DNA of 41,672 nt from Muribaculaceae bacterium (GTDB taxonomy: Bacteria > Bacteroidota > Bacteroidia > Bacteroidales > Muribaculaceae), in NCBI GenBank assembly GCA_022509225.1, contig JAFLTM010000008.1, positions 1 through 41,672 of the forward strand, written 5' to 3'. Shown here piece by piece: positions 1 to 41,672 of this stretch (position 1 is the first letter of the stretch; each line of letters opens with the position of its first letter). The translations under genes were made by a program, and so were the position numbers. The notes beneath the pieces were generated by a model. The model had not been told where the DNA came from. It did no database searches and was given only the letters and a program-made list of their open reading frames with translations.

Positions 1-184
1 TCATACTCCAAAGGATGCGGGGCGGGAAGAAGCGTCCTCACCGCCCAGGGAAGATGGTGGACAGGGTACGTCCCCTGTCTGCGGGAATGGCGCCGGGTAT
101 CTGGACACCCGTCATGGGAGCATGGCTGGTCCCAGTCTGCTGTCCCCGCAACAGGTTATGTGTCCTCTTTTATTGTAGCTGATA
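1..184. other. GC-rich segment of unknown origin abutting a truncated gene
   Basis: About 63% of the first 120 bases are G or C, against roughly 40% in the rest of the window. The shift to AT-rich sequence occurs at about 155-185, just where homology to GH20 enzymes begins. All three forward frames are largely open, but none gives a protein I recognise and none carries a GH20 N-terminal domain. The frame of the downstream gene is closed by a TAG at 176-178. There is a small hairpin with 7-bp arms around 64-83. It may be an assembly joint, a contig-end artefact or a real rearrangement point. Confidence 0.5.
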
Positions 185-1768
185 ATGCTTGATATTTCAA
201 GGCATTTCAGAGATAAAGAATTCATTAAAAAACAGATTGATGCTCTGGCAAAACTTAAAATCAACCGGCTTCACCTGCATCTCACCGATGCCGCAGGCTG
301 GAGAATTGAAATAAAGAAATATCCCCAGCTTACCGAATATGCGGCATGGCGTCCTCAGGAAACATGGAAAGAATGGTCGGAAGGGGGTTCGAATTATATT
401 AATGGCAACGACCCCCTCGCCCATGGAGGTTTCCTTACCCAGGAAGATGCACGTGAAATTGTCGATTATGCTGCAGACAGATTTATAACTGTAATCCCCG
501 AGATTGAAATGCCCTCTCATTCAGAAGAAGTTACAGCTACTTTCCCCAATCTGAGTTGTGGCAGACCCGGTTTGCCCGATGTTTGTGTCGGCAATCCTGA
601 AACTTATCTGTTTTATCAAAATGTTCTTGATGAAATCTTAGATATTTTCCCGTCGGAATACATCCATATAGGAGGTGACGAAGCATCCAAACAGGCTTGG
701 AAGGAATGTGAGAAATGTCTGGCTTTAATGGAAAAAGAAAACCTTGATAATGTCGACGAACTCCAAAGCTATCTTATTCATAGAATGGAAGAATATCTTA
801 ATTCAAAAGGTCGAAATATTATAGGTTGGGATGAAATTATGGAAGGTACGCTTGCCCCTAATGCCACGGTAATGTCTTGGCGTGGAACGGAGGGGGGAAT
901 AAAGGCTGCCGAGGCAGGTCACGACGCCATAATGTCTCCAGGCGGTTTTTACTATCTTGATTCTTATCAGGATGCACCACCAACTCAGCCAGAAGCAATC
1001 AGCGGATATACTCCTTTGAGCAAGGTCTATTCTTATAACCCTGTGCCTGATTCTCTCCCTCCTCATATAGCAGAACATATTGTGGGGATCCAGGGTAATC
1101 TCTGGTGCGAATACATTCCCACCGCTCAGCATGCTGAATATATGCTTTATCCGAGGATCATTGCCGTTGCTGAGACTGGATGGACCCCTCAAGAAATGAG
1201 AAATTGGGATAATTTTTACTCCAGGGCTGTTAAATTCAATGATATGTTACAACGAAATGGCTACCATGTCTTCGACATCAGGGGAGAAGTCGGGAATCGA
1301 CGTGAGGCAACTTTGGATGCCGACCATCTCGCTAAAGGAAAAAGAGTTGTTTACAACATTCCATGGTGGGATCGGTATAATGCCAATTTTGAGAAGACAT
1401 TAACCGATGGGAAACGCGGTGGATGGAGTTATGGAGATGGTTTGTGGCAAGGATTCCTGTATAGAGGTGACCAACGTCTTGATGTCACTATTGATCTGGA
1501 AAAGGAAACTGAAATTCATTATATAGGCGCCGATTTTATGCAGATTATCGGACCGGGTGTCTGGCTACCTGCTCAGGTGACAATTTCAATCTCCGATGAT
1601 GGCGAGAATTTCACGGAAATTGCCACTATTGACCATCAACAGAAAGCGACATCAGGTCTGTCTTTCAAAACTTTCTCCTGGCAAGGTGATGCAAAAGCCA
1701 GATATGTGAGATATGTTGCTAAATCATTTGAGGGTTGTCTTTTCACAGATGAAATAATTGTCAATTAA
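185..1768 (+). CDS. GH20 beta-N-acetylhexosaminidase, N-terminally truncated, with C-terminal F5/8 type C-like domain
   Basis: The gene encodes a family 20 exo-beta-hexosaminidase that would release terminal GlcNAc or GalNAc by substrate-assisted catalysis. The start of the GH20 barrel (MLDISRHF) is the very first residue. The catalytic pair lies in HIGGDE, with D165 and E166. Conserved aromatic motifs such as WGPQ-like and W-rich segments follow, and the last ~140 residues look like a discoidin/F5/8 type C carbohydrate-binding fold. Family members normally have a signal peptide and a GH20b domain of 100 or more residues before this point. Both are missing, and a TAG lies three codons upstream of the ATG. 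The gene as seen therefore lacks an export signal and is probably the 3' part of a longer gene cut at the left edge. Family assignment is secure; integrity is doubtful. Confidence 0.9.
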   Translation: MLDISRHFRDKEFIKKQIDALAKLKINRLHLHLTDAAGWRIEIKKYPQLTEYAAWRPQETWKEWSEGGSNYINGNDPLAHGGFLTQEDAREIVDYAADRFITVIPEIEMPSHSEEVTATFPNLSCGRPGLPDVCVGNPETYLFYQNVLDEILDIFPSEYIHIGGDEASKQAWKECEKCLALMEKENLDNVDELQSYLIHRMEEYLNSKGRNIIGWDEIMEGTLAPNATVMSWRGTEGGIKAAEAGHDAIMSPGGFYYLDSYQDAPPTQPEAISGYTPLSKVYSYNPVPDSLPPHIAEHIVGIQGNLWCEYIPTAQHAEYMLYPRIIAVAETGWTPQEMRNWDNFYSRAVKFNDMLQRNGYHVFDIRGEVGNRREATLDADHLAKGKRVVYNIPWWDRYNANFEKTLTDGKRGGWSYGDGLWQGFLYRGDQRLDVTIDLEKETEIHYIGADFMQIIGPGVWLPAQVTISISDDGENFTEIATIDHQQKATSGLSFKTFSWQGDAKARYVRYVAKSFEGCLFTDEIIVN

Positions 1769-1808
1769 TCCTAACCCTGTTTGAGTTTAATTCATTTTTT
1801 ATTAAATT

Positions 1809-1816
1809 TACCTTTG
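1809..1816 (+). promoter_or_regulatory. Bacteroidetes-type -7 promoter element (TACCTTTG) for the mannosidase operon
   Basis: TACCTTTG matches the Bacteroidetes primary sigma factor -7 consensus TAnnTTTG exactly. A TTTG lies at 1780-1783, but 25 nt upstream, longer than the usual 19-21, so the -33 element is weak. Transcription would begin near 1822, giving a ~40-nt leader to the ATG at 1865. It supports that ATG over the in-frame TTG at 1781, which lies upstream of this promoter. Confidence 0.5.
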
Positions 1817-1864
1817 CAAGCATTCCCCCGAGTTATCGAGCCCTCTAAACCTGATAATCAAGAT

Positions 1865-4168
1865 ATGCAGAAAGAATTATCTTTAAAATTAATAATAGCG
1901 GCTTTTATCTTTTTTGGCACAGCGTCTATAGCTTTTGCCAAGGACAAAAACAAAGAATCAGCCGACGATAATTTCAACCCCGCTTCTTTCGTAAACCCCT
2001 TTGTAGGGTCGTCTAACTATGGCGCCACTAATCCGGGACCAGTCACTCCCAACGGAATGATGTCGGTGGCTCCATTCAATGTAATGGGTTCCGAGACAAA
2101 TAAATTTGATAAAGATAAATCTTGGTGGAGCACTCCTTACGCTTTTGAAAACAATTTCTTAACCGGATTCTCGCATGTGAATCTCAGTGGTGTCGGTTGC
2201 CCGGATTTAGGTTCTATTCTTACAATGGCCACGACAGGAGATATCGATCCCGATTATCATAACTATGGAAGCCCATATTCCGATGAATTTGCTGAACCCG
2301 GGTATTATAGGAATCATCTCTCTAAATATGACATTACTTCGGAAGTTACCGTCACCACACGTTCCTCCGTGGAACGTTACACTTTTCCCGATGGCGACGG
2401 CAACATTATAGTTAACCTCGGTCAAGGATTGACCAATGAATCAGGTGCTACCATTAAAAAAGTAAACGACACTGAAATAGAAGGAGTTAAATTAATGGGT
2501 ACTTTCTGTTATCAACCACAGGCTGTCTTCCCTATCTATTTTGTAATAAAAGTTTCCCGAAAGCCTGATTCTCAAGGATATTGGAAGAAACAACCTGTCG
2601 TGGAAGGACCTAAACAAGCCTGGGATCCTGACAATGGTAACTATAAATTCTATACTAAATATTCCAAGGAACTTTCCGGTGATAATATAGGATATTGGTG
2701 GAGTTTTGACAACTTAAAGAAAGGAGAACAGATAGAAGTGAGAACCGGTGTCTCTTTTGTTTCCATTGAAAATGCACGTGAAAATCTTGAAAAAGAGCAA
2801 GAGGGTCTCGCTTTTGATGAGATACGGGAACAGGCTTTGAAATCATGGAACGACCATCTCTCAAGAATAAAAGTCAAGGGTGGTTCAAAACTTGATAAGG
2901 AATTGTTCTATACTGCCTTATACCATGCACTCATCCATCCGAACATTCTTAATGACATTAACGGGCAATACCCGCTTATGGAAACCGATGGATTTGGTGT
3001 TGCCGACCATAATCGCTACACCGTTTTCTCTCTATGGGACACCATGCGTAACCTTCATCAGCTGCTTACTTTGGTATATCCTGAAAAACAAACAGATATG
3101 CTCAAAACGTTGGCAGGCATGGCTCAAGAAAGCGGCTGGCTGCCAAAATGGGAACTTTATGGAAAGGAAACTTACACCATGGAAGGAGATCCCGCAATTC
3201 CTGTAATTGTTGATTCCTACAGGAAAGGTCTAACTGATTTTAATGTTGATGCAACTTATGCAGCAATGAAGAAATCAGCCACAGCCCCCGGTCTCAGTAA
3301 TCTGATGCGTCCTGATATAGACCCTTATATTGAAAAGGGATTCATTCCGGTGGGATACTATGCAGCCGATATGTCGGGCGACAATTCTGTCAGCCATGCC
3401 CTTGAATATTATGTAGCAGATAATGCTCTATCCTGGTTGGCAGATTATATGAATGAACCAGACTTTGCAAATGTACTGAGACAACGAAGCCGTAATTGGA
3501 AACACTATTATAATCCCCAAACCAAAACTCTGGCTCCTTTGGATTCCACCGGGAAGGTTATCGATAACTTCAATCCCGACCAAGGGGCGAATTTCGAGAA
3601 TGCACCCGGTTTTCATGAAGGAAGCGCATGGAATTATACTTTCTATGTTCCTCACGACATCGAATCGATGATTGATATTATAGGTGGTCCGCAAAATTTT
3701 GTCGATCAACTCCAATATATCTTTGACAATGGTCTCTACGACCCTACAAATGAGCCTGATTTCGCCTATCCTTATCTTTTCAGCAGAATCCCCGGTGAGG
3801 AATGGCGAACACAAAAAACTGTAAACGAATTGATAAAAAAGAATTTCTTCAACTCACCGGGTGGTCTTCCGGGCAATGAAGACACAGGCACAATGTCAGC
3901 TTGGCTTATTTTCTCCATGATGGGACTTTATCCTGACACTCCCGGCGAACCCTACTACACCTTGACGACGCCTGTGTTTGACGAAATCACCATCAATCCG
4001 GGAACTCCGGATGAAATTCTGATTAAATCTACAAGAAAAAATCCCAAAGACATATTTATCAAAAATATTATTCTGGGCGACAAAACCCTTGATACCTATA
4101 GAATAACCCATGATGATTTGATTCATGGCAAAGAATTGAAATTTAATCTTAAAAATCATGAAAAATAA
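1865..4168 (+). CDS. GH92 alpha-mannosidase, secreted
   Basis: This is a 767-residue family 92 exo-alpha-mannosidase, a calcium-dependent inverting enzyme that trims alpha-linked mannose from N-glycans or mannan. A signal peptide covers the first ~25 residues (hydrophobic LIIAAFIFFGTASIAFA) with no lipobox Cys, so the product is probably periplasmic. The N-terminal beta-sandwich opens with FVNPFVGSSNYGATNPG. The (alpha/alpha)6 domain carries NEP at 629-631 and GNEDTG starting at 670, the conserved calcium and catalytic-base region of GH92. The ATG at 1865 is preferred because a promoter element precedes it and the signal peptide begins there. The stop overlaps the start of the next GH92 gene by 11 nt, suggesting translational coupling. 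Which alpha-linkage it cuts cannot be read from the sequence. Confidence 0.92.
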   Translation: MQKELSLKLIIAAFIFFGTASIAFAKDKNKESADDNFNPASFVNPFVGSSNYGATNPGPVTPNGMMSVAPFNVMGSETNKFDKDKSWWSTPYAFENNFLTGFSHVNLSGVGCPDLGSILTMATTGDIDPDYHNYGSPYSDEFAEPGYYRNHLSKYDITSEVTVTTRSSVERYTFPDGDGNIIVNLGQGLTNESGATIKKVNDTEIEGVKLMGTFCYQPQAVFPIYFVIKVSRKPDSQGYWKKQPVVEGPKQAWDPDNGNYKFYTKYSKELSGDNIGYWWSFDNLKKGEQIEVRTGVSFVSIENARENLEKEQEGLAFDEIREQALKSWNDHLSRIKVKGGSKLDKELFYTALYHALIHPNILNDINGQYPLMETDGFGVADHNRYTVFSLWDTMRNLHQLLTLVYPEKQTDMLKTLAGMAQESGWLPKWELYGKETYTMEGDPAIPVIVDSYRKGLTDFNVDATYAAMKKSATAPGLSNLMRPDIDPYIEKGFIPVGYYAADMSGDNSVSHALEYYVADNALSWLADYMNEPDFANVLRQRSRNWKHYYNPQTKTLAPLDSTGKVIDNFNPDQGANFENAPGFHEGSAWNYTFYVPHDIESMIDIIGGPQNFVDQLQYIFDNGLYDPTNEPDFAYPYLFSRIPGEEWRTQKTVNELIKKNFFNSPGGLPGNEDTGTMSAWLIFSMMGLYPDTPGEPYYTLTTPVFDEITINPGTPDEILIKSTRKNPKDIFIKNIILGDKTLDTYRITHDDLIHGKELKFNLKNHEK

Positions 4169-6272
4169 TTTCCTTCTTTTTTCTGCTTTATGTTTAATGG
4201 CGGGAGCCTGTGGTCATAATGATACCATACCACAGATTTCCAAAGTGGATTATGTAAATCCTAAAATAGGAAGTGGTGGTCACGGCCATGTCTTTGTTGG
4301 TGCAAATGTTCCATACGGGATGGTTCAGGCAGGCCCGACAAGCCTTCCCCAGACTTGGGACTGGACTTCAGGCTATCATGACTCCGACAGCACTGTTATT
4401 GGTTTTTCTCAGACTCACTTGTCAGGCACCGGTATCGGCGATTTATTCGATGTCACGATTATGCCCGTTATAGGAGAAGTAACTTATGACCGTGGAACTC
4501 CTGACGACTACAACACCGGCCTTTGGAGTTATGCCGACCGCTCTAAGGAAATAACCAAACCGGGTTATTACAGTGTTCCCCTAACCCGGTATGGCATCTT
4601 GGCTGAATCAACTGCAACAAACCGTGTGGGAGTGCATCGTTTCACTTTCCCCGCAGCTCAGGATCCGGCAATTGTCTTTGACCTTCAGGATGGTGGGTGC
4701 TGGGATCGTCCCGTTGAGACAATTCTCGATTCCGTGTCTCCTACAAGAGTCACCGGTTTAAGAAGATCAAAAGGTTGGGCCAACGATCAGTCGGTTTATT
4801 TTGTTGCCGATTTCTCTCAACCTTTCACTTCAGTGACTAAACATGGGAAAGACGACATGTTCTCAAGAATCAATTTCCCGGCCACAACTGAAGGAACCCC
4901 TATTGAAGTCAAGGTAGGTATATCTCCCACTTCTGTTGAAAAAGCGATAGCTAATCTGGATGCAGAAGCAACAAATCTGACCTTTGAAGAAATTGCAGCC
5001 CAGGCTTCTCAACAATGGGAAAATGAACTTTCCAGAATAGAAATAGTAACTGATGATCCTGATGAACTAAATAAGTTCTACACTGCTCTTTATCATCTCA
5101 CCTTCCATCCTTCTACTTTCAACGACGTAGGTGACAATCCTGAATATACCATTCTTTCATTATGGGACACTTATCGTGCTCAATTGCCTTTGCTCACCAT
5201 TCTTGATCCGGAGAAAGAGGCAGAAATAGTAAACTCCATGCTCGATATCTACGATCAGCAGGGTCGTCTGCCGGTTTGGCATCTTTGGGGTAATGAAACC
5301 GACTGCATGGTTGGCAATCCGGGCATTATAGCTGTAGCGGATGCAGTTTCTAAAGGCCTTCCAGGAATAGACCAAGAAAGAGCTCTCAATGCAATGATCT
5401 CCACATCAAACGACACAGCACGCGGTGGCGGCTACCGTCAGCAATACGGTTATATCCCTTACGATCTCATGGAAGAATCAATAGGCTACGACATGGAATA
5501 TGCCATTGCGGATGCCGCGATAGCCCATGCTGCCCGAGCTATGGGTAAAGATGACATTGCTGCCGAATACGACAAACGTAGCAAATCCTACAGAAATTAT
5601 TTTGATCCTTCCACCGGTTTCATGCGTGGCAAAGACAGCAAAGGTGAATGGAGAACTCCATTTAATCCCTCTTATTCCAACCGCGGTAACGATTATACCG
5701 AAGGGAATGCCTGGCAATACACCTGGCTTGTTCCTCAGGATTTTGAAGGCTTGCAAGAACTCTTCGGAGGGAAGGAACAGTTAATTTCTCATCTTGATTC
5801 TCTCTTCGTTGCATCTTCAGAAATGGTGGGCGATGATGTCACTCCCGACATCTCCGGGTTGATCGGACAATATGTGCATGGCAACGAACCGAGCCATCAT
5901 ATCGTTTATTTCTACACTATGGCTGGTGAAAGAGAAAAGGCTGCAACTCTGATTAATCAGATTCTTGATGAACAATATAGCGCTGCCCCCGACGGCTTAT
6001 CCGGAAACGAGGATACCGGACAGATGTCGGCATGGTATATCATGTCTTCTCTCGGTTTCTATCCCGTTGAACCGGCGCTCCCACGATATTGGATAGGGGT
6101 TCCGAGATATGACAAGGCTACAATTAATCTGCCTGAAAACAAAACTTTCACTGTCATTAAAGGTGCCAAGGGAAGCGAGATGACTCTTAACGACCAACCG
6201 CTTGGGAGAGACTACATCACTCATGATGAGATTATGAATGGTGGCACTTTGGTTATTCCTGTCTTCAATTAA
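4158..6272 (+). CDS. GH92 alpha-mannosidase, lipoprotein
   Basis: This second GH92 enzyme (704 aa) differs clearly from its upstream neighbour. The N-terminus is a lipoprotein signal ending in LMAGAC, with C18 as the lipidated residue, so it is membrane anchored. The beta-sandwich begins VNPKIGSGGHGHVFVGANVPYG-like. The (alpha/alpha)6 domain holds GNEPSHH (N576, E577, P578) and GNEDTGQMSAW starting at 616, both typical of GH92. Two paralogues with different anchoring usually mean different linkage preferences (for example alpha-1,2 against alpha-1,3), but the linkages here are not readable. It overlaps the upstream gene by 11 nt and is followed 55 nt later by the beta-mannosidase with no obvious promoter between, which argues for one transcript. 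Confidence 0.93.
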   Translation: MKNNFLLFSALCLMAGACGHNDTIPQISKVDYVNPKIGSGGHGHVFVGANVPYGMVQAGPTSLPQTWDWTSGYHDSDSTVIGFSQTHLSGTGIGDLFDVTIMPVIGEVTYDRGTPDDYNTGLWSYADRSKEITKPGYYSVPLTRYGILAESTATNRVGVHRFTFPAAQDPAIVFDLQDGGCWDRPVETILDSVSPTRVTGLRRSKGWANDQSVYFVADFSQPFTSVTKHGKDDMFSRINFPATTEGTPIEVKVGISPTSVEKAIANLDAEATNLTFEEIAAQASQQWENELSRIEIVTDDPDELNKFYTALYHLTFHPSTFNDVGDNPEYTILSLWDTYRAQLPLLTILDPEKEAEIVNSMLDIYDQQGRLPVWHLWGNETDCMVGNPGIIAVADAVSKGLPGIDQERALNAMISTSNDTARGGGYRQQYGYIPYDLMEESIGYDMEYAIADAAIAHAARAMGKDDIAAEYDKRSKSYRNYFDPSTGFMRGKDSKGEWRTPFNPSYSNRGNDYTEGNAWQYTWLVPQDFEGLQELFGGKEQLISHLDSLFVASSEMVGDDVTPDISGLIGQYVHGNEPSHHIVYFYTMAGEREKAATLINQILDEQYSAAPDGLSGNEDTGQMSAWYIMSSLGFYPVEPALPRYWIGVPRYDKATINLPENKTFTVIKGAKGSEMTLNDQPLGRDYITHDEIMNGGTLVIPVFN

Positions 6273-6327
6273 ATTCTTCTTTAATTTTCCTGCATGAATT
6301 AAGTTTCAAAATGCTAAAATCAACTAT

Positions 6328-8922
6328 ATGTCTATTAAATCATATTATAAATTTTCAATCCTGCTGTTTCTTCTTTTCTTCTCGTTGTCGGGATTGGCTC
6401 TTGTCAACAAACAGGATTTGGGGGGAAAATGGCAATTCAAAAGCAACCGCGATTCCAAATTCCGTGAAGCAACGGTGCCGGGAACAGTGCATACCGATCT
6501 TTTGAACTTAGGTGAAATACCCGACCCCTTTATTGAACAGAATGAACGCCTTGTGCAATGGATTGACAAGGAAGATTGGATTTATGAAACCACTTTCGAA
6601 ATCGACGATGAAACTTTCAATCGCGAAAATATAGTCTTGAATTTTGAAGGTATCGACAATTATGGTGACGTTTGGCTAAACGATTCTCTCATTCTTAATG
6701 CCAACAACATGTTCCGCGAATGGGAAGTGCCGGTTAAAGGTATCGTCAACAACGGCCAAAATAAGCTCAGGGTCTATCTGCATTCCCCAATTAAGGTCGA
6801 TATGCCCAAATATGATGCTCTCCCTTTCCATTATGAGGCAGGCAATGACCAGTCTGAAAATGGAGGGTTGTTTGACAAGAAACTTTCTGTTTTTGCAAGG
6901 AAAGCCGGTTATCAATACGGCTGGGACTGGGGTCCACGCCTCGTGACTTCCGGTATTTGGCGACCCGTTTCATTGCTTTCTTGGAATGGCCCGAGGATTG
7001 ACGACCTCTTTATCTCCACAAAATCGATTGAAGGCAAAAATGCCAAGATGCAGGCTCAAGTTTCAATTGAATCTGCCCAACCTTATTCCAACGGGAAAAT
7101 AACCATTCTTGCAGATGGAAATCCGGTGGCTCAAAAAACAGTGAATCTTCAAAAAGGTGAAAACACCATAACGATGCCGTTCAATATCAAGAATCCAAAG
7201 TTATGGTGGAGCAATGGGCTCGGTGAGCCGAATCTTTATAATTTCGAGGCAAAGCTTGAAATAAATGGGAAAGAGGCCGACAAGGTAAATAAAAAGTCAG
7301 GCGTTAGAACCATTGAACTTGTCAGGGAAGATGACAAGGATGGTGATGGCCGCAGTTTCTATTTCAAACTCAACGGTGTCCCCGTTTTTGCTAAAGGTGC
7401 CAATTATATACCTCAAGACAGTTTCTTGCCGAGGGTTACTCCTGAACAGTATAAGAAAACGGTTCAGGATGCGGCCGATGCAAATATGAACATGTTGAGA
7501 ATATGGGGAGGTGGAATCTATGAAAACGATCTCTTCTATGAATTGTGCGATAGTCTTGGAATAATGGTGTGGCAGGATTTCATGTTTGCTTGCAGTCTTT
7601 ATCCAACAGAAGGCGAACTGCTTGATAATATCCGTCAGGAGGCCATCGACAATGTGGTCAGACTCCGGAATCATCCTTCCATTGTGTTATGGTGCGGTAA
7701 TAATGAATGTCTTGAGGGTTGGTATAACTGGGGATATAAGAACAACTATGAAAAGATGGGATACGCCGATATTATATGGAAACAATACGAAAATCTGTAT
7801 AACGAAGTGCTCCCGGAAGTTGTGGCGGAATATGCACCCGACATGTTCTATACTCCCTCCTCCCCTTTCAGCCGTGAAGATGGATCTCCCGAACGGCACA
7901 GGGGCGATACTCACCTTTGGACAGTTTGGGGCGGCGGTGCTCCTTTCGATGAGTATGATAATGTACGCGGTCGTTTCTTCAGTGAATATGGCTTCCAATC
8001 ATTTCCCGAATATAACACTGTGCTGAAATATGCACCTGACTCAACCCAGCATCATATCGATTCCAATGTTATGATGAGTCACCAGCGTGGCGGCACAAGC
8101 GCTAACCAAAAAATCGAGAAGTATCTTCTGGAGGACTACAATTCTCCCAAAGACTTCAAATCCATGCTCTATCTTTCTCAAGTGCTTCAAGGTGATGCAA
8201 TCAAGAGAGCGATAGAGTCTCACAGAAGAGACAAAGGCTACAATATGGGTACTTTATTCTGGCAACATAACGATTGCTGGCCGGTGGCTTCATGGTCAAG
8301 CCGTGATTACTACGGTAACTGGAAGGCTCAACATTATCTGGCTAAAAAAGCTTATCGCGACGTGCTTGTTTCTCCCATGGTAAAGAATGATTCATTGAAC
8401 GTTACTCTTGTATCTGATGCCAATAACCGTTTGAAGGGTAAATTGGTTGTCTCTTCTTATAATTTGAATGGAAATCCCGTCAAGTCATTCTCCAAAGAGA
8501 TTACAATCCTTCCGCAAGGAACTTCAAGGCTATCTTTCCCTCTGCCTGATGTAATCGGCGATGTCGAAAAAAATAATGTAATAACGGAACTGCAGTTCAT
8601 CACAGGGGATGAATCTTACAACAACGTCATTGCTTATGTAAAGCCTAAAGATCTGAACCTTCATAAACCTGATCTTTCTATTTCCACAGAAGAAAAAGAT
8701 GGAAAGAAAGTGATAAACCTTAAGTCGGATAATTATATTAAATCACTCTATTTCTCATTGCCTCAGGAAGAATATTTCTTCAGTGATAATTATTTCGACG
8801 TTATTCCCGGTAAAGAATATTCTATCACCTTAGAATCCCCTCTTCCGATTGATGAAATCAATAAAAAACTTGAATGGATGAGTGTCTATGAAGCTTCGCC
8901 AAAACCTTCATCAACAAATTAA
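6328..8922 (+). CDS. GH2 exo-beta-mannosidase (BtMan2A type)
   Basis: This 864-residue family 2 retaining beta-mannosidase would cleave Man-beta-1,4-GlcNAc or beta-mannosides left after alpha-mannose trimming. A signal peptide spans about residues 1-25. The order of domains is sugar-binding beta-sandwich, immunoglobulin-like domain, TIM barrel, and C-terminal beta domains. The acid/base glutamate is E460 in WCGNNECLEGW and the nucleophile is E553 in FFSEYGFQSFPE. From memory, the Bacteroides thetaiotaomicron enzyme BtMan2A uses E462 and E555 in a protein of nearly equal length, so orthology is likely. The conserved W-D-W segment (YGWDWGPRL) that shapes the mannose subsite is present. manA follows after 11 nt. 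Family and activity are well supported. Confidence 0.93.
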   Translation: MSIKSYYKFSILLFLLFFSLSGLALVNKQDLGGKWQFKSNRDSKFREATVPGTVHTDLLNLGEIPDPFIEQNERLVQWIDKEDWIYETTFEIDDETFNRENIVLNFEGIDNYGDVWLNDSLILNANNMFREWEVPVKGIVNNGQNKLRVYLHSPIKVDMPKYDALPFHYEAGNDQSENGGLFDKKLSVFARKAGYQYGWDWGPRLVTSGIWRPVSLLSWNGPRIDDLFISTKSIEGKNAKMQAQVSIESAQPYSNGKITILADGNPVAQKTVNLQKGENTITMPFNIKNPKLWWSNGLGEPNLYNFEAKLEINGKEADKVNKKSGVRTIELVREDDKDGDGRSFYFKLNGVPVFAKGANYIPQDSFLPRVTPEQYKKTVQDAADANMNMLRIWGGGIYENDLFYELCDSLGIMVWQDFMFACSLYPTEGELLDNIRQEAIDNVVRLRNHPSIVLWCGNNECLEGWYNWGYKNNYEKMGYADIIWKQYENLYNEVLPEVVAEYAPDMFYTPSSPFSREDGSPERHRGDTHLWTVWGGGAPFDEYDNVRGRFFSEYGFQSFPEYNTVLKYAPDSTQHHIDSNVMMSHQRGGTSANQKIEKYLLEDYNSPKDFKSMLYLSQVLQGDAIKRAIESHRRDKGYNMGTLFWQHNDCWPVASWSSRDYYGNWKAQHYLAKKAYRDVLVSPMVKNDSLNVTLVSDANNRLKGKLVVSSYNLNGNPVKSFSKEITILPQGTSRLSFPLPDVIGDVEKNNVITELQFITGDESYNNVIAYVKPKDLNLHKPDLSISTEEKDGKKVINLKSDNYIKSLYFSLPQEEYFFSDNYFDVIPGKEYSITLESPLPIDEINKKLEWMSVYEASPKPSSTN

Positions 8923-8933
8923 TCTATTTAAAA

Positions 8934-9917
8934 ATGGCTGAAAAGATACAAGAGGCACCTTTGGAATTCGTTCCGTTTTTCAAATCAGTGATTTGGGGAG
9001 GCAATTCCATTTATGGATATAAAGGTCTTCCTGCTGACAAAGAGAATGTGGGGGAAAGTTGGGAAATATCTGAAGTACCGGGCCACGTCTCAATTGTTGC
9101 TGACGGTGAGTATAAGGGGAAATCTCTTTCGGAGCTCATTACCCGATTCGGCAGTCAGTTGCTCGGCGAGAAAGTGATGAAAAAATATGACGGGAAATTT
9201 CCCTTGTTGATAAAATTCATCGATGCAAAAGACAATTTGTCTTTGCAAGTGCATCCCGACGATGCTTTGGCGCTTAAGCGTCACGGAAGTCTTGGCAAAA
9301 CAGAAATGTGGTATATAATAGATACTGATAAAAATGCCAAAATATGTGCCGGATTAAAAAAAGAGATCACACCGCAACAATATGAGCAAAGTGTTAAAGA
9401 CGGCTCTTTTATGGATAATGTGGCGATCCATGATTCGGCACCCGGTGATGTGTTTTTCCTCCCTGCCGGACGAGTGCATGGCATTGGCGCCGGAAATCTG
9501 CTGGCAGAAATTCAGGAGTCGAGCGACGTCACCTATAGAATCTATGATTATGATAGGAAAGATGTCGACGGTAATCCTCGTGAATTGCATATCGATGCAG
9601 CTAAAGATGCAATCGATTTCAAGGTTTATGATAATTATAAGGAACCACCTGCCGACATGCATGATCCGGATGTTTTACTCGTTGAAAACGAGCACTTCAA
9701 AACAAGAAGAATAATCGTGGATAAAGATCGGCATATTTCTCTTCCCGATGATTCATTCACCGTCTTGATATGTATTGAAGGTGAAATAATTATCAAAACA
9801 GGCGAGAACCTGAAGACAATAAAACAAGGACAGACATTCCTCCTGCCGGCGGTTATAAAGGAAATGTATCTATCCGGGAAGGGAATCCTTTTATGTGTAG
9901 ATAACAACCCGAATTGA
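8934..9917 (+). CDS. manA: Mannose-6-phosphate isomerase, type I, zinc-dependent
   Basis: The 327-residue cytoplasmic enzyme interconverts mannose-6-phosphate and fructose-6-phosphate, feeding released mannose into glycolysis. The cupin fold carries the expected zinc ligands: Q105 and H107 in LQVHPDD, E124 in EMWYII, and H182 in GRVHGIG. The short form, without the extra helical insert of the Escherichia coli enzyme, is usual in Bacteroidetes and Firmicutes. There is no signal peptide. It lies 11 nt after the beta-mannosidase and 30 nt before the ROK kinase, placing intracellular mannose metabolism on the same transcript as the extracytoplasmic mannosidases. A role in making mannose precursors for capsule is also possible, but the context favours catabolism. 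Confidence 0.93.
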   Translation: MAEKIQEAPLEFVPFFKSVIWGGNSIYGYKGLPADKENVGESWEISEVPGHVSIVADGEYKGKSLSELITRFGSQLLGEKVMKKYDGKFPLLIKFIDAKDNLSLQVHPDDALALKRHGSLGKTEMWYIIDTDKNAKICAGLKKEITPQQYEQSVKDGSFMDNVAIHDSAPGDVFFLPAGRVHGIGAGNLLAEIQESSDVTYRIYDYDRKDVDGNPRELHIDAAKDAIDFKVYDNYKEPPADMHDPDVLLVENEHFKTRRIIVDKDRHISLPDDSFTVLICIEGEIIIKTGENLKTIKQGQTFLLPAVIKEMYLSGKGILLCVDNNPN

Positions 9918-9947
9918 AATTATTTTATTTAACCTAAATATCAGATT

Positions 9948-11048
9948 ATGTATCAAGATGATAAACGAGTGGTGCTGACTTTGGATGCCGGTGGCACAAA
10001 TTTAGTGTTCGGTGCCATGCAAGGTGGTGAATTTATAACAAGTCCGTTGACTCTGCCCTCTCACTCCGACAATCTTGACCTTTGTCTTGAAACCATCGTT
10101 AAAGGTTTTAAGGAAATGTTGAAGCAGGTGCCTCAAAAACCGGTGGCTATAAGTTTCGCGTTCCCTGGACCCGCCGATTATCCAAGAGGTATCATTGGCG
10201 GTTATCTCCCTAACTTCCCTTCGTTCAGAGATGGTGTGGCACTGGGCCCTTATTTGGAAAACGTGTTCGGACTCCCCGTTTTTATCAATAATGACGGCGA
10301 CCTCTTCGCTTATGGAGAGGCCCTGTCGGGAACACTCCCTCTTATCAACCAAGAACTTGAAAAAGCCGGCAGTTGCAAAAGATATAACAACCTGATGGGT
10401 TTCACATTCGGCACCGGGTTCGGTGTGGGTATTGTTGTGAACAATCAACTAAATATCGGTGATAATTCCTGTGTAGAGATTTTCTGTCACCCGCATAAGC
10501 ATCTTCGCGAGATAATCTGTGAAGAGGGTGTTTCAATAAGGGCCATAAAGAGAGTTTATAAGGAAATGTCGGGTGACGATGTTTCCGAGCTTACTCCTTT
10601 CGATATATTCAAAATTGCCGAAGGTGAAAAGGAAGGTGACAGGCAGGCTGCCGTTAAAGCCTTTGAAATGTTTGGCGAAGTGGCCGGCGAGGCCATTAGC
10701 ATTGTTGCTCAGCTCATTGATGGTATCGTGGTAATTGGCGGAGGAATCATCGGTGCCAAGAAATATTTCCTGCCAGCTCTCTTGAAACAAATGCGCGGTG
10801 AGTTATCTACCCTCTCAGGAGCTAAAGTGAAGAGAATTCAAATGGATGTTTATAATCTCGACGATCCTCAAGAACTTGAAAAATTCACGATTGGAAATTC
10901 AAGAACTATCAAAGTGCCCGGAACTGATAAAGAAGTTCCGTATGATCCTGAGAAGAAAATAGGTGTTGCGTTCACAAAGATCGGAGCTTCTGAAGCCATT
11001 TCTAAAGGGGCTTATGCATTCGCTTTATCAAAACTTGACAATCAATAA
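9948..11048 (+). CDS. ROK family sugar kinase, probable mannose or hexose kinase
   Basis: This 366-residue ROK kinase has the N-terminal ATP-phosphate motif LDAGGTN (D13 to N18), the catalytic base in FINNDGD (D116) and a second glycine-rich segment GFTFGTGFGVG. There is no N-terminal helix-turn-helix, so it is an enzyme and not a NagC/XylR repressor. The usual ROK zinc signature CxCGxxGCxE is absent; the region reads EIFCHPHKHLREIICEEG, with only scattered Cys and His. The neighbour manA supplies the next step if the substrate is mannose, and the operon releases mannose, so mannokinase is my inference. Glucokinase or N-acetylhexosamine kinase activity cannot be excluded. It ends 10 nt before the next gene. 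Confidence 0.8.
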   Translation: MYQDDKRVVLTLDAGGTNLVFGAMQGGEFITSPLTLPSHSDNLDLCLETIVKGFKEMLKQVPQKPVAISFAFPGPADYPRGIIGGYLPNFPSFRDGVALGPYLENVFGLPVFINNDGDLFAYGEALSGTLPLINQELEKAGSCKRYNNLMGFTFGTGFGVGIVVNNQLNIGDNSCVEIFCHPHKHLREIICEEGVSIRAIKRVYKEMSGDDVSELTPFDIFKIAEGEKEGDRQAAVKAFEMFGEVAGEAISIVAQLIDGIVVIGGGIIGAKKYFLPALLKQMRGELSTLSGAKVKRIQMDVYNLDDPQELEKFTIGNSRTIKVPGTDKEVPYDPEKKIGVAFTKIGASEAISKGAYAFALSKLDNQ

Positions 11049-11058
11049 GTTTTTATTA

Positions 11059-13884
11059 ATGGTCCTTGCAAATTCCTTTTCCGGGAATTTATCTTCTCTC
11101 AAACGTAAAATCCTGTTCCTCCTAATGGTGACGTGGGTTGTGCCAACGACCCACGCCGCTCCTCTGCGTGACTCTATACCCTTGGAAGGTGTCTGGAACT
11201 ATCAACTCGTGGGGGCCTCTCCATCAATACCGGGAGAAGGTACCATTAATTTACCCTCAACATTAGATGAACAACACAAATCTGAATATAACCCTCAGTC
11301 TGACAATACCACCCAGTTGAGAAGAGAGTTCTCTTTCGCAGGAACAGCTACCTATTCAAGAGAGATAAATATCCCGCAGTCTTGGCAAGGAAAATCAATT
11401 CAGCTTTTTTTAGAGAGAACTAAACCTTCATCTCTAAAAATTAATGGCAATTATGTTGGATATAACAATCGTATTTCATCTCCTCAAAAATATGATGTGT
11501 CTGATTTCATCAAACCCGGTCTTAACACGATTGAAATATCGGTAAACAATGATGATTCCATTCCTCCTATAATCAGACGAAGCTCCAACGCTGTTTCTGA
11601 ATCCACGCAAACCAATTGGAATGGTATTCTCGGAAATATCTTCCTTGAAGCTGCCAATCCCTTCAACATAAAGAATGTGAGATTCCAGGAAAATCTTGCG
11701 GATAATTCCATTAAAATAATCTCATATTTTTCAGAGCCGGCTCCCAAGAATTTAAACCTCTCTATTGTTTTCAACGGAGACAATTATTCATTCCCTATAG
11801 AAAAAGGTGAGAAAACTTTGGAGGCGACAATCCCTATTGGGAAGGCAGCCCTGTGGTCGGATGGTAATCCAATCTTACATGACTTCCATTTTTCTATTGA
11901 TGATTTTTTCGGTATCGTTTATGATAAGCGTTCCTTTACAACCGGATTAAGGCAACTATCATCAGGCAATCAAAACTTCTATCTAAATGATGAACCGGTT
12001 TTCCTTCGTGGAACTGTCAATACCGCCATATTCCCTTTAACAGGATATTCACCTGTCGACCTTGATTCCTGGATGAAATATTTCAATATATTAAAGGAAT
12101 ATGGTTTCAATCATGTAAGATTTCATTCATGGACACCTCCTGATGCTGCATTTCAGGCTGCTGACAAATTAGGAATGATTGTTCAGACCGAACTTCCGAT
12201 ATGGGGAGAGCTTGACCGCGATCTTATATTCCATAACCGCTTTCTTAAAGAAGACCTCAACGGCATTCTTGAATCATATTCCCATCATCCTTCTTTTGCT
12301 TTGTTTTCTGTAGGCAATGAACTATGGGGGGATATCTCTCTTATGGGGGAATATATGAATGCTGTCAAAAATGAAAATCCTCGTGTTCTGGCAACCTATG
12401 GGTCTAATGTTTATTTGGGCATGAACGGAAGAATCGGAGATGAAGACTTTATCGTTGCATCCAAACTCGGGGATGACCCCGAGAAATCTATTCGAGGCTC
12501 AATCTCCTTTGCAGATTCCCCGACAGGCGGTTACCTTAACTCCCACCGGCCCAACAGTTCTCATGATTTTTCTAACATAACCAAGTTCGTGGGAGTTCCT
12601 GTAATTGCTCATGAGGTGGGACAATATCAATCATATCCCGATTTCAATGAAATTGATAAATACACTGGTCTTCTAAAGCCCGATAACCTGATAGAATTCC
12701 AGAATCGCGCTGTTGCTGCAGGCACTGTCGACAGAAATGAAGATTTCGCAAAGGCTTCGGGAACCTGGGCAGCTAAGCTTTACAAAGCTGAAATGGAGAT
12801 GGCTCACCGGACTCCGGGATTAAGCGGTTATCAGCTCTTCGGTATTCAGGATTATCCCGGACAAGGAACATCCCTCGTTGGCATCCTTGATCCTTTTATG
12901 GAATCAAAAGACTATATCTCTGCTGAGAAATGGCGCCAATCAAACAACGGGAAAATGATTCTCGCAAAATTTCCGAAATTCTCTTTCTATGAAAATGAAA
13001 CAGTTAAAATCCCTCTACTTTATATTAATTATGACGGATATCTAAACGAAACACCTACTATCAGTTGGACCACCGATTTTGACTCCGGTGTCGTGACAGG
13101 TTTTAATTCTTCCATCGGACAGAATGACGCTTCTTCAATAACCCTGACAATACCAAAAGTTAACAAACCGGTCAAGATGACTCTTGGACTTTCCGATTCC
13201 CTTAACTCTGTTTCTAATTCCTACGATTTCTGGATATATCCCCGAATCACACCTGATGTGGAAAATGTTTTTGTCACCGATAACCTTGACGAAGCCATCG
13301 ATCTTCTTGACAAAGGACGTCGTGTCATTCTTTTTCCCGACTCAGCTGTGTCAGCAGAAGCATCAATCCCCGGTTTGTTCGTCACGGATTTCTGGAACTA
13401 TCGAATGTTCCGGACAATTTGCGATGAAATGGGGATTACTCCATCCCCCGGCACACTTGGAATGTTGATTGATTCAGCTCATCCCTCATTAAAATCATTC
13501 CCTACTGAGAATCACACAGATTGGCAATGGTTCCCCATTGTAACAAATTCTCACCCTCTGGTAATCGACCGTTTGCCACAAGAAGTAAAGCCTATTATCG
13601 AGGTCATTGATAATGTTGAGAGAAATTTCAGACTCGCGCTGATGTTGGAATGTAATGTAGGCAAAGGAAAGCTTATGATAATATCAGCCGATTTAGACAA
13701 GACGACCCAATCTCCTGAAGGCAAATGGTTCCTACAGTCTGTCAAAGAATATATGGCAGGTAAAGACTGCAAACCCGATCTCTCTCTATCTAAAAATCAG
13801 GTAAGGAATCTTGTCACCAAGCCATCGGTGAAAAGGTTTATTAAAGAACTTAAAAACGAAACTTATAACTCGAACTGGGAATAA
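11059..13884 (+). CDS. GH2 family glycoside hydrolase, substrate unknown, secreted
   Basis: This 941-residue protein begins at the ATG 10 nt after the ROK kinase stop; in-frame starts further upstream would lie inside that gene. A signal peptide ends near THA-A at about residue 34. A sugar-binding jelly roll (about 50-190) and an Ig-like domain precede a TIM barrel that starts at FLRGTVNTAIFP. E421 in FSVGNELWG fits the acid/base position and E519 in VIAHEVGQYQ the nucleophile position of GH2. About 340 residues follow the barrel, including an Ig-like domain and a segment resembling a glutamine-amidotransferase-like or flavodoxin-like fold near the C-terminus. It is not closely like the beta-mannosidase. 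Beta-galactosidase, beta-glucuronidase or glucosaminidase activity are all open. Confidence 0.8.
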   Translation: MVLANSFSGNLSSLKRKILFLLMVTWVVPTTHAAPLRDSIPLEGVWNYQLVGASPSIPGEGTINLPSTLDEQHKSEYNPQSDNTTQLRREFSFAGTATYSREINIPQSWQGKSIQLFLERTKPSSLKINGNYVGYNNRISSPQKYDVSDFIKPGLNTIEISVNNDDSIPPIIRRSSNAVSESTQTNWNGILGNIFLEAANPFNIKNVRFQENLADNSIKIISYFSEPAPKNLNLSIVFNGDNYSFPIEKGEKTLEATIPIGKAALWSDGNPILHDFHFSIDDFFGIVYDKRSFTTGLRQLSSGNQNFYLNDEPVFLRGTVNTAIFPLTGYSPVDLDSWMKYFNILKEYGFNHVRFHSWTPPDAAFQAADKLGMIVQTELPIWGELDRDLIFHNRFLKEDLNGILESYSHHPSFALFSVGNELWGDISLMGEYMNAVKNENPRVLATYGSNVYLGMNGRIGDEDFIVASKLGDDPEKSIRGSISFADSPTGGYLNSHRPNSSHDFSNITKFVGVPVIAHEVGQYQSYPDFNEIDKYTGLLKPDNLIEFQNRAVAAGTVDRNEDFAKASGTWAAKLYKAEMEMAHRTPGLSGYQLFGIQDYPGQGTSLVGILDPFMESKDYISAEKWRQSNNGKMILAKFPKFSFYENETVKIPLLYINYDGYLNETPTISWTTDFDSGVVTGFNSSIGQNDASSITLTIPKVNKPVKMTLGLSDSLNSVSNSYDFWIYPRITPDVENVFVTDNLDEAIDLLDKGRRVILFPDSAVSAEASIPGLFVTDFWNYRMFRTICDEMGITPSPGTLGMLIDSAHPSLKSFPTENHTDWQWFPIVTNSHPLVIDRLPQEVKPIIEVIDNVERNFRLALMLECNVGKGKLMIISADLDKTTQSPEGKWFLQSVKEYMAGKDCKPDLSLSKNQVRNLVTKPSVKRFIKELKNETYNSNWE

Positions 13885-13892
13885 GTATAGGG

Positions 13893-14594
13893 TCAGCCGA
13901 ATTTTGAGATCTTCCTTAATTGTGGCTCATTAAGAATCTTTATCCTGCGACCATCTACGAGTATCAATTTCTCGGCAACAAACGATGTAAGTGTCCTTAT
14001 GGCATTTGATGTAGTCATGTTGGAAAGATTGGCGAGATCTTCTCGGCTCATATATATTTTAAGCGTGGCATCGTCATCTTCCAGACCATAATTATCCTCA
14101 AGCATTAAAAGCGCATCCGCCAGTCGGCCTCTGATATGTTTTTGAGTGAGATTCACTATCTTGGTATCTGATCCTCCCAAGTTTCTCGACAATTCATGAA
14201 TAAAGAACATCGCCAGACCATTGTTGTTCCTTATGATTTTTTCCACTATATCCATCGGAACGTAACCAAGCACTGAAGCCTCCAGGGCGGCACATGAGGA
14301 AACATAATTCTCTCCTGCAAAATAGGCTCTGTACCCAAAATACTGAACCGGACGGTAAAGACGCAATATCTGTTCACGGTCGCCTATACCGTTCTTATAC
14401 ATTTTCACCTTCCCTTTCAAAAGAATCCACAAATTCTCAGGTTCCTCCAGTTCTGCATATATGATCTGACCCTTTTTATAGTGTTGGATTGTGAAATTAT
14501 CTGTTATTATCCTCTTCTCTTCAGGTTTCAATACTTTCCAAATGTCTGACAAACCCTCACTTATCACATGATCAAGCGTGCTCTTTTTTATCAT
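13893..14594 (-). CDS. Crp/Fnr family transcriptional regulator
   Basis: The 233-residue protein has an N-terminal cyclic-nucleotide-binding-like beta barrel (about residues 25-145, with KKGQIIYAELEEPENLWIL and GKVKMYKNG), a dimerisation helix, and a C-terminal winged helix (SREDLANLSNMTTSNAIRTL as recognition region). The cAMP-binding RxS pocket of E. coli Crp is not evident, so the ligand is unknown. There are no iron-sulphur cysteines of the Fnr kind. It converges on the glycosidase operon with only 8 nt between stops. The segment YFGYRAYFAGE resembles Bacteroidales Crp-like global regulators of sugar use as I remember them, but I cannot confirm orthology to any, including Cur/MalR of B. 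thetaiotaomicron. Local control of the mannosidase operon is possible but unproven. Confidence 0.88.
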   Translation of the reverse strand: MIKKSTLDHVISEGLSDIWKVLKPEEKRIITDNFTIQHYKKGQIIYAELEEPENLWILLKGKVKMYKNGIGDREQILRLYRPVQYFGYRAYFAGENYVSSCAALEASVLGYVPMDIVEKIIRNNNGLAMFFIHELSRNLGGSDTKIVNLTQKHIRGRLADALLMLEDNYGLEDDDATLKIYMSREDLANLSNMTTSNAIRTLTSFVAEKLILVDGRRIKILNEPQLRKISKFG

Positions 14595-14663
14595 CTGGCT
14601 ATTCCTTTAGTTTTAGGTCAGGATATAATTTCTCTTTTTATTTAAAAAATATGTTTCAGAACA

Positions 14664-14671
14664 CAAATTTA
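14664..14671 (-). promoter_or_regulatory. Candidate -7 element for the Crp/Fnr gene
   Basis: On the minus strand TAAATTTG fits TAnnTTTG, 69 nt before the start codon, in a very AT-rich stretch. No TTTG is found at the expected -33 distance, so this is a weak call. Confidence 0.3.
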
Positions 14672-14780
14672 AAACATTTTTTTAACTTTTAAAAATTTAA
14701 TGCTCATAATATTGGGAAAGAGATATTGCAGGCAAACACTAAATAAGGGATGATTCAGGTTGGTGTAATTCTTATAAAAT

Positions 14781-14826
14781 AAAAGCCGGATATTGCTTTC
14801 TCTAGGGATTGCAATATCCGGCTTTT
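14781..14826. terminator. Bidirectional intrinsic terminator
   Basis: A perfect 16-bp stem (AAAAGCCGGATATTGC at 14781-14796 with its complement at 14811-14826) encloses a 14-nt loop. On the minus strand the stem runs into TTTTATTTTAT, so it ends transcription of the lipoprotein gene at 14859. On the plus strand a short T run also follows. It separates the fimbria-like operon from the Crp/Fnr gene. Confidence 0.9.
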
Positions 14827-14858
14827 TAGTTTTTACTTATTTAAATCCCTTTTAGGAA

Positions 14859-15779
14859 TCAAATGTTAGTTTCATATTCTTTGTAGATATATGTACCTGT
14901 GAAAGTTCCATAATACATTCCTGCCACTTCATATTCAATAATGCAATCCGTCAGATTATTATTCGTAGTTCTGAAGTTGATGCTATTGAATATAAAATTA
15001 GGATATTCCGTGGGTTTTCCTCCTTCGTCAACCATCGGGATGATATTAGTTCCTTTCAGGGTTATGCCGTTTGCATCATATTCTGCAGTGAGACCCTGTG
15101 CGGTTATTTTTGCCTTTGTCGGTTCACGCGGATTATCAGAGAATTTGGCATTATACATTATAATATTAGCCGTTGAATTACCAGGATTTAAAATTACCTG
15201 ATAAAGCAATGGGACAATATTTTCAGGATCCTTCGGATAATCATTGTCATTCTTTTCGTATTTGTGCAGCACTCCTTCACTGTCGGTATAGGATGTGTTA
15301 GTAACTCCTATATATACTGCATCTTTGGGGAATGACCTTACTGTATAGGCATCTCCTATATTGTATTGGGCTATAATATCAAATGTGAATTTTGGATTCC
15401 CGACATATTGCTGGGGATAGAAAAATAATGAGGTGGCCAGAAGACTTCCGCTAACCTCGTATCCATTGACCGATGCATTCAAATCTTTAAAGTATGCATT
15501 GTAAGTATTGGTTGTAAAGCTCTCATCATCTGTGGTGAAATCCATCGACATGTTGTCAAGGATAATATCTTTTGATGTTACGGCACCCATTCGCTGTGTC
15601 ATATTCAAATCGAAATAATATGAACCGGATGAGGCTGTCGTGGTGCCATCTTCATTTGATGTTATGATATTGATTGTCTCAACCTGGAAGGTCATTGTCG
15701 AATCGACCCCGTCTCCGGTATTACAAGATGTCAGACCAAGGAATGCACCTCCCATTGCCAACATTAAAACCTTTTTCAT
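14859..15779 (-). CDS. Lipoprotein of unknown family downstream of the TonB-dependent receptor
   Basis: I do not recognise a named family. The 306-residue protein has a lipoprotein signal with lipobox LTSC (C19) and then a beta-rich, Thr/Asn/Asp-rich body without Cys pairs or enzymatic motifs. Two similar pieces, around YNAYFKDLNASVNGYEVSG and YNAKFSDNPREPTKA, suggest two repeated beta domains. It has its own promoter 40-80 nt upstream and a strong terminator right after it, so it can be expressed apart from the receptor gene that precedes it. Position next to a receptor and fimbrillin-like lipoproteins suggests a surface or periplasmic binding role, which is inference only. Confidence 0.75.
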   Translation of the reverse strand: MKKVLMLAMGGAFLGLTSCNTGDGVDSTMTFQVETINIITSNEDGTTTASSGSYYFDLNMTQRMGAVTSKDIILDNMSMDFTTDDESFTTNTYNAYFKDLNASVNGYEVSGSLLATSLFFYPQQYVGNPKFTFDIIAQYNIGDAYTVRSFPKDAVYIGVTNTSYTDSEGVLHKYEKNDNDYPKDPENIVPLLYQVILNPGNSTANIIMYNAKFSDNPREPTKAKITAQGLTAEYDANGITLKGTNIIPMVDEGGKPTEYPNFIFNSINFRTTNNNLTDCIIEYEVAGMYYGTFTGTYIYKEYETNI

Positions 15780-15826
15780 AAGTGGTGATTTTATGGATTT
15801 ATTAAAATTTCATTATTTCTTATTGA

Positions 15827-15858
15827 CAAAGTTACTTACAAATTCAGCTCACCACAAA
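15827..15858 (-). promoter_or_regulatory. Bacteroidetes-type promoter of the lipoprotein gene
   Basis: On the minus strand TTTG (15858-15855), 20 nt, then TAACTTTG (15834-15827) match both elements of the Bacteroidetes housekeeping promoter with ideal spacing. Transcription would start near 15820, about 40 nt before the ATG at 15779. Confidence 0.8.
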
Positions 15859-15886
15859 CTTATTTCAGTAATTTTAACACGTCATC

Positions 15887-18121
15887 TTATCTAACACTAA
15901 TTCTCACAGATAACCCGAATTCAATTCCTCTTCCTCTTTGCAAAAATTCATTCCCCATCGATTTGAAATAAAATGTGTTATATTTACAATCTGTGAGGTT
16001 CTTCCCCCAAATTCTCAGCTCTATATTTCTAAGGCTCATTGTCATGTTGGCCCCCAAAAGCATATAAAATTTCTGTTGTTGCGTGTTTTCTTCATTCCAT
16101 TCTATGGAGCCCGTCCCTCGGCCATTAACATCAAAAGTCAGCCTCATGTCCCTCCGCTTGTCTATCCGGAATGTATATAATCCTTGCAAGAATAATGTAT
16201 GTTCCGGAACATAGGGGAGCCTTTTACCTCGGTAATCGTTTATACCATTGTAATATTCCCGGAATCTTGCATTCGTATAACCATAACTGACATTAAAATT
16301 CCAATGATTATCAGGACCATAGTTAAGACTTAGCTCTCCACCAAAACTCCGTGTTTTTCCGGCATTGGTCATTATTCTCCCCGTTGTGGTGCCATCCGGG
16401 AAAGTCGTGAGTTGCTGGTCGCGGCAATCTATATAAAAACCGGTAATCTCAAGTTGCATCCGCTGCTGCAATAGATTCAGATGGCTCCCTATTTCATAAT
16501 TCCAGCTTTTTTCCGGTTTATAAGATACTATGGCGTCAACCGAATATTGTGATCCAATCCCCATAAGATTCATCAGTTTCTGTTGCAACACGTCACTGAA
16601 CATCTGGGTGTTGTATCCTCCGGCTTTATATCCTCTTGAAAATTTTGCATAAACATTTCCCCTGTCATCTCTAAATCTATACAACACAGAAATTTTCGGC
16701 AACAACATCAGAAAATCTAAATCCAGTTTTCCATCTTCATCAATATTAATGTCGACATGCCGGTAGGGTGTTTCGACACCTTCCTCCAACTTATAAATTT
16801 CATAACCCGTATCGCAATAACTGAAATAACGCATCGCTGCATGCTCATAATCCATACGTATGGCACCTGTGAAACTCCAATTCCCGATATTTAACTCCGA
16901 CTCATGATAAACAGCTAATCCGAATGTAGGTATTCTGAATCGGCTGCTCAACTCGAACATACGGCTATCCCATTTTATCGGATAATACATATTGGCTGAA
17001 TTCCGATGATCTTCTATAAGTTCTTTAATCCCGACATCCTTGAATACCACCGGAGCATTCATATTCAGATGTTTGTAAAAACCGAATAAACCTCCGAGCC
17101 AACCATATTTGCCACCTCCAACATTTCCTTGCATCACCAATTCTTCTGTCAATGAAGTCTCTCGTTTCTTCTGCGTCAGTGTGAAATAACTTTCCGGCAA
17201 AAAATCCTGGTCAAGTGTCATGTTGTCATCGATATGCTGCACGCTTGTTATTGATGTCAATTTGTATTTTTCCCTCGTCATGCCTATCGTCAATCCATCA
17301 GTGAACGTAAATCTGCGATAAAAACATGTGTCATTATATTCTATCTTTCCTGTTCCGACATAATAATACGGATACCCTCCTTGTCGCAAGATATTGGCAG
17401 CTGCAACGTTCTGTAACCTTATGCCCTCTCCCAAATTTGTCTCCAGTTTTGTTCTCAATGAAAAACTGTTTTCCTTGTCAAGTTTCTTCCCATTGTATTC
17501 ATTACGGAAAAATCCGTCAAGATGAGAATAACTGCCATTTACCGAAAACCCTGTATTCCTCCCGAATTTATGATACCATCCTACATTAGCATTAACTCTC
17601 CCGCCGTTACCAGTCTCGAGAAAAACCCGCCATCCTTGGTAATACAATGGTGATAACGTCCTTATATTAATAACTCCTGCCATGGCATTCCTGCCATATA
17701 ATGTAGATTGCGGACCCCTCAACATTTCAACTGCCGAGATGTCGGTTATATCAAAATCATAGGCATCCTTGTTCAGATAGGGCACATTATCTACATTCAA
17801 TCCCACTGACGGTTGATCCATTCTCGCCCCAATTCCCCTGACATATATTGTGGATGTTATCCGGGAGCCATAATCCGGCATATAAAAATTAGGGACTAAA
17901 TCTGAAACTCCTCGCATTGTCATTATCCCGTTCTCCTCAATCTCTTTACGAGTCAATATAGTGGCCGCTTCAGCTGATTCCTGCAAGTTTACAGATTGCT
18001 TTATACCCGTCACACTTATTTCTTCAAGTGTCACACCGAGACTGTCTGCTTCGGTAGCCAAGGAAACAAGATAACAAAAAAACAGGGATGTCATTAAAAT
18101 AAATATCTTCTTACTTACCAT
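15887..18121 (-). CDS. TonB-dependent outer membrane receptor
   Basis: This 744-residue receptor has a signal peptide, a TonB-box-like LEEISVTGI near residue 33, a plug domain (EMLRGPQSTLYGRNAMAGVINI) and a 22-strand barrel. It lacks the N-terminal carboxypeptidase-like extension of SusC proteins and has no SusD partner, so it looks like a siderophore or small-ligand receptor. The last residues (SVRISVR) do not end in the usual aromatic. The ATG at 18121 is chosen because it overlaps the preceding stop by 7 nt (ATGGTAA), a coupling arrangement; an upstream in-frame start at 18148 lies deeper in that gene. Coupling to a fimbrillin-like lipoprotein is unusual and suggests that the surface proteins and receptor are made together. 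Ligand unknown. Confidence 0.88.
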   Translation of the reverse strand: MVSKKIFILMTSLFFCYLVSLATEADSLGVTLEEISVTGIKQSVNLQESAEAATILTRKEIEENGIMTMRGVSDLVPNFYMPDYGSRITSTIYVRGIGARMDQPSVGLNVDNVPYLNKDAYDFDITDISAVEMLRGPQSTLYGRNAMAGVINIRTLSPLYYQGWRVFLETGNGGRVNANVGWYHKFGRNTGFSVNGSYSHLDGFFRNEYNGKKLDKENSFSLRTKLETNLGEGIRLQNVAAANILRQGGYPYYYVGTGKIEYNDTCFYRRFTFTDGLTIGMTREKYKLTSITSVQHIDDNMTLDQDFLPESYFTLTQKKRETSLTEELVMQGNVGGGKYGWLGGLFGFYKHLNMNAPVVFKDVGIKELIEDHRNSANMYYPIKWDSRMFELSSRFRIPTFGLAVYHESELNIGNWSFTGAIRMDYEHAAMRYFSYCDTGYEIYKLEEGVETPYRHVDINIDEDGKLDLDFLMLLPKISVLYRFRDDRGNVYAKFSRGYKAGGYNTQMFSDVLQQKLMNLMGIGSQYSVDAIVSYKPEKSWNYEIGSHLNLLQQRMQLEITGFYIDCRDQQLTTFPDGTTTGRIMTNAGKTRSFGGELSLNYGPDNHWNFNVSYGYTNARFREYYNGINDYRGKRLPYVPEHTLFLQGLYTFRIDKRRDMRLTFDVNGRGTGSIEWNEENTQQQKFYMLLGANMTMSLRNIELRIWGKNLTDCKYNTFYFKSMGNEFLQRGRGIEFGLSVRISVR

Positions 18122-19755
18122 TCCTGCTCCTCCCTTAAATAGTCCCAATCGTTGATATTTATCTTGATATTCAATAATAAGCCCTTGGAGAATTCCGGTT
18201 GGGGTAATCCAGCTATGTTACCTATCATCACCTGATAAACAGTGTTTCTAACAACACCATAATGCATCGGATTTAAAGAAGATTCCGGATTCCAGTCATT
18301 TGGCACGTTATGGGCTATAAAGGCGGTATAGGTCAAAATATAGGCTTCCTCCTTATCATTGTAAACCACCTCTTTCCATGAGCCATCTTTCAGAGTGATG
18401 ACAAGTCTGTCAGATTCAGCATCACGTCTTATTTCAGCAGGTAATTTTTCCTCAGCAGACTCTGCTTTCTGTATCACATTACCCTCCATATCAATTAATT
18501 TAAATGTAAACGCTATTCCTGTTGCATACTTATATATCTCGTCTTCTTTCATCAATTCAATGGAAGGTATTGTGTTTTCAGAGATATAGCGCCAGATCCG
18601 ATATCCGTCTGCATCGACCGAATTTTCCTTTAGTGATTCAATTTTATCCTCGGATGAAAGTATGTTAGGGCCATTTTTGATTTCAAAACCTTTCAATAAA
18701 CCTTCATCATTCTGAATGGGATAAAGATAATTCAAATAATTTGTTTCTTTTGCAACTGTTTTAGTCCAGGCACCATCATATTTCCAATCGGGTGATGAAA
18801 CCCAATTCCATGAATTTCCATCAGCAGACATCTTATCACCTGTCGACAGATTTTCGGAATTGGCAAGAGCTTGATTAAAGTCTCCTTCCACTTCATGACG
18901 GAAAAGGTAACTTTCTTTGTTTATATTGAAAGGTTGCATGGCATAAAGCCGAAGTTTCACTTCACTCCGGTCTATAACGTATGTAAACTCCTCTTCTCCT
19001 TGACTTGGATTATCTTTAAAATCAACTCGTGCCACTCCCCTTTCAAGTTCGAGGATACCTAAATTATAGACAAGATCATTTCCCTCTTCCCTATCAAACA
19101 ATTTGCTTATTTCATCTATCAATTCATCTTCTTTGCCAGATTCTGGAATGTTTTTAAATCCCGATATTTCAAAACGGGATGCATTAACCAGCGGCATAAT
19201 AAGCCCGTCAGTTCCAAATTTTCCTATCGGCCATCCATCTACATTCTCAATTTTAAATTTAGCTGCAGCAACATCTTTTATTTCAGCCAAATCATGATTT
19301 AAAACCGATTCCTCCGATTTTGCGTTTGCAACGATATAAAGAGATACATCTTTACCGGCCAACTCTGTCAAATCATTGACATCCTCTATTTTAGCCTTAA
19401 GGATAAAGCTGTTTTCCGATAATTCATGATTTCCAACCTCAGCTTCAAATGTGAGAACAACTTTATTCTCAACACAGAAGTAAAGCGTTGCCGATTTTAT
19501 TGTAGATTCCTTTCCTGATGGACTCAAGGATGATGATTCAGAATTTTCCGTAGATTTTGTTCCATTATCTGCAACTTCCGGAATTTTTACTGTTAGCGTT
19601 ATATAATACGAAGTAGGATCATCAGTTGCTTCTGAATTTTCAGGCATATCGTCAACCATACAGGATGAAAACATAACAACCGTCAACAAGGAACCAATAA
19701 TGTATTGCAAGGTTCCCATCCTTTTTGCCCATATTTTAGGTTGACAAAATCTCAT
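18115..19755 (-). CDS. Fimbrillin-like lipoprotein (Mfa1_C type)
   Basis: The 546-residue protein has a lipoprotein signal with lipobox MFSSC (C32) and a Ser/Thr/Glu-rich stretch after it. Its C-terminal third resembles Mfa1_C of Bacteroidales type V pili: HYGVVRNTVYQVMIGNIAGLP is the typical YGVVRNxxY signature. The body holds the usual transthyretin-like beta domains. A second ATG at 19719 gives a more normal signal peptide starting MGTLQYIIG, and either start is possible. It follows the FimB-like gene by 78 nt and overlaps the receptor gene by 7 nt. In typical fimbrial operons such proteins are shaft or tip subunits; here the C-terminal strand after the signature is shortened (ends DYLREEQEW). 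It may be an accessory subunit or a receptor-associated surface protein. Confidence 0.82.
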   Translation of the reverse strand: MRFCQPKIWAKRMGTLQYIIGSLLTVVMFSSCMVDDMPENSEATDDPTSYYITLTVKIPEVADNGTKSTENSESSSLSPSGKESTIKSATLYFCVENKVVLTFEAEVGNHELSENSFILKAKIEDVNDLTELAGKDVSLYIVANAKSEESVLNHDLAEIKDVAAAKFKIENVDGWPIGKFGTDGLIMPLVNASRFEISGFKNIPESGKEDELIDEISKLFDREEGNDLVYNLGILELERGVARVDFKDNPSQGEEEFTYVIDRSEVKLRLYAMQPFNINKESYLFRHEVEGDFNQALANSENLSTGDKMSADGNSWNWVSSPDWKYDGAWTKTVAKETNYLNYLYPIQNDEGLLKGFEIKNGPNILSSEDKIESLKENSVDADGYRIWRYISENTIPSIELMKEDEIYKYATGIAFTFKLIDMEGNVIQKAESAEEKLPAEIRRDAESDRLVITLKDGSWKEVVYNDKEEAYILTYTAFIAHNVPNDWNPESSLNPMHYGVVRNTVYQVMIGNIAGLPQPEFSKGLLLNIKININDWDYLREEQEW

Positions 19756-19833
19756 TAATTTATTTGATAAATTAATATCTATTGTTTATACTTTTAGATT
19801 TAAAATATTCCTGACCGACTCAACTCATTTTAG

Positions 19834-21297
19834 TTAATGTAAGGTGTAGTTATAAATTCTCTTTTTCCAACCTAACGCCTTAATATAAATCTCGATCCAA
19901 TCCCAGTTATCCGACGGGTCAGTAATTTCGGGCTGATCTTCCCCGGGAAGGTCTTTATCTCCTTGGTCACCCTCCTGTTGATTATCATCGGAATTATCAT
20001 TTCCCGGAGCATCTCCTTGATCATTATCATCTGTGTTATCACTTCCGAAATCTTCAGGATCGGTTTGATCAGAGTCCGGTCGGTCACTGCCGGGATTATC
20101 GACTCCCGGTTGTTCCGGAACCGGTGTGTCTTCTTCAGGGTCTTTATCACCCGATTGTTCAGGGTTCTTCGGAGAATCAGATTCAGATGGTATCTCTTTG
20201 ATACCTATTGAAATTTCAAAGTCGTATTCACGATCAAGAAATTCCTGGTTTCCCATTCCGGTATCATCAAATGCCTGAGCCAGAAATTTTGAAAAGTCAG
20301 TAATCTCCGTAACAATCTCATCCGTTTCTGAATCCCTTATCTGAAGTGAAGATTCATCATCTGTCATAAGGCGGCTAACTCCAAAATGAGCTCTGATCGA
20401 ATACATGGAATCATCTGCTCTTGTTTGATACGGGTTCGCTAATGAGTATTCAACTCCGGAAATCTGAGAGTCGCCATTATAAACTATAAGTTCCTTACGG
20501 AGGGAACGGTAATAAAGTTCTTCGTATGGAAGCACATTTCCGGTGAAACCGATACTGCCGTTGCCACGAGGGAAATGTATAAGGAATTTAAACGCTTCGG
20601 TATCGGTGTCACTATTGAAAGAATCATGCACAAGATTAACCTTAATCGAGTTTGTTATCCTCATCATCGGTATCGTGACAACAAGTTCATTGTCAGGTTG
20701 TGGCTCTAAGGATGGAATATAGGAATTTGACGGAATTCGAAGTATCTGTGCTTCGTCAGGTTTGGTGCTCCACAATGTGTCGATCATTGTTTGAGTATTC
20801 CCATAGATATCCTTGTATTCAAACTCGCCAATTCCCGATGTTCCGTCCGGGTGTTTACGGTCCAGCCGTAGTATGTAGTCTTCAATTTTTGAAACTCCGG
20901 GAATCATAGGGTTTACCAATTGAAATCCCGGCATTTCATTAGAATAAGAATTCCCAACGTGGTTACCTTGTGCTATTGCCAAAAGTTGATAGGTCTCTCC
21001 CGGTTCTAATTCCTCTTCATTGAAAGTCATGGAAAAATCAATTTCTTGGGTCATTTCGCTGCGATGTTTGGTGTGCCGATCCAGGTAAGTTCCGTTTTTA
21101 TCGAAAACATAGAGATACACCGACCCAACATGGTCTGTGAAAAGATCGGTGTATTGCATGTTGTAATCATAGACAAAATTAACCTTTGTGAAAGTGTGTG
21201 GTGCCGGTGCACAAGGTTCAAGCTCCTCGTTGATCAAGGAACATCCGACCGTTAAAATGGCCAATAAAATCGATAAAAATAAGGAGGTGATCCTCAA
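19834..21297 (-). CDS. FimB/Mfa2-like fimbrial anchor lipoprotein with acidic linker
   Basis: The 487-residue lipoprotein (lipobox LTVGC, C19) has the FimB/Mfa2 pattern near its start: FVYDYNMQYTDLF followed by VYLYVFDKNGTYL. This family caps and anchors type V pili in the outer membrane. Residues 371-463 form a 93-residue linker made almost only of D, E, P, G, N, S and Q, and it is followed by a 24-residue tail that resembles the last strand of the neighbouring fimbrillin (WKKRIYNYTL against WAKRSHDYTL). The only start that keeps the lipoprotein signal is a TTG at 21297, 14 nt after the preceding stop. The linker and tail are unusual for an anchor subunit and may place a donor-like strand at a distance. 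Confidence 0.8.
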   Translation of the reverse strand: MRITSLFLSILLAILTVGCSLINEELEPCAPAPHTFTKVNFVYDYNMQYTDLFTDHVGSVYLYVFDKNGTYLDRHTKHRSEMTQEIDFSMTFNEEELEPGETYQLLAIAQGNHVGNSYSNEMPGFQLVNPMIPGVSKIEDYILRLDRKHPDGTSGIGEFEYKDIYGNTQTMIDTLWSTKPDEAQILRIPSNSYIPSLEPQPDNELVVTIPMMRITNSIKVNLVHDSFNSDTDTEAFKFLIHFPRGNGSIGFTGNVLPYEELYYRSLRKELIVYNGDSQISGVEYSLANPYQTRADDSMYSIRAHFGVSRLMTDDESSLQIRDSETDEIVTEITDFSKFLAQAFDDTGMGNQEFLDREYDFEISIGIKEIPSESDSPKNPEQSGDKDPEEDTPVPEQPGVDNPGSDRPDSDQTDPEDFGSDNTDDNDQGDAPGNDNSDDNQQEGDQGDKDLPGEDQPEITDPSDNWDWIEIYIKALGWKKRIYNYTLH

Positions 21298-21311
21298 CTT
21301 AATCGGAATAT

Positions 21312-22970
21312 TTATTTCAATGTATAATCGTGACTGCGTTTAGCCCATTTCAGCACTTTGATCTCTATGAGCATATTATATTTCTTAACTTCCGGGTTAT
21401 CGTTAGGCTCTTCTCCTGCTTCGGGGATTGTCGGAGAACCAAATCCCGCAACTCCATTGATATTGATGGAGTAGATATTGTTTCTTAACACCCCATATCG
21501 TCCAAGATGGTCTTCTGCATAAGAGGCTTTTCCTTCAGTGACAGTAACCTTGCTGTTTTCATCAAGCTTTGCTTCATTGTCAGGATCAAAGTGATAGATC
21601 CTCACTACATAATATGTTTCTCCATCGGGATAAAAATCGACCATTCCCTCCCCAGCTTCGTCAAGTGACAATGACTTTGCTATCTCAGCCAGATCACCGC
21701 TTTTTACAACCTCATTAAGTTTGTGTTGACCGGCCGATACGCTTTCAATTGTTTTATCCTTTACTGAAACAACAACATTATTAATCGGATTTACAACGAA
21801 AGATTCAGCGTCATTTTCTTTATTAAGTTTGTATTTACCTTTGACAATCACCCGTGTGGTCTGATTCTGAATCATTTGATCATAGTGCATTGTATTTTCT
21901 AGGCAATACTCTACATCTGTTAAAGTATTTGTTACATCCTTGGTTTCAATTGTGTTAAAATGCTCTGAAACATCAGTAAAATCACCATTGTTGTAATTGG
22001 GATCAATTCCCCACCAAAGATGGATGAAGTCGATATTGGTAGATGTGGATGTGTATGACCATGTCTTATTCCAAGTAAGATTTGTAGCATCTTTTGAAAC
22101 AACCTGCACAGGATAAGATTTTTTATTCGTTATGTCAAGTTTCCAGCTTTCTAATTTAAACGCATGATTCTCATTGATAGATGAAGTTAACTTGGTCAAA
22201 TCTTTTGAATCGGATGCTCCCACTTTTACTTTAGCAACACCTCTTTGCACATAGAAAGTTCCTGCCGATTCATCCGATCCGGGCACAGATGGTGCCTCTT
22301 TGAATTTGGAATCGTCTAATGCCACTAATGTCGTGATATTTGAAGGCGTGGAGCCCGTAAAGGTGGGGGCATTCGTCATGGTGAATCTTTCACTCCCTGA
22401 CTCACCGTAAATAAACGGATTAGTTGATTCCCCATTAGTTGATTCCCCTAATGTCAAGACGGTTGTTTTCCAATCTCCGAATTTCTGTGGCGAAGTTGAA
22501 GAGACTGTCGGGACTGAGAATCCATCATGCACATTCACCACACAGAGTCCGAAATAATTGCCACTGCTTTGATTACCGGAAATTGTTACATTTTCTGTCG
22601 CATCAAATTGAACCGTTACCGTAGCTGTGCTTTCAATATCGGACGAAGTGCCGGATGATGTTCCGGGATAAATGACACTGCTGCTCCCAACGCATGTATA
22701 ATCATCTTCTCCGGTATCAGCCTTTTTATAGATGAAAAACTGAAGGTTTTCAACTTTTCCTTCATTATCAGTGGGATTATCAAAATCACCTTCATCTATG
22801 ACACGTGAGCTGACAGATGGTAGTTGAACAGTGAAAACTGCCGTGAAAGTCTTCGTTGAAGCAGTTGTCTGATCTGTATCCGGCACAATATTTTCCGATG
22901 TTTCTGACGAACAGCTCCATAACATTCCTGCTACAAGAGCCATAGACAAGCTACATTTGATCAGTTTCAT
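21312..22970 (-). CDS. Major fimbrial subunit-like lipoprotein (Mfa1 family)
   Basis: This 552-residue protein is the most typical fimbrillin of the cluster. It has a lipobox (MLWSC, C20), two beta-rich domains and a C-terminal Mfa1_C region with GRYGVLRNNIYSININGVAG, then a Pro/Glu linker and a final strand IEIKVLKWAKRSHDYTL. In type V pili the propeptide is removed at an Arg and subunits polymerise by strand exchange; an Arg lies in PSVSSRVIDEG near residue 56, which fits a processing site but is not proof. The start is an ATG. A perfect 15-bp tandem duplication in the gene repeats GESTN. It follows the DUF3575 gene by 70 nt and precedes the FimB-like gene by 14 nt. Confidence 0.87.
   Translation of the reverse strand: MKLIKCSLSMALVAGMLWSCSSETSENIVPDTDQTTASTKTFTAVFTVQLPSVSSRVIDEGDFDNPTDNEGKVENLQFFIYKKADTGEDDYTCVGSSSVIYPGTSSGTSSDIESTATVTVQFDATENVTISGNQSSGNYFGLCVVNVHDGFSVPTVSSTSPQKFGDWKTTVLTLGESTNGESTNPFIYGESGSERFTMTNAPTFTGSTPSNITTLVALDDSKFKEAPSVPGSDESAGTFYVQRGVAKVKVGASDSKDLTKLTSSINENHAFKLESWKLDITNKKSYPVQVVSKDATNLTWNKTWSYTSTSTNIDFIHLWWGIDPNYNNGDFTDVSEHFNTIETKDVTNTLTDVEYCLENTMHYDQMIQNQTTRVIVKGKYKLNKENDAESFVVNPINNVVVSVKDKTIESVSAGQHKLNEVVKSGDLAEIAKSLSLDEAGEGMVDFYPDGETYYVVRIYHFDPDNEAKLDENSKVTVTEGKASYAEDHLGRYGVLRNNIYSININGVAGFGSPTIPEAGEEPNDNPEVKKYNMLIEIKVLKWAKRSHDYTLK
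22419..22448. repeat. 15-bp perfect tandem duplication inside the fimbrillin gene
   Basis: ATTAGTTGATTCCCC occurs twice back to back (22419-22433 and 22434-22448). On the coding strand it adds one GESTN unit to a surface-exposed stretch and keeps the frame. Confidence 0.9.
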
Positions 22971-23040
22971 GATATTTCTATTTTTCTTATAATTATATTT
23001 TTTAATTTTCTATTTTTCACAACTTTCTTCTAAATATATT

Positions 23041-23625
23041 TTACAGAATATATTCTACGGCGAAGCAAAGTTTTGTCGGGCCAAAGTAGTTGTGATTTCC
23101 ACCTTTTCTTATAACAGAGCCACACTCGGCACAAGGATACTTGTCATATCGCGTGCAAATCCAGCCAATTCCAACTTCTGCTTCCAAGTTCCAATGTCTG
23201 GCAAGATTCCATGCATAGCCGTATGCCAAACCTAATCCGCCACCCCAACCTTGATATCTGTTATCTTTTAACTTGGAAAAGTCTGTACCTAAGAATTTAA
23301 ATTTGGTGTTAATATTTCCAATATTAAACTGCCCCACAATGATATGTGCTCCGAAAAACGAACCCTTTAATGATTCTCGATACCATCTGCGGGCCTCCGC
23401 CTGCAACATCCAGTGCCTCCAGCGTCTCCCGTTAATATTCCAAGCATTAAGTTGTGCAGAAAAGTCAATTGTCCAAAGATTTGATACGCGATATTCCACC
23501 CCAAGGCTGGGAGTGGTGAAAACATCTGATAAAATATTGGTCTTTATTCCAACTTTTTGCGAGAAGGCAAGATATGATAGCGGAAAGAATATAAAAGACA
23601 GAGCGACAATTCTTTTGAATGTCAT
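23041..23625 (-). CDS. DUF3575 family protein, first gene of the fimbria-like operon
   Basis: This 194-residue protein resembles DUF3575, predicted outer membrane beta-barrel proteins that commonly open Bacteroidales fimbrial operons. A signal peptide ends near LAFSQ, and KVGIKTNILSDVFTTPSLGVEYR is the typical opening strand pair of the family. Alternating hydrophobic strands follow, such as GWGGGLGLAYGYAW. Two Cys near the C-terminus (CTRYDKYPCAEC region) are noteworthy. The ATG at 23625 is chosen over the in-frame GTG at 23646 because the promoter would place the transcription start at about 23652, leaving a normal leader only for the ATG. Its role in assembly is not established; surface transport or anchoring of the pilus is a reasonable guess. 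Confidence 0.8.
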   Translation of the reverse strand: MTFKRIVALSFIFFPLSYLAFSQKVGIKTNILSDVFTTPSLGVEYRVSNLWTIDFSAQLNAWNINGRRWRHWMLQAEARRWYRESLKGSFFGAHIIVGQFNIGNINTKFKFLGTDFSKLKDNRYQGWGGGLGLAYGYAWNLARHWNLEAEVGIGWICTRYDKYPCAECGSVIRKGGNHNYFGPTKLCFAVEYIL

Positions 23626-23658
23626 ATCTGAATGCTTTTTAAACACTTATATTGAATA

Positions 23659-23690
23659 CAAAATTAAATAATCAGTAATAATATCACAAA
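23659..23690 (-). promoter_or_regulatory. Bacteroidetes-type promoter of the fimbria-like operon
   Basis: On the minus strand TTTG (23690-23687), 20 nt, then TAATTTTG (23666-23659) match both consensus elements. It drives the DUF3575 gene and probably everything through the receptor gene at 15887, since the only other clear promoter serves the final lipoprotein. Confidence 0.8.
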
Positions 23691-23834
23691 AATACTATAG
23701 AAAAATAAATATATTTTACTCCATTTTTCAAAATATTAATATAAAATAATGATTATCAGATAGATATAATATAGACAAAAGAAATAGGGGTGCAAATTCA
23801 GTTTTGAGGGTAAAATACGCTAATATTTACATCT

Positions 23835-24974
23835 TTAAATCAGGCTGCGATTAATCAAATCTAACAGGTTTTGCCCTTTTTCTGTTACAATCAGATTATT
23901 CCCGTTCAATTGCAAAAGTTCTTGTTTAATTAACTTTTCTGCTTTTTTATCCAACTCATTTCTTTTTTGTATTCCAAACCTTTTCTCAAATTCCAAGAGA
24001 TCCAGTCCAAGAGAAGTTCTCAGACTCAACATGATCATCTCTTCCCTAAGTTCTTCATCATTAAGTATCTCTTTCTGAAAGTAACCCGTTGGAACATCTG
24101 TTTGTAATAACTTCATATATCTCTTCAAATCCGGATAATTGCTTTCCCTAACATTATATCCGTTGAAAGAGTGTGCCCCCGGCCCAAGTCCTATATATGG
24201 AGTGCCTTCCCAATATGATGAGTTATGTCTTCCTTCATATCCCGGTAAAGAATAGTTGGAGATCTCATATCGCAAATATCCTTTAGACCTCAGAAAATCA
24301 GGTGCGATTCTATTTAATTTAATCCATTCTTCTTCATCGGGAATCTCAATTTTTCCCTGTTGATCCAGAACATGCAGTGCTGTGCCCGGTTCAACGGTTA
24401 AAGAATACACCGATATATGTTGGGGTTCAAGAGCCACAAGTTGCTCCAAGGTTTTGAGATAACTTGCCGGAGTTTGAGTGGGGAGACCGTATATCACATC
24501 AACAGAAACATTTGAAAAGTATTTTCTCATTAGTTTCAAAGCCATTATCGAACTTTCGGCATCATGTCTTCTTCCAATCCGTTTAAGTTCCTTATCATCA
24601 AGGCTTTGAATTCCTACACTTACACGATTCACTCCTAAATTTTTCCAACCTTTACATTTTTCTTCAGTAATATCTTCAGGGTTTATCTCAATGGTGAATT
24701 CCTTCCAATCTTTATGGCCATACATCTTTTCAATACCTTGAATAAGTTTAGACAGATAATCCATTGGCATCAGGGAAGGGGTGCCGCCTCCAATGTAAAG
24801 AGTGGAGGGGTCTATATCTGAATATATTCCATTCTTTTTTATTTTGAGCTCATTTAGCATACACTTCACATAGTTTTCCCAATCTGCTATCCTGACACCT
24901 CCACTGTAAAAATCGCAATAAAGACATTTGTTATGGCAAAAAGGTATGTGTATGTAAAGGCCTCCGTTTCTCAT
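23835..24974 (-). CDS. hemW: Radical SAM heme chaperone HemW (HemN-like)
   Basis: The 379-residue protein carries the radical SAM cluster motif CHNKCLYC with C13, C17 and C20, the SAM-binding YIGGGTPS segment, and the HemN C-terminal domain. The fourth upstream residues and extra N-terminal arm of true oxygen-independent coproporphyrinogen oxidase HemN are lacking, and the protein begins GGLYIHIPFC, which is the HemW pattern. HemW binds heme and is thought to deliver it to respiratory proteins. The gene is transcribed toward the fimbria-like operon, with 209 nt between its stop and the DUF3575 ATG and a promoter there, so it is not part of that operon. It is divergent from the EF-G-like gene, with 191 nt between the starts. 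Confidence 0.9.
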   Translation of the reverse strand: MRNGGLYIHIPFCHNKCLYCDFYSGGVRIADWENYVKCMLNELKIKKNGIYSDIDPSTLYIGGGTPSLMPMDYLSKLIQGIEKMYGHKDWKEFTIEINPEDITEEKCKGWKNLGVNRVSVGIQSLDDKELKRIGRRHDAESSIMALKLMRKYFSNVSVDVIYGLPTQTPASYLKTLEQLVALEPQHISVYSLTVEPGTALHVLDQQGKIEIPDEEEWIKLNRIAPDFLRSKGYLRYEISNYSLPGYEGRHNSSYWEGTPYIGLGPGAHSFNGYNVRESNYPDLKRYMKLLQTDVPTGYFQKEILNDEELREEMIMLSLRTSLGLDLLEFEKRFGIQKRNELDKKAEKLIKQELLQLNGNNLIVTEKGQNLLDLINRSLI

Positions 24975-25165
24975 TCACCTCAATTTATTCACAAAAATAT
25001 TTATATTGTTTCATATTATTCTATATCCACAAGTCAAAACTTTATCCACGTGATGTAAATTCTCAAAGATTTTTAGTAAATTGCAAAGAATTTTGGAAGT
25101 CATAGTCATTTATTTCACGGCTTGCTTCAAAATGTAGAAAAAATACTTAAAATCGAAAATACAAC

Positions 25166-27322
25166 ATGAAGGTTTACAAGACAGACGAAATCAAAAACAT
25201 CGCCTTGATCGGTTCAAAAGGGTCGGGCAAGACAACCCTTGCGGAATCAATGCTTTTTGAAAGCGGAGTGATTAAACGCAGGGGTAACATTGAAGGAGGA
25301 AATACCGTTTCAGACTATTTCCCGGTTGAAAAAGAATATGGTTATTCAGTATTTTCCACTGTCTTCAACACGGAATTCAATGGCAAAAAACTGAACATGG
25401 TTGACTGCCCGGGTGCAGAAGACTTCTCCGGAAATGCCTATACCGCGCTTGGTGTATGCGACACGGGAGTGATTGTCGTTAATTCCGAATACGGTGTGGA
25501 AGTTGGCACGCAGAATATTTTCCGTGTGACAAACAAACTGAACAAACCGGTGGTTTTTGCCCTCAACCGCATGGACGGTGAAAAAGTTGATTTTGACAAT
25601 CTTATCGACCAACTTAAAGAACATTTCGGTCAGAATGTTATGCCTGTGCAATATCCCTTGGATGCCGGAACAAATTTCCATTCAATGATCGACGTGCTCC
25701 TCATGAAGAAATACGAATGGGGCCCCGATGGTGGCGTACCCAAAGTTTCCGATATTCCGGCCGACCAACTTGACAAGGCTACAGAACTTCACGATGCATT
25801 GCTTGAGGCTGCCGCTTCAAATGATGAGGAATTGATGGAAAAATACTTCAACGACGAACAACTCACAGAGGATGAAATAAGAACCGGACTTAAGAAAGGT
25901 CTTGTCGACAGGAAAATCTATCCCGTGTTTATTGTAAGCGCAATCAAGGATATGGGAGTTAGAAGAATGATGGAATTCCTCGGAAACATCTGTCCCTCTC
26001 CAAAAGAAGTGGCGGCACCTGAAACTGTCAATGGCACAAAAGTAACACCTGATTCAGCAGGCCCGCTCTCTTTATTCGTTTTCAAGACTTCTGTTGAACC
26101 TCACATCGGTGAAGTGTCTTACTTCAAAGTAATGAGCGGAACTCTTAAAACAGGCGATGACGTTGAAAATGTGTCAAGAGGTGGTAAAGAACGTCTTGCA
26201 CAAATTTTCACGGTTTCCGGTCAGATTAGAAATGCAGCCGACCAACTTGAGGCAGGTGATATCGGCGCTGCAGTAAAATTGAAAGATGTCAGGACAGGTA
26301 ACACCCTTGATGCAAAAGGATGTGACTATCAATTCGATTTCATCAAATATCCGGCTCCGAGATATATCCGTGCAATAAAACCGCTGTCGGAGAGTGATGC
26401 TGAAAAACTTATGGGTATCCTCACGCGTATGCATGAGGAAGATCCAACCATTCTTGTGGAACAAAGTAAAGAGTTAAAGCAAACTCTTGTAAAGGGTCAG
26501 GGAGAATTCCATCTTCGCACTCTTAAATGGCGTGTGGAAAACAACGACAAACTTCCCATTGAGTTTATTGAGCCTAAGATTCCTTACCGCGAAACCATAA
26601 CCAAGGCCGCAAGAGCTGATTACAGGCATAAGAAACAATCCGGTGGATCAGGTCAGTTCGGTGAAGTCCATCTGATTATAGAACCATACACAGAAGACAT
26701 GCCCGAACCCGACACTTATAAATTCGGAGGTCAGGAATTCAAGCTCAATGTTCGTGACAAACAGGAGATACCATTGGATTGGGGAGGCAAACTCGTGGTC
26801 TATAACTGCATTGTCGGGGGTGCCATTGATGCACGCTTCATACCGGCAATTGTCAAGGGTCTTATGGACAGGATGGAACAAGGTCCACTCACCGGTTCAT
26901 ACGCACGTGACGTAAGAGTCATGATCTACGACGGCAAGATGCACCCTGTTGATTCAAATGAAATCTCTTTCCGTCTTGCAGGAAGAAACGCTTTCTCACA
27001 GGCATTTAAGGCTGCCAATCCAAAGATTCTTGAGCCCGTTTATGACGTGGAAGTCATCACTCCGGCAGATACCATGGGAGACGTGATGAAAGATGTCAAC
27101 GGACGTAGAGGCATCATTATGGATCAAGATTCTGAAGGTGGAATCCCCAAACTGAATGCAAAAGTACCTCTAAAGGAGATGTCGTCTTACGCCACATCCC
27201 TAAGCTCTATCACAGGTGGCAGGGGTTCATTCTCAATGCAGTTCTCTTCCTACGAACTTGTGCCGGGAGATGTTCAGGAAAAACTCTTGAAAGAATACGC
27301 CGAAACACAGCAGGAAGATTGA
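25166..27322 (+). CDS. Elongation factor G paralogue (EF-G2 type) with degenerate GTPase centre
   Basis: The 718-residue protein has all EF-G domains: G domain, domain II, and domains III to V. The P-loop GSKGSGKT (16-23) is intact. Switch II reads DCPGAED (80-86), with Ala84 where canonical EF-G has the catalytic His of DTPGHVD. The base-recognition motif is NRMD (134-137) instead of NKMD. Switch I has EYGYSVF in place of ERGITI. These changes predict GTP binding with weak or no hydrolysis. From memory, B. thetaiotaomicron has an EF-G2 paralogue that supports translocation without GTP hydrolysis during carbon limitation and is needed for gut colonisation; this gene is very probably of that group. 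It is monocistronic, ending at an intrinsic terminator. Confidence 0.9.
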   Translation: MKVYKTDEIKNIALIGSKGSGKTTLAESMLFESGVIKRRGNIEGGNTVSDYFPVEKEYGYSVFSTVFNTEFNGKKLNMVDCPGAEDFSGNAYTALGVCDTGVIVVNSEYGVEVGTQNIFRVTNKLNKPVVFALNRMDGEKVDFDNLIDQLKEHFGQNVMPVQYPLDAGTNFHSMIDVLLMKKYEWGPDGGVPKVSDIPADQLDKATELHDALLEAAASNDEELMEKYFNDEQLTEDEIRTGLKKGLVDRKIYPVFIVSAIKDMGVRRMMEFLGNICPSPKEVAAPETVNGTKVTPDSAGPLSLFVFKTSVEPHIGEVSYFKVMSGTLKTGDDVENVSRGGKERLAQIFTVSGQIRNAADQLEAGDIGAAVKLKDVRTGNTLDAKGCDYQFDFIKYPAPRYIRAIKPLSESDAEKLMGILTRMHEEDPTILVEQSKELKQTLVKGQGEFHLRTLKWRVENNDKLPIEFIEPKIPYRETITKAARADYRHKKQSGGSGQFGEVHLIIEPYTEDMPEPDTYKFGGQEFKLNVRDKQEIPLDWGGKLVVYNCIVGGAIDARFIPAIVKGLMDRMEQGPLTGSYARDVRVMIYDGKMHPVDSNEISFRLAGRNAFSQAFKAANPKILEPVYDVEVITPADTMGDVMKDVNGRRGIIMDQDSEGGIPKLNAKVPLKEMSSYATSLSSITGGRGSFSMQFSSYELVPGDVQEKLLKEYAETQQED

Positions 27323-27363
27323 GGAAGCACGAAACAATAAGTACTATTAATATTGTTAAACTG

Positions 27364-27397
27364 AAAAAATCCGGCTCTAATGAGTCGGATTTTTTTG
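27364..27397. terminator. Bidirectional intrinsic terminator after the EF-G-like gene
   Basis: AAATCCGGCTC, a TAAT loop and GAGTCGGATTT form a stem with one G-T wobble, flanked by an A run on the left and seven T on the right, 42 nt after the stop. Confidence 0.85.
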
Positions 27398-27472
27398 ACA
27401 ATTATAACCGGCCTAATACGCTCAATGTCCGAGCGTGCGATAAAATTCATCTTTTAGTAACATTGTTCTTTC

Positions 27473-27518
27473 TGTATGCTCATAAAAATGTAATTTTTTA
27501 CATTTTTATGAGCATACA
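27473..27518. repeat. Perfect 21-bp inverted repeat with 4-nt loop
   Basis: Positions 27473-27493 and 27498-27518 are exact reverse complements around TTTT. The outer arm begins TGTATGCTCAT. Neither strand has a T run after the stem, so it is not a standard intrinsic terminator. It lies between the converging EF-G-like gene and the RND operon. Confidence 0.9.
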
Positions 27519-27519
27519 A

Positions 27520-27562
27520 TTGTAAATTGATTTTATAATAGAATCAAAAGGAAAATTTACAA
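27520..27562. repeat. Second inverted repeat, 9-bp arms
   Basis: TTGTAAATT (27520-27528) pairs with AATTTACAA (27554-27562), and GATT/AATC inside can extend the hairpin. It starts two bases after the 21-bp palindrome. Apart from these, the terminator at 27364 and a 6-bp hairpin at 27418-27436, I see nothing in 27323-27610. Confidence 0.55.
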
Positions 27563-27610
27563 AACAGATTAGGTCAGTTGTGAATAATATTAACTATTGG
27601 AACCAGGTTA

Positions 27611-30600
27611 TTATTTTCTTTGGAGAATCATGATTGGTAATAGGAGGAAGATTGCTAGGAGTGAGAATACAAGGCCGCCCATCGTTCCCGCTGCGAGGGG
27701 GAACCAGAAAGATAATCTCGTTGAGCCGATAAGAAACGGGATAAAGCCTAAGACAGTTGAGAGAACAGTAAGCAACACTGCCACAATCTTGAAATTGAAG
27801 GCTTCGATATAACAATCCTTTGGTGTCCAATCCTGATGCTTTTTTCGCAAAGCGTTGAACTCATTTACAATGTAGATGGCTGCGTTAACTGTTATTCCAG
27901 CCAACAAGACAAAGGCTGCGAATCCTCCCTGGTCGAATTTTAGGTTGAAGAGATAGAAAGTCAGAAACACCCCGATAAATGAAACCGGTATGACAAGTAT
28001 AATGGCCAAGGGTTGACGCAATGAATTGAATAAAATCGAGGAAATAAAGAAAATGATGACTGCAACAAGCAAAATCAGCCAGTATTGTTTCGTGTTTTTC
28101 TCTTCGTACCAATACTCCATACCTTTCTCAGCCTTATAGCCAAGAGGAAGGAGCAGGTTCGCCTTGTCTATCATCCCCTCAAGCACTTTCTTGCCTTGGC
28201 TCGATGAACCAATATACTCGTATTGTAAGGTGACTATATATTCCTGGTCTTCCTTGACAATGTCTTTGGGAGCCTGACGCTTCTCAATCTTTGCGAAATC
28301 CTCAAGCTTATAGTAATTGTCGTTGATTTTAATCGGGATTTTCATAAATCCCCAGACATCACGGTTGTTTTCCGATGAATAAAGCTTTATGTTCTCAAGA
28401 CCATTAGGTCCCAACACCGTTCCCGAAGGAAGTCCGTCTGCCAATTCCCTAGTAATAGATTGGTACAATTGGTTTACAGAGATTTTATTTTTGGAGAGTT
28501 TTTCTTTGTCGATTTCAAGGTAAAATTCCGTGAAATCGTCTTTCCACCATGTGAACTCCGAATTTATCAATACTTCCTTGATTCTTCTGTATGTCAACAA
28601 AGAGTCCCTTATCTGTTCGGCATATTTCATCAGGTTGTCGTAGTTATATCCCGACAATTTGATGCCGGAACTTCCGGCGGTTTCCGCGACATCATTGTTA
28701 AATCCATTGTCCCGCAGCCCGTAGACGCTCCAGCTCCCCCCTCCCAAAGTCAAGGCGTGAGAGATTATTTTTGATTTGAGGCCGTAAGGATAATTGGTGT
28801 GCATGTAATCCGGTTTGAAATATATCCGTATACCGGCCCTTCGGGAATTATAGACATTGGTATGGAATTCTTTTATACCAATCTCTGACGCCAAAAAGAC
28901 CTCCATTCTTCTTATAAGTTCGTTCATTTGACCCAAAGTTGCACCATTCGGTAGGGTTGCGTTGACATAAATCACCGGTTCCTCGTTGCTACGGGAGAAA
29001 TATTCTCCGTTGTAGACTTTCTGAGCAAAAAGTCTGAGGGTGCCACCCAAAAAGGTATCCGCCCAGGGTTTGATTGTTTCCTTATAAAGTGAGGAGCCAA
29101 GAGTAGAGTTATATGTTTTCGACCAAAAGCCCTCTCCCTCAATCTTTTCGGGAAGAAGAAAGACCGGAAGGCCGAAAGCCAGAACAAACACACAACCAAC
29201 AGCCCATCTGAACCTTTGAAGAAAACTTAGGAATTTGGATTCGAATTTTCGCAGAAGTGAGGTCTGGGGCAAATCCAACACAACCGGGGAACCGGAATCT
29301 TTTGACCGGCGTGTCCTTACGTCAATTCTTTCTATCAGGGCCGGAACAAGGAACAGGGCCACAAAAAGGGAAATAATAAGGTTGATGAGCACCACCCAGA
29401 CGAAATCCTTCAGTCCCAAGACAGTTTTCTGGTCAAGGAAAAAGACTATCGACAGGGCTCCGATTGTTGTCAGAGTAGCTGCGAGTACGGCTGTGAAAGC
29501 CCTCAAGTCATGGCGACGGGTTATATGCTCGGTCATGACGATGATATTGTCGATAATAAGGTTAAGGGAAATTGTGATGCCGGCCAACGAATATAATTGG
29601 ATCTCTACCTTGAGGAGATAATAGAAAACGAAAGCCACAGCAATATTAATTGCCAGGCTTATGGCCACCATCAGGAGATAGCGGAGGTTGAGGGTGATGA
29701 GACCGACAAAAACCAGGAGAATAAGAACCGTCAGTCCCGTTCGGAAATAAATGTTGTCCAGTTCCTTGCTTATTCTCTGAGAGGCATCGTAGCTCAGGTC
29801 TATCAAATAACCCTTCGGCAAGGTTTCCTTAAGGCTTTGAAGAGTGTTCCGTATTTCCCTGCTCAATGCGATCTGGTTGGCATCCTTCGTTGCCGAAATA
29901 TTCATGTAGAGTGAATTCAGGCCGTTGATGCGGTAATAACTTAGAGGGTCTGCGTCAAGATGGCGTAAGGTGGCAATTTTATCGATGGTGATTATTCTGC
30001 CGTTGTTGTCATCCACTACAATGTTCTCCAGATTGAGGGAATCCTCTGTCTCAGTCATCGCCACGGTCAAGCCGGGTTGAAGGAACTCCCTTTCGTTTCT
30101 GTTTTTGGTTGCCTCCTGAATATCGCTAATATCTATGTCTAACAACTCTAAAAGATTGGAGTCATAGGTTAGTCTCCATTCCTTGGGTGTTGCACCCGAG
30201 AAATCCACCGATTCGACTCCATGGATTCTTGACAGGGCAGGCTTTATATAATTCTCGGCGTATGTCAGTATTTGGGAGGGGGGCTCGTCGGCGTTGACCG
30301 TGTAACTCATGAAGGGTCCGGCAGCATCGTCGTCTATCTGCTGAAGCGTAATCTCCGGATAGGAGGCGGATTCGGGCAAGTCGTCCCAAAGCTGCCTCAC
30401 GAGCATGGCAGCCTCAAACCGGGCCAGCTCCATGTCGGCGTTCCGGTCGAATTCCAAAGTAACGTAACCGTAGTCCTTACCGGAGCGTGAACTGATTTTG
30501 CCCACCCCTTGAATCCTTGCAAGCATTGATTCCAGCCTGTTGGTGATTTCGGACTCCACAGTCCGCGCAGAACCGTTCATCGTAAAACTGACGGTCAAAG

Positions 30601-30727
30601 ACGGAAGATTTTCAGAAGGGGAAAGTTTGACCGGAAGGCGAAAAGCAAGGAAACATCCCAAAAGAGCCACCGCGATGAAAACTACGATGACCGAAAAAGA
30701 GGGTATTCTTGCCTTCGGTTTCCTCAT
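27611..30727 (-). CDS. RND efflux transporter permease, second of two in the operon
   Basis: The 1038-residue inner membrane protein has the RND layout: one N-terminal transmembrane helix (about residues 10-30), a large periplasmic loop, a bundle of helices, a second loop, and a final bundle. The TM4 proton-relay region reads NLIIDNIIVMTEH, with Asp then Asn instead of Asp-Asp of AcrB; the TM10 Lys is replaced (GITVNAAIYI). It is therefore divergent from drug pumps of the AcrB kind. The ATG at 30727 begins 4 nt after the TolC-like stop; the in-frame TTG at 30763 lies inside that gene and is less likely. Being the last gene, it ends before the hairpin-rich intergenic region. Substrate unknown. 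Confidence 0.88.
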   Translation of the reverse strand: MRKPKARIPSFSVIVVFIAVALLGCFLAFRLPVKLSPSENLPSLTVSFTMNGSARTVESEITNRLESMLARIQGVGKISSRSGKDYGYVTLEFDRNADMELARFEAAMLVRQLWDDLPESASYPEITLQQIDDDAAGPFMSYTVNADEPPSQILTYAENYIKPALSRIHGVESVDFSGATPKEWRLTYDSNLLELLDIDISDIQEATKNRNEREFLQPGLTVAMTETEDSLNLENIVVDDNNGRIITIDKIATLRHLDADPLSYYRINGLNSLYMNISATKDANQIALSREIRNTLQSLKETLPKGYLIDLSYDASQRISKELDNIYFRTGLTVLILLVFVGLITLNLRYLLMVAISLAINIAVAFVFYYLLKVEIQLYSLAGITISLNLIIDNIIVMTEHITRRHDLRAFTAVLAATLTTIGALSIVFFLDQKTVLGLKDFVWVVLINLIISLFVALFLVPALIERIDVRTRRSKDSGSPVVLDLPQTSLLRKFESKFLSFLQRFRWAVGCVFVLAFGLPVFLLPEKIEGEGFWSKTYNSTLGSSLYKETIKPWADTFLGGTLRLFAQKVYNGEYFSRSNEEPVIYVNATLPNGATLGQMNELIRRMEVFLASEIGIKEFHTNVYNSRRAGIRIYFKPDYMHTNYPYGLKSKIISHALTLGGGSWSVYGLRDNGFNNDVAETAGSSGIKLSGYNYDNLMKYAEQIRDSLLTYRRIKEVLINSEFTWWKDDFTEFYLEIDKEKLSKNKISVNQLYQSITRELADGLPSGTVLGPNGLENIKLYSSENNRDVWGFMKIPIKINDNYYKLEDFAKIEKRQAPKDIVKEDQEYIVTLQYEYIGSSSQGKKVLEGMIDKANLLLPLGYKAEKGMEYWYEEKNTKQYWLILLVAVIIFFISSILFNSLRQPLAIILVIPVSFIGVFLTFYLFNLKFDQGGFAAFVLLAGITVNAAIYIVNEFNALRKKHQDWTPKDCYIEAFNFKIVAVLLTVLSTVLGFIPFLIGSTRLSFWFPLAAGTMGGLVFSLLAIFLLLPIMILQRK

Positions 30728-30731
30728 AAAT

Positions 30732-32219
30732 TCAGCGGACTCCCTGAATATTATCGAAATCAACGGTTATGGGCATGTCAAACTCAAAATCATAGAGCGT
30801 CAGCCTTCTTATCTTGAAATAATTAGCCCAGTAATTTTGCATTGCGGTGATGTAATTCTTGCTCGCCTCTTGCTGCCGGTTGTGGGAAAGTGTCAGGCTG
30901 TTGATATCAGCAGTTCCGATAATGAATCTCTGTCGAGTCTGGTAGTATGCCCTGTCTGCAAGATCCAAGGCTTCCTGGGCACTCTCGATAAGGCGCGTCT
31001 GGGTATGAAAGTCGTTGACTGTCATCATAACTTCTTGCTCCAGTTCCAGTTCCTGTTGTTTTGCCGCGATTTGTGCCTCGTTTAGATTGTTTTTGGCAAT
31101 GTTGTGCTGTCCCTTCTTCACTCCCCAGTCGAGCAACGGGAAAGATATGCTGACCGACACCAAATCTTGTTGAAGAAGGTTCCGATAGGATTGTGGGAAT
31201 GTCGGTGCCACCTGATTGAATCCAACGCTTGCATTCAGGTTGGCATTGAAATATTTTTGGATACCGGTGCGGCTCACTTCTCTTTGTGCCTCAAGTATGG
31301 TCTGACGATGTCCTGTCAGTTCGGGATTGTTTTTCCGCGCGTTTTCTATAGCCAAATCGAGTGGGATTTCAAAGAGAGCGGGTTTACCGGGGATTATCAC
31401 CTCGATTTCACTGTCTTTGTCGATTCCGAGATAAGAGGCCAATGCAAACATCCCTTTCTTTATACTTATGCGGGCGTTTTCAAGCGAGTTATCGGCGTTA
31501 ATCTTGTCTAATTTAAGTGTCAGGAGTTCGTCCTGGGAGATTGAGGCTATCTTGAATCTTCTTTCCCCGATTGCATAAAGGGTGTCGCAGGAAGCCACGT
31601 TTTCTTCTGCCAACCTGTATTCGGTCTGGGCCATTGCGAGATTGAAAAAGAGTTCGACCACTGTTTCAGAAACCGTTTCCATGTTGAAAACAAGCTCCTG
31701 CCGTGCCTTTTCATATTTGATCGGCTCAATTTTTCTGTCCCATCTGAACTGATTGAACCCGAGCAATTGCTGGGAGTAACCGATTCTCACGGGAACCGTG
31801 GAAAACTGGGTTGAGGAATATTCCCCGAAGTTTCGCATATACTCAAGGTCGCTCTCAACGTAAAGTGTTCCGCCGAGGAAATCCACGTTCTGGGTTATGT
31901 TCAGCCCCGCTGAAGCGCTAAACATCTGTTGGGGACGAAACACGTCGATGTTTTCATCGTAATTGTATCTCTGGGTTATGTATCTGTAATATTCCGCAGG
32001 AAGAAGGTTCAGGGATACGGAAGGAAGTCGGTTGGCCTTGAATGTTCGCCATTGCCAATAGCCGGCGTTGTAAAAATTCCGGTATCTGAAGGTTGATAGG
32101 GAACTGTCGTTTGCCATCTTGACTGCGTCTTGCAGGGAAAGAACCCGTTTGTCCCCGGCTTGACTCTGATAGGAAACCGACAGCAGAATTATTACGGATA
32201 AGATTTTCAGGACACGCAT
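30732..32219 (-). CDS. TolC family outer membrane efflux protein
   Basis: The 495-residue protein has a signal peptide ending near YQSQA, then the TolC opening motif LSLQDAVKMANDSSL and long amphipathic helices in two related halves (for example LAIENARKNNPELTGHRQ). It forms the outer membrane channel of the tripartite pump encoded here. The start overlaps the upstream RND gene by 13 nt, and the next permease starts 4 nt after its stop, so all four genes are likely one transcript. There is no lipobox, so the protein is not lipidated, unlike OprM types. Confidence 0.9.
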   Translation of the reverse strand: MRVLKILSVIILLSVSYQSQAGDKRVLSLQDAVKMANDSSLSTFRYRNFYNAGYWQWRTFKANRLPSVSLNLLPAEYYRYITQRYNYDENIDVFRPQQMFSASAGLNITQNVDFLGGTLYVESDLEYMRNFGEYSSTQFSTVPVRIGYSQQLLGFNQFRWDRKIEPIKYEKARQELVFNMETVSETVVELFFNLAMAQTEYRLAEENVASCDTLYAIGERRFKIASISQDELLTLKLDKINADNSLENARISIKKGMFALASYLGIDKDSEIEVIIPGKPALFEIPLDLAIENARKNNPELTGHRQTILEAQREVSRTGIQKYFNANLNASVGFNQVAPTFPQSYRNLLQQDLVSVSISFPLLDWGVKKGQHNIAKNNLNEAQIAAKQQELELEQEVMMTVNDFHTQTRLIESAQEALDLADRAYYQTRQRFIIGTADINSLTLSHNRQQEASKNYITAMQNYWANYFKIRRLTLYDFEFDMPITVDFDNIQGVR

Positions 32220-35200
32220 TGTTTTCGGTTGTATTTTAAGACATAGAGGAGAGGGATTACAAAGATGCTGACAAGAGTTCCGATAATCATGGAGCCTATC
32301 ATGGCGATTGCCAAAGGCCGTTGAAGTTCGGAACCCAAGTCGGAGGTGAAGAGCACAGGCACCATCGCCAGAATGGTGGTCAGGGAGGTCATCAGTATGG
32401 ATTTCAGTCTTCTCTGACCGGCGAGATGCACTGCCTTAATCATTTCAATTCCCTTTTTACGCAACTCGTTGATCGCATCTATTTTAAGGATTGAGTCGTT
32501 GACCACTATACCGCATGTGACAATGATGCCGATGGCGGACATGACGTTGAGGGTTTGACCGAAAATCCAGAGGGAGATAAGCGCGAATGTGACGTCGATG
32601 GGTATTTCAATCAGCACTATCAGGGGTTGGAAGAAACTCTCGAACTGTGCGCAAAGTATGAAATACATCAGCAGCAGAGATATAAGAAGGATAACTATGA
32701 GTTCCCTCATCATTTCCATATTGGAAAAGAGTGAGCCGGTGAAAACGGCGTCGACATTGCGGTCCCCAACGGAAATATCCATTATCACATCCATAATTTT
32801 GTCTGCTCCCTTCTTGTCAGAGTCGAATTCCAACGGAATATATTCCCCTCCGTTTCCTGCCGTTATGGTTTTGAAATCTGATGTTTTTCTTGATTTCAAA
32901 AGGCTTTTCAAGGGTATATGGGTGAAATTGCCCTCTTTGTCGGGAATTGTCGCGACAAGAGTTTCCTCAAGGGTTTTCCTAAGACTTGTGGAATCTTCCT
33001 TTATTTGAATTGGAATATAATCCCGGTTAGACCTCAATGTCCCTATTTGGTTACCTTTAAAAGCGACCCGGAGGGCTTTCATCACCTCCTGCGAGCTGAC
33101 ATGATAGAGGGCCAGTTTTTCATTGTCGATGATAAGCTCGGTTCTTTCCCGAAGAGGAATTCTTTCCACAGGTTGACTGATGTTTTGCTCCACCTTCCCC
33201 GCCATTTCTTCAATCTTTTTAATGCTGTTTTCCGAAGAGGTGTTTCTTATCGATATTTGGGCCACCAAAGGTTTTTCATCCGAGGAAAACACTTTTTCGA
33301 AAACGTTTTCGGGAGCTGAAAAGGAAATTTTTGCCTTGGGGTAACTCTCCTTTATCAGGTTTTCAGCGTGGGCTTTGATCTCATCAAGCTGTGAAGGATT
33401 GTCGACTCTGAGATAAATCTCAGCTTCCGACGTTGATTTCTCATCCGAGGCATCAACAAGGAAGTCTTGCAATCCGATGAAAGCGGAGTTTTCCTCGGTT
33501 GCTTGTGCGAGTTTTTCGAGAAGTTCGTTTGTTCTTGTCCGGTTCTCGTCGATGTTGACGTTTTCGTTCCATTCAATATTGACTATGGTTTCAGCACTGT
33601 CGATTTTTGGCATCCTTTCAGTTTTCAGGACGAAAAACAACCCGATACATCCGAAGGTTGCCAAAAGAGTGAAAACCAAGGTGATGAATTTATGGGAGAA
33701 AACAAAGTTGATACCCCAGTCATACCATCGGATTATCAACGGTTGGGTGGTTTTCGGATTTTCTGTTATATCAGTGATCTCCTCCAGTTCATGTTTTTTC
33801 ACTCTTTTCATTAAGAGGAAATAAAGAACAGGCAGGAGTGTTATGCCGACCACATAAGAAGAAGCCAGACCTGCTGTGATTGCAAAAGCCTGGTCGGCGA
33901 AGATGGCCCCGGCGATACCGCTCATGAATACCAGTGGCACGAACACTGCTATGGTGGTGAGTGAGGAACTAAACATCGGGGTTATCATCTCGGTGGTTCC
34001 CTGGATGCAGCTTTCCTCAAGCGTGTGGTGTCGTTGGCGGTATTGGGTGATGTTTTCTGCCACAATCACGGAATTGTCGATCATCATGCCGACTGCCAGA
34101 ATCAAACCGGCCAGTGAGATGATGTTGATGGAAATGTGGAAAAGGTAGAACAACAGGAAGGTCATGACCACCGCTACCATCACCGTCACTCCGATTATGA
34201 CCGGCAGCCGGCCGCTACGCATGAACAGTGCGCAGACAAGGAATACGAGGATAAGGCCTAAAATGAGGTTTTGCTCCAGATTGCTGATTGTGAAATCCAG
34301 CAATTGGGTTTGGCTGCGACTCTTAGAAAACTGCAGCTCCGGATAGAGCCCGGAAAAGTAGTCGATACTGCTGTCGACGGCCTTCTCAAGATTGTCCATG
34401 CTTTCGTTGGCCTGTTTGATAACGGCCATTGTGACAGCCCTTTTACCGTTATGGTAGGAATAGCCTGTCGGTTCAGTCTCCTTGATGTCGACCTCGCAGA
34501 AATCACCGATAGTGAAAATCCTTCCCTCTTTTACAATTGGTATGTTCCTGACATCTTCCGGAGTGGTCAGGGTGTTGGAAATGTGAATGTCGTATTCATA
34601 ATGTCCGTCACGCACTGTCATGCTTCCGGGCTCCACATTTGCCGATTCCAACGCATCTTCGATTTCATCCGTGGTGATTCCGCCACTCTTCATTGCAGAC
34701 TGATTCGGAACGATACGTAGTTGACGCTCCGGCACTCCCGTTATGTCAATCATCGCCACTTCCGGTTGTTGCTCCAATCGTCTTCTCACAATTTCGTCGG
34801 TTAGTTCACTGAGTTCAAGGAAGTTGTCGTCGTCTTCTTTTGATGTGACATGGACATAGACAACCGGGATATCGGTTGCGCTTGCCTTCACGGCCTTTGG
34901 ACGGGAGATGGTTTTGGGCAATGCGTTCATGGCCGCGTCGATTTTCTCGTTCACCTCGATGAATGCAAAGTCAGTGTTTACTCCGTAGTCAAGTGTTAGT
35001 TTGATTATTGCCGAACCGTCTCGGGTCTCGCTTTTGAGTTCCTCAAGTCCGTTGACCTGCATCAACTGACGACGGACGGGGGTGACCACACTCGTTTCCA
35101 ATTCCCTGGCTGAATAGTTACCCTCGGTTATTTTCACTGTGATGTGGGGGATGGATATGTCGGGCAATAGAGAAACCGGAAGGGTGAAAAAGGTCACCAC

Positions 35201-35269
35201 CCCCACGATTATGAGGGCGAGATAAGCCATAAGTACGGCTATGGGCCGGTGAATCAGGAATTTGATCAT
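32207..35269 (-). CDS. RND efflux transporter permease, first of two in the operon
   Basis: This 1020-residue permease is a typical HAE-like RND pump. The N-terminus MIKFLIHRPIAVLMAYLALI is the first transmembrane helix, followed by LPVSLLPDISIPHITV and the pore domains. TM4 has VGMMIDNSVIVAENI (Asp-Asn) and TM10 has CGIVVNDSILKIDAINELR, so the AcrB Lys940 position is Asn and the following residue is Asp. The start overlaps the membrane fusion protein stop by 4 nt (ATGA). It and the other permease of this operon share the overall fold but differ strongly in the relay residues and loops. They may form a heterotrimer in the manner of MdtBC, which is inference. Confidence 0.92.
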   Translation of the reverse strand: MIKFLIHRPIAVLMAYLALIIVGVVTFFTLPVSLLPDISIPHITVKITEGNYSARELETSVVTPVRRQLMQVNGLEELKSETRDGSAIIKLTLDYGVNTDFAFIEVNEKIDAAMNALPKTISRPKAVKASATDIPVVYVHVTSKEDDDNFLELSELTDEIVRRRLEQQPEVAMIDITGVPERQLRIVPNQSAMKSGGITTDEIEDALESANVEPGSMTVRDGHYEYDIHISNTLTTPEDVRNIPIVKEGRIFTIGDFCEVDIKETEPTGYSYHNGKRAVTMAVIKQANESMDNLEKAVDSSIDYFSGLYPELQFSKSRSQTQLLDFTISNLEQNLILGLILVFLVCALFMRSGRLPVIIGVTVMVAVVMTFLLFYLFHISINIISLAGLILAVGMMIDNSVIVAENITQYRQRHHTLEESCIQGTTEMITPMFSSSLTTIAVFVPLVFMSGIAGAIFADQAFAITAGLASSYVVGITLLPVLYFLLMKRVKKHELEEITDITENPKTTQPLIIRWYDWGINFVFSHKFITLVFTLLATFGCIGLFFVLKTERMPKIDSAETIVNIEWNENVNIDENRTRTNELLEKLAQATEENSAFIGLQDFLVDASDEKSTSEAEIYLRVDNPSQLDEIKAHAENLIKESYPKAKISFSAPENVFEKVFSSDEKPLVAQISIRNTSSENSIKKIEEMAGKVEQNISQPVERIPLRERTELIIDNEKLALYHVSSQEVMKALRVAFKGNQIGTLRSNRDYIPIQIKEDSTSLRKTLEETLVATIPDKEGNFTHIPLKSLLKSRKTSDFKTITAGNGGEYIPLEFDSDKKGADKIMDVIMDISVGDRNVDAVFTGSLFSNMEMMRELIVILLISLLLMYFILCAQFESFFQPLIVLIEIPIDVTFALISLWIFGQTLNVMSAIGIIVTCGIVVNDSILKIDAINELRKKGIEMIKAVHLAGQRRLKSILMTSLTTILAMVPVLFTSDLGSELQRPLAIAMIGSMIIGTLVSIFVIPLLYVLKYNRKQCVS

Positions 35270-36324
35270 TGTGCGAAGCTGACCGGGGATTCGTGAGCCA
35301 GATTTTCGTTGCCGTTTATAATGACTGTTTGTCCGGATTGCAGACCATCCTCAACCACATAGCTGTCAAGATTTTCGGCACCAGTCGCTACATAGTTCCA
35401 ATATGCTTTGCCATCCTTGAGGGTGAAGACCACCTGTCGGCCGTTTCGCAACACAACGGCACTTTTGGGAATCACCAGGGAGCTTTCCAACTCCCGGTTG
35501 ATTTTGACCCGGGCGTTGAGTCCGTCGATTAGTCCCGTGCTTTTGTCAAGGTTGGCCTTGATTTTGATCTGACCGTTTTCATCGACAACGGGGTTTATCT
35601 CGACTATTCTACCAATGTAGGTTTCCGAAGTTGAAAACGGCATGACATCAACCGTGTCTCCGATTTTCACAAGCCCGATTTCACTGTCGAGCACAGGAAA
35701 TTCAATCGACATTGCTCCGTCGCTGATAATCCTCATCGCCGGCTCGCTTGCGGGCGAAAGAGAATGTCGCTTAAGGTTTACGTTCGCCACGACTCCGCTG
35801 AATGGTGCCTTTAGGATTGCTTCCTCTATTTCCCTTTTGGTGGTCTGATAACTTGCCTCAGCCTTGTCGAGACCGCTTCTGACTCTTGCCAGGTTCATTA
35901 CCTCGGCCGGAATCTGTGACATCTTTTCCGGATCGAATCCCTGTCCGATTAGCACGTCTTGTAGCTCTAATTTTGCCTGGGCTATGTCTGTTTCGTTCTG
36001 TTTCAGTTGTTTCTCAAGCTTGTATGTATCAAGCGAGGCCAACCTTTGACCTTTCTCTACGTGCTGACCGTTGTGCACAAGCACTTCTGCCACTATATCA
36101 GGTCCGCGGAAAGACAGGTCGGCGAATTCACCGGCATGAACCTTGCCGTTGCTGACGACATTTGCCGAGAAAACTGTGGGCACCAAGTACATTGTATCCA
36201 CCTGAGCCTTGGTATCCGGGGATGATGTCTTGATTTCCTCGTTCTCAGTTTGCTTGTCCCCGTTTTTATCTGAACAAGCAAACAGGAAAACGAATAAAAA
36301 TATGATAAGGGTTAATTTTTTCAT
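35266..36324 (-). CDS. RND efflux membrane fusion lipoprotein (HlyD/AcrA type)
   Basis: The 352-residue periplasmic adaptor has a lipobox LFAC (C17), a barrel-sandwich hybrid (GEFADLSFRGPDIVAEVLVHNGQHVEKGQ and its partner ILKAPFSGVVANV), a short helical hairpin between them, and beta-barrel and membrane-proximal domains. The ATG at 36324 gives a standard lipoprotein signal; the longer reading from a TTG at 36378 adds 18 residues before it and has no support. It is the first gene of the operon. A TATTTTTG at 36383-36376 fits the -7 element but has no good -33 partner, so the promoter is not settled. No regulator gene is adjacent; the nearest genes upstream belong to the NVEALA/propeller group. 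Confidence 0.9.
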   Translation of the reverse strand: MKKLTLIIFLFVFLFACSDKNGDKQTENEEIKTSSPDTKAQVDTMYLVPTVFSANVVSNGKVHAGEFADLSFRGPDIVAEVLVHNGQHVEKGQRLASLDTYKLEKQLKQNETDIAQAKLELQDVLIGQGFDPEKMSQIPAEVMNLARVRSGLDKAEASYQTTKREIEEAILKAPFSGVVANVNLKRHSLSPASEPAMRIISDGAMSIEFPVLDSEIGLVKIGDTVDVMPFSTSETYIGRIVEINPVVDENGQIKIKANLDKSTGLIDGLNARVKINRELESSLVIPKSAVVLRNGRQVVFTLKDGKAYWNYVATGAENLDSYVVEDGLQSGQTVIINGNENLAHESPVSFAQ

Positions 36325-36412
36325 CACTTTAGGTTTTAGGAACACTTCGTGACTTTGAATTTTGGGTTTATTTAGCAAAAATAATCTATTTCTTGTAAAC
36401 TTATCTTTGGGC

Positions 36413-36484
36413 TATAAAATAGAATAAACAAGAATTCAGAACCAGACTTTTCACAACAAAAATCTTTTATTTCAAAATAGTGCC
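36413..36484. repeat. 72-nt direct repeat, copy A
   Basis: This segment matches 38221-38292 at 66 of 72 positions. It sits directly after the propeller gene terminator on the minus strand and ends inside its hairpin. It marks the end of a duplicated module. Confidence 0.85.
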
Positions 36485-36503
36485 AAGATTAGTTCTTGGC
36501 ACT
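36479..36503 (-). terminator. Intrinsic terminator of the first propeller gene
   Basis: AGTGCCAAGA (36479-36488) pairs with TCTTGGCACT (36494-36503) around a 5-nt loop. On the minus strand it continues into ATTTTGAAATAAAAG. It ends the 36548-37723 gene and isolates it from the efflux operon. Confidence 0.7.
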
Positions 36504-36547
36504 GTTTCTAACTATCAATTTATTATTTCTATTTAAAAACCTTATTA

Positions 36548-37723
36548 TTAGATTTTTATCTTATAAAAGACAAATACCGGATTTGATTCCTCACTCATCT
36601 TTTCTGACAATTCCCTAAGCAATGGAGAATCCCGTAAGTTATCGGCATTACTAGCAATTGCCTGTACAAAATCAGAAGGAATTATGCTCAGTACTTCTTT
36701 ATTGTCGGGGTTGTCATGTAGATCTATGAAAGTGATGGGTAATTTTTTAGAGTCCAGCCCTAAAAAACCATTTGCAATCACTTTGCCTTCAAAGGAGACC
36801 AATGCAATTTTTGGTCTGTCGGAAACATACCCAAACAACAATTTGTCATCCCACATGTATGGCGCATTTATAATATCCGGTGCAGTTGAATTTTGAATGC
36901 TAGTTATTTCTTCTTGAGTTGCATAATGTGTTATATTGCGTTTTGAGGTTCCTATCTTTATATCCAGCAAAGGCTTCAATTTCCCTTTATCCATATCCAA
37001 CTGATATATAGTGTCGTTATATGGAAAAAAAGTAAAAACGCCGTCTTTTGACTCGAAGAATTTACCTGTCTGCCCGTTAAATGAATAGGATAAACCTGTC
37101 ATAATGGGATTAAAAGGAATCTGATTGAAGTTTTGCTCCTTTCCCTTGAATGAATAGCTGTAGTTATCCTTGGTTGATTCGTTTGCATAGGCAAAACCGT
37201 TGTTCAAGGCTATACCACTCGGAATCACAGACAAGCCCTTAGAGGCATTTTCAAGATTTATGGTGCCCATAAACCGGTCGTCTGTTGTGTATTTATAGAT
37301 TTTGTTTCCAGAAAGGATATAAATGAAACCCTCCTTAATATCCATATCGTTTAAAACGGGATATTCCCCGGGACCTTGACCTATGTGTGAATAATTTCGG
37401 ATATATTTCCCATTGGAATCATAACTCGTTATAAACTGCGATCCATGCATAACAAACAGGGTGTCTCCTATCAGATAGACCTTATTAATTTTTCCCAACA
37501 TGGAACTATCTGAAATTTCTGGAATTATATATCTGTTATATTCAAAAATTGAATCGAATTGTTCAGCTGTAATTTTATCATTTTTGTCAGGTATGGTTAT
37601 TGTCACGAAACCCTTACCATCCTTTCCATCATCTTTTACCTTACAACTAATAAAACAGACAAGGAAAAGGAAAAGGAAAATTATCGCAAAATGATTTGAG
37701 TTGGAATTTCTCTTTAAATACAT
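36548..37723 (-). CDS. Six-bladed beta-propeller lipoprotein, module 1
   Basis: This 391-residue lipoprotein (lipobox-like FISC, C27) belongs to the Bacteroidales propeller proteins found beside NVEALA peptides. Repeated blade motifs are visible: INKVYLIGDTLFVMHG followed by ITSYDSNGKYIRNYS, then GQGPGEYPVLNDMDI, the hallmark GxGPGEY turn of this group, and later GTINLENASKG. No enzymatic motif is seen. Its ATG overlaps the end of the NVEALA peptide gene by 10 nt, so the two are translationally coupled. A similar gene lies at 38344-39387, but overall protein similarity is moderate. The propeller may bind the processed peptide or a cell-surface partner; this is inference from the neighbourhood only. 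Confidence 0.85.
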   Translation of the reverse strand: MYLKRNSNSNHFAIIFLFLFLVCFISCKVKDDGKDGKGFVTITIPDKNDKITAEQFDSIFEYNRYIIPEISDSSMLGKINKVYLIGDTLFVMHGSQFITSYDSNGKYIRNYSHIGQGPGEYPVLNDMDIKEGFIYILSGNKIYKYTTDDRFMGTINLENASKGLSVIPSGIALNNGFAYANESTKDNYSYSFKGKEQNFNQIPFNPIMTGLSYSFNGQTGKFFESKDGVFTFFPYNDTIYQLDMDKGKLKPLLDIKIGTSKRNITHYATQEEITSIQNSTAPDIINAPYMWDDKLLFGYVSDRPKIALVSFEGKVIANGFLGLDSKKLPITFIDLHDNPDNKEVLSIIPSDFVQAIASNADNLRDSPLLRELSEKMSEESNPVFVFYKIKI

Positions 37724-37968
37724 GGCAAAGATCCATTACCTGTACATAATATCTCTATCTCTACACTTATAGTACCATCTGAATATACTGTTGTAACCGT
37801 TCTTCTTGTCACCTCGGCATATCTTGCTGATTCTGGATCATCAGCTAAAGCTTCGATATTAGCCAATATTATATTTGATTCTTTTGTTTGTTGGAAAGGC
37901 TTTGAGACTGCCAGTGATACTGTCCCAAGAACGGCTATAAGCAAGCCGGTAAACAAAATTTTCTTCAT
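37714..37968 (-). CDS. NVEALA family peptide, intact copy
   Basis: The 84-residue product begins with a signal-like segment (MKKILFTGLLIAVLGTVSLA) and has the family motif as NIEALAD at residues 37-43. The rest is a Thr- and Glu-rich tail with two Cys, C75 and C83, in the arrangement CTGNGSLPC. NVEALA proteins are short exported Bacteroidales polypeptides of unknown function; the motif is thought to mark a leader boundary. The ATG follows the DUF1573-like fragment by 8 nt, and the stop overlaps the propeller ATG. The first ~48 bases after codon 3 are identical to the second copy at 39638-39685, a sign of recent duplication or conversion. Confidence 0.85.
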   Translation of the reverse strand: MKKILFTGLLIAVLGTVSLAVSKPFQQTKESNIILANIEALADDPESARYAEVTRRTVTTVYSDGTISVEIEILCTGNGSLPCI

Positions 37969-37976
37969 ATCTTTTG

Positions 37977-38213
37977 TTATTTAAAGTTATAGATTATGAC
38001 TATTTGAGATATCCGTAAACTACAAGTCGTTCCGGATTGTCTTTTTCTTTGTAAAAAAATGTCTATATGTTTTCGAAAGGAACTTTCAATTGAGTCTGAT
38101 TTGAATTTCACCTCAAGTCGATTCACTTGGTTTGAAGTCAGAGTAATAGTATCCACAATCACAGTAATGCAATCGCATGAAGGAACTATTTCCTGTAAGA
38201 TAGCAATTTGCAA
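37977..38213 (-). pseudogene. DUF1573-like fragment, N-terminus missing
   Basis: The reading frame (78 codons, only a TTG available as start) resembles the C-terminal part of a DUF1573 Ig-like domain: EIVPSCDCITV matches the SCGC-type motif, and LEVKFKSDSIESSFRKHIDIF matches the next strand pair. The signal peptide and first strands are missing, and the sequence upstream is the 72-nt repeat, with no continuation in other frames. I read it as a remnant cut when the module was duplicated. The DUF1573 assignment rests on these motifs only, so it is tentative. Confidence 0.45.
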
Positions 38214-38220
38214 TAAAAAT

Positions 38221-38292
38221 TATAAGAAAGAATAAACAAGAATTCAGAACCTGACTTTTCTCAACAAACATCTTTCATTTCAAAATAGTGCC
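38221..38292. repeat. 72-nt direct repeat, copy B
   Basis: This matches 36413-36484 at 66 of 72 positions and likewise runs from the downstream flank into the terminator hairpin of a propeller gene. The DUF1573-like fragment begins within 10 nt of its outer end. Confidence 0.85.
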
Positions 38293-38316
38293 GGGGAAAA
38301 TACTCGGCACTATTTT
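38282..38316 (-). terminator. Intrinsic terminator of the second propeller gene
   Basis: AAAATAGTGCCG (38282-38293) pairs perfectly with 38305-38316 around an 11-nt loop. A-rich and T-rich flanks on both sides make it potentially bidirectional. It ends the 38344-39387 gene. Confidence 0.8.
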
Positions 38317-38343
38317 TTAATTTTATTCCTATGGTATTGGCAT

Positions 38344-39387
38344 TTATATGGTGACATAAACAAGTTTTCCAGCCTCTCCAAAAATTAACTGGCCATTTTT
38401 AATTCCCAGAATCGAACCGACATTTTCAAGGCTGGCCTTATCCAATTTATAGAACCCTTTGGACGACAGATCTTTCATGTTAAAAATATAAAGATACAAG
38501 TCATCGTTTTGAAAAAAGGTAAACAGGATTGTCTCACCATCGTTGAATATGGAAAGCGGATTATGAACCAAGCCTCCGTCGTGGATTTGGTGGAACATGG
38601 TGAAGACATCGCTCTTCTCTATCTTGGAAAAATCCGGCCATAAGCCATTGAAGTCGAATTCACATAAAACCTTGGCCTGCCCGTCATAACAAACATAAAC
38701 CCTGTTTTCAACCGGAGGAAGATAGAGCACCGTATCATTGTTAACCCGCGAAAACACATTATAACTTGTGAAGGTCACATCCTGGATTTCTTCCGGTATT
38801 TTTAGTACCTCATTCCTCTTTCCTTTTTTATAATACACCAGTTTGTCATCGTTGCCGTTAGCCCCGTTTCCCTTTTCTATCCATACGCTCCCATTATCCG
38901 TGAGGATGAAGTGGTTGGCCTGGGATTCTGTCTTCTTTTTGTTAAGGAAATTGAGGTTATGGTCTAGATTTATTATATTTCCGTCCGGGTCATTCTCCAG
39001 TATCGATATCTGTTCGTCGTTGACCGAAATATCAAATATGTTGATAAACTCCTCCGGCCCGTTTCCTCTTTTTGTGTAAGAGCCTATCTGCTTACCTTTG
39101 GTGTCATAAAGATACACTCCGGGGGCTTTGAACATATCCATAACAACCAACGTGTCCCTGAGCCATTCAATTTTAGAAATTTTACCGGGAAAATCATTAA
39201 ACCCTGAATCGCTTAATAGCTGGACATTTATGCTCCGGATATTTTCAGCCAAAGGAAGGGCGTTTTTTAAATCTATCTCAACAATGTCAACACTCTCCGG
39301 GACTTCATCTCTTTTACAATTGTAAAACAAAAAAACTGAGAGACATAAGGCAAAGAGTATTTTAAAAGTTTTAAATTGTTTTTTCAT
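38344..39387 (-). CDS. Six-bladed beta-propeller lipoprotein, module 2
   Basis: This 347-residue lipoprotein (C24 in FYNC) is related to the 36548-37723 protein. It shows the same opening blade, ISKIEWLRDTLVVMD, then VYLYDTKGKQIGSYTKRGNGPEEF, where NGPEEF replaces the GPGEY turn, and repeated hydrophobic strands to the C-terminus. It is 76 nt downstream of the frameshifted NVEALA copy, not overlapping as in module 1, and has its own promoter candidate in that gap. The start is the ATG giving MKKQFKTFK. No catalytic residues can be named; a ligand-binding or scaffold role is likely for this fold. Confidence 0.83.
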   Translation of the reverse strand: MKKQFKTFKILFALCLSVFLFYNCKRDEVPESVDIVEIDLKNALPLAENIRSINVQLLSDSGFNDFPGKISKIEWLRDTLVVMDMFKAPGVYLYDTKGKQIGSYTKRGNGPEEFINIFDISVNDEQISILENDPDGNIINLDHNLNFLNKKKTESQANHFILTDNGSVWIEKGNGANGNDDKLVYYKKGKRNEVLKIPEEIQDVTFTSYNVFSRVNNDTVLYLPPVENRVYVCYDGQAKVLCEFDFNGLWPDFSKIEKSDVFTMFHQIHDGGLVHNPLSIFNDGETILFTFFQNDDLYLYIFNMKDLSSKGFYKLDKASLENVGSILGIKNGQLIFGEAGKLVYVTI

Positions 39388-39403
39388 TTTTCTTTAATAA
39401 TCA

Positions 39404-39435
39404 CAAATTTAGAAAAATTATTTGAGAACAACAAT
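39404..39435 (-). promoter_or_regulatory. Candidate promoter of the second propeller gene
   Basis: On the minus strand ATTG (39435-39432), 20 nt, then TAAATTTG (39411-39404): the -7 element is exact and the -33 differs at one base. The leader would be only ~10 nt. It would let the propeller be made without the peptide gene upstream. Confidence 0.5.
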
Positions 39436-39463
39436 ATGTGTTTATTTTTTATATTGAGAATCT

Positions 39464-39692
39464 TTAGAATACGGTTCCAGGACAAGCAAACCTCCCACCA
39501 TGGGTACATTGCCATTCATCTTCACTGATAAATGAAACAACCCATATGCCTGGTTGTAATTCAATGTCGGCCAAAGCTTCAATATTAGCAACTATAAGGT
39601 TTGATGCCTTGGTTTGTTGGAAAGGTTTTGCGACTGTCAGTGATACTGTCCCAAGAACGGCTATAAGCAAGCCGGTAAACAAAATATTTCAT
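39464..39692 (-). pseudogene. NVEALA family peptide, second copy, frameshifted near the start
   Basis: Aligned with the intact copy, the ATG at 39692-39690 is followed by AAATATTTTG where the other gene has AAGAAAATTTTG, a net loss of two bases. From that ATG the frame ends after 35 codons without the family motif. The other frame is open for 72 codons from a TTG at 39682, preceded in frame by TGA at the ATG, and encodes FTGLLIAVLGTVSLTVAKP, then NIEALAD at 33-39 and CTHGGRFAC (C59 and C67). The body is thus intact while the start is broken. It could still be translated from TTG or ATT, or be a sequencing indel. It lies 11 nt downstream of the DUF3244-like gene. Confidence 0.6.
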
Positions 39693-39703
39693 GAATAAGG
39701 AAA

Positions 39704-40066
39704 TTAAAATTGAATATATCCTGACAAAACCACATCAGGACCCCTCAATACAATTGAATATATGCCTGGAGTTGGAAGCATCTTCAGTGTCTGAACAAAT
39801 GAGCTTCCATCATAGGAAACAGAAAAACAAGATTCTCCGCTCTCATCCCAAATCTCATAATCCGTAATATAATCAAGAATTGAAGGTCCGGAAATTGTCT
39901 CCTCCTCAAAGTTAATTTCACAATAAATTGGAAGGGAACGATGACCCCTGCTTGGATTCTCTTTCTCATTTTCAATTCCTTCAATAAGTTCTATGGTATC
40001 TGAGTAAATGGGCGTAGTCATGAATAATAACGACACAATCAAAATTAATAAACGATGGTTTTTCAT
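39704..40066 (-). CDS. Small secreted protein, DUF3244-like
   Basis: The 120-residue protein has a clear signal peptide (LLILIVSLLFMTTPIYS), then RSLPIYCEINFEEETI, a central YEIWDESG, and a final GIYSIVLRGPDVVLSGYIQF. This pattern of RSLPI opening and GxYxIxL ending is that of DUF3244, small beta-sandwich proteins of Bacteroidales that are often coded near NVEALA peptides and propeller proteins. No lipobox is seen, so it is probably periplasmic or secreted. It is first in the line of genes after the TPR regulator, and its leader of ~94 nt holds an 11-bp tandem repeat. The family assignment is from pattern memory and is moderately sure. Confidence 0.65.
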   Translation of the reverse strand: MKNHRLLILIVSLLFMTTPIYSDTIELIEGIENEKENPSRGHRSLPIYCEINFEEETISGPSILDYITDYEIWDESGESCFSVSYDGSSFVQTLKMLPTPGIYSIVLRGPDVVLSGYIQF

Positions 40067-40119
40067 ATGTATTTTTTTTGTTTACAAAACTATGATCCAT
40101 CTCCATATTTCCTATGAAA

Positions 40120-40170
40120 ATTTGTTCGGAATTTGTTCGGAATTGAATTGCCGAAAAGATTCCGTACAAA
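40120..40170. promoter_or_regulatory. Tandem 11-bp repeat with an inverted third copy: possible regulator site
   Basis: ATTTGTTCGGA occurs at 40120-40130 and again at 40131-40141, one helical turn apart. A third copy with one mismatch, on the opposite strand, is TTTGTACGGAAT at 40170-40159. All three lie between the promoter and the start of the DUF3244-like gene. Confidence 0.5.
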
Positions 40171-40198
40171 TATAATCCAATAATATTCTCATAATAAA
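40167..40198 (-). promoter_or_regulatory. Candidate promoter of the DUF3244/NVEALA genes
   Basis: On the minus strand TTTA (40198-40195), 20 nt, then TATATTTG (40174-40167): an exact -7 element and a -33 with one mismatch. It overlaps the last codons of the regulator gene. A second -7 match (TAGTTTTG, 40092-40085) lacks a -33 element. Confidence 0.5.
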
Positions 40199-41672
40199 CG
40201 GATTATGACTTCAAGGTCTTTTACCCCAAAATTAGTGCCAAAAAGCTTTTTTGTAAGTTTTGTCTTTCGCTCTGAAATAGTGCTCTTACCTTTTGAAACG
40301 ATATCTGCTATGGCTGAGGTGCCGTATCCGTAACGTATCAGTATAATCATACGCTTTTCTTCTTCTGCCAAATCGGTTCTTGTAAGTTTCTCCAGTACAT
40401 TGAAAAAATCCGGGGTGATCTGATTGAAGGATTCTTTTATTATGGCCCAATTCGATGATGAATCACCTATGTTTTTTCCTGTTTCAACGGATTCCTTTAT
40501 AATTTTATAGCCTTCTGTGTTTATGTATAGACTTTGTTTTGGTTTCTCCTTGTTTATGCCTTTCTTCAAATCTTCATTATATTTTTCCAATTTCGCCTTT
40601 ATTTCCTTTAAATTATCAAAGACAGACGTCCTGGATTCCTCCTCTGTAATACCCAGTTGGGCTCTTAACCTCTCGATCTTTTCAAGAGTTTGAAGATACT
40701 GTATTTTATGTTGTATCTGCTTATAACGCAAAAATATTACGAGTGCGACAGCAGCTACGGCTATAATTATGGTTATCAGCCATCCCGTCAAGATCCTCCT
40801 GGACCTCATTTGAAGATTTAGATTTTCTTTTTCATAACGTGAATAATTGTATATAGAATTTTGATTTATAATAGCCTCCTTGGTATTTTGATTGTAATAA
40901 TTCTCTAGCAAGATTAAATAATTATTGAGTAATTCATTGAGTTCTTCTTTTTGCAATCTTCCTCGCATTTTTTCACTAAGAAGCACTTTATGAGCCGTGA
41001 TCCCCCAACTTTTTTTATGGCTCCTCAAAAGTCTTTTAGCATGGTTATATGCGGAATCCAGATTTCCGACATTATAATAAATGTCAGTGGAATATGAATA
41101 AAAGAATTCTCCGGTTTCCTCGTCATTCAAATTTTGTGGAATAGTTTCAATAATATTTAATGCCGATAAGTCGTCTCCCTTCATATGATTTATGGCAGCT
41201 AAGTATATTTTCATAATAGCCGTACTTACTGTATCACTGGGTTGAATCAACTCCAAGGCTTTTCTGACATTGCTTTCCGCCTCTTTATATTTACCTATGT
41301 TCATATATAGGGACCCAAGTAGCTGAAGGTCGAATGGCAGGTTGACTGAATCATTCAAAAGGCTGTCCATTCTTACAGCTTCTTTAAGATAGGGTAAAGC
41401 TTGACTCCTAAGACGCATTGTATTTAGGAGCCTTCCTGTCTGGCTAAGTATCGTGGCTTTAAGATTAGGATTGTCAGGGTTGTCCGCAAGAAAATCTAAT
41501 GCATTTTGGAAATAATCGAGGGCTGTAGGGTAATCCCCCAAATCACTATAGACCCTACCTCCGTAATAAAGAACTTCGGGATACAGAGGATCTGATTTCC
41601 TGCGGTTAAAATAATTTAAGACAGAAAGATAGAGCGAGTCGGAAGTGTGAACAGTATAGGCTTTGTCTGACT
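40189..41672 (-). CDS. TPR/transmembrane/HTH regulator, 5' end beyond the window
   Basis: The frame is open to the window edge, so the N-terminus is missing; 494 codons are visible. In order there are tetratricopeptide repeats (for example YPEVLYYGGRVYSDLGDYPTA-like and LLGSLYMNIGKYKEAESN), a single transmembrane helix (WLITIIIAVAAVALVIFL, about 40735-40800), a coiled coil, and a C-terminal LuxR/GerE-like helix-turn-helix (RYGYGTSAIADIVSKGKST) in the last ~60 residues. Such proteins would sense in the periplasm by TPRs and bind DNA in the cytoplasm, a one-component membrane regulator common beside Bacteroidales peptide/propeller clusters. It is the natural candidate to control the genes at 40066 to 36548, which follow it on the same strand. 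Confidence 0.82.
   Translation of the reverse strand, partial: SDKAYTVHTSDSLYLSVLNYFNRRKSDPLYPEVLYYGGRVYSDLGDYPTALDYFQNALDFLADNPDNPNLKATILSQTGRLLNTMRLRSQALPYLKEAVRMDSLLNDSVNLPFDLQLLGSLYMNIGKYKEAESNVRKALELIQPSDTVSTAIMKIYLAAINHMKGDDLSALNIIETIPQNLNDEETGEFFYSYSTDIYYNVGNLDSAYNHAKRLLRSHKKSWGITAHKVLLSEKMRGRLQKEELNELLNNYLILLENYYNQNTKEAIINQNSIYNYSRYEKENLNLQMRSRRILTGWLITIIIAVAAVALVIFLRYKQIQHKIQYLQTLEKIERLRAQLGITEEESRTSVFDNLKEIKAKLEKYNEDLKKGINKEKPKQSLYINTEGYKIIKESVETGKNIGDSSSNWAIIKESFNQITPDFFNVLEKLTRTDLAEEEKRMIILIRYGYGTSAIADIVSKGKSTISERKTKLTKKLFGTNFGVKDLEVIIRLL

Follow-up and report, generated by a model that had tools for sequence, protein, structure and literature searches.

The end of a 41,672-nt contig (G000:C88, referred to here in its entirety as the window) probably encodes a system of secreted peptides whose building blocks are exchangeable cassettes, a reading to which we give a probability of a little under 60%. 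Similar gene sets are found repeatedly in Bacteroidales and resemble an undescribed system by which peptides are made, exported, and recognized; a literature search found no description of such a system. The original prediction had likewise proposed an undescribed peptide system, and the linkage of the gene families and the pairing of peptides with propellers support it. It lacked the stronger evidence, which comes from the exporter, from the processing genes, and from the way mature peptides and propellers are coupled.

Gene set and layout of the window

The NVEALA-propeller cluster continues on the same strand into a four-gene RND exporter (positions 27611 to 36378). The features are as follows.

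40189..41670, minus: R, TPR-TM-HTH membrane regulator, 5' end truncated at the contig boundary (Pfam TPR match, alignment)
39704..40066, minus: D, small secreted protein, 120 aa, of a family without a Pfam model (local profile)
39464..39682, minus: NVEALA2 precursor, no ATG in frame, earliest start TTG (PF14055, 28.9 bits)
39567..39688, minus: leader repeat copy 2, 122 nt, 88% (repeat comparison)
38344..39387, minus: propeller 2, partner of NVEALA2 (PF17170, 70.3 bits)
38221..38315, no strand: 3' repeat and hairpin after propeller 2, 95 nt, 84% (repeat comparison)
37977..38213, minus: remnant matching the T lipoprotein family at its DUF1573 end (E 1.2e-7, alignment)
37714..37968, minus: NVEALA1 precursor, 84 aa (PF14055, 21.5 bits, below cutoff)
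37841..37962, minus: leader repeat copy 1, 122 nt (repeat comparison)
36548..37723, minus: propeller 1 lipoprotein, partner of NVEALA1 (PF17170, 68.5 bits)
36413..36507, no strand: 3' repeat and hairpin after propeller 1, 95 nt (repeat comparison)
35266..36378, minus: RND periplasmic adaptor, lipoprotein, profile match from 36324 (HlyD_3, 50.6 bits)
32207..35269, minus: RND subunit 1, overlapping the adaptor gene (local profile E)
30732..32219, minus: TolC-like outer-membrane factor (local profile O)
27611..30763, minus: RND subunit 2 (local profile E)

All genes named originally are present and, as claimed, on one strand (minus), but the RND exporter, the T remnant, and the repeats had been missed. 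The reported 10-nt overlap between NVEALA1 and propeller 1 is exact. The two modules are framed by the 122-nt leader repeat and the 95-nt 3' repeat; the 14-bp hairpin stem of the copy after propeller 2 was flagged as terminator-like on the plus strand only, and positions 27000 to 41672 gave no Rfam match at gathering scores. With T as a remnant only and the S, G, and W genes absent, the window cluster is a reduced form of larger clusters seen elsewhere, which counts against the model.

Peptide precursors and their propellers

NVEALA precursors consist of a hydrophobic leader (~43 residues) ending in NVEALA, followed by a short Cys-containing mature part. The curated PF14055 cutoff (27 bits) was exceeded by NVEALA2 (28.9 bits; 28.8 in a second run) but not by NVEALA1, which scored 49.8 bits against a 51-row NVEALA profile that has NVEALA1 among its rows and includes rows from many genomes later found by it. 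The claim of two NVEALA genes needs qualifying on this score. The start of NVEALA2 is odd and likewise counts against the model: its frame opens at the earliest with a TTG (39682), so that the usual basic N-terminal end is absent, and the gene may be impaired or the MAG in error.

Both propellers scored well above the curated PF17170 (six-bladed propeller) cutoff of 22.9 bits (E values, 7.4e-19 for propeller 1 and 2.1e-19 for propeller 2), in agreement with their original assignment. By eye, the lipobox is clear in propeller 1 and weaker in propeller 2. Against solved structures, propeller 1 gave a single weak NHL-repeat match (E 0.0036).

A propeller follows within three genes in 105 of 113 distinct NVEALA genes (75 loci, related genomes), and 0 of the 662 genes in 40 control regions, hand-picked at round positions within 16 of these genomes, are propellers; the propeller profile was trained on NVEALA loci and not on the control regions. 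These results support the view of each peptide and its propeller as a single unit, in keeping with the production together suggested earlier. Eight of the 105 had no recognized motif, leaving 97 peptide-propeller pairs. Among these 97 peptides, the A-x-A at NVEALA has Ala at position -3 in 86 and A, S, T, or G at -1 in 95, and two or more Cys occur in 96 mature parts. This rule, together with a separate signal peptidase family (see below), points to cleavage. Counted against the model, ~15 residues separate the hydrophobic stretch from the presumed cut, which is long for signal peptidase I.

Leaders are common to different modules, whereas mature peptide and propeller vary together. In 23 of 24 leader-sharing pairs, the mature DNA and the propeller DNA were both unlike. 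Conversely, 32 between-genome pairs had similar mature parts, and in 24 of them the propellers were similar too (5 expected; reached in 0 of 2,000 shuffles); leader similarity had no link with propeller similarity. Over all between-genome pairs, mature part and propeller were weakly rank-correlated, at a level reached by 55 of 1,000 shuffles, which counts against the model; this test used 85 of the 97 pairs, excluding those that were not directly adjacent, shared a propeller, or were too short. Exchanged C-terminal cargo with a covarying neighbor, one mark of polymorphic toxin-immunity systems, is observed here. Such cotravel is no proof of binding.

The original prediction also raised surface display, for which acidic residues after the lipid cysteine act as an export signal in surface lipoproteins. 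A lipobox was recognized in 142 of 179 propellers, and in these the D/E count over the six positions after this cysteine was 0.92, compared with an expected 0.91. Display by this signal was rejected and the claim is unsupported, although the propellers may take another surface route.

Exporter and helper families

Adaptor, RND subunits, and outer-membrane factor occur together in the window, the adaptor being identified by Pfam and the others by local profiles; relatives of the latter at locus L140 matched Pfam ACR_tran and OEP. Within the genus, the adaptor family was present in 13 of 14 NVEALA genomes and in 5 of 97 others. An order-wide search, in which five candidates per genome were scored, found it in 28 of 32 NVEALA genomes (missing in 4) and in 45 of 360 genomes without an NVEALA match; where NVEALA and adaptor were both present (28 genomes), they did not lie within 16 kb of each other in 11. 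These exceptions count against the model. None of 20 generic RND loci contained any cluster gene. The adaptors formed a 25-row clade (SH-aLRT, 100) in a tree whose labels are partly a matter of choice, since most rows came from loci selected by NVEALA, R, or propeller matches; the genus searches, the order searches, and the 20 generic loci were unselected. The exporter adaptor is from a distinct family that, within the genus, tracks NVEALA presence.

Further genes in many related clusters encode a signal peptidase I of their own, the thioredoxin/DUF1573-like lipoprotein T, and other helpers. The signal peptidase family is separate from LepB (16 matches, 13 on cluster contigs); in the window's own, incomplete genome, the only signal peptidase found was the housekeeping LepB. 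T was detected in 38 of 57 NVEALA loci (omitting L029, L041, and L050, which overlap others) and in 0 of 40 controls, a comparison that favors NVEALA loci because the helper, propeller, and NVEALA profiles were built from them (profiles T, G, S, W, H, K, M, E, and O from proteins clustered near NVEALA).

Export by a C39/GG-leader route was considered and rejected, as NVEALA loci contained no C39-ABC gene by pattern scan. This motif scan (a pattern, not a profile; ORFs >450 aa; 141 sources, i.e., the window and L020 to L159) found such a gene only in L085, an R locus without NVEALA, in which the C39-ABC peptide exporter is accompanied by a VKOR protein.

Regulators, function, and known systems

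R contains TPR repeats (PF13424, E 4.7e-13) and a hydrophobic segment between these and a conserved HTH-like C-terminal part (18-row alignment). The predicted TPR/TM/HTH architecture holds for the first two elements; an HTH-like part is seen by alignment, with no Pfam HTH match among the 25 families listed of 26 matched. The ORF is truncated by the contig end and lacks its 5' part. Relatives of R occur in at least 66 of 111 genus genomes, 26 of 33 have a lipobox-like start, and the TPR part is predicted to lie outside the cytoplasm. RRNPP receptors combine a TPR sensor with a DNA-binding part and have a peptide encoded nearby, as R does; unlike R, they have a cytoplasmic TPR-HTH without a membrane segment. 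A regulator search of genome contigs returned one locus, with only 24 residues matched.

In 12 of 99 typed R matches of the genus, an NVEALA or propeller gene lay downstream in the same orientation and no more than 10 kb away, compared with ~0.21 expected by a rough estimate based on 99 R places and 66 NVEALA/propeller places among the matches listed, most further within-cluster matches being omitted. Of 20 of the stronger R matches chosen regardless of NVEALA, only L094 had NVEALA or a propeller. The R-NVEALA link is real, but R is promiscuous; the originally proposed tie to the system holds for some clusters, and a dedicated NVEALA regulator is too narrow a description. The first refuting condition set by the original prediction, a lack of enrichment of its families near each other, did not refute it.

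The D gene comes after R in 10 of the 20 R loci listed by score (hand count). Its description as DUF3244-like was dropped: D of the window had no Pfam match, and none of 16 family members matched DUF3244 at E 0.1 (two had one doubtful match each to other DUFs).

We envisage that the leader would insert the NVEALA precursor into the inner membrane, where type I signal peptidase, a dedicated enzyme in many clusters, would cut after A-x-A. The mature peptide would be oxidized to disulfides, aided by MauE and thioredoxin-like helpers in clusters that have them, and would leave through the dedicated tripartite pump with its two RND genes. The propeller would be the cognate partner of the peptide encoded just before it, binding it as an immunity protein or receptor, and a membrane sensor would control the cluster (the TPR-TM-HTH protein here, a divergent histidine kinase elsewhere). 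Our tentative first choice of role is antagonism, with the propeller as immunity protein. The cluster may represent a new Bacteroidales class of peptide weapon and immunity (or pheromone and receptor), with disulfide peptides released by signal peptidase, a pump with two RND subunits, and cassettes swapped behind a shared leader; we rate this somewhat short of even odds.

Pheromone signaling is our second choice, plausible though on balance unlikely: the peptide would be an autoinducer and the propeller its receptor, and R or the histidine kinase would read the complex and switch on the cluster. A histidine kinase is divergent and directly upstream in 13 of 95 NVEALA genes versus 3 of 629 control genes, R lies upstream in the 12 cases above, and matched change of peptide and propeller suits ligand-receptor pairs. 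However, a histidine kinase anywhere in the locus was not significantly enriched (14 of 57 versus 5 of 40), R adjoins these genes in just 1 of the 20 loci, and up to nine NVEALA matches in the single cluster of one genome (G426) are many for one sensor.

It is improbable that the propeller is instead an enzyme or chaperone maturing its own peptide. Gene order and overlap suit a comade maturation factor, specificity for the mature part would likewise yield covariation, and six-bladed propellers include enzymes; yet in an alignment of 28 propellers just two columns, a Gly and the lipid-type Cys, are invariant, so that no catalytic set is visible. Slimmer still is the chance that the pump exports another substrate (a drug or lipid) and that NVEALA proteins are uncleaved small membrane proteins adjusting the pump or propeller. 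AcrZ is a small membrane protein that binds an RND pump, and some adaptor loci have propellers but no recognized NVEALA (L185, L189), but the hypervariable Cys-containing end, which changes with the propeller, and the signs of cleavage described above speak against it. Mere neighbors without shared function in a variable region, already disfavored, are very improbable: the loci are distributed patchily (14 of 111 genomes of the genus have NVEALA at E under 1e-4) and the companion set is incomplete in some, but the adaptor and peptidase families are separate from generic ones and their presence is matched at the genome level.

The antagonism reading has a precedent in CDI-type toxin-immunity systems, in which a shared N-terminal delivery part precedes swapped C-terminal cargo with a matching adjacent immunity partner. 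The NVEALA systems share this arrangement; they differ in that the cargo is ~30 to 70 residues and of putative toxicity and that the partner is a propeller lipoprotein. HAE-type RND pumps (AcrAB-TolC) likewise join adaptor, RND, and outer-membrane factor, but the window adaptor falls in a separate clade linked to NVEALA/propeller genes, and its substrate is probably a ribosomal peptide. The two RND genes recall heteromeric MdtBC, as far as the accessible part of its description goes (PMC8277102). Going by the accessible part of PMC10352776, GG-leader/C39-ABC systems (colicin V type; Bacteroidales RiPP clusters) also have a conserved leader, a variable Cys-containing peptide, and dedicated processing with tripartite export; in contrast, the NVEALA leader ends in A-x-A and not GG, an RND pump and signal peptidase I replace the C39-ABC protein, and each peptide has a propeller partner.

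If the proposed system is real, small disulfide peptides have a widespread, unstudied route of production and export in abundant gut Bacteroidales, and RND pumps do a job usually given to ABC exporters. Peptide-propeller pairing also offers a hypothesis, simple and open to testing, for what a large family of propeller lipoproteins does. In B. thetaiotaomicron, the neighboring tags BT0662 to BT0669 include an O-antigen ligase, a hypothetical protein, a 6-bladed propeller, signal peptidase I, and an RND adaptor, which appear in the accessible part of PMC10434189 as individual rows of iron-response tables and are not presented there as a system. Matched by name, this is the gene set of the NVEALA clusters, and it is present in the tractable laboratory strain VPI-5482.

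Gene layout of the window cluster

The window is a complete contig (G000:C88) of a metagenome-assembled genome (1.98 Mb, 83% complete). Its cluster comprises the following genes.

40189-41670, minus strand: R, a TPR-TM-HTH membrane regulator, 5' end cut
39704-40066, minus strand: D, a small secreted protein
39464-39682, minus strand: NVEALA2, a small-peptide precursor
38344-39387, minus strand: propeller 2, a six-bladed propeller lipoprotein
37977-38213, minus strand: gene remnant that matches T-family genes (thioredoxin/DUF1573-like lipoproteins) at their DUF1573 end
37714-37968, minus strand: NVEALA1
36548-37723, minus strand: propeller 1, overlapping NVEALA1 by 10 nt
36378 down to 27611, minus strand: adaptor, RND 1, outer-membrane factor, and RND 2, in that order

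Transcription runs from R through D, NVEALA2, propeller 2, the remnant, NVEALA1, and propeller 1 to the exporter genes. The original prediction correctly placed its named genes on one strand (the minus strand), but its span ended at 36548 and therefore missed the exporter, whose four ORFs overlap each other. The NVEALA2 reading frame has no ATG. D has 27 database relatives; the only two with a taxon name are both from Muribaculaceae MAGs, which makes this family the probable one of the host.

The leaders of the two NVEALA-propeller modules share a 122-nt repeat (88%), and each propeller is followed by a hairpin-containing 95-nt repeat (84%); a 14-bp terminator-like stem 3' of propeller 2 was flagged on the plus strand only. 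Expressed as fractions of the self score, similarity between modules was 0.88 for the leaders, 0.14 for the mature peptides, and 0.07 for the propellers. Given these repeated frames around unlike peptides and propellers, the window alone shows common flanks with different cargo.

Elsewhere in the window, three minus-strand lipoprotein-like genes (18115-22970) resemble fimbrillin-type proteins by eye. On the plus strand, 185-13884 holds a row of genes that, also by eye, resemble glycoside hydrolases, together with one resembling mannose-6-phosphate isomerase and one resembling a ROK kinase; this is likely a glycan-use cluster.

A probable conserved peptide-propeller-exporter system

There is good support for placing these genes in a real, conserved peptide system of several genes. 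PF14055 (NVEALA) matched 11/111 genus genomes and 29/392 genomes of the order (Bacteroidales). A 51-row NVEALA profile matched 39/111 genus genomes at E 0.01, a set in which length and score make many matches questionable, and 14 with a match under 1e-4 (a hand count, none left out); in the order it matched 32/392 at E 1e-5. Propellers (PF17170) occurred in 19/111 genus genomes, namely, 12 of the 14 NVEALA genomes versus 7 of the 97 others. Across 75 loci, window included, 105 of the 113 distinct NVEALA genes read had a same-strand propeller no more than three genes downstream. It was the very next gene in 92 of these pairs (median gap, 49 nt; 27/92 overlapping). Of the remaining NVEALA genes, six had something else downstream and two lay at an edge. 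Propellers were absent from the 662 genes of 40 control regions in the same genomes.

Searched over the genus, the window adaptor gave 22 matches of at least 184 bits (its own included), below which came a 92-bit fragment in genome G087 and then generic adaptors (≤87 bits); a match of some kind was present in 103/111 genomes. With G087 counted, strong adaptors occurred in 18/111 genomes: 13/14 NVEALA genomes versus 5/97 others, and 16/19 propeller genomes versus 2/92 others. By hand count, 18 of the 22 shared a contig with NVEALA or propeller genes (one 12 kb distant, one linked through a weak propeller match), and the other four lay either on short contigs or at the start of a contig, one of these four being accompanied by S (signal peptidase I) and W (Wzy_C/TPR membrane protein) genes. 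None of 20 generic adaptor loci contained NVEALA, propeller, R, D, T, S, W, or G (transglutaminase-like lipoprotein) genes. A 50-row adaptor tree placed 25 adaptors from seven families in one clade (SH-aLRT, 100), 21 beside NVEALA or propeller genes and four at contig edges; outside it were 23 generic adaptors and two near NVEALA loci (L025 and L027). Two RND genes were found in eight loci that reached far enough, window included, and generic loci held at most one.

In the order, where five candidates were scored per genome, the adaptor occurred in 73/392 genomes at E 1e-45: 25/29 PF14055 genomes versus 48/363 others or, by the 51-row profile, 28/32 versus 45/360. NVEALA and adaptor lay ≤16 kb apart in 17 of the 28 genomes having both, and in 16 of these 17 NVEALA was the upstream gene and shared the adaptor's strand; the other 11 (e.g., G460 and G220) showed no such closeness. 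Among five adaptor loci from genomes without an NVEALA match, three had propellers, one had a signal peptidase, and one was cut short. We strongly infer that the peptide has dedicated export.

Companion genes in 57 NVEALA loci and 40 control regions (Pfam names are based on representatives)
T, thioredoxin/DUF1573-like lipoprotein: 38/57 versus 0/40
G, transglutaminase-like lipoprotein: 28/57 versus 1/40
S, signal peptidase I: 19/57 versus 0/40
W, Wzy_C/TPR membrane protein: 19/57 versus 1/40
Adaptor: 12/57 versus 1/40
RND: 10/57 versus 1/40
Outer-membrane factor: 11/57 versus 1/40

The window contig lacks an intact T gene and any S, G, or W gene, which makes its cluster a reduced version. The clearest full clusters in the genus are L140 and L141. 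L140 comprises R, D, a MauE-like gene, T, a divergent NVEALA-like peptide missed by the NVEALA profile, a propeller, an outer-membrane factor, an adaptor, and two RND genes; MauE was found in L066 and L068. Many clusters probably have a dedicated signal peptidase. The one in L141 had 16 genus matches of at least 133 bits, itself included (open frames, 273 to 351 aa), followed by LepB-type proteins (mostly about 470 to 550 aa; ≤81 bits). By hand count, 13 of the 16 shared a contig with NVEALA, a propeller, or a strong adaptor, the exceptions being G027:C21, G061:C93, and G098:C197; the window genome, 83% complete, gave a LepB-type match only. Relative to the presumed cut in 97 NVEALA proteins, 86 had Ala at -3, 95 had A, S, T, or G at -1, and 77 had Glu at +3.

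Two adaptor loci without recognized NVEALA (L186 and L187) carry, by eye, glycosyltransferase-like and mannosyltransferase-like membrane genes; with the Wzy_C proteins elsewhere, these hint that the peptide or its partner may be glycosylated.

A literature text search, covering a minority of subscription papers and no bioRxiv preprints, found no mention of NVEALA or DUF5128 and, among the matches listed and in passages of PMC9425974 and PMC8277102, no description of such a peptide-propeller-exporter system. A Bacteroidales RiPP survey covers C39-ABC systems (PMC10352776), and its main text has no match for propeller, signal peptidase, or TPR. Tables of PMC10434189 give BT0662 as O-antigen ligase, BT0663 as hypothetical, BT0664 as 6-bladed propeller, BT0667 as signal peptidase I, and BT0669 as RND adaptor; in the literature searched, no other paper contained any of the six locus tags looked up.

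Co-variation of mature peptides and propellers

Leaders were more similar within than between genomes (median, 0.31 versus 0.20; p 7e-31), and mature parts barely so (0.107 versus 0.101; p 0.025). Across 144 within-genome pairs, mature similarity tracked propeller similarity (rho, 0.335; reached by 0/2000 shuffles; 0.20 once the ten most alike mature pairs were removed), and leader similarity showed no link (rho, 0.07; 161/2000). Between genomes, overall rank correlations with the propeller were weak for mature parts (rho, 0.082; 55/1000) and 0.089 for leaders (21/1000). Among between-genome pairs with mature similarity ≥0.25, 24/32 had propeller similarity ≥0.15 (expected, 5.07; 0/2000 shuffles), as did 5/5 mature-similar pairs within genomes (expected, 1.16). 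Leader-similar pairs had similar propellers at the level expected by chance (0/8 between and 3/35 within genomes). These results show that a mature part travels with its propeller, which is distinct from binding it; a cognate-partner logic is a strong inference.

At the DNA level, 24 of 171 within-genome pairs had like leaders, and in 23 of these, from seven genomes including that of the window, mature and propeller DNA were unlike. Cassette exchange behind the leader would leave such a trace.

In L049 and L050 (G426:C6:19654-36500), nine NVEALA matches form an array on one strand; their leaders are nearly identical, their mature parts are unrelated, and a propeller follows most of them.

Candidate sensors and the R-D pair

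Counted by presence in the locus, histidine kinases (14/57 loci versus 5/40 controls) and response regulators (13/57 versus 3/40) were not significantly enriched, nor, in this comparison, were R (2/57 versus 0/40) and D (3/57 versus 0/40). A divergent histidine kinase lay directly upstream of 13/95 NVEALA genes versus 3/629 control genes and is predicted to provide the cassette with another type of sensor. The loci concerned are L022, L024, L026, L029 to L031, L034, L037, L056 to L058, L074, and L078, often with a response regulator next.

Relatives of R occurred in 66/111 genus genomes, with many paralogues. Behind a lipobox-like N-end (26/33 relatives) lie TPRs and then a hydrophobic segment, and the conserved far end is HTH-like. 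NVEALA or a propeller lay ≤10 kb downstream on the same strand at 12 of 99 typed R places (about 0.21 expected). Among 20 stronger R loci chosen regardless of NVEALA, D came next after R in 10 (hand count), and NVEALA or a propeller was found only in L094. In L085 (8546-19844), R and D are neighbors of a VKOR protein and of a peptide exporter of the C39-ABC type. R-D thus appears to be a general module, used by other peptide clusters too, and may serve several peptide export systems. By eye, R-D pairs also lie beside a VKOR-like gene (L147:3384-5680) and a small GG-leader-like ORF (L083:8250-10498).
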